From positions 1-64,000 of IMG/VR virus record IMGVR_UViG_3300044612_002233: DNA of 64,000 nt. One strand, given 5' to 3'. Origin of the DNA: a virus. A model generated the notes under the pieces. It ran no database searches. It worked only from the letters and a program-made list of their open reading frames with translations, and had not been told where the DNA came from. The translations under genes were made by a program, and so were the position numbers. Below, one piece after another: positions 1 to 64,000 of this stretch (position 1 is its first letter; every line of letters starts with the position of its first letter).

Positions 1-300
1 CCAAATAAAATAAATAATATAAAAAATGAATTATCTTATTTAAAAGATATTTCTTATAATATTATTAAAAGTTATAATATAGTTAATCTTTATAATGAAT
101 TAAAACAAGTTAATGAGCGATTATGGAATATAGAAGATAATATTAGAATCAAAGAAAATAAACAAGAATTTGATAATGAATTTATAGAATTAGCTAGAAA
201 TGTATACAAAACTAATGATCAACGAGCAAATATAAAAAAACTTATAAATGAAATATCGGATTCAGAGATCGTAGAAGAAAAATCCTATGAAAAATATTGA
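1..300 (+). CDS. DUF6165-like protein, C-terminal fragment (cut by window edge)
   Basis: The first frame is open from base 1 to a TGA at 298-300, giving the last 99 residues of a protein whose start lies outside the window. The tail contains LWNIEDNIR, FIELARNVYKTNDQR and IVEEKSYEKY. These fit, from memory, the conserved C-terminus of DUF6165 proteins, which sit in lipopolysaccharide and glycan gene clusters and have no established reaction. It overlaps the next gene by 14 bases, so the two are probably co-translated. The glycan-gene neighbours agree with the family. A search of the 99 residues against DUF6165 would settle it. Confidence 0.7.
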   Translation, partial: PNKINNIKNELSYLKDISYNIIKSYNIVNLYNELKQVNERLWNIEDNIRIKENKQEFDNEFIELARNVYKTNDQRANIKKLINEISDSEIVEEKSYEKY

Positions 301-1075
301 TTATATAGAATTAAATAAATTATCTCATCTTCATGATGAACAAAATATCTTTTTTTGTAAGACAGATTATATCTTAGAAGATTTTGAAACAATACGAAAC
401 GTAAATCATCCGGTCACTTTAATTACGGGAAACTCTGATTATGCAATTACAGATGATATAGTTTCTTTGGCTCCTAAGAATATCATTGATTGGTATGCAC
501 AGAACGCAGTTTCCAAGTCTAAAATTCTACATCCTCTACCAATAGGATTAGAAAATAAACTACCATCAGTTAGACAAGGACATGGTATAGGATATTTTGA
601 CAGAGCATCAGAGAAGGAGAATCTGCTAAATGAAAATAATATATCTAATTTAGATAGTAAATTTATTTATGCTAATTTTAATGTTAATACCAATTATAGT
701 CATAGATCAATAGTTAAACAATATTGTATACAATCGTCTTTTATTAATTGGCAAGAACCTAATTTAACTCTGTCAGATTTTTTTAATACAATACGAGATT
801 ATAAGATGGTAGTTTGTCCAGCAGGAAATGGTATAGATACACACAGATTATGGGAAGTTTTATACAGTAATAGGGTGCCAATTACCCTAGTTACTGGAGA
901 CTTTAAGATATATGAACTATATAAAAAATTACCAATAATTCTATTAAATCATATTGATCAATTGCTTGATAAAAATTTTATAACACAAGAATATAATAGG
1001 TGTTTGTCTCAGAACTGGGATAAATCATTATTAGATGTAAACTCATGGATTAAAATTATTCAAAATAAAGACTAA
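287..1075 (+). CDS. Exostosin-like glycosyltransferase (putative)
   Basis: This 262-residue protein resembles the nucleotide-sugar-binding half of exostosin-like (GT47-type) transferases. The best landmarks are PLPIGLEN near residue 85 and, near residues 178-200, VVCPAGNGIDTHRLWEVLYSNRVP split around the DTHRLWE core. In those families the HR-WE segment followed by a short loop and P(I/V) lines the donor site. There is no signal peptide or membrane segment, so it should be cytoplasmic. It starts inside the end of the DUF6165-like gene and is followed after 4 bases by an RmlD-like gene. The sugar and acceptor cannot be read from the sequence. Confidence 0.6.
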   Translation: MKNIDYIELNKLSHLHDEQNIFFCKTDYILEDFETIRNVNHPVTLITGNSDYAITDDIVSLAPKNIIDWYAQNAVSKSKILHPLPIGLENKLPSVRQGHGIGYFDRASEKENLLNENNISNLDSKFIYANFNVNTNYSHRSIVKQYCIQSSFINWQEPNLTLSDFFNTIRDYKMVVCPAGNGIDTHRLWEVLYSNRVPITLVTGDFKIYELYKKLPIILLNHIDQLLDKNFITQEYNRCLSQNWDKSLLDVNSWIKIIQNKD

Positions 1076-1079
1076 CATT

Positions 1080-1925
1080 ATGAGTAAAAATATATTAATA
1101 TTAGGTAATGGGTTTATTGGTAAGAACCTATACGCATATTTTGTTTCTAAATATAATACAACTGTTACTAGTAAAAAAGATGTAGATATCACAAAAATCG
1201 AAACTGTTAGAAACTATCTGTCTGATAAAAATTTTGATTATGTTATTTACTCTATCGGAATAAAAGATATTGCTGAATGTGAGAAATATCCAGATAAAGC
1301 ATATGCTATTAACTCTAACGGTGTTGCTAATGTTATCAAATCTCTAAATAAAGATACCAAATTTATTTATATATCTACAGACTATGTATTTGATGGTAAC
1401 GCAGGAGGATATTCAGAAAACTCTGTATCTCTACCGTCAACCACTTACGGACAATCCAAACTAATAGGAGAACAACACTCACTCCAGCACAATAACTCTA
1501 TTGTTGTTAGAACATCCGGAGTATATGGAGAAAATTGTCTTTGGCTTAAAAACTTATTAATTTCTTTGTCAGAGAAGAAAGAAACTGTATGTTTTTCTGA
1601 TGTATATAATACTCCAACATATGCTATCAATTTAGCAGAAATGATTGACGATATTATTAATATTAATTTTGTAGGAGTTATCCATTTAAGCGGGAATACA
1701 AGAAATAATAGATATGAACTATACTCATCTGTGGCTACTATATTTGAGAGGGATCTTTCTCTTTTGTCTAGCGGACTATCAGACGGAAAATTTCCTAAAG
1801 ATATTTCATTAAATAATAATTTGTATAAACAAATAACTAAAAAAATACCAGATTCTGTAACTAGCGGACTAACAAGACTAAAAAATGAACATCAATATAT
1901 TGATCCCGTCAACTTCATCAATTAA
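1080..1925 (+). CDS. rmlD: RmlD-like dTDP-4-dehydrorhamnose reductase / extended SDR
   Basis: The 281-residue protein has the Rossmann glycine motif GNGFIG at residues 9-14, ISTDYVFDG near 98-106 and the catalytic YGQSK near 123-127. This is the standard signature of RmlD-type reductases, which make the last step of dTDP-L-rhamnose (or a related deoxysugar) using NADPH. Its length is close to the usual 280-300 residues. An RmlC-like epimerase lies in the same cluster at 4783, so at least half of a rhamnose pathway is present; RmlA and RmlB are not in the window. Its end overlaps the next gene by 41 bases. A different deoxysugar product is possible. Confidence 0.85.
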   Translation: MSKNILILGNGFIGKNLYAYFVSKYNTTVTSKKDVDITKIETVRNYLSDKNFDYVIYSIGIKDIAECEKYPDKAYAINSNGVANVIKSLNKDTKFIYISTDYVFDGNAGGYSENSVSLPSTTYGQSKLIGEQHSLQHNNSIVVRTSGVYGENCLWLKNLLISLSEKKETVCFSDVYNTPTYAINLAEMIDDIININFVGVIHLSGNTRNNRYELYSSVATIFERDLSLLSSGLSDGKFPKDISLNNNLYKQITKKIPDSVTSGLTRLKNEHQYIDPVNFIN

Positions 1926-2778
1926 TACTATTAATAATGGAGCAAATGTTCAAGGGGATGAACTAGTTGCTCGATCCTGGGCAAAATATCTACAAAAAGA
2001 TACAAGAGTTTCTAATGTAGATATTAATGGATTTGGCATATATGATATTTCTATATCCTTTAGTCCATTAGTAAACCAACAAATGACAGGATATAAAGTA
2101 CTATATCTACAAAATGTTTTTCCAAAACCCGCTTGGCCCGGCACTATTGAAGTTTATCATCAAATAAAAAATAACTATGATGGTTTTATATTTCCGTCTG
2201 AAGGACTAATGAACAACTGTGGCGAAGGGCTTGTGTGTCAATTTGCTGTTGATCCTGATTTATTTTTTCCTAAATCTATAAATGATAATTTATCTCATAA
2301 CTTGTGTTTTGTAGGAAATAATATTAGAGATCAACAAACATCAGAAAAATATTTATTATGTGCTAAAGATAAAGGATTGGCTATATATGGTAATCCAGCA
2401 GGATGGAACTCTCCACTATGTAAAGGAAAGATAAGCATAGATGATGAAGCCACATTATACTCTTCTTCAAAAATATGTTTAAATGCTCATCTTACTGAAC
2501 ACCTAGATTATGGTTCATATAATTTCCGTATATTTAATATTCTAGCATGTAAAGGTTTTATTATTTCTGACAGATCTAAATTCTTAGAAACAGAATTTAA
2601 TGACTGTATGGAATTTACAGACGGAAATGATGATCTTCTTTCAAAGATTGATTATTACTTAAATAATCCAGAAGAGACAAATAAATATAGAGAATATGGC
2701 TATAATTATATTTTATCTAAACATACTTTCAAACACAGAATGTCAGATCTATTAAACTGGCTAGGAACAAAATTATGA
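1885..2778 (+). CDS. CgeB-like glycosyltransferase
   Basis: The 297-residue protein looks like a one-piece CgeB/Glyco_trans_1_2 type GT-B enzyme. An early segment around residue 70 reads YLQNVFPKP, LCFVGNN occurs near residue 145, and the C-terminal part carries NAHLTEHLDYGSYNFRIFNILACKGF near 208-233, where the NxR-xFExxACG-like pattern of this family is recognisable. No membrane segment is evident. The start at 1885 lies inside the RmlD-like gene and is kept because the N-terminus reads as a complete beta strand; a later in-frame start would remove it. The donor and acceptor are unknown. Confidence 0.65.
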   Translation: MNINILIPSTSSINTINNGANVQGDELVARSWAKYLQKDTRVSNVDINGFGIYDISISFSPLVNQQMTGYKVLYLQNVFPKPAWPGTIEVYHQIKNNYDGFIFPSEGLMNNCGEGLVCQFAVDPDLFFPKSINDNLSHNLCFVGNNIRDQQTSEKYLLCAKDKGLAIYGNPAGWNSPLCKGKISIDDEATLYSSSKICLNAHLTEHLDYGSYNFRIFNILACKGFIISDRSKFLETEFNDCMEFTDGNDDLLSKIDYYLNNPEETNKYREYGYNYILSKHTFKHRMSDLLNWLGTKL

Positions 2779-4154
2779 AAATATTATTTGCAAATATACC
2801 AAATGTAAAATATGTTAATGGACAGATCCATACTGGGCCAAATGCAGGATCACGATGGCCTTGGACTAATCCCGGAGGACATTTTCATGGCTATGCACCT
2901 TTCCCATTTTGGCTAGGATATGCTGCAAAATATGTACAACATCATGGTTTTGAAACGTATTTTTATGATGGCGTTGCACTAAAACATGCTGATTTAGAAA
3001 TTACTAAAAAAGTTATTTATGATTTAAAACCAGATATAATTTTTTATGATATATCTACTCCAACTTTTAAACTAAATAACGATATAGCATTATGGTTTAA
3101 ACAAAATATTGGATGTCGAAATGTATATTGTGGACCGCACATGAAAACCTATGCCAATGAATGTATAGAGTTAGATCATGTCGATCATTGTATTGTTGGA
3201 GAATACGACATACCAGCATTAGACATTTGTCAAAAACTAGATAATGCTAAAGATATCTACAGATTTGAACATTTGTCAAATATCGATACTCTGCCCAATG
3301 GAGACAATTTTTTACCATATAGACCATTAGAATATATTCAAAATTATTATGAACCAACTATGAACACTCCAATGATTCAATTAACTGTGAGTGCTTCTCG
3401 TGGATGTCCATTTAAATGTACATATTGTCAATGGCCAAATGTTATAAATAATGGTAAATACAGAGCAAGATCAGCAGAAATGGTTGTTGATGAAATCCAA
3501 CAAATGAAAAATATTTTAGGAGATAATCTAAGAAGTATACTTTTTGATGATGATACATGGAATCTTGGACACAACAGAATATCCAAAATTTGTGATGGAT
3601 TAAAGAATTTTAATATGCCGTGGACAATGATGGGTAGAATAGATACGAGTAAACCAGAGCTATATGATAAAATGGTGGATTCTGGTTGTGTTGGTATGAG
3701 ATTTGGTATTGAAACATTTAATCAGGAACTATCTGATAATGTTAAAAAACATATGAATACTAAAACTGCTTATGATAATCTAAAATATTTAGTTACTAGA
3801 TTTTCAAATATGGAATTTCATTTTACTACCATGAAAAATTTTCCAGGAGAAAAAGCAGGATCATGGGCAAAAGATCAAGAAATACTCCAAGATCTTCAAC
3901 GAATTGGTAGACAAAATAATAATACTGTTCATTGGCAAATTAGTGATTGCATACCCTTCCCTGGAACAGAATTATGGGAGGAACTAGTAGAACTCGGACA
4001 CGGAGATACTCTTAAAGACTTTAGTTTATATGATGGTAGTCCAGAGCATAATGGAGCATTAGAAAAAACTGTAGGCTGGCTAGGAGAAAATTACAAACCT
4101 AAATATTCAGAATACTCTAAGGATGGAAGTCCAACAAACTTTCCAGAACATTAA
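2775..4154 (+). CDS. Radical SAM protein with N-terminal B12-binding-like domain
   Basis: At 459 residues this has the layout of BchE/MiaB-like B12-binding radical SAM enzymes. Residues 1-170 form an alternating alpha/beta region, with a CGPHMKTY segment near 119-126 and IVGEYD near 140-145. The iron-sulfur motif CPFKCTYC follows, giving C211, C215 and C218, and then LFDDDTW and GMRFGIETFNQE typical of the SAM barrel. Such enzymes methylate or rearrange unreactive carbons. In this position a glycan- or lipid-modifying role is likely but not shown. The ATG overlaps the preceding stop (ATGA), so translation is coupled. I saw no clear DxHxxG cobalamin motif, so cobalamin binding is uncertain. 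Confidence 0.8.
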   Translation: MKILFANIPNVKYVNGQIHTGPNAGSRWPWTNPGGHFHGYAPFPFWLGYAAKYVQHHGFETYFYDGVALKHADLEITKKVIYDLKPDIIFYDISTPTFKLNNDIALWFKQNIGCRNVYCGPHMKTYANECIELDHVDHCIVGEYDIPALDICQKLDNAKDIYRFEHLSNIDTLPNGDNFLPYRPLEYIQNYYEPTMNTPMIQLTVSASRGCPFKCTYCQWPNVINNGKYRARSAEMVVDEIQQMKNILGDNLRSILFDDDTWNLGHNRISKICDGLKNFNMPWTMMGRIDTSKPELYDKMVDSGCVGMRFGIETFNQELSDNVKKHMNTKTAYDNLKYLVTRFSNMEFHFTTMKNFPGEKAGSWAKDQEILQDLQRIGRQNNNTVHWQISDCIPFPGTELWEELVELGHGDTLKDFSLYDGSPEHNGALEKTVGWLGENYKPKYSEYSKDGSPTNFPEH

Positions 4155-4156
4155 TC

Positions 4157-4786
4157 ATGAAAGGTCAAATAAATCTTGATACAAAATTAGGTCAGCATAT
4201 ATATAACATTATTAAAAATTATGATATTAAAACTATATTAGACATAGGAACATGGAATGGATACGGCAGTACAATGTGTTGCTTACAGTCTATCATAGAT
4301 AACAATAAAAATTGTAACTTCATTTCAATAGAAGCTAACCATAAACAATTCTTGGAAGCACAAGTAAATCTGAAAAACTATATCAAATATGTTCAATTAT
4401 TTTATGGACGTATAACACATTTAAAGGATTTAGTTTCTTTAAATGATTATGATGAATCTTTTTTTACCTTATTCAGTAAAAATCTTCAAGAACAATGGTA
4501 TCAAGTAGACGTAAACCAGCACACCACTGCTCCATATATATATGATACAATTATTTCTATAATGAATAATCATATAAATTTACTAATATCAGATGGTGGA
4601 GAATATTGTTCACATGGAGAATTTAATAAATTAAAAGATATTGTTGATTTTATTATTTTAGATGACACTAATACTATTAAAAACTATAACACAGCAGAAA
4701 TAATTAGAAAATCTCCAGATCAATACGAAATATTAGCAGATGATACTAATGAGAGAAATGGTTTTATGGTGTGTAGAAAAAAATGA
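4157..4786 (+). CDS. Class I SAM-dependent methyltransferase-like protein
   Basis: The 209-residue protein starts its fold with ILDIGTWNGYGST near residues 30-42, a motif I glycine loop, followed by FISIEAN near 55-61, an acidic motif II. LLISDGGEY near 141-149 sits where motif IV would be, and IILDDT near 166-171 follows. These fit an FkbM- or TylF-like sugar O-methyltransferase. It starts 2 bases after the radical SAM gene and overlaps the RmlC-like gene by 4 bases. A role in methylating a surface sugar is inferred from the cluster only. Confidence 0.6.
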   Translation: MKGQINLDTKLGQHIYNIIKNYDIKTILDIGTWNGYGSTMCCLQSIIDNNKNCNFISIEANHKQFLEAQVNLKNYIKYVQLFYGRITHLKDLVSLNDYDESFFTLFSKNLQEQWYQVDVNQHTTAPYIYDTIISIMNNHINLLISDGGEYCSHGEFNKLKDIVDFIILDDTNTIKNYNTAEIIRKSPDQYEILADDTNERNGFMVCRKK

Positions 4787-5307
4787 ATCATACATTTATT
4801 TATAATAAATTAATTTCTGATATAATTTTAATTAAAACTCAAATTTATGAAGATAATCGAGGTACTCTTTATGAAACTTATAATAAAGAGTTATTTACTA
4901 AAAATGGTATACCAGAGATAGTACAAGAAAAATGTTCACGTTCCGAACATAGAGTACTAAGAGGATTACACTATCAAAAAGATCCTTACGGACAAGGCAA
5001 AATAATTAGATGTAATAGAGGTAAAATTTTTGATGTTGCCGTTGATATTAGAGAAAATTCAACAACATATAAACAATGGGTTTCATATGAATTATCAGAA
5101 TCTAATAAAGATATGGTATATATACCACCAGGATTTGCTCATGGAATATTAGTGTTAAGCGAGGATGGTGCAGACTTTAGCTACTTTACAACAGAAAAAC
5201 ACTATCCAGAATATGAAACGGTAATAAAATATGATGATCCAACAATAAATATAGATTGGCCAATTAAAGATGTAATTCTATCAAATAAGGACAAAGGAAA
5301 CAAATGA
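4783..5307 (+). CDS. rmlC: dTDP-4-dehydrorhamnose 3,5-epimerase-like (RmlC)
   Basis: The 174-residue cupin protein has the RmlC hallmarks: LRGLHYQ near residues 59-65 with the catalytic His, VDIRENSTTY in the middle, and IPPGFAHG near 116-123. RmlC epimerises C3 and C5 of dTDP-4-keto-6-deoxyglucose on the way to L-rhamnose. Length matches the usual 175-190 residues. It overlaps its neighbours on both sides by 4 bases, so it is in the same operon as the RmlD-like gene. A relative acting on another deoxysugar is possible. Confidence 0.88.
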   Translation: MNHTFIYNKLISDIILIKTQIYEDNRGTLYETYNKELFTKNGIPEIVQEKCSRSEHRVLRGLHYQKDPYGQGKIIRCNRGKIFDVAVDIRENSTTYKQWVSYELSESNKDMVYIPPGFAHGILVLSEDGADFSYFTTEKHYPEYETVIKYDDPTINIDWPIKDVILSNKDKGNK

Positions 5308-6041
5308 AAAATTATAGATGTTCTTCTTTTTGTTCTTTATATAAAGGAGAAAAATTTGTTCAAGGATATATAGAAGACATGTTGAAACAGTCTATTTTTA
5401 ATGATATTGAATTTATCTTTTTAGACTGTGCTTCTCCAGAAAATGAAAAAGACTTTATTTTACCATTAACTGAAGAATATTCAAATATAAAGTATCATAG
5501 ACTAGATAGCGATCCTGGTTTATATGCAGCATGGAATATGGCTATTAAAATGTGCTCATCAAATTTAATAGGAAACTGGAATATTGACGATAGAAAAAAT
5601 ATAAATAGTTTTGAAATACTGGTTAAGTGTTTTGATAGAGATCCAGATTTAGACGTAGCATACGGACTAACATACGTATCAACAATCGCTAATGAAAAAT
5701 ATGAAAATAATGATTACTCTAATTTTTATCCGTGCTTACCTCATTCGTTAAAAAACTTATTAATGAATAACAGTCCTCATTGTATGCCGTTATGGAAAAA
5801 GAATTTACATGATAGATTTGGATACTTTGACGAATCGTATAAGACGGCTTCTGATGGAGATATGTGGTTGCGTTCCTGCGTCGGAGGTGCTAAGATACAG
5901 TTGGTCAATCACCCTGTTGGCTTGTACTACCACAACCCAAAGGGTAGATCGACTGATCAAAAAACGTTGTTGGAGATGGTTGCTGAAGTTCAGCAAATGA
6001 GAAAAAAATACATACACTATTTGGAGAATGACAATGGATAG
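5304..6041 (+). CDS. Family 2 glycosyltransferase
   Basis: The 245-residue protein is a short GT-A enzyme. It has an N-terminal CSLYKGEKF segment, IFLDCASPEN near residues 38-47, and DPGLYAAWNMAI near 72-83, a pattern common in family 2 enzymes using nucleotide-hexose donors. WNIDD near 92-96 sits at the DxD-like metal site and SDGDMWLR near 183-190 resembles the acceptor-side acidic motif. No membrane anchor is visible. Donor unknown. It overlaps both the upstream RmlC-like gene and the downstream small membrane protein gene. Confidence 0.8.
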   Translation: MKNYRCSSFCSLYKGEKFVQGYIEDMLKQSIFNDIEFIFLDCASPENEKDFILPLTEEYSNIKYHRLDSDPGLYAAWNMAIKMCSSNLIGNWNIDDRKNINSFEILVKCFDRDPDLDVAYGLTYVSTIANEKYENNDYSNFYPCLPHSLKNLLMNNSPHCMPLWKKNLHDRFGYFDESYKTASDGDMWLRSCVGGAKIQLVNHPVGLYYHNPKGRSTDQKTLLEMVAEVQQMRKKYIHYLENDNG

Positions 6042-6177
6042 TTTTATTATTTTGTGTTTGGCAATATCCCTAATTGGCGGAATAATTTCTGGGATCAAAG
6101 AAATGACAGATAGATCAGGCTATTCTGTTAAATCATCAAAAAATATATTTACATTTCTGTTTTGCGATAAATATTAA
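6034..6177 (+). CDS. Small membrane protein (47 residues)
   Basis: A 47-residue ORF starts at an ATG overlapping the end of the GT2 gene by 8 bases and ends in a TAA that shares its last A with the ATG of the next gene (TAATG). This tight double coupling is the main argument that it is real. Residues 4-20 form one hydrophobic helix (FIILCLAISLIGGIISG), followed by a short basic, polar tail. The function is unknown. Confidence 0.6.
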   Translation: MDSFIILCLAISLIGGIISGIKEMTDRSGYSVKSSKNIFTFLFCDKY

Positions 6178-6707
6178 TGGAAAGACTAAAAAATCAAAGA
6201 GTATATCTTGCTGGAGCAATGGATAGGGTTCCAGATAGAGGTTCAACATGGAGAGATAATATTACTCCATTTCTTAATGAGCTTGGTATAGTAGTGTTTA
6301 ATCCTATTAGTAAACCAACAGATATAGGATTAGAAGATAAAGACACTCATGCTATAAAAACCAAGCTGAAAGAAAAAGCACGATACGACGAATTAACTGC
6401 CATGATGAAAACTATTCGTTCTGTTGACTTGAGGCTTGTTGATATTAGTGATTTTTTGATAGTTAATTTAGACCTTAATACTCATCCGTGTGGAACTCTT
6501 GAAGAAATTTTCTGGGCTAATCGTCAAAAAAAACCAATAATTATTCATATGGTTCAAGGAAAGAATCATACGCCAGATTGGTTATTTGGAACAATACCTC
6601 ACCAGATGATATTCTCTACATGGGATGAAATTAAAAGTTATTTACAACACATTAATACTTCTGAAAATATAGATTCTCATAAAAGATGGTATTTCTTTTC
6701 GGTGTAA
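6177..6707 (+). CDS. Nucleoside 2-deoxyribosyltransferase-like protein
   Basis: The 176-residue protein begins with RVYLAGAMD near residues 8-16, followed by a conserved Trp-Arg (STWRD) and later DFLIVNLD and CGTLEEIFWANRQKKPIII. This is the pattern of the nucleoside 2-deoxyribosyltransferase-like fold, with the acidic EE in the position of the catalytic Glu. These proteins move deoxyribose between bases or hydrolyse nucleotides. A GMP reductase lies just downstream, so a purine-salvage role is plausible. A related non-enzymatic nucleotide-binding protein cannot be excluded. Confidence 0.65.
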   Translation: MERLKNQRVYLAGAMDRVPDRGSTWRDNITPFLNELGIVVFNPISKPTDIGLEDKDTHAIKTKLKEKARYDELTAMMKTIRSVDLRLVDISDFLIVNLDLNTHPCGTLEEIFWANRQKKPIIIHMVQGKNHTPDWLFGTIPHQMIFSTWDEIKSYLQHINTSENIDSHKRWYFFSV

Positions 6708-6708
6708 A

Positions 6709-6912
6709 ATGCCCAAATATTATGTTAAATCTGGTCAAATAAAATTTATTGTAGATTGCACCGATCATATATGCGCTATATTAGCAGCGTTATCTCACTA
6801 TAAGGGAAAAGGTATTGTGACTGGGCCAAAAATTTGTGTTAGTGAACAAGGATTTGAAGATTTTAAAAAATGGAAATGCTATGATACTGATAAGTATCTA
6901 AAGGGAATATAA
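6709..6912 (+). CDS. Small protein of unknown function (67 residues)
   Basis: This 67-residue ORF starts one base after the previous stop and its TAA shares its last A with the ATG of the GMP reductase gene. It has the look of a conserved soluble protein, with VKSGQIKFIVDC, a helix containing AALSHYKGKG, and GPKICVSEQGFEDF. I do not recognise a family with certainty. The tight packing between two nucleotide-salvage genes suggests co-expression but not a function. Confidence 0.6.
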   Translation: MPKYYVKSGQIKFIVDCTDHICAILAALSHYKGKGIVTGPKICVSEQGFEDFKKWKCYDTDKYLKGI

Positions 6913-8039
6913 TGCAAAAAATTATAAATGAAATTAAATTAGATTTTGATGATGTTCTAATCAGACCTAAAAGATCAACACTCAATAGTCGATCAGAAGT
7001 TTGTATTCAAAGAGAATTTAAGTTCAAATATTCTCCACGAAAATTACTAGCAGTTCCCGTCATGGTTGCGAATATGGATACTGTTGGAACTTTTGAGATG
7101 GCAAAATCATTAGGAAAAAATCAAGCCATAGTATGTTTGCACAAACACTATAAGATTAATGAATATGTTGCTTTCTATACTGATCCTAGTATTTTAAATA
7201 AAAATCTTGCATTTTATTCTATTGGAACTAGCCAAAAAGACACAGAAAAACTAATTGAAGTATTCAATCAAATTAAAAAATTTAATTACCCTACCCCTAA
7301 TATCTGCTTAGATGTTGCAAATGGGTATACAGAACAGTTTGTTAAAATTGCTCGTAAAATAAGAAATTTATATCCAGAATCAGTTATCATGGCCGGTAAT
7401 GTTGTAACCCCAGAAATGACAGAAGAATTAATCATTCATGGTCAGGTTGACATAGTAAAGGTTGGTATAGGATCGGGCAGTGTTTGTACTACTCGTTTAA
7501 AAACTGGCGTAGGATACCCTCAGTTGAGTGCGGTGATGGAATGTACGGACGCTGCTCATGGCCTTGGTGGACACGTTTGCTCAGACGGTGGGTGTAAAGT
7601 GGTGGGGGATGTTTGCAAAGCATTTGGTGCAAATAGTGATTTTGTTATGTTAGGAAGCATATTTGCTGGCACAGACGAGTGTGAAGGAGAATGGAAATAC
7701 GAATATTTAATTGAGGCAGGATCATCTGCTCCTGGATTTTGGCAGCCAATAGATCCAGAAAATAATAGCATAAAAAGAAAAATATCTTTGCAATACTATG
7801 GAATGAGTAGTTCCAAAGCTATGGATAAGCACCATAATGGCGTTGCAGATTATAGAACAGCAGAAGGTAAGTGCGTTACTGTTCCATATAAAGGAATAGC
7901 AGAAGAAGTACTTCAAGATATTTATGGAGGAATACGAAGTGCTTGTACTTACATAGGCGCTAGTAAAATAAAAGATTTTGGCAAAAAAACAACATTTATA
8001 CAAGTCAACAATACCCATAATAAGATATATGAAAAATGA
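6912..8039 (+). CDS. guaC: GMP reductase (IMPDH/GMPR family)
   Basis: The 375-residue protein matches the catalytic barrel of the IMPDH/GMP reductase family. It has LDFDDVLIRPKRSTLNSRSEV near the N-terminus (split around DDVLIRPK), GIGSGSVCTTR with the catalytic Cys, GVGYPQLSAVMEC, CSDGGC and, near the C-terminus, YYGMSS, VPYKG and GGIRSACTYIGA. The absence of a CBS domain insertion and the match to animal-type GMP reductase loops favour GMP reductase over IMP dehydrogenase. The enzyme converts GMP to IMP and ammonia with NADPH. It overlaps the next gene by 4 bases. Confidence 0.88.
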   Translation: MQKIINEIKLDFDDVLIRPKRSTLNSRSEVCIQREFKFKYSPRKLLAVPVMVANMDTVGTFEMAKSLGKNQAIVCLHKHYKINEYVAFYTDPSILNKNLAFYSIGTSQKDTEKLIEVFNQIKKFNYPTPNICLDVANGYTEQFVKIARKIRNLYPESVIMAGNVVTPEMTEELIIHGQVDIVKVGIGSGSVCTTRLKTGVGYPQLSAVMECTDAAHGLGGHVCSDGGCKVVGDVCKAFGANSDFVMLGSIFAGTDECEGEWKYEYLIEAGSSAPGFWQPIDPENNSIKRKISLQYYGMSSSKAMDKHHNGVADYRTAEGKCVTVPYKGIAEEVLQDIYGGIRSACTYIGASKIKDFGKKTTFIQVNNTHNKIYEK

Positions 8040-9094
8040 AAATCAATTATTCAAGTCCAGTTAATAACACAGGTTACGGATTAGCCTCGGTCAACATTTT
8101 ACGAGAACTATCGAAGATAGCAGATGTAACTTACTATCCAATAGGGCAACCATCAGTTAATAATCAAAATGATCATGACTTTATACTTTCTTTATTAAAG
8201 AAGAGGATGAGTCCTGATATTAATGCTGTTAATTTTAAGATCTGGCATCAATTTGATTTACTAGATCATATTGGACGAGGAAAATATATTGCCTATCCAT
8301 TTTTTGAGTTGGATACATTTAATGAATATGAAAAAATTAATTTGAAAGTTCCAGACAGCATATGTGTTAGTAGCAAATGGGGTCAGGAAGTTCTACTTAA
8401 GAATGGAATAGATTCTGAATCATTCGTGGTGCCATTAGGTGTTAATAGAAATATTTTTAATAATACTATCAAAAGAACTAGATCAGATGATAAATATGTT
8501 TTTCTAAATATAGGCAAATGGGAAGTTCGTAAAGGACACGATATTTTATTCTCATTATTTAATGAGGCTTTTCCAGATCAAAAAGATGTTGAACTATGGA
8601 TATTAGCATCAGAAAAAACCAATTCATATTCATCTGCTGATGAGCTAAAACAATGGAAAAATATGTATGGTTCAGATAGAGTGAAATTATTTGATGGATT
8701 TGAAACTCAAGAAGAAATAGCCCAATTAATAGCAGATACTGATTGTGGATTATATCCATCAAGAGCAGAAGGGTGGAATTTGGAACTATTAGAAACCATG
8801 AGTATGGGAAAACCGGCCATAGCGACCAACTATTCTGCACACACAGAGTTTTGCACACAGGATAACTGTTATTTGGTCAATATTGACGAGACAGAAAAAG
8901 CTTTTGACGGAAAAGCATTTCAAGGTCAGGGGAATTGGGCCAAATTAGGCAATAATCAGATAGAAAATATTATTGAGCATATGAGATATGTTTATAATAA
9001 TAAAATAAATACTAATCTGAATGGAATAGAAACGGCCAAAAAGTATTCTTGGGAGAATGCTGCTCAACAACTTGTGAGGTGTATTTCTAAGTAG
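8036..9094 (+). CDS. Family 4 glycosyltransferase
   Basis: The 352-residue protein is a GT-B enzyme of the GT4 type. The N-terminal half has NNTGYGLASVNI near residues 10-21 and CVSSKWG near 113-119. The C-terminal half has FLNIGKWEVRKGHDIL near 150-165 and YPSRAEGWNLELLETMSMGKP near 236-256 (split around EGWNLE), the donor-binding signature with its Glu residues. No membrane segment. It closes the first glycan cluster. A GGTGTATT sequence at its 3' end may be a weak copy of the phage promoter motif. Confidence 0.85.
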   Translation: MKINYSSPVNNTGYGLASVNILRELSKIADVTYYPIGQPSVNNQNDHDFILSLLKKRMSPDINAVNFKIWHQFDLLDHIGRGKYIAYPFFELDTFNEYEKINLKVPDSICVSSKWGQEVLLKNGIDSESFVVPLGVNRNIFNNTIKRTRSDDKYVFLNIGKWEVRKGHDILFSLFNEAFPDQKDVELWILASEKTNSYSSADELKQWKNMYGSDRVKLFDGFETQEEIAQLIADTDCGLYPSRAEGWNLELLETMSMGKPAIATNYSAHTEFCTQDNCYLVNIDETEKAFDGKAFQGQGNWAKLGNNQIENIIEHMRYVYNNKINTNLNGIETAKKYSWENAAQQLVRCISK

Positions 9095-9095
9095 G
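9078..9095 (+). promoter_or_regulatory. Weak copy of GGTGTAT motif
   Basis: GGTGTATTTCTAAGTAGG lies over the stop codon of the GT4 gene and 27 bases before the next start. It matches the GGTGTAT core of the recurring motif but lacks a clear TATA block, and it is partly coding, so it may be chance. Confidence 0.2.
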
Positions 9096-9104
9096 AGATA
9101 CTAT

Positions 9105-9686
9105 ATGCCAATTCCATCACAAGATAAAGACGAAGACAAACAGAAATTTGTATCTCGTTGCATGGGCGACGAGACTATGAAAAAGGACTATCCTGACTCA
9201 AAGCAGCGAGTTGCTATTTGCTTAGGACAAACAAAGAAAACTAAAAGTAGTTTTGTAGATCAAGTTTTTGAAATTTTAGGATTTATTACTTTTTTTGACT
9301 GCGGAGAGTGTAGTTCTTCAGAAGAATTAACTTCTTTAAACCTGATTGTTCCGAATAATGAGGATTATATCGAGATATCAGAAAATCCAGAAGATTATGA
9401 TATTTCTCATATATTAGCTTCTGAATATCAAGGAAAAAAAGTAACACTAAACAAACCATTTAGAACTCCTGGAGGTCCTAAAAAATTTGCAGTATATGTA
9501 AAAAATAATAAAGGCAAAGTGGTTATCGTTCGTTTTGGAGACCCAAACCTATCCATAAAAAGAGATGATCCAAAAAGAAGAAAAAGTTTTAGAGCAAGAC
9601 ACAAGTGTGATCAGCAAAAAGACAAAACAACACCAGCATACTGGTCATGCTATCAATGGAGATCTAATAGTCCGGTTCAGGATTAA
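9105..9686 (+). CDS. Conserved phage protein with SRCMGD-type N-terminus
   Basis: The 193-residue protein starts with MPIPSQDKDEDKQKF and FVSRCMGDETMKKDYPDSKQR (split around MGDE), then AICLGQ. This short module recurs at the ends of phage head and protease proteins. The C-terminal half has FRTPGGPKKFAVYVKN, VRFGDPNLSIKRDDP and RARHKCDQQKDKTTPAYWSC, a second module seen in many phage proteins. No catalytic motif stands out. It begins the structural-type region after the first glycan cluster and has a reasonable ribosome site (AGGAG at 9093-9097). A head-associated role is a guess from the modules. Confidence 0.55.
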   Translation: MPIPSQDKDEDKQKFVSRCMGDETMKKDYPDSKQRVAICLGQTKKTKSSFVDQVFEILGFITFFDCGECSSSEELTSLNLIVPNNEDYIEISENPEDYDISHILASEYQGKKVTLNKPFRTPGGPKKFAVYVKNNKGKVVIVRFGDPNLSIKRDDPKRRKSFRARHKCDQQKDKTTPAYWSCYQWRSNSPVQD

Positions 9687-9707
9687 CAACCAATAAGGGT
9701 AAAATTA

Positions 9708-10307
9708 ATGATTAAATCAATCTCAGAACTATTGCAAGAACACGAGGACTCAATGGATACAAAAGAACAAACACAGGAAGAATATATAACCCAAGAAACT
9801 AAAACCCCAGAAGCTGAAATACAAGCACAAGAAGTTCCCGACTATACTTCTGATAGTGTTATTGAATTACTAAAAAAATCACTCAATATTCACTGGCAAC
9901 AAACAACAGTATTAACAGCCCAAGCAGAACATCTTGAAAGATGGGGCTATACAAAATTAGCTGCCATTATCAAGGCCGATTCAAGAGAAGAACAAGAACA
10001 TGCTTCTATTAATATTAAGAGACTCGAATTCTTTGATGCTGATTATCAGCCGCTGACAGTAAGTCCTCCATCATGGAAAAGACATGACATGGTAGCAATG
10101 CTTCAATACAATCTCGATTCTGTTAGAGAGGCTTCCTCTGTAGAAAGAGCAACAATAGTTGCAGCAAGAGCAGAAGGAGATGAGATAACAGCCAATATGA
10201 TGATTCCATTACTACAGGGTAGTGAAGACGGCATTGAACTATACGAAGGATATCTAAAGATTATTGAACAGATGGGTCTGGACAATTTCCTAAGTATCCA
10301 GGTCTAA
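9708..10307 (+). CDS. Ferritin-like (bacterioferritin-type) protein
   Basis: The 199-residue protein has about 50 N-terminal acidic, Gln-rich residues followed by a four-helix-like domain. The second helix contains REEQEHASINIKRL, which fits the E-x-x-H metal-binding helix of bacterioferritins, and the last helix ends EDGIELYEGYLKIIEQMG. Bacterioferritin-like proteins bind iron at a diiron site or act as DNA-protecting Dps-like proteins. Several of the usual metal ligands on helix 1 are not obvious, so iron oxidation should not be assumed. The extended acidic N-terminus is unusual for free ferritins. Confidence 0.6.
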   Translation: MIKSISELLQEHEDSMDTKEQTQEEYITQETKTPEAEIQAQEVPDYTSDSVIELLKKSLNIHWQQTTVLTAQAEHLERWGYTKLAAIIKADSREEQEHASINIKRLEFFDADYQPLTVSPPSWKRHDMVAMLQYNLDSVREASSVERATIVAARAEGDEITANMMIPLLQGSEDGIELYEGYLKIIEQMGLDNFLSIQV

Positions 10308-10311
10308 ATAA

Positions 10312-10968
10312 ATGACAAGGAATAAATTACTATCTGAACTGAGTTCTGTAATACCTTCTATTAATATAGATAATATCAAATATGCCACAAAGATGGTAGA
10401 AGATAAGGAAGTTTCAACGGTAATTGATTTTGATTATAAATCTATTCTTGATAATCCTCCTATAAATAGTAGCGGTTCTACATTAAAGGAATTAATTTAC
10501 ATATCAAAGATTACCAATAATAGGAACGATGACGATATTGAATTTGTTCATAAAATAGATAAAAATGCAGCGTCTTTAGTTATTGATTTTTGTGAGAATA
10601 AAAATATTAAATTCCCACAATCTGATTTTGATAATTTATATAATATTATTAAACCTCTTGTATTTAATACTAAAAACTATTTTAATAGAGCAAGACCTTA
10701 TCAATTGGCCAAATTTTATGGATTAACAATTGATGTTATTGAAACCGATACTCATCACACTCCATCCTATCCGTCTGGACACACGGTGTATGCTAGACTA
10801 GCAGGCAATCTTGTGTTAAGTTCTCATCCAGAGTTCAAATACGAATTGGATCAAATTGTAAACAAGAGCGCTTATGCTAGGGTTTTACAAGGCGTTCATT
10901 ATCCTTCAGACAATTCGGCTTCAATTATTTTTACTGATTTTATTTTTCACAAACTATATAAGAGATAA
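10312..10968 (+). CDS. PAP2-family acid phosphatase
   Basis: The 218-residue protein carries the three PAP2 motifs in order: KNYFNRARP near residues 122-130, PSYPSGHT near 154-161, and RVLQGVHYPSDN near 186-197, which holds the catalytic His and Asp. PAP2 enzymes remove phosphate from lipids, sugars or nucleotides. The catalytic domain lacks the usual run of transmembrane helices, so this is a soluble, class A acid phosphatase-like form. The substrate is unknown. It follows the ferritin-like gene by 4 bases. Confidence 0.85.
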   Translation: MTRNKLLSELSSVIPSINIDNIKYATKMVEDKEVSTVIDFDYKSILDNPPINSSGSTLKELIYISKITNNRNDDDIEFVHKIDKNAASLVIDFCENKNIKFPQSDFDNLYNIIKPLVFNTKNYFNRARPYQLAKFYGLTIDVIETDTHHTPSYPSGHTVYARLAGNLVLSSHPEFKYELDQIVNKSAYARVLQGVHYPSDNSASIIFTDFIFHKLYKR

Positions 10969-10973
10969 TAATT

Positions 10974-11678
10974 ATGGACAGAATTTATAATTTATTAAAT
11001 ATTGTCGAACAATCCTTAGTACAAAAAACAAATGAGGATGCATCAGCGTCCAATCTCAACACATCAATAGCAATGTGCAAACTTAAAGCAGGGGATAAAG
11101 TTAAAAATATCAATGCCGCCTGTATGCATTACGGTAGCGAGGGCATTGTTGAAACTATAGAAGAGATGCCAGAAAATATAGGATACGTGATTGGTTACAA
11201 AACAACAAATGCTGGATCATCATGGACAGTGGATCAATATTTAAGAAAAACAGAAGACCAACTAAGCCTAGTAGATTCTATTGATGATTATGGTCTGGCC
11301 GAAGAAGAAATGGAATCTCCAGAAGAAGAACTAAATGAATATAAAGAAGATTTTTTTGAAATGAGTGTTGGCTCACTTAGAGCAATAGCCACACATGCTC
11401 AAGAAATAATGAATTCTTTGGACAATCCATCCGTAAAAGAAAACTTGACAGAGAGCTGGTTGCAGGGTAAGATCGCCATAACTGAGGACTACATGAGAAC
11501 AATTCATGATTTTGTCATGTATGTCTCAGACTCTGACGATACTATATCTGCTGCTGACAAGCAAGGTCTTTGGGATAACATACGAAAAAAGAAAGAGAGA
11601 GAAGGAAAGAAGTATAGACCAGCAAAGCCAGGAGACAAAGATAGGCCAGATCCAAAACAATGGAAAAAGCTGACATAG
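10974..11678 (+). CDS. Phage protein with KOW-like segment and PGDKDRPD tail
   Basis: The 234-residue protein has a short leading helix, then LKAGDKVKNI and GSEGIVETI near residues 36-60, which look like a small SH3/KOW-like barrel, then an acidic stretch and a long helical part. The C-terminus reads GLWDNIRKKKEREGKKYRPAKPGDKDRPD (split around RKKKERE), a module common at the ends of phage structural or peptidase-processed proteins. I do not recognise the full protein. A role in the virion is possible. Confidence 0.45.
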   Translation: MDRIYNLLNIVEQSLVQKTNEDASASNLNTSIAMCKLKAGDKVKNINAACMHYGSEGIVETIEEMPENIGYVIGYKTTNAGSSWTVDQYLRKTEDQLSLVDSIDDYGLAEEEMESPEEELNEYKEDFFEMSVGSLRAIATHAQEIMNSLDNPSVKENLTESWLQGKIAITEDYMRTIHDFVMYVSDSDDTISAADKQGLWDNIRKKKEREGKKYRPAKPGDKDRPDPKQWKKLT

Positions 11679-11736
11679 TACGAAGTTAATAGGACTAATT
11701 GCTTAATTTATAAACTCAATAAAGGACATCTTGATT

Positions 11737-12333
11737 ATGGACAGACAGTACGACAGTCTAGATACATATATTAATCTAGCAAAGAAGACGATATCAAAAT
11801 TCTGCCCCAAATTCTATAATGGATTATCAGCAGAAATGCTAAAGAATAATGATGCAATATCTGATGTTGCAACGGCGATAATGTATGCTGATTGGAGATT
11901 CGATCCAACCAGAACAGGTAAAAATGGACAAGCCAAAACCTTGTATTCTTATAGAAATCAATGTGCTATTTGGGCTATTAAAACATATGTGACTAATAAA
12001 TATAAGAAAAATACAGATTCTATTAGTCTTGACTCTAACTCCAAAGTATCAGATTTATCGATGCACTCGACCATATCAGATGTAAAGGCGCCCGAACCAA
12101 TAGAGATTCTAATAGAAGCAGAACAAACTACCAATTTAAAAAATACAATTGGGGATTTATTGTCAAATAGTAATCTATCAGAAAAACAAAGAGAACAGAT
12201 TAGAATGTATTATTTAGAGAATCACACCTTATCTCATATTGGTAAGAAATTTGGAGTATCACGAGAAGCAGTTAGACAGAATATCAAAAGAGCCTTAGAT
12301 ATTATTAGATCATATGATAAATGCCAAGTTTAA
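11737..12333 (+). CDS. Phage RNA polymerase sigma factor (sigma-70 family, regions 2 and 4)
   Basis: The 198-residue protein has two sigma-like parts. Residues about 25-90 contain AIMYADWRFDPTRTG, YSYRNQCAIWAIKTY and a basic tail, which fit region 2. The C-terminus has LSEKQREQIRMYYLENHTLSHIGKKFGVSREAVRQ (split around LENHTL), a textbook region 4 helix-turn-helix. The ATG at 11737 is preferred over a TTG six bases upstream because AAGGA at 11722-11726 is then well spaced. Phage factors of this type redirect host RNA polymerase to middle or late promoters. The recurring GGTGTAT motif is a candidate target. Confidence 0.85.
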   Translation: MDRQYDSLDTYINLAKKTISKFCPKFYNGLSAEMLKNNDAISDVATAIMYADWRFDPTRTGKNGQAKTLYSYRNQCAIWAIKTYVTNKYKKNTDSISLDSNSKVSDLSMHSTISDVKAPEPIEILIEAEQTTNLKNTIGDLLSNSNLSEKQREQIRMYYLENHTLSHIGKKFGVSREAVRQNIKRALDIIRSYDKCQV

Positions 12334-12661
12334 TCTAGCCATACTGGTTTTAGACCCCTCTGTTAATAGATACAAAATACTATCATCTAAAGCAGATGAT
12401 TTAGAACTTCCGTATCTTGATATTGAAACTAATCTTGATATTAATTCTTGCTTAGATCATTTAGTATCTACAAAAATAGATAAAAATGATTCATATCTTA
12501 ATTTTAGATTAACAGATGTGGAACTATCAGAAATGCTAGAAATTTATTATCTTGTTTTTATAACCTATGAATCTGTTGTAAAAGACGGATTTTTACTAGA
12601 CATACAAACTTCTCTTACAAGACTTCCAAACAATGCTAAGAAAATTCTTACACTACTTTAA
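12314..12661 (+). CDS. Hypothetical protein (115 residues)
   Basis: This 115-residue ORF overlaps the sigma factor gene by 20 bases and the next gene by 29. It reads as a small alpha/beta protein, with FNLAILVLDP, then acidic loops and YYLVFITYESV. No family was recognised. The position directly after the sigma factor suggests shared expression. Confidence 0.5.
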   Translation: MINAKFNLAILVLDPSVNRYKILSSKADDLELPYLDIETNLDINSCLDHLVSTKIDKNDSYLNFRLTDVELSEMLEIYYLVFITYESVVKDGFLLDIQTSLTRLPNNAKKILTLL

Positions 12662-13022
12662 ATTCTTAAAAACAAAGCAAGAACCAGAGACATTAAGCAT
12701 TATAATTTCCTTAAAAAGTAATTATGATATTGATATACAATTTAAGTATCCAAACCTTAATAGTACAGATATAAATAATATACCAAATATTGCAGAAAAG
12801 TATGCAGAATTATTGATCTATATTAACAGCAATCCGCTAAAATATAAATTATTAGATACAATAAAAGATAAATCATATAGGTCAGAAGACATTAAAGAAA
12901 AATTATTTTTTGATAATGTTATCTCTTTTTATGACCTAATTAGGCAAGAAATTAAAAAAGCCAATATTATTAATAATAACGGCCCACTTATTAATCCAAT
13001 GTCCGTCTTTGCAACAAAGTGA
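12633..13022 (+). CDS. Hypothetical protein (129 residues)
   Basis: The 129-residue ORF starts with a basic, hydrophobic helix (MLRKFLHYFKFLK), then LSIIISLKSNYDIDIQFKYP and a helical C-terminal part. No motif points to a function. It overlaps the preceding ORF by 29 bases. The final residues run to a TGA at 13020-13022, just before a non-coding stretch of 77 bases. Confidence 0.5.
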   Translation: MLRKFLHYFKFLKTKQEPETLSIIISLKSNYDIDIQFKYPNLNSTDINNIPNIAEKYAELLIYINSNPLKYKLLDTIKDKSYRSEDIKEKLFFDNVISFYDLIRQEIKKANIINNNGPLINPMSVFATK

Positions 13023-13033
13023 TATTGGAAATC

Positions 13034-13070
13034 TGGACTTTTGATTTACTATAAGGGGTATAATGTCTTG
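13034..13070 (+). promoter_or_regulatory. Possible promoter with TATAAT box
   Basis: A perfect TATAAT lies at 13059-13064 in the 77-base gap before the gene at 13100, preceded by GGGG and a weak TGGACT 19 bases upstream. The first residues, GGGGTATAAT, also resemble the phage GGTGTAT motif with one change. It could be either a weak host-type or a variant phage promoter. Confidence 0.3.
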
Positions 13071-13099
13071 TTCTATCTCTGCTTGACGGGGGTTCCATA

Positions 13100-13540
13100 A
13101 TGGATAAAAATAATCTAATTATATGGCAAAAATGGCTAGACCCATTTGGATCAGATGATCCCGATGTTGATGAGTTTGATCCGTACACAGGCAATTATAT
13201 AGATAGTGATGAAGATCTTGAGAAAGATGAAGAAGAGAATAGTTATGAAGAAATTACTAAGAAAAAAAATAAAGCAGTCAGAGTCATTGCTACTCCTATG
13301 GGAATAATACCAATGAATGAGAATACTGCTAGTGGAAAACTTTTTAATTTTTGGATGGGGCATACTAATTTTGATATATCTAAAAAAATAGCACAGATTA
13401 TAGAAAGAACAGACGGAGTTGAAACGCTGGATATTTTTACAAGATACAGATTCAGAGTGTCAATAGGCAAAGCCTTTGATGATTCAGAAACTATGAGAAA
13501 CATCAATAAAACAATATATAGTGAGTTAAATAATGGCTAG
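13100..13540 (+). CDS. Acidic phage protein of unknown function
   Basis: The 146-residue protein has a strongly acidic first half (many Asp and Glu between residues 18 and 50) followed by KKKNKAVRVIATPMGIIP and a folded C-terminal domain with FNFWMGHTNFDIS and RYRFRVSIGKAF. The C-terminal part looks conserved in style, but I cannot name it. It overlaps the ClpP-like gene by 8 bases, so a partnership with the protease is possible. Translation starts in a G-rich leader (GGGGG at 13088-13092). Confidence 0.5.
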   Translation: MDKNNLIIWQKWLDPFGSDDPDVDEFDPYTGNYIDSDEDLEKDEEENSYEEITKKKNKAVRVIATPMGIIPMNENTASGKLFNFWMGHTNFDISKKIAQIIERTDGVETLDIFTRYRFRVSIGKAFDDSETMRNINKTIYSELNNG

Positions 13541-14195
13541 AATAAACACCAGCGATACAGAATTACAGTCTTTACACTCATATAATATTGATATAAAGAA
13601 CAGAGAAATATTTTTACATTCTCATTTTGGATATGATGAAGACGAAGCTGGTGTTGACTACAGATCGTCTGTTACATTTGAAAAAAATCTACGCTTTCTA
13701 AATCAACAATCCGGAGACCCCGTATTAATACATATGCATTTACCTGGGGGAGACTGGGAGGACTGCTTAAGCTTGTGTGATACTATAAAATATAGTCGTT
13801 CTAAAACAACAATATTAGCATATGCTAAAGTTCAATCCGCTAGTAGTATTATTTTTCAATCTGCTAATCTAAGAATATTAATGCCAAATGTAAATATGCT
13901 CATTCATTATGGCTCAATCAGTATAGATGACGAACACAAAGCAGCAATTAGTAGCTTACAATGGAGTGAAAGAGAATCAGCAAAAATGCTTGATATCTTT
14001 GTTGATAAGTGGATGAGTAGTCCAATGTCAAAAGAAAAGAATTGGAAAAAACCAATAGCACGAAAACATATTCAAAGTCAATTAGCTACAAAAAGTGATT
14101 GGATACTAACAGCAGAGGAAGCGGTGTATTATGGTTTTGCGGATGGTATACTCGGAGATAAGAAATATCCAACCATAGAATCATTAAAAAAGTAA
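13533..14195 (+). CDS. ClpP/SDH-fold serine protease-like protein
   Basis: The 220-residue protein follows the ClpP (S14) plan. VLIHMHLPGGDW near residues 64-75 matches the strand and glycine loop of the oxyanion region, QSASS places the nucleophile at Ser104, MLIHYGS places the catalytic His at 125, and SDWILTAEEAVYYGFADGIL near the end matches the handle and last helices. Phage members often mature capsid proteins. The putative abundant structural protein follows one gene later, which fits, but host-protein degradation is equally possible. Confidence 0.78.
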   Translation: MARINTSDTELQSLHSYNIDIKNREIFLHSHFGYDEDEAGVDYRSSVTFEKNLRFLNQQSGDPVLIHMHLPGGDWEDCLSLCDTIKYSRSKTTILAYAKVQSASSIIFQSANLRILMPNVNMLIHYGSISIDDEHKAAISSLQWSERESAKMLDIFVDKWMSSPMSKEKNWKKPIARKHIQSQLATKSDWILTAEEAVYYGFADGILGDKKYPTIESLKK

Positions 14196-14199
14196 GACT

Positions 14200-14862
14200 A
14201 TGCATTTAGAATACTGCTATTATGATATAACTCTCAAAGATTCAGAATTAATAGATATTATAAATAAAGTTATTAAATTTGATCTAAAGACCATATCTGT
14301 TCTTCCATCATATCTTAGACCGCTCAAGTCAATACTCTCAAGCACAGATATCGCAGCATCTGCCCCAATAGATTTTCCTCTTGGCACAATGGATCTAAAA
14401 TCCAGACTATCTGTTGCTGAAAACTGTATTAAAAATGGAGCATCCATACTTGATGTTGTATGTCCAACACACTTATTATGCAATAGAAAGTATGATAAAT
14501 TTCGTGAAGACATAAAAGAAATGCAGAGCTTGTGTTCTAATTCAAATTTAGAGATTAGATATGTTCTTGAATATCGCCAATTTAGTTATGAGTTATTATA
14601 TAAAGTTGCACAAATATTATATGATTTTAATATTACAACGATATATCCTGCAAGTGGATATCTAATTGACGATATTTCTGATAATATAACAGCCTCGGCC
14701 CTCATAAATAAAAAAGTGCCTAATATTAATATAATTTGTAATGGCAATATCTGGAACGATAATCAGATAAAAATGGCTAAAAAAAGTAAAATTTATGGTT
14801 TAAGAGTCAATTCCTTAAATGCCTTAGAATTGATAACAAAAGAAAACATAATAGAGAATTAA
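14200..14862 (+). CDS. DeoC/DERA-fold protein lacking catalytic lysines
   Basis: The 220-residue protein aligns by eye with deoxyribose-phosphate aldolase. ISVLPSYL near residues 32-39, DFPLGT near 58-63, AENCIKNGASILDVVCP near 73-89 (matching the DVVFP Asp at position 85) and IYPASGY near 148-154 (matching the KTSTG loop) occur in order. The Schiff-base Lys is replaced by Tyr149, and the second Lys near the GG loop is also absent in IICNGNI. Aldolase activity is therefore doubtful. It may bind a sugar phosphate or have another reaction. It follows the ClpP-like gene by 4 bases. Confidence 0.6.
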   Translation: MHLEYCYYDITLKDSELIDIINKVIKFDLKTISVLPSYLRPLKSILSSTDIAASAPIDFPLGTMDLKSRLSVAENCIKNGASILDVVCPTHLLCNRKYDKFREDIKEMQSLCSNSNLEIRYVLEYRQFSYELLYKVAQILYDFNITTIYPASGYLIDDISDNITASALINKKVPNINIICNGNIWNDNQIKMAKKSKIYGLRVNSLNALELITKENIIEN

Positions 14863-14870
14863 CCTTTTTA

Positions 14871-14890
14871 GGTGTACTAGATTATAGATT
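14871..14890 (+). promoter_or_regulatory. Phage promoter-like motif (GGTGTAC...TATAG)
   Basis: GGTGTACTAGATTATAGATT lies 56 bases upstream of the structural gene at 14927, in the gap after the DeoC-fold gene. The core has one change (C for T) but the following TATA block is clear. It is one of at least eight similar sites. Confidence 0.5.
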
Positions 14891-14926
14891 TTAAACAATC
14901 TTCACAGAACAAAACGGAGATATACA

Positions 14927-15505
14927 ATGGCTATAGCTACATCAGCAGGTGTTAATTACACAATACAACCAAATCTAACAGGAAGCGGATCCAGAAACAA
15001 TGGTGGTTCAGCCACTAGAGTTGGAACATCCGCAGAATTAAATAACGTTGCAATTAGCAAAGATACAACCGGAGTTGTTGGCTCGGTTGTTGTTGACGGA
15101 GCAGACACAGACAAGGCAATAAGCGGTGGAACCATCGCACATGATCATGTTAAACCAATTGTTGCTAAGGTCACATCAGAAATTGCTGGCCTAGCAAGTA
15201 CTGCCCTATCAACAAATGCTAATAATCCAGCTCAATTAAGAGCTATTAATAAGGTTGAACGTATCAAGGGTAATGGAGAGGCCACAGCTATCAGAGCCGG
15301 TTACTTTAATATATATACTGGGAAGTTCTCAACCAATCCAACCCCAGTAACAGTTTATCCAACCGGGGTTCCAACAACTAACCAAGCATGGGTTGGCACT
15401 GACGATGCTGCCACACCAACCAGAAGTGCTCCTGGCGAACTTGTTTTCAGAACTGGTGCTAAGCTACCCGTTAGAGACAGAGACTATTCTGCCAAGAACG
15501 GCTGA
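14927..15505 (+). CDS. Putative abundant structural protein (192 residues)
   Basis: The protein is rich in Ala, Gly, Thr, Val and Asn and poor in aromatic residues, unlike its neighbours. It has IAHDHVKPIVAKVTSEIAGL, then VERIKGNGEATAIRAGYFNIYTGK and ends in DRDYSAKNG. The gene stands alone: it has its own motif upstream, a good ribosome site (GGAG at 14916-14919, 7 bases before ATG) and an immediate terminator. These signs fit a highly expressed virion protein such as a capsid or decoration protein. I cannot assign it to a family. Confidence 0.55.
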   Translation: MAIATSAGVNYTIQPNLTGSGSRNNGGSATRVGTSAELNNVAISKDTTGVVGSVVVDGADTDKAISGGTIAHDHVKPIVAKVTSEIAGLASTALSTNANNPAQLRAINKVERIKGNGEATAIRAGYFNIYTGKFSTNPTPVTVYPTGVPTTNQAWVGTDDAATPTRSAPGELVFRTGAKLPVRDRDYSAKNG

Positions 15506-15534
15506 TAGTAATAGAATAAAATCTAAGTTAAAAG

Positions 15535-15573
15535 AGCAAAGCCATCAATTATGTTGTTGGCTTTTTGCTTTTT
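15535..15573 (+). terminator. Rho-independent terminator
   Basis: The arms AGCAAAGCCA (15535-15544) and TGGCTTTTTGCT (15558-15569) pair with a two-base bulge around a 13-base loop, followed directly by T residues to 15573. It ends the transcript of the putative structural gene and is followed at once by a promoter-like motif for the next gene. Confidence 0.8.
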
Positions 15574-15593
15574 AGTGTATCTAATAATACCGC
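15574..15593 (+). promoter_or_regulatory. Phage promoter-like motif (AGTGTAT)
   Basis: AGTGTATCTAATAATACC starts one base after the terminator T tract and lies 41 bases upstream of the gene at 15615. The first base differs from the GGTGTAT core. The arrangement terminator-then-motif strengthens its reading as a promoter. Confidence 0.5.
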
Positions 15594-15614
15594 CACAATA
15601 AAAGGGTTTTAATT

Positions 15615-15935
15615 ATGAGTGATACCATAGTTCACTTTTGGGAAAGCATAGCCACTACTAGTATTGGTATCATTATTACTATGATTGGTTTTTGGGTGGC
15701 AATAGGCAAAAATATGGCCACAAAGTCAGAAGTTGCTGAAATGATAGAAACAAAATCTCCATATTTACATGATAGACAGTTTATTATGGAAAGGCTTGCT
15801 GTGAACAAAGAAACACAGGCAGCATTAACAAATATGTTGCAACGCAATACAGAAGTTATGAATGAACTTAAAATTCAAATAGCAACACTTGGTAAAACAT
15901 TAGAAGCACTAGAAGAAAGAATAGAAAGAACTTGA
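15615..15935 (+). CDS. Membrane-anchored coiled-coil protein (106 residues)
   Basis: One transmembrane helix is clear at residues 13-30 (ATTSIGIIITMIGFWVAI), after a short N-terminal segment. A long charged helical region follows (KSEVAEMIE, then NELKIQIATLGKTLEALEERIER) with heptad-like spacing of Leu and Ile. It resembles a tape-like membrane anchor or a spanin- or holin-type accessory, but no family is certain. It has its own promoter-like motif. Confidence 0.55.
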   Translation: MSDTIVHFWESIATTSIGIIITMIGFWVAIGKNMATKSEVAEMIETKSPYLHDRQFIMERLAVNKETQAALTNMLQRNTEVMNELKIQIATLGKTLEALEERIERT

Positions 15936-15943
15936 GGTAAAAT

Positions 15944-16135
15944 ATGGCAATCGATATTGAACTAATAAATACTAATAATCCAATTAAAAACGGAACAACT
16001 GTAACAACCTGTTCGTTCTCTGGTAAATATAATACTATCAATACATATGTTAACAATACTCCGATAATAGCAGATATCGAATCCAAATATGATGAATTGT
16101 TTGATGATATCACATACTATATACTAGGTAGTTAA
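15944..16135 (+). CDS. Small protein of unknown function (63 residues)
   Basis: The 63-residue ORF has a good ribosome site (GAGG at 15933-15936) and sits 8 bases after one gene and 2 bases before the next. It reads as beta-rich and polar, with TTVTTCSFSGKYNT in the middle and YDELFDDITYYILG at the end. A fibre-associated role is suggested only by position before the fibre gene. Confidence 0.5.
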   Translation: MAIDIELINTNNPIKNGTTVTTCSFSGKYNTINTYVNNTPIIADIESKYDELFDDITYYILGS

Positions 16136-16137
16136 TT

Positions 16138-17361
16138 ATGACTACTAATCGTTTTGCTTTAACGTCTGACATAAATGAGCTTCCATCTTCTGTTTCTGTA
16201 AGTGGTAGTGATCTATTCGCCTTCTCTGATGATCCCGCCTCTGCAACAGTAACCAGAAAAATTACTTTTAGTGGCATAAGAACTTCAATATTTAATCAGC
16301 CAACAACTCTTCAATTGAGACAAGGCACAAATACAGAAAGAACATATATTACTCCATCTAGTGGAGAACCAATATGGACCACAGATAATAAAAAATTATT
16401 TGTTGGAGATGGATCCGCAGTTGGAGGAATTCTTGTAGGGCCATATACTCCTCCAGAACTTACAAATGGCAACTCAAATAGTGGCACTCTTTCTATTATT
16501 TGTGGAGGAACAGGCAATAATATAGCTAATGGATCTATATATAGTAATATTAATGGGGGTTTAACTAATTATGGTAGTGGAGTTTCGTTTTGCATAGCGG
16601 GAGGAAGCAATAACAGCATAGGAACAAATGGTTCTTATTGTGCTATTGGTGGGGGTCAAAATAATAATATTCAATCACAACATTCTACAATAGCAGGAGG
16701 ATTATCAAATATAATAGGAACAATCGTCCCATATTCAACAATAGGAGGAGGAATCTCCAACAGGTCTTATGCTACCGGTGTAACAATATGCGGCGGAGCG
16801 CTCAACATTTCCTACAATACATATGGAACCATATGTGGTGGTTTTTCTAACCATATTTATGGTAATTATGCAACAATTATAGGAGGAAATTCTGCTAAAG
16901 CAACACTTTATGGGCAAGTTTCTCATGCCGCCGGACATTTTGCTAATCGCGGAGATGCTCAACATACTACTTTAATAGCACGACAAGAAACATCTGACAC
17001 AACAGATACTGTGCTAACACTCGACGGTCTAGCCCCATCTGTTGACAACACTATACTGCTCACAGCCAAAACTTGTTGGATGTTTACAATTAAAGTAAGT
17101 GCATATAATGATTCAGACAACATTGGGGCGTCATGGCTCCTAAAAGGAGGAATAAGAAGAAATAATTCCAATCAAACAACTTTAGTTGGAAATGTAACAT
17201 CAGAAAGCTGGATAGAAAGTGGAATGTCTGGAACATCAGTCTCAGTAACAGCAAACAATACCAGTGACACACTAGAAATAACAGCAAAAGGATTGGCTGG
17301 CAAGAATATTCGCTGGGTAGCATTACTTGATATTTGCCAAGCAAGCTATGGTGTTCCATGA
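16138..17361 (+). CDS. Fibre protein with Mtd-N-like start and YadA-like repeats
   Basis: The 407-residue protein has three parts. Residues 60-110 contain LQLRQGTNTER, then GEPIWTTDNKKLFVGDG, like the N-terminal domain of phage tropism fibres (Mtd-N type). Residues 120-255 hold about eight repeats of the form IxGGxxNxI-G, read as YSNINGG, YCAIGGG, HSTIAGG, YSTIGGG, GTICGG and ATIIGG, typical of left-handed beta-roll adhesin heads. Then AAGHFANRGDAQHTTLIAR leads to a beta-sandwich-like C-terminal domain. A receptor-binding role at the virion surface fits well. It overlaps the next start by ATGA. Confidence 0.75.
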   Translation: MTTNRFALTSDINELPSSVSVSGSDLFAFSDDPASATVTRKITFSGIRTSIFNQPTTLQLRQGTNTERTYITPSSGEPIWTTDNKKLFVGDGSAVGGILVGPYTPPELTNGNSNSGTLSIICGGTGNNIANGSIYSNINGGLTNYGSGVSFCIAGGSNNSIGTNGSYCAIGGGQNNNIQSQHSTIAGGLSNIIGTIVPYSTIGGGISNRSYATGVTICGGALNISYNTYGTICGGFSNHIYGNYATIIGGNSAKATLYGQVSHAAGHFANRGDAQHTTLIARQETSDTTDTVLTLDGLAPSVDNTILLTAKTCWMFTIKVSAYNDSDNIGASWLLKGGIRRNNSNQTTLVGNVTSESWIESGMSGTSVSVTANNTSDTLEITAKGLAGKNIRWVALLDICQASYGVP

Positions 17362-18617
17362 TGTATGACGCAGTTAATGCTCCGGGTAACTGCGGAACTG
17401 TCAATAATGATCCTCCACAATACACTATTCGTCAATCAGCAATTGGAGGAGACGATATAAAGATAACTGTCGAACCATTTACTCGAATAATATCATCAAC
17501 AGCATCGTCTTACGTTTTATATGACGCTAATCTCATAAATAATACCAGTACGCTCACAGTTACGGACCACCTCGTGTCTGTATCAAAAACAAATAATATC
17601 TCAGATATTGACATATATAGTTTAAATACTAATGTAGTAAATACTATTAGTTCTTATAATGGAGGTACGATGGTTGCCTCTGGAGTTAATACTGGCTCCA
17701 CATCAATAGTTGCTAGCGGAATTAATTTAATAAATAATTTTAGTATTGCTGATGTACAAATCACAAGGATTGGTGGACAATCCATAACTTCTTTTTCTTC
17801 GTATTTAAATGGAACACTTGGTAAGCACTGTAGTGATGCTATAGATACTAGGATAGTAGGGAAAAATTCATTAACTACAAAACCCATTTTTACTACGCAA
17901 AATCATTCAAATTCCACATATGTTAGGAATACTAATTGTTGGGCTTATGATTTAGATTTAACTTGCATAAGTCCTTGGAATACAACTGGAGCAAATACTA
18001 TGGCTGGAACTTTGATCAGCCCATGTCATATTGTTTTTGCAACGCATTTCCAGATCGATACTGGAGCTAAAATTAGATTTATTACTAATAATAATGTTGT
18101 TATAGAAAGAACAATGATTGATAAAATTGATATAGCTAATGATATCACATTAGGTATTTTAGATAGCGACGTTCCAGGCACCATATCTTTTGCAAAAATT
18201 TTACCGAGCAATTGGTCAAACTATTTGCCAAACTTATGGGGAAATAGTGCTCATCCGACCAATAACAGCACATTATGCAAAGTGCCTATACTTTGTCTTG
18301 ATCAAGAAGAGAAAGCATTAGTACATGATATGAATATTGGAGGAGGAAATTGCGGATGGAGAGCTCCGATTGCAGGTGATAGATTGTCTTTTTATGAGCC
18401 TATAGTTCTTTATGATAGTGGGAATCCATGTTTTCTAATTGTGAACAATTCATTAGTTTTAATGTCAACATATTCATATTCAGTTAGTGGTCCGTTTTAT
18501 CCTGCATATATAACCTCGATCAACACTGGTATGAATACGCTTTGGACAAGAAATGGAAAATCAGGAAGCTCTTATTCTATCACAACAGTAGATTTAACTG
18601 GATTCACATCATTTTAA
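17358..18617 (+). CDS. Trypsin-like (PA clan) serine protease with Ig-like N-terminal part
   Basis: The ATG at 17358 overlaps the fibre stop and gives 419 residues; a TTG 24 bases upstream is inside the fibre gene and less likely. Residues about 25-130 look like a BIG2-type Ig domain (GVNTGSTSIVASG). The C-terminal half carries the chymotrypsin triad in order: SPCHIVFATHF with His230, NDITLGILDSDVP with Asp262, and YDSGNPCFLI with Ser354, in place of TAAHC, NDIALL and GDSGGP. No signal peptide is seen. It may be a virion protease acting at the host surface or a self-processing fibre partner. Confidence 0.65.
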   Translation: MMYDAVNAPGNCGTVNNDPPQYTIRQSAIGGDDIKITVEPFTRIISSTASSYVLYDANLINNTSTLTVTDHLVSVSKTNNISDIDIYSLNTNVVNTISSYNGGTMVASGVNTGSTSIVASGINLINNFSIADVQITRIGGQSITSFSSYLNGTLGKHCSDAIDTRIVGKNSLTTKPIFTTQNHSNSTYVRNTNCWAYDLDLTCISPWNTTGANTMAGTLISPCHIVFATHFQIDTGAKIRFITNNNVVIERTMIDKIDIANDITLGILDSDVPGTISFAKILPSNWSNYLPNLWGNSAHPTNNSTLCKVPILCLDQEEKALVHDMNIGGGNCGWRAPIAGDRLSFYEPIVLYDSGNPCFLIVNNSLVLMSTYSYSVSGPFYPAYITSINTGMNTLWTRNGKSGSSYSITTVDLTGFTSF

Positions 18618-18632
18618 TACAAATAGCACTAT

Positions 18633-18652
18633 GGTGTATATTTAATATAACA
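18633..18652 (+). promoter_or_regulatory. Phage promoter-like motif (GGTGTATATTTAATATAA)
   Basis: A full GGTGTAT core followed by an AATATAA block lies in the 48-base gap, 33 bases before the ATG at 18666. A ribosome site (TGGAGAAA) follows. Confidence 0.65.
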
Positions 18653-18665
18653 TGGAGAAATTATA

Positions 18666-18992
18666 ATGATTAAACCTGGTTATAGAACAAGCGAATTTTG
18701 GTTTACGTTAGTAAGTTTCATTTTTAGTGGAGCGTATTTATTTGGAGTATTAGATGATTTTAATCATAAAGAAGATCTAATACAAGAAACAAGCAAAGGA
18801 GTAGAAGCTGTAATACTAATTATTGGTCAATTAACATTATTATTTAGATATGTAAAAGGAAGAACAGATCTTAAAAAGACTTGGTGGGATACAGCAACAC
18901 CAGAAGAGAGAAAAACAGCCGTTAGAAGCAAATCTACTAAATCCAAAGCCAAAAAGAAAATTAAAAAGCCAATTCAGCCCAAAGTAGAGTAG
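18666..18992 (+). CDS. Small membrane protein, holin candidate (108 residues)
   Basis: Two hydrophobic segments are visible, near residues 9-27 (SEFWFTLVSFIFSGAYLFG) and 46-62 (GVEAVILIIGQLTLLFR), followed by a highly basic C-terminal tail with many Lys residues. Two membrane segments plus a charged tail is the general look of a phage holin, and the GYRTSEFWFTLVSF start resembles phage proteins labelled holin. No neighbouring endolysin is recognised with certainty, so lysis is only a possibility. It has its own promoter-like motif. Confidence 0.55.
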   Translation: MIKPGYRTSEFWFTLVSFIFSGAYLFGVLDDFNHKEDLIQETSKGVEAVILIIGQLTLLFRYVKGRTDLKKTWWDTATPEERKTAVRSKSTKSKAKKKIKKPIQPKVE

Positions 18993-19004
18993 ACAGGGTT
19001 TCTG

Positions 19005-19024
19005 GGTGTATTATAATATATAGG
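19005..19024 (+). promoter_or_regulatory. Phage promoter-like motif (GGTGTATTATAATATA)
   Basis: The cleanest copy: GGTGTATTATAATATATAGG in the 56-base gap, 44 bases before the ATG at 19049, with AAGGA following as the ribosome site. Confidence 0.7.
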
Positions 19025-19048
19025 GCGTTTTCAAAAAGGACATTTTTT

Positions 19049-19492
19049 ATGGTAGAAGCAGCTTCAATAGACTCGATAAAAATTAAAATGGATGAATTCA
19101 TGACACAGGTTAAAATCTCTTTAGGAGAGGTTAAATCTGTAGCCATATCTCAAGCATGGAAAATTCTACAACTTGCTGTTGCTCAAACGGTACAGGTATT
19201 AGAGCAGAACGCTAATAATTTGGCTGGTCCAGATAAAAAAGCTATGGCTATGGACTATCTATCAAAATTTTATGATAGTGTTTTTACCGTTGTTGACGTT
19301 CCTATGATCCCAAACTTCATTCAACCAATTATTCGTCAATACGTAAAAGTATTTCTGATGGCACTAGTCAGTTCTAGTATTGATGCTATGGTCACCACAT
19401 TCAGACAAGTTGGAGTCTTTAAAACACAGCCGTTAGTTTCACAATCTATCAAGTCTAACCCCAAAGTTAAAAGAGTGAGGAAAAAGAAATGA
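19049..19492 (+). CDS. Hypothetical helical protein (147 residues)
   Basis: The protein is predicted mostly helical, with an amphipathic first half (SLGEVKSVAISQAWKILQLA), a segment ending VKVFLMALVSSSIDAMV that is hydrophobic enough to be membrane-associated, and a very basic tail (KVKRVRKKK). A weak resemblance to LL-H-type holins was considered but not accepted. It overlaps the next gene by 4 bases and is led by its own promoter-like motif. Confidence 0.5.
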   Translation: MVEAASIDSIKIKMDEFMTQVKISLGEVKSVAISQAWKILQLAVAQTVQVLEQNANNLAGPDKKAMAMDYLSKFYDSVFTVVDVPMIPNFIQPIIRQYVKVFLMALVSSSIDAMVTTFRQVGVFKTQPLVSQSIKSNPKVKRVRKKK

Positions 19493-19872
19493 ATTACACA
19501 GAAAGTTTTGAGCAATTTGCTAGCAGAGTCACGCCAACCGATTTAGCCCTATATGCTGGGGCTGGAATTATTCTATGGATTCTATTCAAGGATAAACTAA
19601 GTCCAGTACAAAAATTCTTAGGAGACTTGGTTGGTGGTCTAAAGTCAAAACTAAATAATGGAGCATCAGTTGTTCCAGTTGTTGTTCCAGATGTTTCTCC
19701 TGTTGAAGTATCTAAAGAGACCAAAGAAGATAATTTTTTCAAGTTAGTTGTTTCTTGGAAACAAACCAGAGATTTAGCAGTTAAAAGCGGATGCGAAGAA
19801 GCCGTTAAGGTTGCTGATCAAATGTTTCCATTCTTAAGCCCCACCGTTTGCTCAAAGGAAAAAAGTGTATGA
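19489..19872 (+). CDS. Single-pass membrane protein (127 residues)
   Basis: Residues about 18-34 (TDLALYAGAGIILWILF) form one membrane helix, followed by a Val- and Pro-rich linker (VVPVVVPDVSPVEV) and a soluble C-terminal domain with KQTRDLAVKSGCEEAVKVAD. The Pro-Val linker suggests a stalk between membrane and domain. No family was recognised. Its end overlaps the next gene by 4 bases. Confidence 0.55.
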   Translation: MNYTESFEQFASRVTPTDLALYAGAGIILWILFKDKLSPVQKFLGDLVGGLKSKLNNGASVVPVVVPDVSPVEVSKETKEDNFFKLVVSWKQTRDLAVKSGCEEAVKVADQMFPFLSPTVCSKEKSV

Positions 19873-20366
19873 ATCCCAAACTTAAAACAGGTCTTTTAAT
19901 ACTTGCTCTTGCATTATTAGGAATTGGCATACTAAAACCAGATCTTGGCTTTAATAATCCAGTATCTCCATCTGCTGTTGTTGAGTTGGACGTTAAGGAA
20001 CCAGAATCAGTAGAACTTAAAGAAAAAGCAGACGCTGTTATAAAAGCATTATCTGTTGATTCTGATCGTAAAACTGATGGTTTGAGATTAGCTTATTTAT
20101 ATAATGATATGGCAACATTAGTTGGTCTTGATGGAGATAGTGAGGTGATTAAGAATACTGAAGAAATTAGACAAGCTAACAGACTAGCTGGTTTAATGTT
20201 AAGACTAGATATTAAGGGCAAATATGAAGACCTACCAGAAGCTGCTCAAGCATTAGTATTAACAGCAATTGGTGATGACAATGTTTTATTAAATAAAGAC
20301 CTTAGAGCTAAAGCTGTTGATGGTTTGAAAGCTTTATCCTGGGCCTGTTTACAAGGAAGCAAATAA
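19869..20366 (+). CDS. Membrane-anchored or secreted protein (165 residues)
   Basis: The ATG at 19869 has AAAGGAA 8 bases upstream and overlaps the previous stop; a TTG at 19848 is less likely. Residues 5-24 are a hydrophobic signal or anchor (LKTGLLILALALLGIGIL). The rest is a helical, soluble domain with KADAVIKALSVDSDRKTDGLRLAYLYNDMA (split at SVDSD). No catalytic motif is seen. It ends with a stop that overlaps the papain-like gene by one base. Confidence 0.55.
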   Translation: MNPKLKTGLLILALALLGIGILKPDLGFNNPVSPSAVVELDVKEPESVELKEKADAVIKALSVDSDRKTDGLRLAYLYNDMATLVGLDGDSEVIKNTEEIRQANRLAGLMLRLDIKGKYEDLPEAAQALVLTAIGDDNVLLNKDLRAKAVDGLKALSWACLQGSK

Positions 20367-21292
20367 TGCCAAGACTTTCACCACAAGAATTATATGATAA
20401 TTATCGCAAGGGCTTTAGTGGATGCTTGTGGGAGCAGCACATATTTGATGAATTGATGCAAAATAGCAAATATCCATTATTTGGTAGTGCTAGTAAAAAA
20501 ATTAAGAGTAGTGGTAAGGGCAAATTATCAACTCCATATAAGAGTGTGTTAAAGTTTGACAAAAACCCTTATAATGAAAGACAAACTACTGGAGATTGTG
20601 TGAGTCATGGAACACGAAATGCTTGTGATGTTAGTAGAGCTGTCGAAATAGATGTTCATGGAGAAAAAGAAGCTTGGATAGCAAGAGGAGCAACAGAAGC
20701 TATTTATGGTGCTCGTGGTCATGGTGGAGAAGGAATGAGTTGCTCTAGGGCTGCTGAATTTGTTAGTAAGAATGGTGGCATACTACTAAGACAAAATTAT
20801 AAGGGGGTAGCCGACTTTACTAAATATAATGGTAATCTAGGAGCCGGTTGGGGAGGACGAGGATTACCAGATAAGGTTATTGATGCAGCTAATGATCATC
20901 AAATTAAAACAACCAGTTTAATAAAAACAGTAGAAGAAGCACGAGATGCTTTAGCTAATGGTTATGGTTTAGCCGTATGCTCTAATTATGGATTTTCTAA
21001 TAAGAGAGACAAGAAGGGCATTGCAAATACTAGCGGAAGCTGGGGCCATTGTATGGCTTGGATAGCATGTGACGATACCGGAAGCGAACCATTATTCTTA
21101 GTTCAAAATAGTTGGGGCAAATGGAATGACGGTGGTCATCCAGAATGGGGCCCCATACCAGACGGCAGTTTTTTAATACGAGCCGACGTAGCAGCAGGGA
21201 TGCTTTCACAAAATGGAAGTTATGCGTTTAGTAATTTTGACGGATTCCCTGTTCAAAAGCTACCATCTTACGGTTTTGAAGACTATCTATAA
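20366..21292 (+). CDS. Papain-like (C1 family) cysteine protease
   Basis: The 308-residue protein has the C1 peptidase triad in order: TTGDCVSHGTRNAC with Cys78, GSWGHCMAWIAC with His228, and LVQNSWGKWNDGG with Asn248, the last being nearly identical to the papain NSWG loop. The usual inhibitory propeptide is short or absent, since only 77 residues precede the Cys. There is no secretion signal. In a phage this could process a virion protein, act as a virion-carried protease, or cleave host surface proteins. It follows two membrane proteins in the same transcript. Confidence 0.8.
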   Translation: MPRLSPQELYDNYRKGFSGCLWEQHIFDELMQNSKYPLFGSASKKIKSSGKGKLSTPYKSVLKFDKNPYNERQTTGDCVSHGTRNACDVSRAVEIDVHGEKEAWIARGATEAIYGARGHGGEGMSCSRAAEFVSKNGGILLRQNYKGVADFTKYNGNLGAGWGGRGLPDKVIDAANDHQIKTTSLIKTVEEARDALANGYGLAVCSNYGFSNKRDKKGIANTSGSWGHCMAWIACDDTGSEPLFLVQNSWGKWNDGGHPEWGPIPDGSFLIRADVAAGMLSQNGSYAFSNFDGFPVQKLPSYGFEDYL

Positions 21293-21322
21293 TATAGCGG
21301 TCTAAAAGCTAACCTTAAGTTT

Positions 21323-21342
21323 GGTGTATTATATTTATACCT
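21323..21342 (+). promoter_or_regulatory. Phage promoter-like motif (GGTGTATTATATTTATA)
   Basis: GGTGTATTATATTTATACCT lies 33 bases before the ATG at 21356, within the gap after the papain-like gene. An imperfect inverted repeat (AACCTTAAG and CTTTAGGGTT) flanks it. Confidence 0.65.
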
Positions 21343-21355
21343 TTAGGGTTATGTT

Positions 21356-21550
21356 ATGAAACTATTAGATAGAATTGCTTTAAATAATCTATTACGAATA
21401 ATAAGAGAACTTATTATACGAATGGTTGAATTTTTTGAAAAAGAAAATAAGCCAGTCAAACCAGTACCAAAACCAAGTCCAAATAGACCTCGCCCTTTGA
21501 AAAATATTATAGACTTGATACCTGTTCCATGGAGAACAAAAGATGAATAA
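21356..21550 (+). CDS. Small Pro-rich protein (64 residues)
   Basis: The first 30 residues are an amphipathic helix (LLRIIRELIIRMVEFF), then a Pro-Lys-rich stretch (KPVKPVPKPSPNRPRP). It has its own promoter-like motif and overlaps the next gene by 8 bases. The function is unknown; the shape fits a membrane-peripheral adaptor. Confidence 0.45.
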   Translation: MKLLDRIALNNLLRIIRELIIRMVEFFEKENKPVKPVPKPSPNRPRPLKNIIDLIPVPWRTKDE

Positions 21551-21890
21551 AATATTATTACCAATTTTAGCAGTTGCTATGATATTTGGGTCATATGGAT
21601 ATCATGGGTCAACAACTTCCGCAGTAACTCTTGTGGGGGGAATTGTTAAGGCTCAACATACTGAAAGTGTGAAAAAATACAAAAGAAAAGACTGTCCAAT
21701 ATGCAAAGGCAAAGGATACTATATTAGTGGTGACGGTATTGAAAAAGTTAACTGCGGATATTGTATTCCTGATAAGAGTGACACTCCAAAAAACCAATTA
21801 CCAAACACATATCCAAAAGTTATTACTCATCCTCCAGTAACTATTCAACAAAATTGCCCAAATGGCGTTTGTCCAATTCCTAAAAAATAA
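21543..21890 (+). CDS. Exported protein with DnaJ-like CxxCxGxG zinc motif
   Basis: The 115-residue protein begins with a hydrophobic export or anchor segment (ILLPILAVAMIFGSYGY). After about 40 residues comes CPICKGKGYY and, 16 residues later, CGYC, which together make a four-Cys zinc site like the DnaJ zinc finger. The C-terminus has CPNGVCPIPKK. A secreted or periplasm-facing zinc protein is likely. Its function is unknown. Confidence 0.55.
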   Translation: MNKILLPILAVAMIFGSYGYHGSTTSAVTLVGGIVKAQHTESVKKYKRKDCPICKGKGYYISGDGIEKVNCGYCIPDKSDTPKNQLPNTYPKVITHPPVTIQQNCPNGVCPIPKK

Positions 21891-21901
21891 AGGTATAAAA
21901 A

Positions 21902-22300
21902 ATGGACGATAATCTCAGAGAAAAATTAAAAGCTATCGCAGAAAAAGTGTTAAAACAAGCCAATGTGCCAAATGATGAAAAATTTGGTAGTGTTATTGCT
22001 ATACTAATGATGATTAGTATAATACTTACAGTAATTAGAGTATTACAAGAATGCAATAAAAATAAAACACAAGGCATGACATCAGAAAACAAACAATCAC
22101 TCTATGCTGAAAATATTAAATCTTATAGTAAAAAACGAGGTTGGTTTACTAGACTAAGAATAAAAAGAATTCTTAAAAGAGAACTGACCTCAGAAGAATA
22201 TAATAAATACGGCATTAAATTAACAGAAGCATTGTTAGATATAGGAGAAACCCTCAAGGATGATGAAGTCGCAACTCTAATGGAGGCAGCAAATGTTTAG
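21902..22300 (+). CDS. Single-pass membrane protein (132 residues)
   Basis: A leading helix (KLKAIAEKVLKQ) is followed by one clear membrane segment near residues 37-57 (AILMMISIILTVIRVL). The C-terminal part is basic (KKRGWFTRLRIKRILKREL) and then helical. No family was recognised. It overlaps the GlsB-like gene by 8 bases. Confidence 0.5.
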   Translation: MDDNLREKLKAIAEKVLKQANVPNDEKFGSVIAILMMISIILTVIRVLQECNKNKTQGMTSENKQSLYAENIKSYSKKRGWFTRLRIKRILKRELTSEEYNKYGIKLTEALLDIGETLKDDEVATLMEAANV

Positions 22301-22547
22301 TATATTAATCTGGTGTGTATATGGTATTTTTGTTGGCGGTATAGCAAAAGCTATAGTTCCTGGAGAAGAAAATTTTGGTTTTGTTAAGACAGTAGCACTA
22401 GGAGTATGTGGCTCCTATATGGGTGGCGCACTATTATACTTACTGGGTAAGTATGAATCGGTGTCTCCTGCTGGATTGTTCATGGGAGTCGCCGGTGCTG
22501 TTTTAGCATTGGTGCTTTATAACAAACTACAATCATCATCAAAATAA
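22293..22547 (+). CDS. GlsB/YeaQ/YmgE-like small membrane protein
   Basis: The 84-residue protein has three hydrophobic segments and the pattern IFVGGIAKAIVPGEENFGF followed by LGVCGSYMGGALLY and a last helix GLFMGVAGAVLALVLYNKL. This matches the transglycosylase-associated protein family (GlsB/YeaQ/YmgE), small inner-membrane proteins linked to stress in bacteria. No enzymatic role is established. Its stop lies directly before a region that reads in another frame as the missing N-terminus of the next protein. Confidence 0.7.
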   Translation: MFSILIWCVYGIFVGGIAKAIVPGEENFGFVKTVALGVCGSYMGGALLYLLGKYESVSPAGLFMGVAGAVLALVLYNKLQSSSK

Positions 22548-22632
22548 ACTAGCAATAGTTTTATATCTATATCATACAGATTTATGGCCAGAGTTTAAAG
22601 ACTTATTAAGTCGTTTAGACCTGAATTATACT

Positions 22633-25296
22633 TTGTATTTGGGATTATGTAAAGACAATGATAATTCCGAAATCTTAAATGATCTTAACTCTTTAAAGTG
22701 CCAAACTAAAGTTAGTTATCATGAAAATTATGGAGCAGATATAGCTCCTTTTTTATCTCAGCTTCATGATATAAAAGAGTCTCTTTTTATTAAAATCCAT
22801 GGTAAAAAAACCAATATAGGAACTCATAACCATGTGAATTGGAGATCTGTTTTATTAAACGATTTGATTGGTGGCCCAGATATAATAAATTCAAATGTCT
22901 TAGCGTTTGAAGATGAATCAGTCGGTATGATATCCCCAAGACCTTTCATATGGTCCAACTTAGAGGGATCGAACTCCTCCAAGATACAGAAACTATGTTT
23001 AGAACTGAATATAGATTATAACTTAGTTAAAGATGGAAATTTTGTTGCTGGATGTATGTTTATGTCCAGGACAAAAATTTTTAAAAGTATTTTTACTAAA
23101 AAGAAAATAATAAACATATTAAAACTACTTACTGAAGAAATCAACAAAGTAGAAGATATAGTTACTGGAACATATTCACATTCTCTTGAAAGAATTTTTG
23201 GTTATATTATTAAATTTAAAAACTTAACTATTAGTAATAATATTATAGATAATTATATCTTAATTAAGAACACAGACACACAAAAAATATTTCATGCAAT
23301 AAAACTATATACTAACTTTATTTATCTGCTAGAAGATATGAATGTTTATGGAGAAATATTAAAAGAAACAAATAATACTAAACTAATTCGATGGTATCAC
23401 TTGAATAGTCCAATAGATCAATCATATGATTTATCGGAAGATGGCTATTTTATTTCCAATGGGAACAATTCCAGTCTTTTAGATGATTCTAAAATTAATT
23501 TTAAGTTTAAAACTCCTAGTAGTATATCGGTATCTATACTTTTATTTTATCCAGAGGAGTTATCTTTAAAATCTATTAATAATATATGCTCTATGCTATT
23601 TAATAAATGTAATGAGCTAAATCTATTAAAGATAATACTAAATATTAGAAATAATTCATTAAATTATAATTCAGAAATTATTAAAAATAATATTTTAAAT
23701 TTACAAAAATACTATAGTGATTTAAACGATTTAGATGTAGAAATTAATTATTTTGAAAATTTTAACTATGGCTATGGCCGTGGTCATAATGAAAACTTTA
23801 ATATTAATTCCAACACAGAATATTTTTTAATCATGAATGACGATATATTATTTCCTAATCTAGATTGGATGAATAGATGTTTTAAAGAATTTGATGAACA
23901 AGAAAATTTAGCAATTATAGGATCAGAGCAGTCTCCTCAATTTTTAGATAATTTAGCCAACGGAATACTAAGACCTATAATCGAAACAAATAATCCAGAC
24001 TATTCTGAGGGATCGATACTTCTGATAAAATCAGATATTTTTAAACAGATTAATGGATTTGATACTTCTTTAGAATATTGTTATTATGAAGACGTAGATT
24101 TATGTTTTAGAGTTAAGCAGCTTGAGTATAAGATTAAAAACATAACTATTAAACATCAGCATTTTAGATCAAGTAGTTCATCAAAACTTCCAATAATAGC
24201 AAGAGAATCCATAAGCGAATTAAATAGAGCAAAATTTTTATCTAAATGGGGTGGATTTATACAAGGAAAAAAAGAAAATTTATATAATAATATATTAATA
24301 AATATAGATTTTGATGGATTTGGTGATATTGTTGACTGTTACTATCCTATTAAACAGCTATTATTGAATAACTTAAACAATAATATATATTTATATATTT
24401 CATCTAATTTATTTCATTTATATTTGTCTTTAATCTTTTTTCATCCAAATATAACCTTCATAAAAAAAGAAGAAATCGATAATATAAATTATGATAGTAT
24501 ATACTCAACAAAAAATTTAAATCTATCTCCACCATATCATACTATGGATATTATTGCATCTAAATTTGGAGTGGTTGACTTTGATACTGATCCAACGGTC
24601 ATATGCTCTTATTATAAAGATAAATTAAAACATTCAACAATACTAAAACCAGATAAAAAGTATATTGTTATTCATTTTGACTCTCAAAGAGCAGGTTTTG
24701 AGTCAAGGATGCCCAATCAAGAAATATTAATCCCTATAATTCAAAAATTTAGTAAAGACTATAAATTTATTATTTTAGGTAAACATCTAGACATATCAAA
24801 TATTGAATTTGAAAACTTTATATCAATCTTAAAAGACAATAACATTCTTTACGATTATAGAGATTCAGGATCAATAGAGGATATGTTCATGCTAATTTCA
24901 GAATGTTTTATGTTTTTAGGCGTTGACTCAGGGCCAAGTCATATAGCTCAATTATTTAATATTCCCAGCTATATTATATATGGCCCAATAAATCCCGCAA
25001 CTAAAATATATAGATATCACAATTCTGGTTGTTATTATAATTTAAATCATGAGTCTGGTTCTGGAACATATCATAGATCATTAAGGCCGTCATATCATTA
25101 TGACATGAGGAGAGATGAAAATTGTATAAAAGAAATAAATAGTTCTTTTTTGATGGAAGATATTGAAAAATTTATATTAAATAATTTTATCTTTGATTGG
25201 ATTCCTATCTTTGATTCTTTAAGGAGAAATCAGAGAGAGGCACTACTACTACAAATGCATAATCCTCTATATAAAAATAAAATTTTAATTAATTAA
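22633..25296 (+). CDS. RgpF-GT2-GT9 trimodular glycosyltransferase
   Basis: The protein has three glycan domains. Residues about 1-190 match rhamnan synthesis protein F, with GADIAPFL, FIKIHGKKTN and FVAGCMFMSR. Residues about 285-550 are a GT2 domain with FLIMNDDILFP and CYYEDVDLCFR. Residues about 555-860 are a GT9 (heptosyltransferase-like) domain with IDFDGFGDIVD and LGVDSGPSHIAQLFNIPSYIIYG (split after HIAQL). The TTG at 22633 cuts the family N-terminus. The frame stays open back to 22507, and 22549-22632 encodes LAIVLYLYHTDLWPEF and the next residues of the RgpF fold, with no ATG, GTG or TTG. Confidence 0.85.
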   Translation: MYLGLCKDNDNSEILNDLNSLKCQTKVSYHENYGADIAPFLSQLHDIKESLFIKIHGKKTNIGTHNHVNWRSVLLNDLIGGPDIINSNVLAFEDESVGMISPRPFIWSNLEGSNSSKIQKLCLELNIDYNLVKDGNFVAGCMFMSRTKIFKSIFTKKKIINILKLLTEEINKVEDIVTGTYSHSLERIFGYIIKFKNLTISNNIIDNYILIKNTDTQKIFHAIKLYTNFIYLLEDMNVYGEILKETNNTKLIRWYHLNSPIDQSYDLSEDGYFISNGNNSSLLDDSKINFKFKTPSSISVSILLFYPEELSLKSINNICSMLFNKCNELNLLKIILNIRNNSLNYNSEIIKNNILNLQKYYSDLNDLDVEINYFENFNYGYGRGHNENFNINSNTEYFLIMNDDILFPNLDWMNRCFKEFDEQENLAIIGSEQSPQFLDNLANGILRPIIETNNPDYSEGSILLIKSDIFKQINGFDTSLEYCYYEDVDLCFRVKQLEYKIKNITIKHQHFRSSSSSKLPIIARESISELNRAKFLSKWGGFIQGKKENLYNNILINIDFDGFGDIVDCYYPIKQLLLNNLNNNIYLYISSNLFHLYLSLIFFHPNITFIKKEEIDNINYDSIYSTKNLNLSPPYHTMDIIASKFGVVDFDTDPTVICSYYKDKLKHSTILKPDKKYIVIHFDSQRAGFESRMPNQEILIPIIQKFSKDYKFIILGKHLDISNIEFENFISILKDNNILYDYRDSGSIEDMFMLISECFMFLGVDSGPSHIAQLFNIPSYIIYGPINPATKIYRYHNSGCYYNLNHESGSGTYHRSLRPSYHYDMRRDENCIKEINSSFLMEDIEKFILNNFIFDWIPIFDSLRRNQREALLLQMHNPLYKNKILIN

Positions 25297-25297
25297 T

Positions 25298-26074
25298 ATG
25301 TCTACTAAAAAAAATAAAATAGAAATCGTTTTATTTATTAAAAACGAAGAAGAATTAATAGAGTCCTCTATTCTATATCACAAGCAGATTACTGATAAAA
25401 TAACTATAATAGATAATGGATCTACAGATAAAACATTAACTATAATCAGTAAATATTTAAATGATAATATCTCTTTGATTATAGACAATAGTAGTTTTGA
25501 CAACAAGGGTAAAATATGCACAAAACAAATTCAAGATTCCAGTGCAGATATTGTAGTTCCATTAGATGCTGATGAGTTTTTATTATATGATAATGGATTA
25601 ATAATTAAGGACAGTCCAAAACTTATTAGAGAATATTTACAACAGCTACCAATCAATGGGCACATGTATAAAATTAATAAGGTTTATAACAAAATAGAAA
25701 ATACTAATAATTATTGTATAGATAAAACTTATAATTCTAATAAAATTATTTTTCCAAAATTAGGATTCATTGAAACAGACTGTGGATTTCATTTTGGTAA
25801 AGTGTCATCAGATGATAGTGATAATAAAACATATAATATAGACATATCATATTTGCATTTTCACTATTTGTCAAAAGAGCGTTGGTTAAAAAGCTGCCAC
25901 CAAAAGTTAAAAGCTAGACTACAAGATAAATTTAATAATTTAGAGAGTATCATAGATTTAGCTGGCACAACAAACAGGTCAAACCACATAGCGAAAGAAA
26001 TGCTATATTACTTAGCTTCTAATAGATGGCATAGATTAAAACAAGATATTGTATTTGATACTTATAATATATGA
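25298..26074 (+). CDS. Family 2 glycosyltransferase
   Basis: The 258-residue protein is a GT-A enzyme with IVLFIKNEEELIESSI near residues 10-25, TIIDNGSTDKTL near 37-48 and the metal site VVPLDADEFLL near 86-96. The C-terminal part is short and has HFHYLSKERWLKSC, often seen in this subfamily. It starts one base after the trimodular gene and overlaps the next by 4 bases. Donor and acceptor are unknown. Confidence 0.82.
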   Translation: MSTKKNKIEIVLFIKNEEELIESSILYHKQITDKITIIDNGSTDKTLTIISKYLNDNISLIIDNSSFDNKGKICTKQIQDSSADIVVPLDADEFLLYDNGLIIKDSPKLIREYLQQLPINGHMYKINKVYNKIENTNNYCIDKTYNSNKIIFPKLGFIETDCGFHFGKVSSDDSDNKTYNIDISYLHFHYLSKERWLKSCHQKLKARLQDKFNNLESIIDLAGTTNRSNHIAKEMLYYLASNRWHRLKQDIVFDTYNI

Positions 26075-27081
26075 CTAAGATACTCTCAAAACTAGATTAT
26101 AATAATATTTGGGAATATTATCTAAATCTATATAAAACATGCTCAAATAACAAAGAATTTATTTCTGCAGTAACCGAAGAAAATAAAATAGTTTTTTCTA
26201 ATATGGTTAATAATAAAGATATATATATAAAACATAATATTGATTTAGTATCTAGCTTTAAAAATAATTCTTTAATTACTGTCCGTTTAGGTGGCGTAGA
26301 GAGCAGATTTTTGGTTAATAATTATTTTTTTAAAACTATTCCAATCAATTTTAAAGACAGTCATCATGCAACTGATGATTCACAAATGAAATCAAATGCT
26401 GGAATGTATTATATTAAAAATACAGATAAAACAATGGTAAATGATTGGTGGATTTTAAACACAATAAATTTATTAAAAAATAATAAAGTTACATATATGT
26501 CGTGTTTCTTGGTCCTTCATTACGATCTATATATTCTTGCCTTATTAGATATAAAAAATAAAGTAATTGACTCTTATACTAGACAAAGCGAGTTAATACA
26601 ATATTTCTATGATAGAAAAATTCTTGTAATATCTAATGGAATAGAAGATATGCATAGATCATATAAATTAGGTTTACAAAGACTATACAATATAGATATA
26701 CATGAAGAAAAATTAAATATATCATTCATAAAGTGTCCTCAAACTACAGTCGGCATGGAAACACCACATAGTAATATGATAGAAACAACACAATCTATAA
26801 TAGATTTAATTGATAAACGATATAATGATTTTGATACAATATTATTTTGCTGTGGAGCATACTCTTCAGTATTAATTAATTTATTATCAAAAATATATAT
26901 TAATAAAAACTTATTATATTTTGGATCAGAACTATATACTATGTTCGGTCTCTATTCTAACGGAATAGATAAGCCAACTACTAGATCCGAAATGTTTGTT
27001 ATAAATAATTTTTTGCCAATAGAACAGCCATGTCCAAAAAACTGTAAAAATATCGATGACGGTAAGTATTGGAAAAAATGA
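26071..27081 (+). CDS. GT-D-like glycosyltransferase (tentative)
   Basis: The 336-residue protein has SLITVRLGGVESRFL near residues 68-82, where GT-D (DUF1792-type) enzymes carry R-x-G-D/G-E, and a later Rossmann-like part with ILVISNGIEDMHRSYKLG and DTILFCCGAYSSVLINLLSK. The order matches the GT-D plan. The usual acidic residue is present as E, but the match is loose. No membrane segments. It is the last gene of the second glycan cluster; a stretch with a host-like promoter follows. Confidence 0.45.
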   Translation: MTKILSKLDYNNIWEYYLNLYKTCSNNKEFISAVTEENKIVFSNMVNNKDIYIKHNIDLVSSFKNNSLITVRLGGVESRFLVNNYFFKTIPINFKDSHHATDDSQMKSNAGMYYIKNTDKTMVNDWWILNTINLLKNNKVTYMSCFLVLHYDLYILALLDIKNKVIDSYTRQSELIQYFYDRKILVISNGIEDMHRSYKLGLQRLYNIDIHEEKLNISFIKCPQTTVGMETPHSNMIETTQSIIDLIDKRYNDFDTILFCCGAYSSVLINLLSKIYINKNLLYFGSELYTMFGLYSNGIDKPTTRSEMFVINNFLPIEQPCPKNCKNIDDGKYWKK

Positions 27082-27094
27082 CATTGGTTGGGTC

Positions 27095-27122
27095 TTGACT
27101 TTTTTCGTCTCTTGTTTACAAT
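27095..27122 (+). promoter_or_regulatory. Sigma-70-type promoter before dCMP deaminase
   Basis: TTGACT (27095-27100), a 16-base spacer and TACAAT (27117-27122) lie immediately before the ATG at 27129. Transcription would start at about the start codon, giving a leaderless or nearly leaderless message; no ribosome site is visible. Confidence 0.6.
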
Positions 27123-27128
27123 ACCTTC

Positions 27129-27596
27129 ATGAGACCATCATGGACTGATTACTTTTTAGGATTGGCAAAAGTTGTTTCTCAACGCAGCCATGACACCCAA
27201 ACTCAGCACGGTTGTGTAATTACAGATAATCATAATAGAATATTGGGTGTTGGTTATAATGGCTTTGCTCGCGGTCTTGATGATACTAAATTACCAAATA
27301 TTAGGCCAGAAAAATATCCATGGATGATTCATGCAGAAAGAAATGCTTTGTCTAATTGTATTGTTAGGCCAGATAATGGAGTAGCATATGTTACCGGCCA
27401 ATGCTGTAATGATTGTATCATGGCATTATGGCAGGAAGGTGTGACAAAAGTATTTATGGCCGATGACCACGGAACAAAATTGTTTGACAGTGAAGCGAAA
27501 AATAGATTTGATACATTTGTAGATATGAGTGGTATAGAAATTTTTTATATTAAGCCAGATCTATCTTGGCTCAAAGGGTTGTGTGGTGTATTATGA
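27129..27596 (+). CDS. dCMP deaminase
   Basis: The 155-residue protein has the zinc and catalytic signature of cytidine/deoxycytidylate deaminases: HAERNALSNC near residues 74-83 and CCNDCIMALW near 97-106, with GVGYNGFARG near 38-47. The N-terminus RPSWTDYFLGLAKVVSQRS matches family dCMP deaminases and supports this start. The enzyme makes dUMP from dCMP, feeding dTTP synthesis. It opens the nucleotide-metabolism block beside the ribonucleotide reductase. Cys in place of Pro before the first zinc Cys is unusual (CCNDC rather than PCxxC). Confidence 0.88.
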   Translation: MRPSWTDYFLGLAKVVSQRSHDTQTQHGCVITDNHNRILGVGYNGFARGLDDTKLPNIRPEKYPWMIHAERNALSNCIVRPDNGVAYVTGQCCNDCIMALWQEGVTKVFMADDHGTKLFDSEAKNRFDTFVDMSGIEIFYIKPDLSWLKGLCGVL

Positions 27597-27604
27597 ATGC
27601 ATTA
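27585..27604 (+). promoter_or_regulatory. Possible phage promoter-like motif overlapping gene end
   Basis: GGTGTATTATGAATGCATTA overlaps the last codons of the dCMP deaminase gene and the start of the small ORF at 27593. A second TATATTATATAT tract lies about 20 bases downstream. It could drive the ribonucleotide reductase gene, but its coding position makes chance possible. Confidence 0.35.
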
Positions 27605-27730
27605 GTATATTATATATCATGTGGAATATATTTCTACAACAGGTGGTTTAATGGTAGCTCAGAAACTACAAATCTTTCTTTTCAAGCCACTGTCTTAATA
27701 GGCATAATTGTAATTTTAAATAGGAGATAA
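27593..27730 (+). CDS. Small membrane protein (45 residues)
   Basis: A 45-residue ORF starts at an ATG overlapping the dCMP deaminase stop (ATGA) and ends one base before the ribonucleotide reductase ATG. It has hydrophobic segments at residues 3-14 and 33-42 (ATVLIGIIVIL). The exact fit between two genes argues for translation. Function unknown. The ribosome site of the next gene (AGGAG, 27722-27726) lies within its last codons. Confidence 0.5.
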   Translation: MNALVYYISCGIYFYNRWFNGSSETTNLSFQATVLIGIIVILNRR

Positions 27731-27731
27731 T

Positions 27732-29921
27732 ATGTCGGCACTTCAAGAACTTCAGAATTATACATTTGTTAGTAAGTATGCTCGTTGGATAGAAGATAAG
27801 AATCGCAGAGAAACTTGGAAGGAAGCTGTTGATCGCGTCAAGAACATGATGCATACCCAATATCCAGGCGTTAAAGAAGATATCGATTGGGCATACGATA
27901 TGATGTATAAGAAGAAGGTTCTAGGTAGCCAGAGAGCGCTCCAATTTGGTGGCGAACCAATCCTAAAAAGACACGCCAAAATATATAACTGCACAAGCTC
28001 TTATTGTGACCGACTTCGCTTTTTCCAAGAGTGTTTCTGGCTACTCTTATGCGGTAGTGGAACAGGATTTAGTGTTCAAAAGCACCACGTTTCTAAACTA
28101 CCAACATTAGAACATGAGATTCCTGACAATAACGAAGGAATCAAATATGTAATCGAAGACAGTATTGAAGGTTGGGCAGACGCTCTAGGTGTTCTTCTTA
28201 GCTCGTACTTTAGTAAGCCAATTGAAGAATTCAAAATGTACAAAAATACCTATGTTGTTTTTGATTATTCAAATATTCGACCAAAAGGATCATCATTAGC
28301 TAGTGGAGTAGGAAAGGCTCCTGGATTCGAGCCACTACAAAATGGACTAGAGAAAATCAGAACTCTGCTAGATCGTTGTATTGCTAATGGTCAAAAGAAA
28401 CTACGACCAGTTGATGCGTATGATATTGTTATGCATAGTAGTGATGCCGTTTTGAGCGGTGGAGTTAGACGCTCTGCTAGTCTTGCTTTGTTTAGTCCTG
28501 ACGATGAAGAAATGGCAAAAGCAAAAACTGGTAATTGGTATATAGACAACCCACAAAGAGCACGAAGTAATAATTCGGCACTTCTACTTAAAAACGAAAC
28601 AACACTGGAAGAGTTTCAAGAATTAATGGAGAGCGTTAAAGAATTCGGAGAACCCGGATTTATTTGGAGCGACTCAACAGAAATGACATTTAATCCTTGC
28701 GTAGAAGTTGGAATGTGGCCAGTTGATGAAGAGACTGGAAAGAGCGGATGGCAGGGATGTAATCTGTCTACTATCAACTGCTCATCTATTGAAGATGAAG
28801 ATGATTTTTATGAAAGATGCAAAGCCGCTGCTATTATAGGAACTCTACAAGCTGGATTCACTAAGTTAGATTATCTTGGAGAGATTACTTGCAGAATCTT
28901 TGAAAGAGAAGCTCTACTCGGAGTTTCATTAACTGGAACAATGGAAAAGCATGATCTTATTCTTTCAGAAAAGGTTCTTCGTGCTGGAGCTAAGATTGCA
29001 GTTGAAACAAATAAAGATCTTTCCAAAAAGATCAAAATTAATCAAGCAGCAAGAGTAACTTGCTTAAAGCCAGAAGGAACAAGTTCTAGTATGCTTGGAA
29101 CAAGCTCCGGTATCCACCCACATCATGCTAAACGATATATAAGACACGTACAGGCCAATGTTTTAGAAGCGCCTTACCAACACTTCAAAAAACTAAATCC
29201 GCAAGCCTGTGAAAAATCTAGTTGGTCAGCAAACAACACAGACGAGGTAATTAAGTTCCCAATAGAAGTACCAGACGGTGCTAAATTAAAGAATCAACTA
29301 CCGGCCGTTGAAATGTTGTCTATTGTCAAAGACACTCAAAAGAACTGGGTTCAAAGCGGCAAGAATAGATCGTTATGTACACAAGAATATTTGAGTCATA
29401 ATGTTAGCAATACTGTAACTGTTAAGCCAGATGAATGGGACGATGTTACAAAATATATTTATGATAATCGTAAGTATTTTGCTGGTATCAGTTTAATTCC
29501 ACAAAGTGGAGACAAAGACTATACTCAGGCTCCATTCACAACAGTTTATACTAGTCGTGAAATAGTTAAAGAATATGGTGACGCTGCACTATGGTGCTCT
29601 GGATTAATTGAGTTAGGATTGAATGCTTTCAATAATAATCTATGGGCAGCCTGTGACTATGTTAGTATGAATCAAGCAAAAGATAATGATAGTCAAGATA
29701 AACTTTTATTTATAAATAAAATGAAAACCTTTGCTGGAAAATATTTTGATGGAGATACTAAGCGTCTAACATATTGCATGAAAGACGTTTACAATTGGAA
29801 AGTATACTGTGATCTTTATAATGGATTTAAGAAAGTAGACTATACACAACTATTAGAAGATGAAGACAATACTATCGGCATAGAAGAAATTAGTTGTGCT
29901 GGTGGTGCGTGTTTACTATAA
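27732..29921 (+). CDS. Class II (B12-dependent) ribonucleoside-triphosphate reductase
   Basis: At 729 residues this fits the monomeric, adenosylcobalamin-dependent RTPR form. The radical Cys motif NPCVE lies at residues 321-325 with Cys323 and Glu325, GCNLSTINC follows, and CLKPEGTSSSMLGTSSGIHPHH (split around TSSSM) is the class II signature. GGVRRSASL and the C-terminal CAGGACLL redox pair are also present. There is no ATP-cone at the N-terminus. The enzyme reduces NTPs to dNTPs and works without oxygen, but needs cobalamin from the host. No intein is present. Confidence 0.93.
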   Translation: MSALQELQNYTFVSKYARWIEDKNRRETWKEAVDRVKNMMHTQYPGVKEDIDWAYDMMYKKKVLGSQRALQFGGEPILKRHAKIYNCTSSYCDRLRFFQECFWLLLCGSGTGFSVQKHHVSKLPTLEHEIPDNNEGIKYVIEDSIEGWADALGVLLSSYFSKPIEEFKMYKNTYVVFDYSNIRPKGSSLASGVGKAPGFEPLQNGLEKIRTLLDRCIANGQKKLRPVDAYDIVMHSSDAVLSGGVRRSASLALFSPDDEEMAKAKTGNWYIDNPQRARSNNSALLLKNETTLEEFQELMESVKEFGEPGFIWSDSTEMTFNPCVEVGMWPVDEETGKSGWQGCNLSTINCSSIEDEDDFYERCKAAAIIGTLQAGFTKLDYLGEITCRIFEREALLGVSLTGTMEKHDLILSEKVLRAGAKIAVETNKDLSKKIKINQAARVTCLKPEGTSSSMLGTSSGIHPHHAKRYIRHVQANVLEAPYQHFKKLNPQACEKSSWSANNTDEVIKFPIEVPDGAKLKNQLPAVEMLSIVKDTQKNWVQSGKNRSLCTQEYLSHNVSNTVTVKPDEWDDVTKYIYDNRKYFAGISLIPQSGDKDYTQAPFTTVYTSREIVKEYGDAALWCSGLIELGLNAFNNNLWAACDYVSMNQAKDNDSQDKLLFINKMKTFAGKYFDGDTKRLTYCMKDVYNWKVYCDLYNGFKKVDYTQLLEDEDNTIGIEEISCAGGACLL

Positions 29922-29949
29922 GAACAATTTTACAACTTATACTTATAAA

Positions 29950-29969
29950 GGTGTATTATTATACAGTAT
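29950..29969 (+). promoter_or_regulatory. Phage promoter-like motif before phoH
   Basis: GGTGTATTATTATACAGTAT lies in the 82-base gap, 54 bases before the TTG start at 30004. It overlaps the left end of a perfect inverted repeat. Confidence 0.6.
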
Positions 29970-29978
29970 TTTAATACT
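29965..29978. repeat. 14-base perfect inverted repeat (possible operator)
   Basis: AGTATTTTAATACT is a perfect palindrome starting 15 bases downstream of the GGTGTAT core, where it would cover the expected transcription start. It is too AT-rich and short to terminate, so an operator is possible, though AT-rich chance palindromes occur in such DNA. Confidence 0.3.
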
Positions 29979-30003
29979 CCTTATATAAGAAAAAGGGCAC
30001 ACA

Positions 30004-30735
30004 TTGAGAAAAACCAATAAAAACTCAAAGAAAAAAACTAAGGTTATTGATGCGACAAATAGTTTGGAACCCAAAGGAGCAGCTTATAGAAATCGATTAA
30101 AACCAAGAACAGAAAACCAAAAAGAATACATAAGGACTGTTGCAGAAAATACTATTACGTTTTGTCAGGGCTTAGCTGGTAGTGGTAAAACACACATTGC
30201 TATCGGAATGGCTCTTGAATATCTTTTAGACGAAAAAGTAAAAAAGATTATTATCACAAGACCAATATTAGAAGCCGGAGAAAAAATGGGATATCTCCCA
30301 GGATCAGCAGAAGAAAAATTACATCCTTATCTATTACCAATACTAGATGAAATTGGACACTTCATAAGTTCAGCACATTATGCTTCACTAAGATTGAATA
30401 ATAAAGTTGAAGTAGTGCCACTTGGACTCATGAGAGGTCGTAATTTTCATAATGCTTTTATTGTTGCCGACGAGTGCCAGAACGCATCATATGAACAATT
30501 AAAAATGTTAATAACAAGAACAGGACAATCTAGTAAAATGGTTTTAACTGGTGACGTTGCTCAGTCTGACCTAAGCAGACATCTGCAAGGTGGTTTTAGC
30601 GATATGATATCGGCCCTTAATGGAGTTGAAGGTATAGGCTATTCTAAATTAGAAGCCTCAGATATTGTAAGAAATCCAATTATCTCTAAAATCTTATATA
30701 GACTTGATGACTATGAGCAGCAAAGCCGAAAATAG
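30004..30735 (+). CDS. phoH: PhoH-like P-loop ATPase
   Basis: The 243-residue protein has Walker A CQGLAGSGKTHIAIG near residues 54-68, ITRPILEAGEKMGYLPG near 85-101, Walker B FIVADECQNAS near 155-165 and TGDVAQSD near 183-190. This is the PhoH signature; the family binds ATP and is related to RNA helicase cores, with no firm role in phages. The start is TTG, with AAGGG 6 bases upstream and no in-frame ATG before the P-loop. It overlaps the next gene. Its leader carries the promoter motif and an inverted repeat. Confidence 0.88.
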   Translation: MRKTNKNSKKKTKVIDATNSLEPKGAAYRNRLKPRTENQKEYIRTVAENTITFCQGLAGSGKTHIAIGMALEYLLDEKVKKIIITRPILEAGEKMGYLPGSAEEKLHPYLLPILDEIGHFISSAHYASLRLNNKVEVVPLGLMRGRNFHNAFIVADECQNASYEQLKMLITRTGQSSKMVLTGDVAQSDLSRHLQGGFSDMISALNGVEGIGYSKLEASDIVRNPIISKILYRLDDYEQQSRK

Positions 30736-31303
30736 TAAATGCTTATTATTAAACGCAGACTATGCCCCTCTGAGAATAATATCTTGGCAGAGGGCTATAG
30801 TTTGGTCTATTAGATATGAAGATAATAAAAATTACGGTATTGAAATATTATCCTATTATGAAGACAAGCATATTCAAGGATCTGCCGGAAAACAATATCC
30901 AGTTCCAGCAGTAGCTAAAACTATTAGGTTCTTTAATATGTATAATAGAAAGATTAGTTTTTCGAGACATAATTTATTTATCAGAGATAATCATACATGT
31001 CAATATTGTGGAATTCAATTATGCTCCTCACAATTAACATATGATCATATAATTCCTAAATGTAGATTTAATGAGAATAAAAAATTATCAACAAATTGGA
31101 ACAACATAGTGACTGCCTGTAGACCTTGTAATCATAAAAAGGGTAATAGGACTCCAAAAGAAGCAGGAATGAGACTAATAAATTCACCAATAGAGCCAAA
31201 TTACTCATTAGAGTACTTGCCTTGGTTTCAGGAAGTCTCTACTATAAGGGGTGGACCTTCGTATGAATTGTGGAAACCTTTTATAAATATACAATATGCA
31301 TGA
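30707..31303 (+). CDS. Free-standing HNH endonuclease
   Basis: About 198 residues from the ATG at 30707 (an ATG at 30713 also fits). The HNH core is HTCQYCGIQLCSSQLTYDHIIPKCR (split around LCSSQ) followed by WNNIVTACRPCNHKKGNRTP, giving two CxxC zinc pairs and the DH-N-H catalytic residues. This subfamily is a common stand-alone HNH in bacteria and phages. It overlaps the phoH gene by 29 bases. A homing or DNA-processing role is possible; an intact neighbour gives no sign of disruption. Confidence 0.82.
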   Translation: MTMSSKAENSKCLLLNADYAPLRIISWQRAIVWSIRYEDNKNYGIEILSYYEDKHIQGSAGKQYPVPAVAKTIRFFNMYNRKISFSRHNLFIRDNHTCQYCGIQLCSSQLTYDHIIPKCRFNENKKLSTNWNNIVTACRPCNHKKGNRTPKEAGMRLINSPIEPNYSLEYLPWFQEVSTIRGGPSYELWKPFINIQYA

Positions 31304-31703
31304 TTTTATTTTTAATTCCAAACCATCAGACATATCAGAGATGTTTTATTGTTTGAAGGGCAAAGAAGACTTTATTGATATCGATGGAAATCCCAGAGTA
31401 TCAGATAAAGACTCTGACATCATAGCTGCTAAATGTATACAAAACAAAAAATCAAAAAGTTTTCAAGCAGCATCAAATAATTATAGTTACTATATCAGAA
31501 CAACCCCAAATGCCGCATTGTTTAATCCAATAGAAAAACTATCTCCAATTAAAGATAAACGACAATTTGATTTTATAGATTCTACCTGTAAGGATAAGTG
31601 GATGTTTGTTGAGGTTGGGAAAACAACATTTGATAAGTATATAAAATTTCTAGTCACAAAAAACATTTCTTGGCTAAAGGAAGCCAATAGAGACTTGAAG
31701 TAA
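31296..31703 (+). CDS. Hypothetical protein, paralogue of 32392 gene
   Basis: The 135-residue protein shares its plan with the one at 32392: M-x-DFIF at the start, a YC-x-x-G-x-E-x-x-x-D-x-DG-x-PR segment, LFNP in the middle, a conserved Cys after VxN/DSTC, and K-x-FL-x-TKNISWL-x-x-A-x-R at the end. It looks like a small folded domain conserved within this genome. No function is known. It overlaps the HNH gene by 8 bases. Confidence 0.55.
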   Translation: MHDFIFNSKPSDISEMFYCLKGKEDFIDIDGNPRVSDKDSDIIAAKCIQNKKSKSFQAASNNYSYYIRTTPNAALFNPIEKLSPIKDKRQFDFIDSTCKDKWMFVEVGKTTFDKYIKFLVTKNISWLKEANRDLK

Positions 31704-31705
31704 TT

Positions 31706-32050
31706 ATGCCGACTTATTCATATGGTTGCGAAAAATGTAGTGCTGAATTTGAGCTATTCTTTTATATTAAAGACTATCAAAGCAGCCCCAAATGTTCTGG
31801 TTGTGGATCCAAACAGACATACAGATGTTATGTTAAGGATGTAGCAACACAGAATACGTCTGTTAAAAAGTCAGATACAGAATTAAAAACTATTGGAGAT
31901 TTAGCCAATAGGAATAGAGACAAAATGAGTGAAGACGAAAAGATCGCCTTGCATAATAAACATAATTCCTATAAAGAAGAACAGTCAGTTAACGAACTGC
32001 CAAAAGGAATGAAAAGACTAAAGAAACAACCAAAGATTAAGTGGACATGA
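31706..32050 (+). CDS. FmdB-like zinc ribbon protein
   Basis: The 114-residue protein opens with MPTYSYGCEKCSAEFE and continues CSGCGSKQTYRCY, the two CxxC pairs of the FmdB/CxxC_CxxC_SSSS zinc ribbon family. The rest is a charged helical tail. Such small zinc ribbons are seen as putative regulators or subunit scaffolds in phages. It lies between two paralogous genes. Confidence 0.7.
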   Translation: MPTYSYGCEKCSAEFELFFYIKDYQSSPKCSGCGSKQTYRCYVKDVATQNTSVKKSDTELKTIGDLANRNRDKMSEDEKIALHNKHNSYKEEQSVNELPKGMKRLKKQPKIKWT

Positions 32051-32051
32051 T

Positions 32052-32399
32052 ATGAAAGAAATAACACCAGAAGAAAAAGATAGTATTATTAATGCTCTTG
32101 ACAGCATTAGAAAGCAGATGAGTGGTCAAGATTTATCAGACTATATTTCTAAAGATAATACTAAGCTCATAGAGTGTAAGCATGAGATAGTGATTAGTGT
32201 TGTTGCTAGTATTTTTGAAGAAGACGATACTGGTAATCTCATTGGAGCTAAAGAAATATCTAAAAAGAACTATCATATTCCAGTTCCGTCAAATAAAAGA
32301 TATGAAGACTATCTACATGGATTTTTTAACTTTTTAGAAAATTGTATGTCATCATCATTAGAAAAAGCAGAAGAACAAGAGGAAACAAAAAATGGATGA
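32052..32399 (+). CDS. Hypothetical protein (115 residues)
   Basis: The 115-residue protein is a mixed alpha/beta small protein with KDSIINALDSIRKQM at the start, IVISVVASIFEEDD in the centre, and a helical acidic tail. No motif identifies it. It overlaps the downstream paralogue gene by 8 bases. Confidence 0.5.
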   Translation: MKEITPEEKDSIINALDSIRKQMSGQDLSDYISKDNTKLIECKHEIVISVVASIFEEDDTGNLIGAKEISKKNYHIPVPSNKRYEDYLHGFFNFLENCMSSSLEKAEEQEETKNG

Positions 32400-32769
32400 T
32401 TTTATTTTTAGTCCAAAACAAAAAACAGATTCGACAGATACCAACTATTATTGTATGGCTGGATCAGAAAACTATACTGATGGAGATGGATTTCCAAGAT
32501 CAGAAAAAGATGGAAAGAATGTTCTTGCTAAAAGAATATTCAAAACAAATTCTCAACCGCAATATTTTATTAAGATATCCAATAGCAATAAATTATTTAA
32601 TCCTCTTGGAAGTGGACTAGACGAAAAGTCATATAGTATTGTTGATAATGTCTGTAGACCATCAGACAAGTTCAGATCTGTTAATGAAAAAGTCTTTAAT
32701 TTATATCTGAATTTTTTATCCACAAAGAACATATCATGGTTAACTAGAGCAGAAAGAGAGATTATATAA
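32392..32769 (+). CDS. Hypothetical protein, paralogue of 31296 gene
   Basis: The 125-residue protein repeats the pattern of the gene at 31296: DFIFSPK at the start, YYCMAGSENYTDGDGFPR near residues 19-36, LFNPLG near 71-76, VDNVCRP near 87-93 and FLSTKNISWLTRAERE at the end. The two sit about 1.1 kb apart with a zinc ribbon and a hypothetical gene between. A local duplication is the simplest explanation. Confidence 0.55.
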   Translation: MDDFIFSPKQKTDSTDTNYYCMAGSENYTDGDGFPRSEKDGKNVLAKRIFKTNSQPQYFIKISNSNKLFNPLGSGLDEKSYSIVDNVCRPSDKFRSVNEKVFNLYLNFLSTKNISWLTRAEREII

Positions 32770-33089
32770 TGCCCAAGCTAAATAAAACACAAAAATATGC
32801 AATACAATGGCTACACTCAACAGGATTAAGTTCCGACGCTATAGCAAAAGAACTAAACGTAACCACAGAACAGGTTGTTTCATTAATACCAAAAGTAGAA
32901 ATAGCAGCAAGTCCAACAACAGCGACTATTCCTTCGGCAAAAGACTTGATGATAACACATACATCTGGCAAGAAGATTAATTCTATTGCCATAATGACAA
33001 AAGAAGCATCACAGATTGGAGACGAATCTAAAAAGGCTGCTCCACAGATTAATGAAGATAAAAAAGGAATCTTTAGACCAAAGAAATAA
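32769..33089 (+). CDS. Small helix-turn-helix protein (106 residues)
   Basis: Residues 5-37 read TQKYAIQWLHSTGLSSDAIAKELNVTTEQVVSLI (split around GLSSD), a helix-turn-helix of the sigma-region-4/resolvase type. The rest is polar, with no second domain. It may be a small DNA-binding regulator. It shares one base with the stop of the previous gene. Confidence 0.6.
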   Translation: MPKLNKTQKYAIQWLHSTGLSSDAIAKELNVTTEQVVSLIPKVEIAASPTTATIPSAKDLMITHTSGKKINSIAIMTKEASQIGDESKKAAPQINEDKKGIFRPKK

Positions 33090-33090
33090 T

Positions 33091-33513
33091 ATGTATCCAT
33101 CAAGATACTCAAATGGTAAAACCGTCTCTGCTGCTCAATACATAACAGAGTTGATATGTGAGCATAAGGCGACAATGGAAAAATTAGATCTTCATTATAG
33201 ATTTTGGACTAATAAAGAATGGTCAAAGTACTATAGAGATCAGATAGCAACAGCAAATAAACTATTAAAAAAATATAGTGCCAAAGCTATTATCAGAGCA
33301 TTAAATGATAAAAAGGCAGAAAGAATCTATTCTTTGCGAGCACCTCATCTATTGGCTATAATAGACCATCATGAAACTCTGCTAGGATCAGAAAATACGG
33401 AGCTAAAAGAGAATATAGATAGATCAGAGAAAAAAACTTTTAGACATAAAACAAATACAAAACAAGGCATACTTTCTAAGTTAAAGGAATTAGATGATGG
33501 TAACAACTCTTAA
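33091..33513 (+). CDS. Hypothetical helical protein (140 residues)
   Basis: The ATG at 33091, one base after the previous stop, is chosen over a TTG at 33016 inside the upstream gene. The 140-residue protein is helical and basic with SAAQYITELICEHKATMEKL and HYRFWTNKEWSKYYRDQI early, and LLAIIDHHETLLG later. It overlaps the recA-like gene by 20 bases. A DNA-replication accessory role is suggested only by position. Confidence 0.5.
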   Translation: MYPSRYSNGKTVSAAQYITELICEHKATMEKLDLHYRFWTNKEWSKYYRDQIATANKLLKKYSAKAIIRALNDKKAERIYSLRAPHLLAIIDHHETLLGSENTELKENIDRSEKKTFRHKTNTKQGILSKLKELDDGNNS

Positions 33514-34516
33514 AGAAGATGTAATTAAAAACTTTGGTGATGAAATTATACTATCTGGTAATGCCATGGTAGACAAGAAAGTATTAACCATTCCTGTTAG
33601 TCCATCATTAGACATTGCTTTAAATGGTGGCATACCAGAAGGTAGCTTTGTTGTATTAACAGGACAGCCAAAATGTGGCAAAACAACAACATCATTAGCA
33701 TTTTCAGCAACGGCACAAAAAAAAGAATATGCTCATGGCTCATTTAAAGATGGTCGCCAAGTGTACTACCTTAACATTGAGGGTAGATTGAAGAAAAGGG
33801 ATTTAGAAGGAATACCAGGATTAGACCTGAGCAGATTCCATATTATAGGAAGTCAACAAGGCAAGATTTTACACGGTGAAGAATATTTGCAAATTGGTGA
33901 AAGAATTATTAATGAAATACCCGGATGTGTTCTTATTATAGATTCATACTCTGCTCTGTGTACCGAAGCAGAAATCACCAGCGATATGGATAAAATGCAA
34001 AGAGCAGACGGCGCTAAGCTATTAGCAAAATTTTGTCGCAAAGTGGCTAATGTTATTCCTGTTAATCGTAATATTGTTATAGGCATCACTCACTTAATGG
34101 GTAATCCGACAGGTTATGGAGCAGAGTTTAAGGAAAAAAGTGGTCAAGCTATTGCTTATCAGACTGATATTAAGCTCAGAGCCAAGACATTTAAACCGTG
34201 GATCGTTGGAACAGACAATACTCAAATAGGGCAGGAGATCGAATGGCAGGTGGTCTGTTCGGCACTTGGGCCTCCTGGCGCTGTGACAACTAGCTTTGTT
34301 AGATATGGTCAAGGAATTGATAAGTATACAGAATTGATCAATTTAGCATCTGATGTTGGTATTATCAATAAGGGTGGTGCTTGGTATACAATAACCGTGC
34401 TTGACGATAAGCCAAAATTTCAAGGCACAGAAAAAGTTAGAAATTTTCTATTAGAAAATAAAGAAGCATATGATCTGGTTGAAAAGTCTGTTAAAGAGGT
34501 TTTAGGTATTAAATAA
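33494..34516 (+). CDS. uvsX: RecA/UvsX-type recombinase
   Basis: The 340-residue protein has Walker A LTGQPKCGKTTTSLAF near residues 55-70, Walker B VLIIDSYSALC near 141-151, and NIVIGITHLMGNPTGYGAEFKEKSG (split before MGNP) which fits loop L1/L2 of RecA-family proteins. It is closer in style to phage UvsX-type recombinases than to bacterial RecA, lacking the long C-terminal domain. It catalyses strand exchange for recombination-dependent replication and repair. Two ATGs at 33494 and 33497 are possible starts. Confidence 0.88.
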   Translation: MMVTTLKEDVIKNFGDEIILSGNAMVDKKVLTIPVSPSLDIALNGGIPEGSFVVLTGQPKCGKTTTSLAFSATAQKKEYAHGSFKDGRQVYYLNIEGRLKKRDLEGIPGLDLSRFHIIGSQQGKILHGEEYLQIGERIINEIPGCVLIIDSYSALCTEAEITSDMDKMQRADGAKLLAKFCRKVANVIPVNRNIVIGITHLMGNPTGYGAEFKEKSGQAIAYQTDIKLRAKTFKPWIVGTDNTQIGQEIEWQVVCSALGPPGAVTTSFVRYGQGIDKYTELINLASDVGIINKGGAWYTITVLDDKPKFQGTEKVRNFLLENKEAYDLVEKSVKEVLGIK

Positions 34517-34936
34517 ATGATAGTTAAAGATCTGAATGGAAATGCGGCAAACTGGAACTTAACCGGACACATAGCGAAAGGTAGGGTTAAAGAAAAATCC
34601 TCCTTTCATTTGGCTGCTAGGAAGATATTAACAGAGATATTTCCAACACTCCAAATCCTAGAAGAAGTTCCTATACCTTTAAGGAAATCAGAAACTCTAT
34701 ATTTAGACTTTTACCTTCCACTAATAAAAAGAGCAGTAGAAGTTCATGGTGAACAGCATTATAAGTTTATTCCATTCTATCATAGTTCTAAAATGAATTT
34801 CTTAAAAGCGCAAAAGAGAGACAATGAAAAAAGAGAATGGTGTGAAATAAATGGCATAAGTCACATTGTATTACCTCATTTTGAAAACGCAAATAAATGG
34901 AGAACATTAATAATATATGACAACCAGAACAGCTAA
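34517..34936 (+). CDS. Vsr/DUF559-like endonuclease
   Basis: The 139-residue protein has LYLDFYLPLIKRAVEVHGEQHY (split before LIKRA) near residues 56-77, with the Asp, Glu and His arrangement of very-short-patch-repair-type nucleases, and later KAQKRDNEKREWCEINGISHIVLP (split at EWCE). The family cleaves DNA at mismatches or acts as a homing enzyme. It starts directly after the recA-like stop and overlaps the next gene by 20 bases. A repair role within the recombination block and a homing role are both open. Confidence 0.65.
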   Translation: MIVKDLNGNAANWNLTGHIAKGRVKEKSSFHLAARKILTEIFPTLQILEEVPIPLRKSETLYLDFYLPLIKRAVEVHGEQHYKFIPFYHSSKMNFLKAQKRDNEKREWCEINGISHIVLPHFENANKWRTLIIYDNQNS

Positions 34937-35414
34937 AGAAGATTTACAGCATTGGGATAATATTCTAGATGAATACGAGTCATCAATAGCTCTACCCAAG
35001 TATTCTGCTCAATACGGAGTATCAGAGAGTGAGATTAACCAGTATTTAACAATGACACGAGACGAGCTTGAAAAGATCTCGCCAGAAGATTGTGCTCAAA
35101 TATCTTATAGATTAGCCCAATTCTCATTTCATGTTCAAAGAACAATAAATAGAGAAATTGCTAGATGCAATTGGTCAGAAGAATCTATAAAAGAAACAAT
35201 AGCTGATGAGATCAATAATTATAAAGGATATGGTTTTATAGAAAAATCTCTACAAGCAATCAAACATAATGACAAAGCATCAGCATTAAATAGTATAAAG
35301 AAGTATGCTAAGCAAAGAATTGACAGATTATCATATATTGCCAATAGTATAAAAAATCTATCTGATATTATGATGGCTATACAAAGAACAAAGGTGCAAC
35401 ATGGACCCAAGTGA
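34917..35414 (+). CDS. Hypothetical helical protein, possible recombination mediator
   Basis: The 165-residue protein is all-helical, with KYSAQYGVSESEINQYLTM near residues 28-46 and QFSFHVQRTINREIARCNWSEE (split after NREI) near 68-89, and a final long helix. In size and position next to a UvsX-type recombinase it recalls UvsY mediators, but no sequence motif proves it. It overlaps both neighbours. Confidence 0.35.
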   Translation: MTTRTAKEDLQHWDNILDEYESSIALPKYSAQYGVSESEINQYLTMTRDELEKISPEDCAQISYRLAQFSFHVQRTINREIARCNWSEESIKETIADEINNYKGYGFIEKSLQAIKHNDKASALNSIKKYAKQRIDRLSYIANSIKNLSDIMMAIQRTKVQHGPK

Positions 35415-35844
35415 GATTTTAAAAAACCCAGAACAAATCAAGGCACTAATCTCTCTTTTACAGGGGTTGGTTGACCAAGCAACTCCAGAACAAGAGCCAG
35501 AAGAAGAGACCAAAAATAAAAGAGTGGCACCATCCAAATCAGGGTCTACTATAAAAACGAAAGGTGGTCAAAAAGTAGGAAACAACAAATCGATCAAATC
35601 CAAAAAAACACAGCCAACAAATATTAATGCATTTGAAAAAATGGCTGAGTTTAGAATGCACAAGGATGATTGTGCCATAGATAAAAAACTATGCTCAAAT
35701 CAGCCTGTAGCAAGGATGAGGGAATTTGAATTCGTTGATGTTGTTTGTCGTGTTTGTGGCAAAAAGGAAACTATTGCCCCATCCCTACTATTCGATGCTC
35801 CTTCTCGATATAAATGTAATAATTGTTCAACCCAATCTGGCTAA
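35401..35844 (+). CDS. Zinc-finger protein of unknown function
   Basis: The 147-residue protein has a leading helix, then an acidic and basic linker and a C-terminal zinc site with CRVCGKKE and CNNCSTQ, plus two more Cys in DDCAIDKKLC. The segment REFEFVDVVCRVCGKKE resembles short phage zinc proteins next to replication genes. It overlaps the upstream gene by 14 bases and is followed by the helicase gene after 3 bases. A loader or accessory role is possible. Confidence 0.5.
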   Translation: MDPSEILKNPEQIKALISLLQGLVDQATPEQEPEEETKNKRVAPSKSGSTIKTKGGQKVGNNKSIKSKKTQPTNINAFEKMAEFRMHKDDCAIDKKLCSNQPVARMREFEFVDVVCRVCGKKETIAPSLLFDAPSRYKCNNCSTQSG

Positions 35845-35847
35845 AAT

Positions 35848-37317
35848 ATGATTTTGTGTGATCCGTCGGCAGAAAGAGCCATTCTTAGTGGTATCTTAAA
35901 GTATGGTGAGGATGCCTATTTGGATATCGCTGATATCTTGCAGGAATCTTCATTCACCATAGATAGTAATCAAATAATATTCAAATGTCTGAAAAATATT
36001 TGTGAAAACGAACCAAAGACAAAAATTGATTTAGCATCGGTATATTCATCAGCACAAGAACTAGGTTTGTCTGAAGTTCTATCAAAAAAGGATGAGGCCC
36101 AGCATTTAAAGGCTATATTCGATTTTCCAGTTAATTTGGAAAATATTAGAAAATTCGCCTCCAAAATTAAGAAATTAGAAATAGCAAGACTTCTTCATAA
36201 GGAGATGGATCAGGTACAAGAAAGACTTCTTGATGTAACAGGAAGCGAATCTATATCTAATATTATAGGAATAGCAGAAGAATCCATATTTAGCTTTTCC
36301 TCTTCACTATCTAACGAGAGTGATGCTGCCCCAGCATTTATTGCTGGAGATATTGATAACTATATAGAATTTCTACAAACAAACAAGGTAGATCAAATTG
36401 GAATATCCACTGGATTTCCTGTTTATGATCAGGCTATTGGCGGAGGATTAAGAAAAGGCACAGTTAATGTTATTGCTGCCAGACCAAAGGTTGGTAAAAC
36501 ATTACTCTCTGATAATATTGGGTACTATATAGCAAGCAAATTAAAAATTCCAGTTTTGAATATGGATACTGAAATGACAAGAGAAGACCATATTCATAGA
36601 ATTCTTGCTATGTCATCTGAAATTGAGATTAATAAGATTGAGACCGGTAAATTCTCTGATACTCCAAGCACTTTCTCCAAGATACAAGAGGCTATCAAAG
36701 AGTTAAAAGAAAGTCGCTTATATCATAAGAGTATTGCTGGTAAGCCGTTTGAAGAACAACTATCTATAATGCGAAGATGGTTGGTCAAAGAAGTTGGACT
36801 TAATGACGATGGGACAGCAAAGGATTGCGTTATAATATATGACTATCTAAAGCTGATGGATAGTGCGGGAATAAACCAAGACATGAAAGAGTATCAGGTT
36901 CTTGGTTTCATGATGACTGCGCTTCATAACTTTGCTATACAGTATAAGGTTCCAATCTTATCATTCATCCAGTTAAATAGAGACGGAATCACAAAAGAAA
37001 GTACCGACACGGCCAGCGGATCTGACCGTATTATATGGTTGTGTAGCAACTTTACTATTTTCAAAAGAAAGAGCGATGAAGAAATCGCTGAAGATGGACA
37101 AGACGCTGGTAATAGAAAATTAGTACCCTTAATTAGCAGACACGGAGGAGGACTAGATGACAATGATTATATTAATTGTCACATGAAAGGGTGGTGTGCT
37201 AAGATAACAGAGGGTAAAACTAGACTAGAATTAATGAGTGGATCGAATAAACAAAAGGACGGTTTCATAGTCGATGAAAACAATAATGAAGAAGAAAACG
37301 AAATACCATTCGTATGA
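35848..37317 (+). CDS. dnaB: DnaB-type replicative helicase
   Basis: The 489-residue protein has the two-part DnaB layout. Residues 1-110 form the N-terminal domain (EDAYLDIADILQESSF). The RecA-like motor has Walker A VIAARPKVGKTLLSDN near residues 208-223, VLNMDTEMTREDHIHRI near 234-250, Walker B CVIIYDYLKLMD near 327-338 and a DnaB-like PILSFIQLNRDG near 368-379. It unwinds the fork. It is followed by a primase gene that starts inside it, so helicase and primase are separate proteins. Confidence 0.9.
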   Translation: MILCDPSAERAILSGILKYGEDAYLDIADILQESSFTIDSNQIIFKCLKNICENEPKTKIDLASVYSSAQELGLSEVLSKKDEAQHLKAIFDFPVNLENIRKFASKIKKLEIARLLHKEMDQVQERLLDVTGSESISNIIGIAEESIFSFSSSLSNESDAAPAFIAGDIDNYIEFLQTNKVDQIGISTGFPVYDQAIGGGLRKGTVNVIAARPKVGKTLLSDNIGYYIASKLKIPVLNMDTEMTREDHIHRILAMSSEIEINKIETGKFSDTPSTFSKIQEAIKELKESRLYHKSIAGKPFEEQLSIMRRWLVKEVGLNDDGTAKDCVIIYDYLKLMDSAGINQDMKEYQVLGFMMTALHNFAIQYKVPILSFIQLNRDGITKESTDTASGSDRIIWLCSNFTIFKRKSDEEIAEDGQDAGNRKLVPLISRHGGGLDDNDYINCHMKGWCAKITEGKTRLELMSGSNKQKDGFIVDENNNEEENEIPFV

Positions 37318-38443
37318 TCAATATCAGCTAAAGCATTTATCTGATAAAGTATGCGACGATATTGAAAATCTACTATTATCTTTAGGAATAGATTCCTATA
37401 AGATGCTAGATAAAATGGTTACGATGAGTTGTCCCATTCACGGAGGAGACAATGATTCAGCATTTAATCTGTATCATCAAGGAGATACATATCGAGGAAA
37501 CTGGAAATGTCGAACACATCAGTGCGAAAATGTTTTTAAGTCATCAATAATAGGATTTATTAGAGGATGCTTATCTCATCAAGAAGGATGGTCTAAGTCT
37601 GGTGATGATATGGTCTCTTTTAATGATGCCTTACAGTTTGCTATAAGCTTTAGTAAGCATGATCCGTCTGACCATAAACAAACAAGAAAAGCTAAAGAAA
37701 AAAATAACTTTATTAATGCAGTTAAGAATATAACCCCAGACAATCAGAATAAGGCTCAACTGGTTCCTAGGTCTTTAGTCACAAAAGCTCTAAATATACC
37801 ATCCAAGTATTTTATAGACAGGGGTTTTTCTGAGAATATTCTTATAAAATATGATGTTGGCGACTGTATAGGACAAGGAAAGGAAATGAGCAGCAGGGCT
37901 GTGGTTCCTGTTTATGATAACGATATGATAGGAATGGCAGGATGTACTGGGCGAAGTATATTTGATAAGTGCAATGAGTGCTCCTGCTTCCATGATCCTG
38001 AACAAACATGCCCAAAAGACAAAGAACAATGGCTAAGTTCTAAATGGAAACATAATAAAAACTTTAAGACACAGGAATACCTGTATAATTATTGGTTTGC
38101 TAAAGATATTATTTTGAAGACCAAAACTGTTATTATTGTTGAAAGTCCTGGGAATGTTTGGAGATTAGAGGAATCTGGTATACATAATTCTGTAGCTATT
38201 TTCGGATCTTCTCTGAGTCATAAACAAAAAATGCTTTTAGACATATCCGGAGCAATGAATATAGTTACCATAATGGATAATGATGCTGCTGGCCAAGAGG
38301 CTTCCAAACAGATAGAATCAAAGTGTGGTAGAACATATAATATCAAACATATAAAATTATCATCTAATGATGTTGCAGAGATGTCTCCTGACCAAATTAA
38401 ACAAGAAATTTTACCACAAATACAGGATTATCAATTATGCTAA
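37274..38443 (+). CDS. dnaG: DnaG-type DNA primase
   Basis: The 389-residue protein has an N-terminal zinc site, CPIHGGDNDSAFNLY near residues 53-67 with CRTHQC near 78-83, as in CHC2 primases. The Toprim part has TVIIVESPGNVWRLEESG near 282-299 with the conserved Glu, and IVTIMDNDAAGQEASKQ near 334-350 with the acidic D-x-D. A middle Cys cluster (CNECSCFHDPEQTC) is an extra zinc-like insertion. It synthesises primers for lagging-strand replication. It overlaps the helicase by 44 bases; an ATG at 37286 is an alternative. Confidence 0.85.
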   Translation: MKTIMKKKTKYHSYDQYQLKHLSDKVCDDIENLLLSLGIDSYKMLDKMVTMSCPIHGGDNDSAFNLYHQGDTYRGNWKCRTHQCENVFKSSIIGFIRGCLSHQEGWSKSGDDMVSFNDALQFAISFSKHDPSDHKQTRKAKEKNNFINAVKNITPDNQNKAQLVPRSLVTKALNIPSKYFIDRGFSENILIKYDVGDCIGQGKEMSSRAVVPVYDNDMIGMAGCTGRSIFDKCNECSCFHDPEQTCPKDKEQWLSSKWKHNKNFKTQEYLYNYWFAKDIILKTKTVIIVESPGNVWRLEESGIHNSVAIFGSSLSHKQKMLLDISGAMNIVTIMDNDAAGQEASKQIESKCGRTYNIKHIKLSSNDVAEMSPDQIKQEILPQIQDYQLC

Positions 38444-39168
38444 TATTAGGAATTTCTGGAAGGAAGCAGTCCGGAAAAAGCACAATAGGCAATTTTATAC
38501 TATCTCTATATCTTGCTAAGCTAGGATATTGTGAAAAAATTTATATGGATGAAGATGGTCAGTTATTGATTTCTGATATTCTTGGAGACACTAGATACGA
38601 AGGTGTTTTTGATATTAGAAAATTAGTAGACACATATAATGATCCAAGATTTATACAAGCTATTCATAAGCTTAATTCAAAAGTAAAAATATACAATTTT
38701 GCCGACATTTTAAAAACAGACATCTGTATCAATATGCTAGGATTAACATACGATCAGTGCTACGGAACAGATGATAATAAGAATGAAATGACGAACATAG
38801 TATGGAACGATAAGAAGCTATCTGCTAGAGACGTTATGCAGGTAGTGGGTACTGATATTTTTAGAAAATTAGACACTAATGTTTGGGTTAGGTCCACTAT
38901 TAATAAGATCATCAGAGACAAGCCAGACCTTGCTGTTATTACGGATTGTCGATTCCCTAACGAAGTAGATTCTATTAAGCAGAGTGGTGGAAAAGTTATA
39001 AGATTAACTAGAAACCCATTTGAGTCAGATCATCTAAGTGAAACAGTCTTAGATAAAGATAGCTATGATTGGTCTAATTTTGATTATGTAGTAGATAATT
39101 CAGACGTTACGCTTCTTGATCAATTTACTCAGATTAAAAAACTATTAGAGGAGATATTACCATTATAA
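38437..39168 (+). CDS. Deoxynucleoside monophosphate kinase
   Basis: The 243-residue protein opens with the P-loop ISGRKQSGKSTIGNF near residues 5-19 and has NFADILKTDICINMLGL near 87-103, VMQVVGTDIFRKLD near 132-145, VITDCRFPNEVD near 167-178 and IRLTRNP near 187-193. This matches phage dNMP kinases, which phosphorylate dTMP, dGMP and modified dCMP. It complements the reductase and the deaminase in the same block. Its stop lies within the unusual start region of the next gene. Confidence 0.85.
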   Translation: MLILGISGRKQSGKSTIGNFILSLYLAKLGYCEKIYMDEDGQLLISDILGDTRYEGVFDIRKLVDTYNDPRFIQAIHKLNSKVKIYNFADILKTDICINMLGLTYDQCYGTDDNKNEMTNIVWNDKKLSARDVMQVVGTDIFRKLDTNVWVRSTINKIIRDKPDLAVITDCRFPNEVDSIKQSGGKVIRLTRNPFESDHLSETVLDKDSYDWSNFDYVVDNSDVTLLDQFTQIKKLLEEILPL

Positions 39169-40202
39169 TAACATACTTTAGGAGTAGCTCCTATAATACT
39201 CATAGCATGTGCGAACAACAGTACTTTGGTGAGTACGTACTGGGCTGGAGAGGATTGTCTGGCCAAAAAGCAGATAAAGGAACTATTACTCATAAAGTTC
39301 TTGAAATTTTAGCGGTTATGAAAAAAGCCGAGCAAGATGGACAAACTACTATTGATGACGATCTTATCGGATTAGTTGATATTAATAATTATGATTTAAA
39401 TAATTTAATAGAGAAAGTATATACCTATTATACTAATAATGCTCAACACCATAAATGGTCGGCCAAAGATCATAGAGACTGTAAAGACTGGGTTTATAAG
39501 GCTATAGAATTTAATGGCGGGATGTTTGATCCAAGGAAAAGAAATATTCTTTGTCCAGAACAACACTTTGATTTTGAAATTAAAAAACCCTGGGCTAAAT
39601 ACTCTTATGATATTGGCGGCGAAAAACTTGAGGGTAATCTAGCACTAAAGGGTACTATTGACTTAATAACACTGGTTAATGATTCTACAATAGAAGTAAT
39701 AGACTGGAAAACTGGAAAAAGATTAGATTGGGCTACTGGAGAAGAAAAAACCCAAGAAAAACTAGAAAAAGATCCACAGTTAAAGATTTATCACTATGCA
39801 ATAAAACATCTTTATCCTCATATTAAGAATATAATATTTTCAATATATTTTATTAATGATGGTGGACCATTCTCCATTTGTTTTCATGATTCTGATCTAG
39901 CATCAACAGAAGATATGTTAAGACAAAAATTTGAAGCAATTAAAAGCACTAAAAAGCCAAGGTTGCATAAAAGCTGGATGTGCAGTAAGTTGTGTCATTT
40001 TGGCAAAACAACATTTGATGGAACTCATATTCAGCCAATAGAGGAATATAGAGATGGACAAGTATGCAAATCTGGTCAAACCATGACAAAGTGCGAACAG
40101 ATAAAACATGACCTTGATCTTTATGGAATTGACACTACAATTGGGTTGTACAAGAACAAAAATCACTCGTTTGGAAGTTACAAAGCCCCCGGATCAATAT
40201 GA
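39162..40202 (+). CDS. Cas4/RecB-like PD-(D/E)XK nuclease, probable ATT start
   Basis: From an ATT at 39162 the protein is 346 residues; from the first ATG, at 39207, it is 331. The upstream 15 codons encode IITYFRSSSYNTHSM leading into CEQQYFGEYVLGW, the conserved opening of this nuclease family, and AGAGGAG (39147-39153) sits 8 bases before the ATT but 53 before the ATG. Later motifs are KADKGTITHKVLEI, the core LKGTIDLI with its Asp and VIDWKTGK with the D-x-K, and four C-terminal Cys residues that could hold an iron-sulfur cluster. It probably processes DNA ends in recombination. Confidence 0.82.
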   Translation: MIITYFRSSSYNTHSMCEQQYFGEYVLGWRGLSGQKADKGTITHKVLEILAVMKKAEQDGQTTIDDDLIGLVDINNYDLNNLIEKVYTYYTNNAQHHKWSAKDHRDCKDWVYKAIEFNGGMFDPRKRNILCPEQHFDFEIKKPWAKYSYDIGGEKLEGNLALKGTIDLITLVNDSTIEVIDWKTGKRLDWATGEEKTQEKLEKDPQLKIYHYAIKHLYPHIKNIIFSIYFINDGGPFSICFHDSDLASTEDMLRQKFEAIKSTKKPRLHKSWMCSKLCHFGKTTFDGTHIQPIEEYRDGQVCKSGQTMTKCEQIKHDLDLYGIDTTIGLYKNKNHSFGSYKAPGSI

Positions 40203-41614
40203 CAAAAACATATTCAGTTCTTCATGCTCATTCTCACTATAGTCTTTTAGATGGAATTAGTAAGCCTAGTCAAATAGCAGAGAGATGTGTTAATGCCGGA
40301 ATTAAAACCTGTGCAATAACTGATCATGGAACTATTTCCGGATGTGTTCAGTTCTATCAGGCTATGAAAGCCAAAAAAATTAAGCCAATATTAGGTTGCG
40401 AACTTTACATACCTAAAAATGATTCATTCGTTAAAGAGAAAGAGAATAATAATCTGAGTCACTTCTTAGTTCTTGCTAAAAATTTAGCCGGATGGAGGAC
40501 TCTTGTAAAAATCATATCTGAAACTAATAGAATAGACAACTTCTATCATAAGCCTAGAATTAGTTTTGATAGATTGGCACCTATGCTGGACGGAAATATA
40601 ATAGGATTTTGCGGACATTTAGGATCTAGCATATCCGATTTGGTTGAAGAAAATCCTGATAACTATACTGATAAGACAATATCCTTTATAGACTATATGA
40701 AAGAAATATTTGGCAAAGATAATTTCTTTCTAGAAGCTCAACTTATGGATCAGGAACTGAATCCTAAACAAAAAGAAATGACAGATATAATGAGACAATT
40801 ATCTGTTAAGACTAAAACTAAAATAATAGCCACTCCAGATGCTCACTATTGTGAAAGAAAAGATGCTATTGATCAAAGGATTTTATTATGTAATAATCTT
40901 AAGACAACTTTGATAGACATAAATAAGAAACTCTTGGCTAATGAGGACGTTCCAATGAGTTGTTTCTTCAAATCAGATAATTATCATATTCCAGATCCAG
41001 AAGAAATGATAGAATGGCATACCAAAGAAGAAATTGAAAATACTTTATATGTTGATTCAATGTGTGAGGAATATTCTATTCTTAGTAAACCACTACTTCC
41101 TGCTTTTGAATGTCCAAATAATTCCAATCCAGAAGAATATCTGAGACAATTATGTAGAGATGGTTGGAGAGAAAAGATAATGAATGATATTCCAGAATCT
41201 GAGCATACCAAATATGCAGACAGAGTAAAATTAGAATTAGATATTTTACAAAAAGCTGGACTATCTAGTTACTTTCTTATAGTACAAGATATTGTAAACT
41301 ATGTTAAAAAGAGCGGGTGGCTTCCAGGCCCAGGAAGAGGATGTTTTGTGCCTGATACGAACGTTAAAATGCACGACGGCACAACAAAAAAGATCTATCA
41401 AATCAATATAGGAGACATTATAATAGATGCCTATGGAAATCCCCAGGAAGTTTATGATACTTTGCAGTATGATATTAATGAAGATATTATTGAATTAATA
41501 TTTGAAAATGAAAAAACTATTAGATGCACTAAAGACCATAAATTTTTAACAAAAAATAGAGGGTGGGTAGAGGCCCAACATCTATCAAATATAGATGATA
41601 TTGTAGAAGTTTAA
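40199..41614 (+). CDS. dnaE: DNA polymerase III alpha, N-terminal piece fused to split-intein N-half
   Basis: Residues 1-381 are the polymerase N-terminus. The PHP domain has LHAHSHYSLLDG near 8-19 and CAITDHGTISG near 38-48, and the extein ends in WLPGPGRG. Residue 382 is the Cys of an intein N-half (90 residues) with block A CFVPDTNVKM and block B IRCTKDHKFLTKNRGW. The ORF stops at 41614, with no extein after the intein. The matching C-half is in the ORF at 42445. Trans-splicing would rebuild GPGRG-SAAG, the conserved polymerase loop. Overlaps the Cas4-like gene by 4 bases. Confidence 0.92.
   Translation: MTKTYSVLHAHSHYSLLDGISKPSQIAERCVNAGIKTCAITDHGTISGCVQFYQAMKAKKIKPILGCELYIPKNDSFVKEKENNNLSHFLVLAKNLAGWRTLVKIISETNRIDNFYHKPRISFDRLAPMLDGNIIGFCGHLGSSISDLVEENPDNYTDKTISFIDYMKEIFGKDNFFLEAQLMDQELNPKQKEMTDIMRQLSVKTKTKIIATPDAHYCERKDAIDQRILLCNNLKTTLIDINKKLLANEDVPMSCFFKSDNYHIPDPEEMIEWHTKEEIENTLYVDSMCEEYSILSKPLLPAFECPNNSNPEEYLRQLCRDGWREKIMNDIPESEHTKYADRVKLELDILQKAGLSSYFLIVQDIVNYVKKSGWLPGPGRGCFVPDTNVKMHDGTTKKIYQINIGDIIIDAYGNPQEVYDTLQYDINEDIIELIFENEKTIRCTKDHKFLTKNRGWVEAQHLSNIDDIVEV
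41342..41611 (+). other. Split intein, N-half (90 residues)
   Basis: The first residue Cys (TGT at 41342) follows the extein GPGRG. Block A is CFVPDTNVKM, and block B contains T-K-D-H (TxxH motif) in RCTKDHKF. The segment ends at a stop codon 90 residues after the Cys, a typical N-intein length. No endonuclease domain lies inside the segment. Confidence 0.9.
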
Positions 41615-41637
41615 AAAGAACCCCTTCCTAGACTTTT

Positions 41638-41657
41638 GGTGTATGTTTATATAGAGA
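41638..41657 (+). promoter_or_regulatory. Phage promoter-like motif before nuclease in the split
   Basis: GGTGTATGTTTATATAGAGA lies in the 49-base gap after the N-intein stop and 26 bases before the nuclease ATG at 41664. It would let the nuclease be expressed apart from the polymerase. Confidence 0.6.
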
Positions 41658-41663
41658 AATATT

Positions 41664-42473
41664 ATGAAAAATATAACATTCAAATTTCTAGAAAATAATA
41701 ACTTTAAATTTAAGGGATTCAGTAATACCCCCATAAAGGATCAATGCATAACATGTCAAAAAATATTTGAATATAAAAAACTTAAAAAATTTCTAAGAAA
41801 TAGACTATCCTTGCCCACTTCTCAGTGGTGTCAATGTCATAAATGTTTTTTAAAATTTAGAACTATTAATAATCCAGAATGGATGGAGAGTAATCGAAAA
41901 GCACAGCTTATAGCACAAAATAAACCAGAGCAAAAAAAGAAAAATGCTCTAGGAGTGTCAAGAAGCTGGGATAATAAGAGAAAAAAGAAAGCTTCAATCT
42001 ATCTAAAAAATAGATGGAAAACAGATCAAAAATTTGCCCAAAAAGCCAGATCAAATTTAAAAATTAATGATACTCAACATATAAAAAATACATTTGGAAT
42101 TGGTGGACTAAAAGGATTTTATAATGAAATATACTATGATAGCGCATTAGAGTTATCGTATTTATTATGGTGTGAACAACTTAGTATTCCAATTAAAAGA
42201 TATGATCTAGATCCAATACAATACGAAATATCAAATAAACAAAAGTTATATTTTCCAGATTTCATTATCCATGAGGACATAGTGGTAGAGATAAAAGGTA
42301 AGGGCTTGTATTTTGCTAAAAATAAAGAACAAAATTTAGCGAAAACTGCAGAAGCCAAGAAAAAACTAAAAAATAAATTTATAATAATATTTGATCAAGA
42401 CAAAGAAGTTAAAACCTACTATAAAAAAGCCAGAAAATTACATCATGAAATTAAAAAGCAAAAAGATAATTAA
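41664..42473 (+). CDS. PD-(D/E)XK homing-type nuclease inside split polymerase
   Basis: The 269-residue protein has an N-terminal zinc site (CITCQKIFEY, then CQCHKC), a basic helical middle (NKRKKKASIYLKNRW) and a C-terminal nuclease core. Here YDSALELSYLLWCEQL near residues 155-170 leads to KLYFPDFIIHEDIVVEIKGKG (split after FIIHE), the PD and ExK pattern with Asp and Glu-x-Lys. Such genes sit between halves of fractured genes with split inteins. It lies between the N- and C-intein ORFs and overlaps the latter by 29 bases. It is a strong candidate homing endonuclease of this split locus. Confidence 0.78.
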   Translation: MKNITFKFLENNNFKFKGFSNTPIKDQCITCQKIFEYKKLKKFLRNRLSLPTSQWCQCHKCFLKFRTINNPEWMESNRKAQLIAQNKPEQKKKNALGVSRSWDNKRKKKASIYLKNRWKTDQKFAQKARSNLKINDTQHIKNTFGIGGLKGFYNEIYYDSALELSYLLWCEQLSIPIKRYDLDPIQYEISNKQKLYFPDFIIHEDIVVEIKGKGLYFAKNKEQNLAKTAEAKKKLKNKFIIIFDQDKEVKTYYKKARKLHHEIKKQKDN

Positions 42474-42552
42474 GAATCACACAGGAAAAGTCCACGATAT
42501 CTCTGTTAAAAATTCTGCATCCTATAATGTAGAGGGGTTGGGAGTACATAAT
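42445..42552 (+). other. Split intein, C-half (36 residues)
   Basis: MKLKSKKIIKNH precedes block F (KVHDISVKNSASYNVEG) and block G ends in His-Asn with Ser at +1 (TCT at 42553). Length and motifs are typical of a C-intein. Spliced, the extein reads GPGRG-SAAG without a gap. Confidence 0.9.
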
Positions 42553-43278
42553 TCTGCTGCAGGATGTTTAGTATCATATCTTATTGGTATTACTCAAATT
42601 GATCCTATAAAATATGATTTACTGTTTGAAAGATTTTATAATGAGGGCCGTAATACTGCAGATCATATCTCCATGCCAGATATTGATGTTGACGTTCCAA
42701 TTAATAAAAGAGAACAGATCATTGAATATATTAAAAATAAGTATGGTTCAGACAAGGTGTCTCAGATGATTACATTTAATACCATGAAAGGTAGAGGGGC
42801 CTTAAAGGAAGTATTAAGAGTATATGATAATATTTCTTTTGAAGAAATGAATAGAATAACAAAGTTCATTCCTGACGAAGCAAAAATTGCTGACGAATTA
42901 CAGGAAATGAAAGAAGATACGGGAGAGGCATCAATTATCAGGTGGGCACTAGAAAACAATGTTGACAAACTGAAGGAGTGGTGCTATATTAGTGATGATG
43001 GTTCTCTTTCTGGGCCTTTGGCGAAAAGGTTTGAACAAGCCATACGACTTGAAGGAACAAAATCTAATCAGTCAAAACATGCTGCCGGTGTAGTTATTAG
43101 TAGTCAAAGTCTCAGTGCTGTTTGTCCTATGGTTTATGATTCAAAAAATAAACAAGCAATAGCAGGGATGGAGATGCAAGATTTGGAAAATCTAGGTTTG
43201 ATTAAATTTGATATTCTAGGAATAGCTTATTTGGATAAAATGATGTGTGTTTCCGATTTACTAAAAAATGGTGTATAA
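42445..43278 (+). CDS. dnaE: DNA polymerase III alpha, catalytic middle piece with split-intein C-half
   Basis: The ATG at 42445 gives a 36-residue intein C-half followed by the extein, 277 residues in all; a TTG at 42391 is upstream but adds nothing intein-like. The C-half has KVHDISVKNSASYN and ends GLGVHN, then Ser. The extein begins SAAGCLVSYLIGITQIDPIKY (split at LVSYL), carries the catalytic Asp pair in MPDIDVDVP and the third Asp in IKFDILGIAYLDK, and stops soon after. It has both N-terminal splicing signals and the active-site residues, but lacks the fingers and C-terminal domains, supplied by the ORF at 44873. Confidence 0.92.
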   Translation: MKLKSKKIIKNHTGKVHDISVKNSASYNVEGLGVHNSAAGCLVSYLIGITQIDPIKYDLLFERFYNEGRNTADHISMPDIDVDVPINKREQIIEYIKNKYGSDKVSQMITFNTMKGRGALKEVLRVYDNISFEEMNRITKFIPDEAKIADELQEMKEDTGEASIIRWALENNVDKLKEWCYISDDGSLSGPLAKRFEQAIRLEGTKSNQSKHAAGVVISSQSLSAVCPMVYDSKNKQAIAGMEMQDLENLGLIKFDILGIAYLDKMMCVSDLLKNGV

Positions 43279-43289
43279 CATTATATCAA
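43270..43289 (+). promoter_or_regulatory. Phage promoter-like motif before HNH gene
   Basis: GGTGTATAACATTATATCAA overlaps the last codons and stop of the polymerase middle piece and lies 42 bases before the HNH ATG at 43312. A ribosome site (AAAGGAAA) follows at about 43298. Confidence 0.55.
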
Positions 43290-43311
43290 TTTTTATAAAG
43301 GAAACTACTAT

Positions 43312-43995
43312 ATGAATAAAAAAGACTTAAAAAGAATGTTATATCAGGAAAATAAAACTCAAAGAGAAATTTCTAAAATTTATCTATGCTCTGAGTCTCT
43401 AATAAGCCAAAAAGTAAAGCACTATGGTTTACAAAAAGACATATCAGATGATTATATTGGAAAAAAGTTTCATTCTCTGCAACCTATTGAATACCTAGGT
43501 AAAGACAAAAATAGCCATGCTATATTTTTATGTGTTTGTGATTGCGGTCAAACAAAAACAGTATTAGGAAATTCTTTAAAGAATGGAAATAGCAAAAGCT
43601 GTGGATGCAAGTCTCGTAAAAGAGGAAAAGAACATAAACTATATTCTGGATATGAAGAAATAAGATCAGAATACTGGGGCAGGGTATTACGCGGGGCTAA
43701 AGATCGAGGAATTGATGTAAAAATTACTATTAAAGAAGCATGGGAAATTTTCTTACAACAAGACAGAAAATGTGCATTAAGTGGTGAAATATTATATTTT
43801 CCATATACAAGAAAAACTTCTAAATATAGCACAGCATCTTTGGACAGGATAGATTCAAATGGACACTACGAAAAAGATAATGTACAATGGATTCACAAAA
43901 AATTAAATACTATGAAGATGAATATGACAGAACATGAATTTTTAAATTGGTGTAAAAAAATAAGTATTAATAAAAAATTATGCAAAGGAGAATAA
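43312..43995 (+). CDS. HNH homing endonuclease with DNA-binding and zinc domains
   Basis: The 227-residue protein has a helix-turn-helix at the start (QREISKIYLCSESLISQKVKHYG split after YLCSE), then a Cys-rich region with CVCDCGQTKTVLGN and SCGCKS. The C-terminal HNH core has CALSGEILYF and SLDRIDSNGHYEKDNVQWIHKKLN (split around HYEKDN), the latter carrying the catalytic H/N-like residues of phage HNH enzymes. It lies in the second polymerase break and has its own promoter-like motif. The layout is that of a free-standing homing endonuclease. Confidence 0.75.
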   Translation: MNKKDLKRMLYQENKTQREISKIYLCSESLISQKVKHYGLQKDISDDYIGKKFHSLQPIEYLGKDKNSHAIFLCVCDCGQTKTVLGNSLKNGNSKSCGCKSRKRGKEHKLYSGYEEIRSEYWGRVLRGAKDRGIDVKITIKEAWEIFLQQDRKCALSGEILYFPYTRKTSKYSTASLDRIDSNGHYEKDNVQWIHKKLNTMKMNMTEHEFLNWCKKISINKKLCKGE

Positions 43996-43996
43996 A

Positions 43997-44176
43997 ATGC
44001 AAAAACAATTTCATGAACTAGCGATTGGTGATAGATTCACAGTTAATGGTGTTGAATATATTAAAACTGAAGAAGTTAGAGTTAGCTGTTGCAGAAGTAT
44101 CAATTGTTATGCTGCTTCTGATGCTAATCAAAAAGGACATTTTCCAGGAAATACAGAAGTTACAATAAATGGCTAA
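43997..44176 (+). CDS. Small conserved phage protein (59 residues)
   Basis: A 59-residue ORF starts one base after the HNH stop (ribosome site AAAGGAG) and overlaps the exonuclease start by 8 bases. It reads FHELAIGDRFTVNGVEYIK, then VSCCRSIN, and ends NTEVTING. This matches small proteins I have seen in T4-like and related phages, where FTVNGVEY and VSCC-SIN are conserved. Function unknown. The adjacent double Cys could bind metal. Confidence 0.65.
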   Translation: MQKQFHELAIGDRFTVNGVEYIKTEEVRVSCCRSINCYAASDANQKGHFPGNTEVTING

Positions 44177-44864
44177 TCTACAAAAAATTTGTGTCTTTGA
44201 TTTGGAAACGGACGGAGTTAATCCTGATCTTTGTAGTCCAGTTCAAATTGCTGCGGTTATGGTCGATCCATTAAAATTAGAAATAGTTAAAGATTCAGAA
44301 TTTAACATTACTGTTAAGCCATCGGTTTTAGAAGAGAAACCAGAATACTCTTATTCTGATTCTGATGTTCTAGACTTTCACGCTAAAGTGAGAGGTAGTA
44401 CAAAAGATCAAATTTTAGAATCATGGAAGTCATATCAAAAACAAGAACACGGATGGAATATGTTCATATCATACTTAGATATGTATCATATAAGATCCAA
44501 CGGAAAGAAATCTTGTTTCACAGCACCAATAGCAGCTGGTTATAATATCAATAGATTTGATCTAAGGATAATAGAAAGATTAAGTCAAAGATATAATAAT
44601 CTGAATAAAGAGGGAAGATCATCTTTATTCTATCCTAGAGACGTAATAGATATTATGAATTTAATATTTTATTGGTTTGAAGGAAATAATGAACTGAAAA
44701 ACTATACACTAGACAACCTTAGAGATTATCTTGGTATAGACAAAGAAGGTGCTCACGATGCCCTCAAGGATGTTAAGGATACTGCAAATATTTTAATTAG
44801 ATTCTTAAAGTTGCACAGGGGACTGTCGAATAAGATTAAGTTTAAATCATCATTTATTGGATAA
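44169..44864 (+). CDS. DnaQ-like 3'-5' proofreading exonuclease
   Basis: The 231-residue protein has Exo I FDLETDG near residues 10-16 with the Asp and Glu metal ligands, Exo II AAGYNINRFDLRIIE near 119-133, and Exo III HDALKDVKDTANI near 195-207. This is the DEDDh type used for proofreading by DNA polymerase III. It lies between two pieces of the polymerase gene, so a stable complex with the polymerase is likely. It does not carry a polymerase-binding tail that I can recognise. Confidence 0.88.
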   Translation: MANLQKICVFDLETDGVNPDLCSPVQIAAVMVDPLKLEIVKDSEFNITVKPSVLEEKPEYSYSDSDVLDFHAKVRGSTKDQILESWKSYQKQEHGWNMFISYLDMYHIRSNGKKSCFTAPIAAGYNINRFDLRIIERLSQRYNNLNKEGRSSLFYPRDVIDIMNLIFYWFEGNNELKNYTLDNLRDYLGIDKEGAHDALKDVKDTANILIRFLKLHRGLSNKIKFKSSFIG

Positions 44865-44872
44865 ATTAATTA

Positions 44873-46498
44873 ATGGGTAAGTTTTTTACTTTTGATTGTG
44901 GTTGTAAGTTTCCGGTTATAAACGATAATGAGAATTTTCCAAGAATAGATTTTTCTCCAAAATTATCTAATATCAACCTTAACTGTGAAAAAACATGGGA
45001 TTTAATATCTCTTGGTAATACCAAGGGATGTTTTCAGCTAGAGTCCAGACTAGGCCAAACAATGGCCAGAAAACTCAAGCCCCATAATATTGAGCAGTTA
45101 TCCGGGTTGATTAGTATTCTCAGGCCAGGATGTCTTGAGGCTATGAGAGATGGTAAAAGCGTATCAAACCATTATATTGATAAAAAAAATGGATTGGCGT
45201 CTATTGACTATTTCCATACTGCTTTAGAACCTATTCTTAAAGATACATATTCTGAAATGATTTATCAAGAACAGGCGATGTCTATTGCTAAAGAATTAGC
45301 TGGATTTAATCTTAAAGAAGCAGACGATCTTAGAAAAGCAATTGGCAAAAAACAAGCAGATAAAATGGCTAAGGTTAAAGAACAATTTATTATTGGTTCT
45401 AAAAATAAGGGACTAATAAATGAAAAGGAAGCAGAACAAATTTTTGAATGGATTGAAAAAAGTCAAAGATATTTATTTAATGCTAGTCATTCTATTAGTT
45501 ATGCAATGAATGCTTATTTATCTGCGTATGCTAAGGCGCATTTTCCAAGAGTCTTTTTTGCTTCGTATCTTAGGTTTGCCAAAGATAAAATAGATCCTCA
45601 ACAAGAGATTAAAGAGTTGGTTAGAAATGCTATTGAAATGGATATTGAAATAAGAATACCAGACTTTAGAAATTTGAACGAATTATTCATACTCAAGGAT
45701 AAAAAGATATATTTTGGATTAACAGACATTAAAGGTGTTGGTAACTCAGTATATAAAAAGATTATTGATCTTGTTAAGAATTGTGATGTTAATGAATTAT
45801 CTTGGTCACAAACCATGTCTATAGTTCTTTTAAATATAAACTCTATTGCGGCCAAAGCAATGATTAGTTGTGGGGCATTTGACTATTTTAAAAAGAATAG
45901 ATCAGAATTGTTATTTGAATATGAAATATGCAGTGGATTAACAAAGAAAGAGTTGGGGTCTTTTAAGGACTATATATCTGTTAACTCTGATGCTGGAATA
46001 TTAGATATATTAAGATATATATATGACAATACTAAGCTAATAAAAGGCAGGAAAGAGGCTATTAATAATTATATACAATCTATGATACGTCCTCCGTATT
46101 CTTTGGTTGATAAAATAGAATGGCTATCTGATTCAGAAAATGGCCTACTTGGGGTGGGAATTACTTGTTCCAAATTAGATGTTTATGATGTAAGTTCTGC
46201 GAATTGTAATTGTAAAACTTTTAAAACGTCTTTAATTAAAGATAACATTATATTAGTTGGTGAAATTTCTAATATCAATGTTACCAAAACAAAAAATGGT
46301 AAAAACCCTGGATTAGAGATGGCATTTGTAACGATTGAGGACCAGTTTGGTACGCTAGATACTGTGGTCTTTTTTCCAGAACCATTTTCTCAATATAGAT
46401 CGTATTTATTTATAGGAAGCATACTTGTATTTTCTGGTAATCGTAGCAAGTCGAAGGATGGGCTGATTGTGGAGAAGTGCTTTAATCCAGTTTCTTGA
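44873..46498 (+). CDS. dnaE: DNA polymerase III alpha, C-terminal piece
   Basis: The 541-residue protein is the remainder of the polymerase. GNTKGCFQLES near residues 48-58, LISILRPGCLEAMRDG near 77-92, IYQEQAMSIAKELAGF near 121-136 and NASHSISYAMNAYLSAYAKAHFP (split at MNAYL) near 197-219 are the fingers and tail of DnaE. The end has an OB-fold with VGEISNINVTKTKNG. The N-terminal 35 residues carry CGCKFPV and have no counterpart in bacterial DnaE, so they may have been added at the break. The previous piece ends after the third catalytic Asp, so the two meet almost without loss. Confidence 0.88.
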   Translation: MGKFFTFDCGCKFPVINDNENFPRIDFSPKLSNINLNCEKTWDLISLGNTKGCFQLESRLGQTMARKLKPHNIEQLSGLISILRPGCLEAMRDGKSVSNHYIDKKNGLASIDYFHTALEPILKDTYSEMIYQEQAMSIAKELAGFNLKEADDLRKAIGKKQADKMAKVKEQFIIGSKNKGLINEKEAEQIFEWIEKSQRYLFNASHSISYAMNAYLSAYAKAHFPRVFFASYLRFAKDKIDPQQEIKELVRNAIEMDIEIRIPDFRNLNELFILKDKKIYFGLTDIKGVGNSVYKKIIDLVKNCDVNELSWSQTMSIVLLNINSIAAKAMISCGAFDYFKKNRSELLFEYEICSGLTKKELGSFKDYISVNSDAGILDILRYIYDNTKLIKGRKEAINNYIQSMIRPPYSLVDKIEWLSDSENGLLGVGITCSKLDVYDVSSANCNCKTFKTSLIKDNIILVGEISNINVTKTKNGKNPGLEMAFVTIEDQFGTLDTVVFFPEPFSQYRSYLFIGSILVFSGNRSKSKDGLIVEKCFNPVS

Positions 46499-46522
46499 CA
46501 GTCTACGGCGGTGGTTTATAAT
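46495..46522 (+). promoter_or_regulatory. Consensus sigma-70 promoter before SSB
   Basis: A perfect TTGACA (46495-46500), a 16-base spacer and a perfect TATAAT (46517-46522). The -35 box contains the stop codon of the polymerase gene. Transcription from about 46529 would give a 32-base leader with AAGGAG at 46548-46553. Confidence 0.85.
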
Positions 46523-46560
46523 ATGGTAGTTGCGAGTTTTCTTTCTTAAGGAGTTGATTT

Positions 46561-46932
46561 ATGAATATTACGTTGCTAAAGGGTAATCTTGCTAGGGATC
46601 CAGAACTAAGAAATGTAAATACTGGAGGAAAGCAAACATCAGTAGTTAATTTTACTGTTGCTGTTTCTCGTGAGTATACAAAGGCTAGTGGAGACAAGGA
46701 TAAGATTACTTCCTTTATAAATTGCGAAGCATGGGATAGCGGTGCTGAGATGATTGCTGAGTCATTCAAGAAGGGCGATTTGGTTATGGTCGAAGGATCT
46801 CTTAGAAATGATTCGTGGGAAAAGGATGGAGTTAAGCACAGTAGTCTAAAGGTTAGAGTAAATAACTTTTCAAAGATTACAAGACTTTCTAAGAATTCCA
46901 GACAGGATTCACAAGAGCCGGTGGCATTCTGA
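46561..46932 (+). CDS. ssb: Single-stranded DNA-binding protein
   Basis: The 123-residue protein is an OB-fold SSB of bacterial type, with ITLLKGNLARDPELR near residues 3-17, VVNFTVAVSREYTK near 28-41, FINCEAWDSGAE near 52-63 and FKKGDLVMVEGSLRNDSW (split at MVEGS) near 69-86. The usual acidic C-terminal tip is reduced to SQEPVAF, so its protein partners may differ. It has a strong consensus promoter and ribosome site and is likely an early, highly expressed gene. Confidence 0.93.
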   Translation: MNITLLKGNLARDPELRNVNTGGKQTSVVNFTVAVSREYTKASGDKDKITSFINCEAWDSGAEMIAESFKKGDLVMVEGSLRNDSWEKDGVKHSSLKVRVNNFSKITRLSKNSRQDSQEPVAF

Positions 46933-46961
46933 TAAAGATATTTAAACCCTTTTAAAGATAT

Positions 46962-46990
46962 GGGGGTGCTAATACCACCCCTGTATTTTT
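46962..46990 (+). terminator. Hairpin and T-rich tail after SSB (terminator or leader hairpin)
   Basis: GGGGTG (46963-46968) pairs with CACCCC (46976-46981) around a 7-base loop, followed by TGTATTTTTATC. It would end the SSB transcript. The next gene starts at 46999 with no visible ribosome site. Confidence 0.6.
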
Positions 46991-46998
46991 ATCTTCTT

Positions 46999-48669
46999 AT
47001 GACAAAACCAAAACTTAAAATCTTGATGTGTTCTGAAGCCAGTTTCATAAATTCTGGTTTTGGAATTTATACTAAGGAGCTTCTTAATAGACTGTACGAT
47101 ACCAATAAGTACGATATAGCAGAATTTGCTTCGTATGGATTTGTTAATGATCCAAGAGATACTTCTATAAGATGGAAGTATTATGCTAATGCCGTAAAGG
47201 ATGGAGATCCTAGACACAAAGAATATTCTTCTAGGGGAGATAACCAATTTGGAAGGTGGAGATTTGAAAAAGTTTTGTTGGATTTTAAGCCAGATGTTGT
47301 TATTGACATAAGAGATTATTGGATGACGGCTTATCAAAGAACGTCCCCACTACGTAAGTTTTTTCATTGGATACTTATGCCAACAGTAGACTCTTCTCCA
47401 CAACAAGAAGAATGGATTGATACTTTCTTAGACGCAGATGCTATATTTACATATTCTGATTGGGGTGCAAAAGTATTACAAGACCAAGCATCTGGTAAAA
47501 TCAACTATATCGATACAGCATCCCCAGGAATAGACTGTGATATTTTCAAGCCAAAAGACAGAAATACAATCAGATCAGCTTTTGGAATAAGTGAAAATAG
47601 TTTTGTTGTTGGTTCAGTAATGAGGAACCAAAAGAGAAAATTAATTCCTGAACTTTTTTCAACTTTCAGAATTGTTCTAGATAAATTAGAATCAAATAAT
47701 AATAAAGAGCTAGCAGATAAAATGTTCCTGTATCTGCATACTAGCTATCCAGATATGGGATGGGATATACCAGAGATACTAAGACAAAATAGACTAACCA
47801 ATAAGGTATTGTTCACATATCTATGCAAAAATTGTGGTAATGTTTCTTGCTCAAAATTCCAAGGACCAACTAAAGTATGTGAGAGATGTCTAGCAAAAGC
47901 CAGCGGCTTCCCATCTGTTACAGACGGGGTTAGCTCTGAGCAATTAAGTAATATATATAATATATTTGATATGTATGTACAGTATTCTATTTGCGAAGGA
48001 TTTGGTATGCCCCAAGTTGAGGCTGGTGCTTGCGGTGTCCCTATTGCTACAGTAAATTATAGCGCTATGTGTGACATAGTAGATAAGTTGAATGCTTATC
48101 CTATAAAAATTAAATCAGCATTCAAAGAATTAGAGACCAAGGCTATAAGAGTATATCCAGACAATAATGATCTTGCTGAATACATTTTAGACCTAGCATC
48201 TCAACCAAAACCAGTTCTTAATAAAAAAAGATTTGAAACTCATGAATTGACACATAAATATTATGATTGGAACAATGCTTTTAAGAAATGGGAAAAATAT
48301 CTAGATAGTTTAGATTCCTCCGGCTATAGGTCAAATTGGAATGCTGGAGAATATCTGGAGCCATTAAATACCCAGATCAATAATCCTAACAATAGTAATT
48401 TTGATAATCTTTTACATATTTTAAACGATAATATGAAAAATGCATCAATGATTGGGAGTCAAAAGATTCTAGAACTATTGAACAGTTCAGATTATGGGTT
48501 TGTTCAAAATGGACCAACAAGTATTCTTGGATATAGTTTTCAAGATCTTAAAGAATATATTAGAACAAATATAGAGAATAATAACCAAGCAAAACAAGCC
48601 AAAGACAGTGATATTAAATTTGATGAAGATTTTATCTTATATGCAAAATTAAAGAATAAACAACAATGA
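46999..48669 (+). CDS. Family 4 glycosyltransferase with zinc ribbon insertion
   Basis: The ATG at 46999 begins MTKPKLKILMCSEA; an earlier ATG at 46960 would read through the hairpin and is not convincing. The 556-residue GT-B protein has FGIYTKELLNRL early and YVQYSICEGFGMPQVEAGACGVP (split at FGMPQ) late, the donor-binding Glu motif of GT4. Between these is an insertion with CKNCGNVSC and CERCLAK, a zinc-ribbon-like four-Cys site near residues 272-300, uncommon in GT4 enzymes. A C-terminal 120-residue helical extension follows. No ribosome site is seen. Confidence 0.82.
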   Translation: MTKPKLKILMCSEASFINSGFGIYTKELLNRLYDTNKYDIAEFASYGFVNDPRDTSIRWKYYANAVKDGDPRHKEYSSRGDNQFGRWRFEKVLLDFKPDVVIDIRDYWMTAYQRTSPLRKFFHWILMPTVDSSPQQEEWIDTFLDADAIFTYSDWGAKVLQDQASGKINYIDTASPGIDCDIFKPKDRNTIRSAFGISENSFVVGSVMRNQKRKLIPELFSTFRIVLDKLESNNNKELADKMFLYLHTSYPDMGWDIPEILRQNRLTNKVLFTYLCKNCGNVSCSKFQGPTKVCERCLAKASGFPSVTDGVSSEQLSNIYNIFDMYVQYSICEGFGMPQVEAGACGVPIATVNYSAMCDIVDKLNAYPIKIKSAFKELETKAIRVYPDNNDLAEYILDLASQPKPVLNKKRFETHELTHKYYDWNNAFKKWEKYLDSLDSSGYRSNWNAGEYLEPLNTQINNPNNSNFDNLLHILNDNMKNASMIGSQKILELLNSSDYGFVQNGPTSILGYSFQDLKEYIRTNIENNNQAKQAKDSDIKFDEDFILYAKLKNKQQ

Positions 48670-49664
48670 ATATCTTATATATAGGACCATATCGACAAAA
48701 GGGCATCATTGGTATAACCTCTTTGTTTGTTTTAATCAATATATTATCTAAAGCAAATACCAATATTAGTTCAAGACCAATCTATATCAATGGTTCTGAA
48801 CCAATAGATATTGGGGACCCAACCGTACTATCGAGTGAAAAAAACAGATTCGATAATTATGATATGATTATCCAACATGTAGATCCGAAAGACTGCATTA
48901 AAATCCACTCTGTACAAAAAAATATAATCATACCAATTCTTAACGAAAGAATATTAGATGAAAATAGTATTAATAAACTTACAGATTTTGATCTAGTACT
49001 AACAGACACAAAATGTTCTTATTCTAGAATTGCAAATACCACAAATAAGCTCTCAAGCAAAACAAAAAACTATGATTATGATATTCCAATGTCCTCAATT
49101 CCAAAAAACCAATTCAATATAGGAACCTTGGACAATACTAAAAAATTGTATTTTATTGGGAGCTATAAACATAATATAGCCAATATCAATTATCTGTGCA
49201 AATCGTTTATTAGAAATGTTATGAATAATGAATGCTCTTTGATATTATTTTTATTCGATATAGATGCAAAAATTAAAAACGATATTGAAAGTATGATAGC
49301 CAATATCTATGCAGAAAACAATATTAAATACGCCATTAACAGAGTCCTAGTTGCACCAATTGATCCGACACTAGATAATATAGTTACTGCTCATCAAACT
49401 GGTCATATTTTTATTGACCTACAAGACGATAGTGGCAACACAGTGAATAATAAGTTTGCGGCAATTCTTAATAAACCAGTTGTTTCATTTGGTTCTGATG
49501 ACTATGAATATAATTATGACAGAAATCATACTATATATGATACTGGATGCACAGGCGTCTCGTATAAATCAATAGAGTCAAAAATTAAAAGAGCAATATC
49601 GGACAAGACGTATAGTGAACATGTAATCCCAGTTAAAAAACAACATATTAATAAAATCATATGA
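48666..49664 (+). CDS. GT-B-like glycosyltransferase (tentative)
   Basis: The 332-residue protein starts ILYIGPYRQKGIIGI, like the N-terminal loop of GT4/GT-B proteins, and its second half has KLYFIGSYKHNIANI and ILNKPVVSFGSDD, where the donor site would be. The usual E-x7-E motif is absent or strongly changed. It is one of several divergent GT-B-like proteins in this cluster. It overlaps both neighbours by 4 bases. Confidence 0.45.
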   Translation: MNILYIGPYRQKGIIGITSLFVLINILSKANTNISSRPIYINGSEPIDIGDPTVLSSEKNRFDNYDMIIQHVDPKDCIKIHSVQKNIIIPILNERILDENSINKLTDFDLVLTDTKCSYSRIANTTNKLSSKTKNYDYDIPMSSIPKNQFNIGTLDNTKKLYFIGSYKHNIANINYLCKSFIRNVMNNECSLILFLFDIDAKIKNDIESMIANIYAENNIKYAINRVLVAPIDPTLDNIVTAHQTGHIFIDLQDDSGNTVNNKFAAILNKPVVSFGSDDYEYNYDRNHTIYDTGCTGVSYKSIESKIKRAISDKTYSEHVIPVKKQHINKII

Positions 49665-50536
49665 GTATCACCAATTCTATTTTAAACATAGCATACGGAA
49701 CATTAAATAATAGAATTAATATCCTTTATTCTCCTAGTTCTATGTTATTCGATAATATCCTTAATGATATTGATGATATTAATTTATTTTTAGATGGAGA
49801 CGAAGTATCTTCTTATTATTATGATTGTTATTTTTCTAATAATTTTTTAAATCATACAAATCATACTAAAAAACTATCAAATCAAGCACACCTAAAAGAT
49901 ATTATAGCTTTTCATTCGCCTCCTCCTCCAAGTTTTAAAAAAGAAGATTTAGTACTATTACAGAATAATACTAGGAATATCCATAAAATCTTTTTTGGTG
50001 AAGAGGTTATACGATCATGGAGATATCCTAAAGATAACAAAACAACGGTTATGAATTATGGTATTCCTGTAACTGAGCCATCAATTACAAGACATAAAAA
50101 CGTTTTAATATTTAATCTAGAAAATAATCCACAAATAGACTCCTTGTATAAATCAGTATCTGCAAATATACCAAATACAGATATTCTTAAAACTATTAAT
50201 TCAAATATATCAATTGATAATATTGGGAAATTTATATCAGAATATAAGGTCTGTATTGATCTTGGCAATATAGTTAATAGTCTTTTTGCAATGTCTTGTG
50301 GAGTTGAATGTATCTCGCCAATTACAAATGATAAAGACAACCCACTTATGCACAGTATTAGAGATTTTAATAATATATTGAATATGATAACAGACATCTT
50401 ATCAAAAAATATAAGCAATCAAGTACGAAACGAAGGCTCTGGCCTAGTTTATGAAAAATATAATTATAGTACATTTAAAAACAATATGGTGGAATACATG
50501 ACTAATCTTAAAAACAATGAGATATTTTTACTATGA
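49661..50536 (+). CDS. Divergent GT-B-like protein (tentative)
   Basis: The 291-residue protein has an N-terminal alternating alpha/beta region with RINILYSPSSMLFDNI and a C-terminal part with VCIDLGNIVNSLFAMSCGVECISP (split at LFAMS), where glycosyltransferases have a similar A-x-x-C/S-G pattern. No donor motif is clear. It is placed as a glycosyltransferase-like protein mainly by context. It may be inactive. Confidence 0.35.
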   Translation: MSITNSILNIAYGTLNNRINILYSPSSMLFDNILNDIDDINLFLDGDEVSSYYYDCYFSNNFLNHTNHTKKLSNQAHLKDIIAFHSPPPPSFKKEDLVLLQNNTRNIHKIFFGEEVIRSWRYPKDNKTTVMNYGIPVTEPSITRHKNVLIFNLENNPQIDSLYKSVSANIPNTDILKTINSNISIDNIGKFISEYKVCIDLGNIVNSLFAMSCGVECISPITNDKDNPLMHSIRDFNNILNMITDILSKNISNQVRNEGSGLVYEKYNYSTFKNNMVEYMTNLKNNEIFLL

Positions 50537-50949
50537 GCAGACATTATAATATCACACATAAAAACTATGTGCCCAATAGTTCTAATAATATAAATATAGA
50601 GTTATCTGAACTTGATAAAATCATCAATCACTCGGCTGATGGTATCTACTGTTCCTGCTTAAATTATATAAAGATTGAAGAAATAGATACTATTTTTCAT
50701 AAGGTGCTTAACAAGGTTAAGCCAACAGGAGTGATAATATTTAGTATTATAGATGTTAAAAAATATTCAAGCGACTTTTTACATAGCCAACTTGGTGGAC
50801 AAGAATTTTTAAGCAAACTTAATGGCGTTCAATCCATACTATCTATAGAAGATGTATATACTAGAATTGATAATAATTTTTTCAAAATCAAACAAATCTT
50901 ACAAGAGGGTGGAACAATTGATGTTGCCCTAGAAAGGATTAAATTATGA
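50533..50949 (+). CDS. Partial methyltransferase-like domain (138 residues)
   Basis: The protein has ADGIYCSCLNYI near residues 35-46, then VLNKVKPTGVIIFSIIDVKKY (split at IIFSI) near 58-78, which match motifs IV and V of class I methyltransferases from glycan clusters. The SAM-binding glycine loop (motif I) is missing, so it is either a fragment or a non-catalytic partner. It overlaps the flanking ORFs by 4 bases, so it is not an obvious frameshift remnant. Confidence 0.4.
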   Translation: MSRHYNITHKNYVPNSSNNINIELSELDKIINHSADGIYCSCLNYIKIEEIDTIFHKVLNKVKPTGVIIFSIIDVKKYSSDFLHSQLGGQEFLSKLNGVQSILSIEDVYTRIDNNFFKIKQILQEGGTIDVALERIKL

Positions 50950-51701
50950 GTAATATTAATACGTCTTGTAAAAAATGCTATTTTGCTCAGGAAACATCTT
51001 CTGAAAAGTCATGCGAATTTTATATTCCAGAAGCTATAGCTGCCAATAAAAAAATAGAAGTTATTGATAATTATAACTATATTCATAACTATCTATGTAA
51101 ATATGGATTGTCAAAAGACAAAGCCGATGAAATATCAACCAACAAAAGCGAGATTGATCTCAAAGTATATGCAAAAAGCAGAGTAGCTCCAGCTTATGAT
51201 TTGTTTTGCATACTAAGTGATAATGATGATATAGAAAATATTTGTGATCATATTATAAAATTAGAGATTAAACCAGAACGTATAAATCTATCATTTAAAC
51301 GAGACTATGACATGAAAAGGGCTCAGTCTGTTTGTGAGAAGATACTGGGCAATAAGATGTCTTGGAAATTACATTATTTTCTGGAAGACAAACCAGCATA
51401 TGAAACCTTACATATTGCAACATCCACAGATGATAAATTATCAAGCTGTAAATTTATATGGATAGTTAATCAAGCAATATTAGAATCCGCTATCAACAAA
51501 GACAGTATCAATAGAATTAATTATATAGTTAATGTAGATCAGCCAGATACTGCTATTCTAATGAGTAAGATATCAGTAGATTATTTTTATGGGATATTCT
51601 TAACAATAGACAATATGAATGGAATATATAAAAATGTCAATCCCAACCTTGGGCAAGCAATAGAAGAATCGTATAAAGATACTATAGTATATTATGATTA
51701 A
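50946..51701 (+). CDS. Hypothetical protein with N-terminal Cys cluster
   Basis: The 251-residue protein has CKKCYFAQETSSEKSC near residues 8-23, a possible zinc site, then a helical part, and an alpha/beta domain with YDLFCILSDND and WIVNQAILESAI. A GT2-like fold is possible but no DxD is convincing. It overlaps its neighbours by 4 and 8 bases. It may belong to the glycan cluster. Confidence 0.35.
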   Translation: MSNINTSCKKCYFAQETSSEKSCEFYIPEAIAANKKIEVIDNYNYIHNYLCKYGLSKDKADEISTNKSEIDLKVYAKSRVAPAYDLFCILSDNDDIENICDHIIKLEIKPERINLSFKRDYDMKRAQSVCEKILGNKMSWKLHYFLEDKPAYETLHIATSTDDKLSSCKFIWIVNQAILESAINKDSINRINYIVNVDQPDTAILMSKISVDYFYGIFLTIDNMNGIYKNVNPNLGQAIEESYKDTIVYYD

Positions 51702-52371
51702 TGCTTTAATACTAGTACCAGAAATTACCAAAGGAATGAAGTCGATAGGATCCAAATCCTTACTTGAAATCAAAAAAAAATTATCGGTATTAGACTATCA
51801 AATACAGTCAATTAGAAATATAGATAAAAATATTAAAATATCAATTTGTACAGGATTTGATTCTGAAAAAATTACTAATACAATTAGTGATAATTATGAA
51901 AACATTAATTATATATATAATGAACAATATAAAACAACCAATCAAGCACACTCTATAAAGATATATTTAGAACAATACGATAACTGTGAAAAACTATTAA
52001 TTGTCTCAAATGGCGTCTTATTCAAAGATAAGTGCATAACTAAAAATATGTTAACTAATGAATGTAAAGTATTCATTTTAAATAAAACTCGTGAAAATTT
52101 TAATCTTGGATGTTCAGAGCAACAGCATTTTGAATATCTCTTTTATGATCTGCCAGAACTATGGTCGGAATGTATCTATTTGAATAAAGAAGCATTGACA
52201 GTATTACGAAATTTATTTACAAGTAACTATACCACTCAAATGTATCTTTTTGAACTAATCAATGAAATGATAAATAAAAATATACTATTTAAAAAACAAT
52301 ATATTGATAAAAAATTAATTATGAAAATCTGCAATTTTAAGGATATGGCTAAGGCTAAAAATTTTATATGA
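51694..52371 (+). CDS. Sugar nucleotidyltransferase-like protein
   Basis: The 225-residue protein follows the N-terminal plan of nucleotidyltransferases: MINALILVPEITKGMKSIGSKSLLEI (split after GMKS) near residues 1-26, then SVLDYQIQSIRNI near 31-43 and IKISICTGFDSEKI near 48-61. The usual G-x-G-T/S-R is reduced to GMKSIGSKS, so activity is not certain. Such enzymes activate sugars as NDP-sugars or cytidylyl-choline. It sits in the third glycan cluster. Confidence 0.5.
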   Translation: MINALILVPEITKGMKSIGSKSLLEIKKKLSVLDYQIQSIRNIDKNIKISICTGFDSEKITNTISDNYENINYIYNEQYKTTNQAHSIKIYLEQYDNCEKLLIVSNGVLFKDKCITKNMLTNECKVFILNKTRENFNLGCSEQQHFEYLFYDLPELWSECIYLNKEALTVLRNLFTSNYTTQMYLFELINEMINKNILFKKQYIDKKLIMKICNFKDMAKAKNFI

Positions 52372-53102
52372 CAACATTATTAGTTCAAAACTCTAAATCT
52401 AAATTTATACAAAGCACTATATATTCTAATATTCCTAATATTAATATTATTGGATCTAATATAGATAATCACCTATATAAGATATACTATTCACATAATC
52501 CTACTCATGCTATATTTTGCGCTAACAGACTTACTGATGAAATTATTCAGTTCATATCTGACTTCGCTTCCTCAAAGATAAAATGTTTTATATATCATGA
52601 GAATTTATCTTTTGAGATTCTGGATAAATTAAAAGACCTATCAGTAATTAATATTAGTAGTATCAAGATTAAATCTGAATATCAATCTGTGTTATTGCCT
52701 AAAAATCTAGTTAATAGTCAGTTATTTTATAATAACCCATCCATAGTTAAGAAAGAATCAATAGTATGTTTCATGGATAATTATGAGACTATTCCAGAAA
52801 GCATAAGCAATTACTTATATCCTAAAACAAATATTCCAATAAAATTATTTAATAATAATAGTATTGCCCATTATCAAAATCTTGGTCTACTAGACGAATC
52901 AAATAAAGCAAATATCTTACAATCTAATAAATATTATGTATCTATAGCAAATAATAAAAATGACTATTCTTTAGAGGCTAGTCTTTGTGGCAGTATAGTT
53001 CTTGATGTTGACCAAATTCAAAATTATGAAACAATAGAATATACAGAACCAAAAGACTATTACGATCTAGCAACTTTTATTAAAGAAAGTATTTTAATAT
53101 GA
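52368..53102 (+). CDS. Hypothetical protein of the glycan cluster (244 residues)
   Basis: The 244-residue protein has alternating alpha/beta segments, with HNPTHAIFCANRL and IKCFIYHENLSFEIL in the first half and SIANNKNDYSLEASLCGSIVLD (split at DYSLE) in the second, which recalls the donor site of GT-B proteins. No clear catalytic motif is visible. It overlaps both neighbours by 4 bases. The role is unknown. Confidence 0.35.
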   Translation: MTTLLVQNSKSKFIQSTIYSNIPNINIIGSNIDNHLYKIYYSHNPTHAIFCANRLTDEIIQFISDFASSKIKCFIYHENLSFEILDKLKDLSVINISSIKIKSEYQSVLLPKNLVNSQLFYNNPSIVKKESIVCFMDNYETIPESISNYLYPKTNIPIKLFNNNSIAHYQNLGLLDESNKANILQSNKYYVSIANNKNDYSLEASLCGSIVLDVDQIQNYETIEYTEPKDYYDLATFIKESILI

Positions 53103-53554
53103 ATGATGTAGGTTTTATTTTGGTTAAACTTTTAAATGATGAAGTTCACGATAATATACTTTCTACTATCAAAGAAATTGAAAAAAATAATCCATACGGA
53201 CAAACTGTAATTTTCAATAGTTATTGCGAGAAGGCCAATCTGTATAATTTGCCAGTATTGCATTTAAGTCAATCACAATTCTTTAATGGAACCTTATTTG
53301 TATTTGATTTACCTAGTGTTATACTTACTAATAAATTCCCAAATTTAAAGAAAAGAATATTGTATACCAATTCCTTGCCTTGGTCCAGTAATCCCGGCAC
53401 CAGATACGAGGAATGGAAATCTCTTTATGATCAAGAGTCATTAGATATTTTAGTAAATAGTACCGACGTATATAATATATATAACATATGCTGGAAAAAA
53501 CCAATAGGAATATCTGAAAGGTTTAATTATGAAGAAGTCTCAAAATTTATATGA
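53099..53554 (+). CDS. Hypothetical protein (151 residues)
   Basis: The 151-residue protein has VGFILVKLLNDEVHDNIL near the start and WSSNPGTRYEEWKSLYDQES in the middle (split at TRYEE). It is not recognised. Its last 26 bases overlap the start of a homing-type nuclease. It may have been affected by that gene, but no missing partner was found. Confidence 0.4.
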   Translation: MNDVGFILVKLLNDEVHDNILSTIKEIEKNNPYGQTVIFNSYCEKANLYNLPVLHLSQSQFFNGTLFVFDLPSVILTNKFPNLKKRILYTNSLPWSSNPGTRYEEWKSLYDQESLDILVNSTDVYNIYNICWKKPIGISERFNYEEVSKFI

Positions 53555-54326
53555 CAGTTTGACAGATTCTGACAAACTTGGACTATTACAAACTTTGTAT
53601 ATTGATCAAAAACATAGTTTCGCAGATATAGCGTCGATGCATGGAACTTATGCTAATAAAATCAGGCGAGACGCTAAAAGACTTAATTTAAATATTAGAG
53701 ATAAATCAGAGGCCCAAAAGAATGCTTTGAGTACCGGTAAGCATGAACATCCAACCAAGGGTAAAAAAAGAAACGACTCTGTTAAACAGAAAATAGGAAA
53801 GTCTGTTATGGACTCTTGGGATAATCTCACAAAAACAGAATTAGAACAAAGAAAACAGAAAGCTAAATTAGCTTGGGAAAAATTAGATGAAGATACTAAG
53901 ATTAATATGCAGCAATCAGCAATGAAAGCAGTTAGAGAGTCCAGCAAAACAGGATCAAAATTAGAAAAATTCATACATAAAAAATTGTTGAGCTTAGGAT
54001 ATCAAGTTCAGTTTCATAAAGAGCAATCGTTGGTAAATACCAAGTTGCAGATTGATATCTTTTTGCCTACTATTAATACGGCCATTGAGGTTGACGGTCC
54101 AAGTCATTTTGAACCAGTTTGGGGAGAAAAGAGTTTGGAACGTAATGTTGGATATGATCAAAAGAAAGAGGGCTTGATAACTGGAAGAGGATGGCATCTG
54201 ATTAGAATTAAGCAATTAAAAGATTATTCTCCTTCACGAGCATCATTGGTGGTTGAAAAATTGATACCAATTCTTGATAAATGTTCAAATGAAAAAACTC
54301 CACAAAAAATAATAATAGAGGACTGA
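53529..54326 (+). CDS. Vsr/EDxHD-like homing-type endonuclease with HTH
   Basis: The 265-residue protein starts with a DNA-binding part, FADIASMHGTYANKIRRDAKRL (split after HGTY), then basic NUMOD-like repeats (HPTKGKKRNDSVKQKIGKSV). The C-terminal nuclease core has TGSKLEKFIHKKL, then LQIDIFLPTINTAIEVDGPSHFEP (split at INTAI), with Glu, Asp and His placed as in Vsr-type homing enzymes, followed by LIRIKQLKDYS. This family was described for enzymes linked to fractured genes with split inteins. It lies just before the annealing-protein candidate. Confidence 0.72.
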   Translation: MKKSQNLYDSLTDSDKLGLLQTLYIDQKHSFADIASMHGTYANKIRRDAKRLNLNIRDKSEAQKNALSTGKHEHPTKGKKRNDSVKQKIGKSVMDSWDNLTKTELEQRKQKAKLAWEKLDEDTKINMQQSAMKAVRESSKTGSKLEKFIHKKLLSLGYQVQFHKEQSLVNTKLQIDIFLPTINTAIEVDGPSHFEPVWGEKSLERNVGYDQKKEGLITGRGWHLIRIKQLKDYSPSRASLVVEKLIPILDKCSNEKTPQKIIIED

Positions 54327-54330
54327 TTTT

Positions 54331-55059
54331 ATGGTTAAAAAGGAAAAGACAGAGAAGGTTGAAGAGGTTAAGTCGGATATTGTTGATAAGAAGATTCCAA
54401 AAGCTACAGACTTAGAATGGACCGATTATGTTTTAAGCCTATTATCGGAAGATGAAAAAATATCAGGAAATCCAACAACCGACGGATTAAGACGAATTTT
54501 TGAAATTGCTCTTAATTGTAGAGTGGTTGTTTCTAGTTCTAAGGTTGTACAATCTCCTGATCCAAATAATGAAAAAAGAGCCACTGTGGTTCATTCTGTT
54601 GTGTATCTTTTAAATGATGCCTCTCCTGACAGACCTGAATTTAATACCGTGTCTGTAGATGGAGCAGCGGACGTTTATTGGGGGAACTGTGATAAGGTTT
54701 ATAGGAATCATCCTGTGGCAGTAGCAGAAACCAGAGCAGAAGGAAGAGCTTTAAGGAGAGCACTTAAGCTAAGGAAAGTAGTAGCAGCAGAAGAATTGGC
54801 CAAAGAAATTGAAGATAATCCAGATAACAGTAGTGTTTCTAAGATTAGTAATAATCAGATTAATTTTATTGACGTTATGGCTCAAAGACTTAATATAAAT
54901 GTGGTTAAGTTGTTTAATAATAATCAATTACCCACAGATAATGTCTATTCTGTTTCTCATGATGATGCTGTTAATATTATTAGATTGTTATCGAAGTATC
55001 AACAAAACATATCAGAGATTGCAGAAGATATTATGGGATACTCTAGCGATTGGAAATAA
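54331..55059 (+). CDS. Rad52-like single-strand annealing protein (candidate)
   Basis: The 242-residue protein has TDGLRRIFEIALNCRVVVSSSKVV (split at EIALN) near residues 46-69, VDGAADVYWGNCD near 108-120 and HPVAVAETRAEGRALRRALKLRKV (split at AEGRA) near 126-149. The last stretch, an AE-R-AEGRALRRAL helix, resembles the A-x-T-x-A-x-KRAL pattern of Rad52-like annealing proteins. No biochemical evidence is implied. It begins 4 bases after the nuclease gene. Confidence 0.5.
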   Translation: MVKKEKTEKVEEVKSDIVDKKIPKATDLEWTDYVLSLLSEDEKISGNPTTDGLRRIFEIALNCRVVVSSSKVVQSPDPNNEKRATVVHSVVYLLNDASPDRPEFNTVSVDGAADVYWGNCDKVYRNHPVAVAETRAEGRALRRALKLRKVVAAEELAKEIEDNPDNSSVSKISNNQINFIDVMAQRLNINVVKLFNNNQLPTDNVYSVSHDDAVNIIRLLSKYQQNISEIAEDIMGYSSDWK

Positions 55060-55061
55060 AT

Positions 55062-55397
55062 ATGAAAGTTTTATACAGAGCGAGTGATAAGTTATCTTTT
55101 GAGCTTGAAGGATCTGGTCAAAAGGAAATATTTAAAGAATTAGCACTAATTCAAGAAATTTTTGCTGAAGCGAAGTGCGGATTGTGTGGAAGCACTAATC
55201 TAAGATTTATAGTAAGGAATGTAGAAGGAAATGACTACTATGAGATTAGGTGCATAGATTGTGGTGCTATATTAGCATTCGGTCAGCATAAGAAGGGCGG
55301 GACATTGTTTCCAAAAAGAAAAGATGATGATGGAAATAATCTTCCAAACAGAGGCTGGCATAAGTGGACAGCTAAAGATACTAAAGATAAGAACTAA
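55062..55397 (+). CDS. Conserved zinc ribbon phage protein
   Basis: The ATG at 55062 is chosen; a TTG at 55050 is inside the previous gene. The 111-residue protein has CGLCGSTNLRFIVRN near residues 39-53 and CIDCGAILAFGQHKKGG near 64-80, two CxxC pairs, then a C-terminal tail with NRGWHKWTAKD. The pattern is familiar from small zinc proteins beside phage recombination genes. It may partner the annealing candidate. Confidence 0.6.
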   Translation: MKVLYRASDKLSFELEGSGQKEIFKELALIQEIFAEAKCGLCGSTNLRFIVRNVEGNDYYEIRCIDCGAILAFGQHKKGGTLFPKRKDDDGNNLPNRGWHKWTAKDTKDKN

Positions 55398-55413
55398 TTA
55401 TTCTCTTAATTTT

Positions 55414-55451
55414 CGACAACCCTGCGTTTATATCGGGCGCAGGCGTTGTCG
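55414..55451. terminator. Strong hairpin between convergent genes (bidirectional terminator)
   Basis: CGACAACCCTGCG (55414-55426) pairs with CGCAGGCGTTGTCG (55438-55451), with one extra base, around an 11-base loop. T-rich sequence flanks both sides (AATTTT before, TTAATTATT after). It lies exactly between the last plus-strand gene and the convergent minus-strand gene. Confidence 0.8.
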
Positions 55452-55455
55452 TTAA

Positions 55456-58400
55456 TTATTCATATTCGTATGGTATCATTTCCCACGGAAAATAACTAGC
55501 AGCAACATCTGACTTATTTTCTATTTTGTCAACACTGCCAAAAAATGACCTGAATATCATTTCATTTTGTAGTTTAAAAAAGTCCGGCAATGTTGTTGGC
55601 TCAAGACTAAATGTTGCAGGATTCCTTTGTAGTGCCACCCAAACATACAGACTATTATTTATATTACCTACTTGAGCATTAACTAAATCTGTTTCGTATG
55701 GAACTGGGGGACTTGTAAAACTAGCTGGTCTAAAATCAGACTTTGATCCATATCTATATACTGTGGATAAAATATCAACTCCTCTTAACATTCTAGGTAT
55801 TCTTTTTACCATCACAGATATATTATTTGCATTGTCTAGATTCACGATATTACAAACTCTGGTTGGTTTTCCTATTCTAGTATTGTCTAATGTCATCATG
55901 CCTTTTCCTCCTGGACTTCCAATATTCGTTTGACAACTACCAATTCCCGGCAAATCTAAAGTATCACCAGAATTATCATTGCCTTGATTTTCATTTGTTA
56001 ATGGTACTGCATATAGTTCTGTTGATTCTATTGTTATCTCAGCACCTGGACCAAGGATATTATCCATGGTTTGATCACCATTAATATTAAAATATCTTAG
56101 TTTAGTCAAAGTTTTCCATCCTGTAATAGCAGGATACTGTCTCTGGAATGCGGTTTTTTGTTGATCAATAGCATTACTATTTATTGTATATGTAAACTCA
56201 TCAACATTAGATGTCACATTCTCTGTCGCACCAAAATCAAATTTTATTGTTTGATTAGGTTTAGTTGTAAAGTATGGACATATATTGTTATCTATATAGG
56301 GACTAGCAACACCCAGAACGGGATTAGCTTCTGTGCATTTATATTTTGTTGAAATTAATACTTTTGGATTGCTGTCAAAATCTTGAAAACACGACTGCTT
56401 ACTGTCAATATTAATCCAGTAATGATCTTTATTAGCCTCTCTGTAATAAATATAAATTGGACCAGACTGTTCTCCTTCATTTGCTCCTCGCCAATCAATT
56501 CCAGATAATACTGGTTCAATTTTTGGTAGTACGTGCGGAGATATTCTTCTAGGGTCCGTTATTGGTAGTGATGATTTTAATTTATAGTTAGAGTAATCCG
56601 ATCTGTTTAATTGGTATGTGGTATTATTTGCAGGAATATCAAAGACTGCTTGTTCGTCTAATAATTGTATTATTGAATTTTTTTCTTCTAATAAGTCTTT
56701 AATGGTTTTATATGTTCTAGTTTTATTGCATGCTAACACTAACGGCTGATTAGCGATGTCACAGTTGATGGGATCGTCTTCTAGTTTGTCGTAGTGTTTT
56801 TGCAAATATTTTAATTTAGAAGAATTTAATATTGTTGACGTTGATCCTGGAACACCAACCGCTCCTTCAAGCGCAGTGTCTACTCCTGTGCTCTCAATAG
56901 TAGATAATCTGGAAGTAAGCCAACTAAACTCATTACTAGTAATAGATCTCATTGGTTTATATTCATAATACTTATTCTCTATCTCTAACTCACCAGTACT
57001 TATTCCTGAAGTTAATGGATTTAGTCCATCATCTGTTCGTATGATTGAAAAATTACTTGGTATATCATTATATGAAGATGAGAACTCTATATTTTTAACT
57101 ATCACATCATGATTAGTGGTATCATCGGTATCGGATTTAATATAATAATAATCCTTATTTTCTTTTTCTTTTCTAAAGATTGGAGTTAAAACATTCAAAT
57201 CTTCTTTAGAATATGAGAAGCCATAGCTAGAATTAGAAACAAAACCAGTATTTTCTACCCCACTTACAAAGATTTTTATCTTGTTATGCTTTATCTTATC
57301 GTTATTTCTATTATTAAAAATATCATTAATTTCTTGTAATTGATTATTATGTATGTTATTTGACAATATATTTTTATTAACAAACAAAGACATGTCGCCA
57401 TAAGATCCAACTGAATGAGTTGTTGGAGCAATATCTGTTATATTATTGAATACGTTTTTATTAATATAATCTGATCCCCATATATTGTATTTTTTACTTG
57501 TCTTATCTATAATCGTTGTTTCGTCTTTATATGTTAAGAAAATATTCATTGTATTAGGAACAGACATTAGGTTGTATCCAGAAACACTATTCTCAAATAC
57601 CAGTAAAGAATAGTATTTATTATTTTTATAAATTAATCCCTTTTTACTTATTGTTGCATTAGTTGAGGAGACTCCAGAACAACTAACTATATCTCCCTTT
57701 TTAAATATGTCATAAGGTATTTTGCCTTTGACTAGCACAGCCTTATTGTCTGATAAATCGGTACTAGATAAAGAATTAGAAGATCCTAAAATAGCATTAT
57801 GCTGTAAATAATGGTTTGCTTTAGATAGTGCTGAAGGATCTAGTTTCAGATTTGTCCAAGTTTCATTATTTCTTGCAATACATATTTGCGATGGATTTTC
57901 ACATTCATTTCCTGTAAATGCAACCCTAACTATATCTCCTTCGTTGATGAATGAGTCCGATATAGCAGCGGGCAGAGGTGAACTTGGTAAATTTGATTCA
58001 CAGCTTAAATTTATTTGTTTAATAAAATTTTGATCAATTAAGTCTTCAATAGAATTAACAAGATCAAATGAGAAATCTCCTAATCCATCTACCCCTCCAG
58101 ATAATTTTATAAACTTGTATCTATCTGGTTTTAGTATTGGGGTGTTATGATATTTAAAAATACTAGCTTCAGCAGTATACCATAAAGAGTTAGGCTTTTT
58201 AAAGTTTATTAATATTTTTTCTGGTGACCCAAATGGGTATTTTGCATAACTGGGAAAATAAATCTGTCTTCCTTGATTTGTTAAATTTTCAGCAAATCGA
58301 ACTTCTTTAAAATAATCAAAAATAGCATTATAGCCAGGACTATTTACCGCGCCCTCAAGACCAGCTAAAGCGCCAACTAAAGTTCCCCCAGTAGTTGCTC

Positions 58401-61400
58401 CATAACCAGCTAGAGCAGTCATAATTTGTATTATAGCATAATATGGGAATACTGGTGGCCTAACCATAACCCCCTGACCTGTTGGATCATCCTGGGATGT
58501 TAAACACGTTGTTGAGTCAGATATGCAGGAGTAGGGAGCATTATAATTAGCTATTGGAAGTAAGTGTTTTTGATCTGTCAGATCCGTTATAAAACTGTAT
58601 GATGGATATGATGGATCTTTTTTATAGTCAAATAATGACAAAGCATCATTATTACCATAAGAGGCTAAACTGGGATTGGTATTTGGTACTGGATCTCTAA
58701 CAGAACCAACATGAAGTATCAATTCCCAATTGCATAATGAATTATATAATAAATGTGATTTTGTATTAGTTTCTGTACTCTCTAATCCCGACAAATACTG
58801 ATTATTTATTGTTGAATCTAAAACATTCATATCGTCTTCTTCATCAAGAACCATAATATTCAGAGTAAATGTGGTTTTTCCATCAAAATCCCCATCTCTT
58901 TGTTTTGGCGAGCCCTCTAAACACGGCCCAGATTCTGGAGCTAGATTTTTAAAAAGTAATTCTGAAACGAACTTACTAAAACTATTGTTACTAATATTTA
59001 ATTTATTATGTTTTATAATAGAAGAATATTCACAACACTCTCTATCAGAATATCCTGTTGCGGCTACAGTTGGCAATAATTCATCATTTGATCTTATGAT
59101 ATTTTGCATTTTAGAAACTTGACTTGTCATATAAGAATACTGTCCACTTGGATGATAATATCCAGAACCTAACAGATTCATATCACAAGGAGTATTATGC
59201 TTTGAAGCGTGATCTGAGAATTTCACACTAAAATTATACTTATTATTTTGTATTGTTTCTTGGTTTAATAAAACCAGTTTAAATGAGCTAGGTGATGCTC
59301 CTGATGGACTATTGATTCCAACTAAATCTTTCAGATAATTTTCAATCTTTGCATTATTAAGAGATCCTGTGATTCTATTCTGGTTTGTCGAATAATTTCC
59401 AAAAAATATCCTAGGATCGAATGTTTGATCTAAAAATTCTGAAGTGCTTTTGAGTGGGGATGGTGGAGGATTGGCCATGGAACGAAATCTAGGAACGCCT
59501 TCAGCATCACAGTAATCAACATCTAGCCAAACAACCATATTTTTGGTATTAACATAATTTAAAAAGTTTAATTTAACCTCAATATCTTTTATTCCAAATC
59601 CATTTACTCTTGGAATTCTAAATTGCATTCGTCCATCTGGTAATTGAATTTTTTCTGGCAAAGAATGAGGTCCGGTAACAGCAAATGAATAAGAAAAATT
59701 AGTTTGACCCTGATCGGTTAAAAACTCGTCGTTAGCTATTGGATAATTATTTGTGGCTGTTGGTTCTATGCCTTTTGGTTCTCCACCAGAAAGTATTCTG
59801 TATCCATGATTACTAGAATTATTAACACTTGTGATTTTTGTATCTATATAATTTTTATGTTTTTGATTATTATTATATAATTCAATATCCTGCCCCGGCC
59901 TTATATCTGCACAAGAACATAACATATCCCACTGAATTTCTTTTGCTATTCCTAATGTTATTGAACTGGAAAAAGTTTTTGATTGTATTGTGCTATTCTC
60001 AATATTTATTGGTCCAGATCGTAATCTTGTTATTTGTGGGCCTAAGAAACTAAAAGAGTCTCTTGCTCCAGGATTAAACTTTAATACTGATCCTCTATTT
60101 GCATGTATGGAATACTCATTTCCTCCAGAATATGGTATCCATCCACTATTTGGATGAAAAGCCCCTTTAGTAAATGGCATTATTAAACCGGTGCCACTTA
60201 CCATTACTGCTTTTTGATAGCATAATTTATATGTTGATGTATCCGGAAAATTACGATAGTTTAATGGAAAACCGGTTACAACAGGTAGATTTGTTGATGC
60301 TCCTTGTCCAGCAACTATTCCTTTATCATTAATTGAGACCTGTGGTTTGGTGAGTCCATTAATATCTACTCCTATGGAATCTATGAATTTTTTACTATAT
60401 CCTCCATAGGCTTTAACTTTTGGTGCTTTTTTTGTACTAATCACTGGGAAATTAAAAATACCACTATCTCTAATACATTTTGCTAAATTTCTTGTAGTAT
60501 CCCACTCGTATGCTCTTAGCTGAAATGCTTCAGGATCCTTATTGGTTCTTGTGGTTTTATTAAAGTCATAATTTTTTGTGTCTACAATATTTCCATTGCT
60601 ATCTGAGGTAGAAATTTTAGCATGACTTTTATAACTTCTAATTTTTGGAAAATATAAGCTCAAACATTGAGAACATTCGTCTTGATCTGTTCTAATTTTT
60701 TCTAGCCAGACCGAATGCAATTTTACTATTGTATTATTAGTTTCAAATATCAAAGTTAGTGGACATGTATCTTTATGTGTATAATTTGCACTATAGCTAA
60801 AAATATAATCTTTAGATAATGAATATACATCGTCTTGGCTTGCTGAGCCAAATGTTCCTATAAATTCTCTAACAGAAAAATCTGTTTTTATCGGATAAAT
60901 CACCCCATGATAATTACTAATTGCTATTTTGTTTATCTTTGATATGTTTGATTTTACTAGATCTTTATCAAGAATTAATGGAATATTTTCATTCGCAATG
61001 TACGATGGAGTAACCGACGGTGGATATACCCAAGATATGTTTTTACTATCCCAATATTTACCATAAGAAATAGCATTTTCTTTCATAGCCCCACCCTGAC
61101 CAATCACTAACTGTCTACCATCAACAATGTATACGGTTTTTTGTTTTTTAAATGTCCCAAACGGACTAGATATTGTGCATTGAAAAGTATATTTACCAGT
61201 ATAATTTGCATAGAATGTAACCTCATTAGAGGTTCCAGACAATAGTTCATTTTTACCAAAAGTTCCCTGCGGACCTTCTAATTGTTCCCAAAAGAAAGAA
61301 TTTTGACCATTAATATAATTTGTTAAAAGAAGTATGGAGCCCTCATCATAAGATTTCTCTATTTCTGCTATCTCCAAAGCAACCAATTGTATACCAGATT

Positions 61401-63183
61401 CTTGCAGTTGGGTACAATGTGGTCTGGTTGGTTCGTACTGTAGATTAACATCGTCGCCATCATTTACAACAGTAGAATAAATATAATCATATATCACTTG
61501 ATTATTAGCATCAAGATCCTGGTTAGCGGGATCATTATAATTATTATTATCTGATCGATAAAATCTAGGAACATCTCCTTTATATTCCATTCTGGGAATA
61601 AATAATGTTTTAAGATCCTGTGTGATATCTCTAAAACGAGGTTTTCCAACGTCATATAGTGGTATAGTTGTTTTCTTTGTATTATCGACCAATACGTCTA
61701 TATTTGCATTAAACTCATTTAGTTTTGTTTGTATCGTTGTATTATCAAAAATAATTCTTTGATTATTATACACTGAGGTATTTTTTAAAGATTTATTACA
61801 ATAATTGTCTAGAACTTGTGTTATTGCAATACCTTTATTATCAAATTTTAACACATCAGTCTTTGCAGAGATGGACGAGGTTCCTGATAGTTTAAGGTGT
61901 GCCCCATATTTTGATATTAATTTATAAAATAGTTGTGAATTATCATTAATTAAATTATTATTAAGGGTTATTGGAGAAAATTTAGTATCTAAATACAAAG
62001 ATCGATTATTCCTATCATTAGTTGTATTCTGTAAAAATCTACTAATATCTATTAATAGATTCTTTAAATTTAATATCTCAGTATTGATATCAGAAAAAGA
62101 TTCATTAAGCTTATTTTGTATAAGATTCTTTATCTCTGTAGAATCTAGCGCCTCAATAGAGAAGTCATCAATGAATGGACTAGTACTTAGTGCATGGGCT
62201 ATTCTCTTATAAAATCGGGATGTTTTTAAATTCTTATTACTAAAAGATCTTTTTTCATCAAGTGTTAATATTCTATATATTGATGAATATTTCTGATAAA
62301 GAGCGGATGAAACATATGATCTACATGGTATATTATATGTTAATGAAGAAGCTCTTTCAGTATCACTATTATGAAAGAAAAAACAGTCCCCATCAGGAAC
62401 CCATAGTATTGGATTCGTATCCATCCTATGTAAAGAAGACGTATTATTATATACATTTTCTGACTTATACATATCAGCTATTTTAAATAATGGATTAGTG
62501 CCTAAAGAGCTAAGTTCCACAATAGTTTTTCCTAATTCCTCATCGAAGACATAGCTACCATTAGTAAGCGTTTTACTCTGCTGATTAACCGAATATAATC
62601 TAGCATTATTTATTTTAATATAAATATTATTAGTATCTCCACTTTTAACCAATCTTGATCCATTTGGGAAATATGTTAATGGTTGCTCTTTGCCTCCGTG
62701 AATATTAGAATTATTAGTTATGTCCTTTAGTCTAAACCAACAAAGAATTCCATAATATACAGAGTAAGGAGTATTCTGTCCATTTAAAAACCAGTCAATA
62801 CACATTTTAGCATTACTAGTTGTCCAGCTTTTAAAGTTTGGGGTGAAAGAGAAAAAACTCTCAATACCTAATTGCCCACTAGTTAATAAAGGATTGCTAT
62901 TATAACAGCTACCGTGAGATGACAATAGTTTATTATCAACATATGTATCAGAATTAATAATTAATGGCTGCCATACATCTAATACATCATCAAGAATGGA
63001 ACCTGCCTGAGCTTGTTGTATCAGAGCATCAAGAGATGGTGAACGAATTAGCCCTCCTCCAGTATTATCATTATAGGTTAATGCCCCATTGGAGTTGACC
63101 GTGTACGGCAATAAGTCATCCAATAATGAATGCTTAATAATATTACAATTGCTACTTTTATCTATAATCCTTGAACTAAACAT
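55456..63183 (-). CDS. Giant structural-type protein (2575 residues)
   Basis: The reading frame is intact over 7.7 kb. The protein is low in Lys clusters, rich in Asn, Ser, Tyr, Asp and Pro, and has many short beta-like segments. Near residues 604-691 there is a PKD/Ig-like domain with FFWEQLEGPQGTFG and KYTFQCTISSPFGTF. A middle stretch holds RECCEY and GGTLVGALAGLEGAV. No enzyme motif was seen. Size and composition fit a tail, baseplate or host-contact structural protein of a large phage. Its start overlaps the stop of the next gene by one base (TAATG), so the two are co-translated. Confidence 0.65.
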   Translation of the reverse strand: MFSSRIIDKSSNCNIIKHSLLDDLLPYTVNSNGALTYNDNTGGGLIRSPSLDALIQQAQAGSILDDVLDVWQPLIINSDTYVDNKLLSSHGSCYNSNPLLTSGQLGIESFFSFTPNFKSWTTSNAKMCIDWFLNGQNTPYSVYYGILCWFRLKDITNNSNIHGGKEQPLTYFPNGSRLVKSGDTNNIYIKINNARLYSVNQQSKTLTNGSYVFDEELGKTIVELSSLGTNPLFKIADMYKSENVYNNTSSLHRMDTNPILWVPDGDCFFFHNSDTERASSLTYNIPCRSYVSSALYQKYSSIYRILTLDEKRSFSNKNLKTSRFYKRIAHALSTSPFIDDFSIEALDSTEIKNLIQNKLNESFSDINTEILNLKNLLIDISRFLQNTTNDRNNRSLYLDTKFSPITLNNNLINDNSQLFYKLISKYGAHLKLSGTSSISAKTDVLKFDNKGIAITQVLDNYCNKSLKNTSVYNNQRIIFDNTTIQTKLNEFNANIDVLVDNTKKTTIPLYDVGKPRFRDITQDLKTLFIPRMEYKGDVPRFYRSDNNNYNDPANQDLDANNQVIYDYIYSTVVNDGDDVNLQYEPTRPHCTQLQESGIQLVALEIAEIEKSYDEGSILLLTNYINGQNSFFWEQLEGPQGTFGKNELLSGTSNEVTFYANYTGKYTFQCTISSPFGTFKKQKTVYIVDGRQLVIGQGGAMKENAISYGKYWDSKNISWVYPPSVTPSYIANENIPLILDKDLVKSNISKINKIAISNYHGVIYPIKTDFSVREFIGTFGSASQDDVYSLSKDYIFSYSANYTHKDTCPLTLIFETNNTIVKLHSVWLEKIRTDQDECSQCLSLYFPKIRSYKSHAKISTSDSNGNIVDTKNYDFNKTTRTNKDPEAFQLRAYEWDTTRNLAKCIRDSGIFNFPVISTKKAPKVKAYGGYSKKFIDSIGVDINGLTKPQVSINDKGIVAGQGASTNLPVVTGFPLNYRNFPDTSTYKLCYQKAVMVSGTGLIMPFTKGAFHPNSGWIPYSGGNEYSIHANRGSVLKFNPGARDSFSFLGPQITRLRSGPINIENSTIQSKTFSSSITLGIAKEIQWDMLCSCADIRPGQDIELYNNNQKHKNYIDTKITSVNNSSNHGYRILSGGEPKGIEPTATNNYPIANDEFLTDQGQTNFSYSFAVTGPHSLPEKIQLPDGRMQFRIPRVNGFGIKDIEVKLNFLNYVNTKNMVVWLDVDYCDAEGVPRFRSMANPPPSPLKSTSEFLDQTFDPRIFFGNYSTNQNRITGSLNNAKIENYLKDLVGINSPSGASPSSFKLVLLNQETIQNNKYNFSVKFSDHASKHNTPCDMNLLGSGYYHPSGQYSYMTSQVSKMQNIIRSNDELLPTVAATGYSDRECCEYSSIIKHNKLNISNNSFSKFVSELLFKNLAPESGPCLEGSPKQRDGDFDGKTTFTLNIMVLDEEDDMNVLDSTINNQYLSGLESTETNTKSHLLYNSLCNWELILHVGSVRDPVPNTNPSLASYGNNDALSLFDYKKDPSYPSYSFITDLTDQKHLLPIANYNAPYSCISDSTTCLTSQDDPTGQGVMVRPPVFPYYAIIQIMTALAGYGATTGGTLVGALAGLEGAVNSPGYNAIFDYFKEVRFAENLTNQGRQIYFPSYAKYPFGSPEKILINFKKPNSLWYTAEASIFKYHNTPILKPDRYKFIKLSGGVDGLGDFSFDLVNSIEDLIDQNFIKQINLSCESNLPSSPLPAAISDSFINEGDIVRVAFTGNECENPSQICIARNNETWTNLKLDPSALSKANHYLQHNAILGSSNSLSSTDLSDNKAVLVKGKIPYDIFKKGDIVSCSGVSSTNATISKKGLIYKNNKYYSLLVFENSVSGYNLMSVPNTMNIFLTYKDETTIIDKTSKKYNIWGSDYINKNVFNNITDIAPTTHSVGSYGDMSLFVNKNILSNNIHNNQLQEINDIFNNRNNDKIKHNKIKIFVSGVENTGFVSNSSYGFSYSKEDLNVLTPIFRKEKENKDYYYIKSDTDDTTNHDVIVKNIEFSSSYNDIPSNFSIIRTDDGLNPLTSGISTGELEIENKYYEYKPMRSITSNEFSWLTSRLSTIESTGVDTALEGAVGVPGSTSTILNSSKLKYLQKHYDKLEDDPINCDIANQPLVLACNKTRTYKTIKDLLEEKNSIIQLLDEQAVFDIPANNTTYQLNRSDYSNYKLKSSLPITDPRRISPHVLPKIEPVLSGIDWRGANEGEQSGPIYIYYREANKDHYWINIDSKQSCFQDFDSNPKVLISTKYKCTEANPVLGVASPYIDNNICPYFTTKPNQTIKFDFGATENVTSNVDEFTYTINSNAIDQQKTAFQRQYPAITGWKTLTKLRYFNINGDQTMDNILGPGAEITIESTELYAVPLTNENQGNDNSGDTLDLPGIGSCQTNIGSPGGKGMMTLDNTRIGKPTRVCNIVNLDNANNISVMVKRIPRMLRGVDILSTVYRYGSKSDFRPASFTSPPVPYETDLVNAQVGNINNSLYVWVALQRNPATFSLEPTTLPDFFKLQNEMIFRSFFGSVDKIENKSDVAASYFPWEMIPYEYE

Positions 63184-64000
63184 TATTTAATTGCCGTTAG
63201 TGTCCACTTTCCATTTAAGAATGTAAATATAGCTATAACATTAGTTGTTACTGTGAATCCTAGAGGATTATCAAAATTAACGGTCATTGTTGGAACAACT
63301 CCTGATCGTCTGCCTTGTACATAATGCATATCTATTAGGGCTTGAGTTGCACTAGTAGTCTTGCCTTTAACAACTAGAGACGGTTTGCTGACTGGTTCAT
63401 AAAAGCCCGTCTTTTTATTGTATCTGCAAAGCAATTTTGTTCCTCGTGGAGCACAGTATCCTGTTTTATCTTTAATATATATTAATCTTCTATACCCCTG
63501 TCGTAAAGGCTCGCTGCTAAATTCAATATCGTCAATATAACCTCTTGTAACATATGTCTCATCAAAATCTGGTTGTTTAATCAGATCTTCTTCAAGAGTA
63601 GCATATATCATTCTATAAATATACTTCTTTTTTGCTTTTTTGTCTAAAAAGCTTTTTAATGTGGTTATATCATTAGAGTTAGTAAGAATATAAGGAGGAT
63701 CAATCTCTTCTCCTCCGCCACCACCAGCCCAAACCATTCTGTCTTGATCCCAAATTAGATCAATAGGACCAACTTTCCATAAGTCAGGACGTTCTGCCCA
63801 ATTTAGATAAAAATCATTTAATTTAACTTTTTCTGACCATTTACCTGTAAATTTTTGAGTTTTACTAATTATACTTCCTTTAAATCCCTGAGTATAATCA
63901 ATTGGATTTCCAGCTGTTGGGGTAGGTCCAGGATCGTATCCGCCATCAACATCCATATTGTCTTCTATCTTAATAGGAGTAACATCACTATTATTTATTG
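63183..64000 (-). CDS. Structural-type protein, 5' end outside window
   Basis: An ATG at 63956 would give 257 residues, but the frame stays open to the window edge and encodes NNSDVTPIKIEDN directly before that Met, with no ribosome site there, so the gene probably starts further right. The visible part has GNPIDYTQGFKGSI, RPDLWKVGPIDLIWDQD and a Gly-rich loop (GGGGGEE), then GYRRLIYIKDKTGYCAP and a beta-rich tail. It is coupled to the giant gene. Its role is unknown, presumably in the same virion structure. Confidence 0.6.
   Translation of the reverse strand, partial: INNSDVTPIKIEDNMDVDGGYDPGPTPTAGNPIDYTQGFKGSIISKTQKFTGKWSEKVKLNDFYLNWAERPDLWKVGPIDLIWDQDRMVWAGGGGGEEIDPPYILTNSNDITTLKSFLDKKAKKKYIYRMIYATLEEDLIKQPDFDETYVTRGYIDDIEFSSEPLRQGYRRLIYIKDKTGYCAPRGTKLLCRYNKKTGFYEPVSKPSLVVKGKTTSATQALIDMHYVQGRRSGVVPTMTVNFDNPLGFTVTTNVIAIFTFLNGKWTLTAIK

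Follow-up and report, generated by a model that had tools for sequence, protein, structure and literature searches.

We propose that a viral gene located directly behind a fibre gene encodes a PA-clan serine endopeptidase of the host-recognition module, which would be associated with the fibre and cleave host surface proteins; we judge this reading to be evenly poised between right and wrong. The gene lies in a stretch of 64,000 nucleotides (the window, positions 1 to 64,000 of the 120-kb IMG/VR record IMGVR_UViG_3300044612_002233). Sequence comparison and a structural model support the fold and the catalytic triad; they also support purifying selection in the family, the coupling of its genes to fibre genes, and fusion of the domain to adhesion domains. 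Translational coupling would have the protease made together with the fibre, and its Ig-like N-terminal domain would place it on or near that fibre. The enzyme would then cut host-surface proteins (of an S-layer, a sheath, an adhesin or a lipoprotein layer), and the virion could then get through to its receptor, much as polysaccharide depolymerases open up sugar layers. From these features we infer that the protein is incorporated in the virion, that the Ig-like domain attaches it, that the window copy is active despite an unusual Tyr352, and that the substrate lies on the host surface.

Phage enzymes that clear sugar layers are well known, and trypsin-fold enzymes that cut protein during adsorption are barely described; our searches of the open-access literature found none of a phage adsorption apparatus. 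The family, which counts at least 90 viral loci and escapes both Pfam and PHROGs, would offer phages a route past surface layers made of protein and would be a source of new phage proteases. Just as some phages bear sugar-cutting enzymes on the adsorption apparatus, others may bear protein-cutting ones there. The idea can be put to the test, since a relative is found in the cultured Anabaena lutea FACHB-196.

Table 1. Features of the fibre-protease region, in window coordinates
Feature	Position	Strand	Evidence
Partner fibre gene, 407 aa	16138..17361	+	Pfam Mtd_N E=1.3e-8; homologous fibres in related loci
Chymotrypsin-fold protease gene (predicted), 419 aa	17358..18617	+	ORF, ATGA overlap, relatives, model, fold matches
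Ig-like N-terminal domain, residues 34-149	17457..17804	+	strand-rich in model; Big_2 in relatives
Protease domain, ~residues 150-398 (double-barrel part and C-terminal helix 381-398)	17805..18551	+	pLDDT ~97; chymotrypsin matches
Putative catalytic His230 (chymotrypsin His57), FATHF	18045..18047	+	102/102; aligned with trypsin AAH motif
Putative catalytic Asp262 (chymotrypsin Asp102), NDITLGIL	18141..18143	+	102/102; in register with 4m7g
CLDQEEK family signature, residues 313-319, between Asp and Ser segments	18294..18314	+	
Tyr352 at oxyanion-hole position (chymotrypsin Gly193)	18411..18413	+	comparison with family members
Putative nucleophile Ser354 (chymotrypsin Ser195), YDSGNP	18417..18419	+	102/102; aligned with trypsin GDSGGP
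Conserved C-terminal tail SYSITTVDLTGFTSF; family form YxLTEIDLSxFxTY	18570..18614	+	ordered in model

A predicted chymotrypsin fold

The 419-codon reading frame is intact, without an internal stop. Its product matched nothing in Pfam, PHROGs or the PDB sequences, and neither PF00089 nor any other trypsin model appeared among the Pfam matches of 14 members at E up to 1; the protease domain is recognised by neither Pfam nor PHROGs. Peptidase_S74, the endosialidase-type intramolecular chaperone, likewise gave no match to the window protein or its relatives.

Structure prediction was more informative. An AlphaFold2 model built with 60 relatives reached a mean pLDDT of 89.7 (about 97 in the protease part) and a pTM of 0.84. 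The best 50 PDB matches listed by Foldseek were essentially all S1 chains (best E 2.8e-7, prob 1.00), the closest of those listed being chymotrypsin, factor IXa and trypsin; 8w20_C, a trypsin-like domain of an umbrella toxin, was also among them. Superposition of the model on chymotrypsin was moderate (TM about 0.55 by target length, rmsd about 5 Å). A comparison of the family profile with trypsin 4m7g, made without any structure, kept the register at each of the three triad residues (His, Asp and Ser), at an E of only 0.009. The model and the alignments give good support for a chymotrypsin fold in the window protein, with its triad intact.

The predicted fold, triad order, DSG at the serine and C-terminal helix resemble those of chymotrypsin and trypsin (MEROPS PA clan, S1). 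Unlike S1 proteases, to which identity is only 12-15%, the family drew no Pfam trypsin match in the 14 members; the window protein has DSGNP in place of DSGGP and no recognised activation peptide, and the CLDQEEK motif and the C-terminal tail are peculiar to its family.

Conservation and spacing of the triad

The His, Asp and Ser that a sequence-only reading had picked out are present at those sites and contexts, in chymotrypsin order, and all three are kept in 102 of 102 unique family domains, as are Asp353 and Pro357. These relatives comprise 64 viral sequences, 13 from bacterial contigs and 25 lipoprotein-like forms of Verrucomicrobiota. In a 60-sequence alignment with a mean column identity of 25%, only seven columns were invariant, and H230, D262, S354 and Asp353 were among them. 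Conservation of Ser354 was partly selected for, as the search probes contained DSGNP (GDSGNP); the serine was nevertheless retained in all nine members without an exact match to the Ser probe, and the His and Asp lay outside the probes. Triad conservation goes beyond chance. In member pairs that allowed measurement, dN/dS ranged from 0.09 to 0.36, indicating purifying selection. With the model, the PDB fold matches and the register with trypsin, the conservation strongly supports the proposed trypsin-like fold and triad.

Chymotrypsin spacing, also claimed in that reading, was borne out in part. The Asp-Ser distance in the window protein is 92 residues against 93 in chymotrypsin, whereas the His-Asp distance is 32 against 45; median values among viral members are 82 and 38, respectively. 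Because of this shorter His-Asp interval, the N-barrel half is predicted to be shorter than that of chymotrypsin throughout the family.

Tyrosine at the oxyanion-hole position

In chymotrypsin, the backbone NH of Gly193 helps form the oxyanion hole. At the corresponding position, 352, Gly occurs in 62 of the 64 viral members and in all other members; only the window protein and a near-identical relative (L001) carry Tyr, a peculiarity that had gone unflagged. On this point the window protein departs from what is looked for in a PA-clan protease, and, since Tyr replaces the oxyanion-hole Gly, there is more doubt about its putative activity than about that of the family. The tyrosine is probably not a read error, because it recurs in L001, which is distinct from the window at 13 codons. 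Twelve of these differences fall in residues 1-114 and one in the remainder. We considered a targeted swap and rejected it, as identity varies along the whole compared stretch; the pattern is read as general mosaicism.

Tyr352 bears on the possibility that the product, at least in the window phage, is a scaffold or adhesin that uses a trypsin fold to bind without cleaving. There is precedent in the UmbA proteins of Streptomyces, whose trypsin fold binds without cleaving, with an incomplete triad and no activity shown (PMC11062931). UmbA also resides in a particle that recognises bacterial surfaces, that of the umbrella toxins, and an umbrella-toxin domain (8w20_C) appears among the fold matches above. 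However, the present family does not show the incomplete triad of an UmbA-type pseudo-trypsin: the complete triad is kept throughout, at low overall identity, and such conservation would be hard to explain without catalysis. We consider binding alone to be doubtful.

Distribution and architecture of the family

Among 50,697 GenBank phage records, tblastn found a single relative, in the complete genome MW202510 (UOF78081.1, E 6e-16), which has a conserved triad and is annotated without function. An uncharacterised phage protein in BFVD, A0A6J7XEP5, was a fold match (E 5.8e-24); both likely belong to the family. Scans of IMG/VR yielded 19 loci at first; two peptide probes together with a profile then raised this to 90 confirmed loci, and 80 of them were retained. 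The suggestion that such proteases are rare in tailed phages thus holds for GenBank phages but not for IMG/VR. GTDB genome contigs contributed 40 loci, mostly from Verrucomicrobiota, Kiritimatiellota and Planctomycetota.

The presumed Ig-like character of the N-terminal part was supported by the modelled strands and by Big_2 (Pfam) matches in 5 of 14 relatives. CLDQEEK is near-invariant in phage and long bacterial members and is replaced by DQNRR-like sequences in the lipoprotein-like forms. The C-terminal tail is likewise present in phage and long bacterial members, even downstream of a LamG insert in L015, and missing from the lipoprotein-like forms. We rejected the DLSxF tail as a general sorting tag: it was seen on none of the unrelated proteins of the protease loci, and the single strong instance, at L014 10870-11148 (+), duplicates the C-terminal half of the protease itself as a remnant. 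That remnant lies directly downstream of a full protease gene, a sign of local duplication and decay.

The domain is fused to fn3 in L038, and a single frame at L096 7923-9833 (+), found again in L097 and L098, encodes a tandem pair of complete protease domains. On a contig of an uncultured bacterium, L112 14221-15030 gives a second match to the protease profile, weak and partial, near a long protease gene.

Coupling to changing fibre genes

The protease ATG at 17358 overlaps the TGA of the fibre gene (17359-17361) as ATGA. The claim of coupling to a fibre gene therefore stands, and such coupling recurs among relatives: of 48 viral loci examined, 34 have their nearest possible protease start no more than 30 nt away from the stop of the upstream gene. 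The fibre carries an N-terminal anchor with Mtd_N (16312-16416), the only one in the 120-kb record, then glycine-rich beta-roll-like repeats and a conserved C-terminal part with an AHAAGxFxxxGDAQ motif. Mtd_N suggested a diversity-generating retroelement, a candidate we dropped as the record gave no reverse transcriptase match.

Upstream of the protease, homologues of this fibre occur in L002, L006, L007, L029 and L037, and Mtd_N fibres were upstream in 7 of 40 loci. Other upstream types were found once or twice each (collagen, phage tail repeat, tail-tip domain, tail lysozyme, LamG, GDSL hydrolase, pectin-lyase-like). Many upstream genes were without informative annotation, and some are not fibres (sulfotransferase-like, glycosyltransferase-like). 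In MW202510, the protease gene sits behind the tail genes, flanked by a fibre-like 'rhamnogalacturonan lyase' and an 'fN3' gene. Because fibre coupling is real and recurrent in the family, a role of the protease in an adsorption module is likely, and we read the protease as a mobile module of the phage adsorption apparatus.

Two loci hold two fibre-protease cassettes in tandem (L002 5972-11302 and L006 2460-7610), in which the first ~100 fibre residues, the N-terminal anchors, are alike and the distal parts differ. One protease per fibre is what would be expected if, while the virion is assembled, the enzyme cut the fibre or some other tail protein and then perhaps stayed bound to it. Translational coupling agrees with such maturation; so does the finding that most phage forms have no evident signal peptide and would therefore act in the cytoplasm or the virion. 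Yet the fibre partners of different phages are not related to one another (beta-roll, collagen, GDSL, LRR-like), so that a shared cleavage site is not evident; the bacterial relatives lack a phage fibre; and the C-terminal placement of the domain on long adhesin-like proteins better fits an exposed enzyme. Fibre processing, one of two roles offered in the sequence-only reading, thus fits less well than a host-surface role, given that the partner type changes freely and that the domain is fused to adhesion domains and occurs in exported-looking, fibre-less bacterial proteins. We regard maturation as rather unlikely, if a little less so than binding alone. The other role offered, a virion enzyme acting at the host surface, is plausible.

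A holin-like gene (phrog_6918) and a papain-like gene lie just downstream of the window protease. This neighbourhood would suit a late product released at lysis to act on host envelope proteins or debris, but it is confined to one phage group; elsewhere the downstream genes vary and the upstream fibre-like gene recurs. As adhesion-domain fusions are also not usual for lysis proteases, a role in lysis or egress seems improbable. Cleavage at the host surface is preferred because the triad is kept while the fibre partners change, because the domain is fused to adhesion domains, and because the bacterial relatives look exported.

The proposed enzyme would resemble tailspike depolymerases and fibre-linked hydrolases in the position of its gene in an adsorption module and in the clearing of a surface layer. 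Unlike tailspike depolymerases, it would act on protein rather than polysaccharide and is a separate subunit in most phages.

Bacterial relatives and possible exchange

The 25 short Verrucomicrobiota forms have signal-peptide-like N-termini that end in a lipobox-like Cys, as judged by eye, and form a single supported clade (100/99). Some bacterial relatives exceed 1200 aa and contain TSP3 or beta-helix parts. From these features the bacterial relatives look exported. The 13 longer forms from bacterial contigs are interleaved with viral ones, a pattern that requires no fewer than 8 label changes across supported branches. This tree fits repeated exchange between phages and bacteria, although some bacterial contigs are proviruses or mis-binned phage: L107, from Anabaena lutea, has the same reading frame and score as L045 of IMG/VR. 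We suggest, tentatively and with less confidence than we place in the role of the window gene, that several unrelated phage groups share a mobile chymotrypsin-fold protease, absent from family catalogues, as a proteolytic counterpart of tailspike depolymerases. Exchange would have taken place with proteases of the surface or adhesin kind in Verrucomicrobiota, Kiritimatiellota and Planctomycetota, and the protease would be plugged behind or onto any fibre that a phage happens to have.

Other features of the window and record

Three models found neither a terminase nor a T4-type portal, the portal model being silent in control genomes too; phrog_2 matched weakly at 30034-30552. DNA polymerase matches listed among GenBank phages did not reach 30% identity, and for that reason we drew no conclusion on the host.

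The papain-like gene (20366-21292, +) encodes a 308-aa protein with the signature Gln73-x4-Cys78 (GDCVSH), His228 and Asn248 (NSWGKWNDGG). It matched Pfam Peptidase_C1 below the cut-off (E=0.012), had no PDB match and gave a model of pLDDT 32; it is 76-98% identical in seven related phages. The product is possibly a second protease, of another clan. Glycosyltransferase-like genes were noted by eye at 22633-27081 (+) and also lie at 8036-9094 and 46960-48669 (PHROGs confirmed two), a number unusual for a phage of such size. Very large reading frames occur at 55456-63183 (-) of the window (2575 aa, with no clear Pfam or PHROGs family match) and at G000 91262-103927 (-), the latter of 4221 aa.
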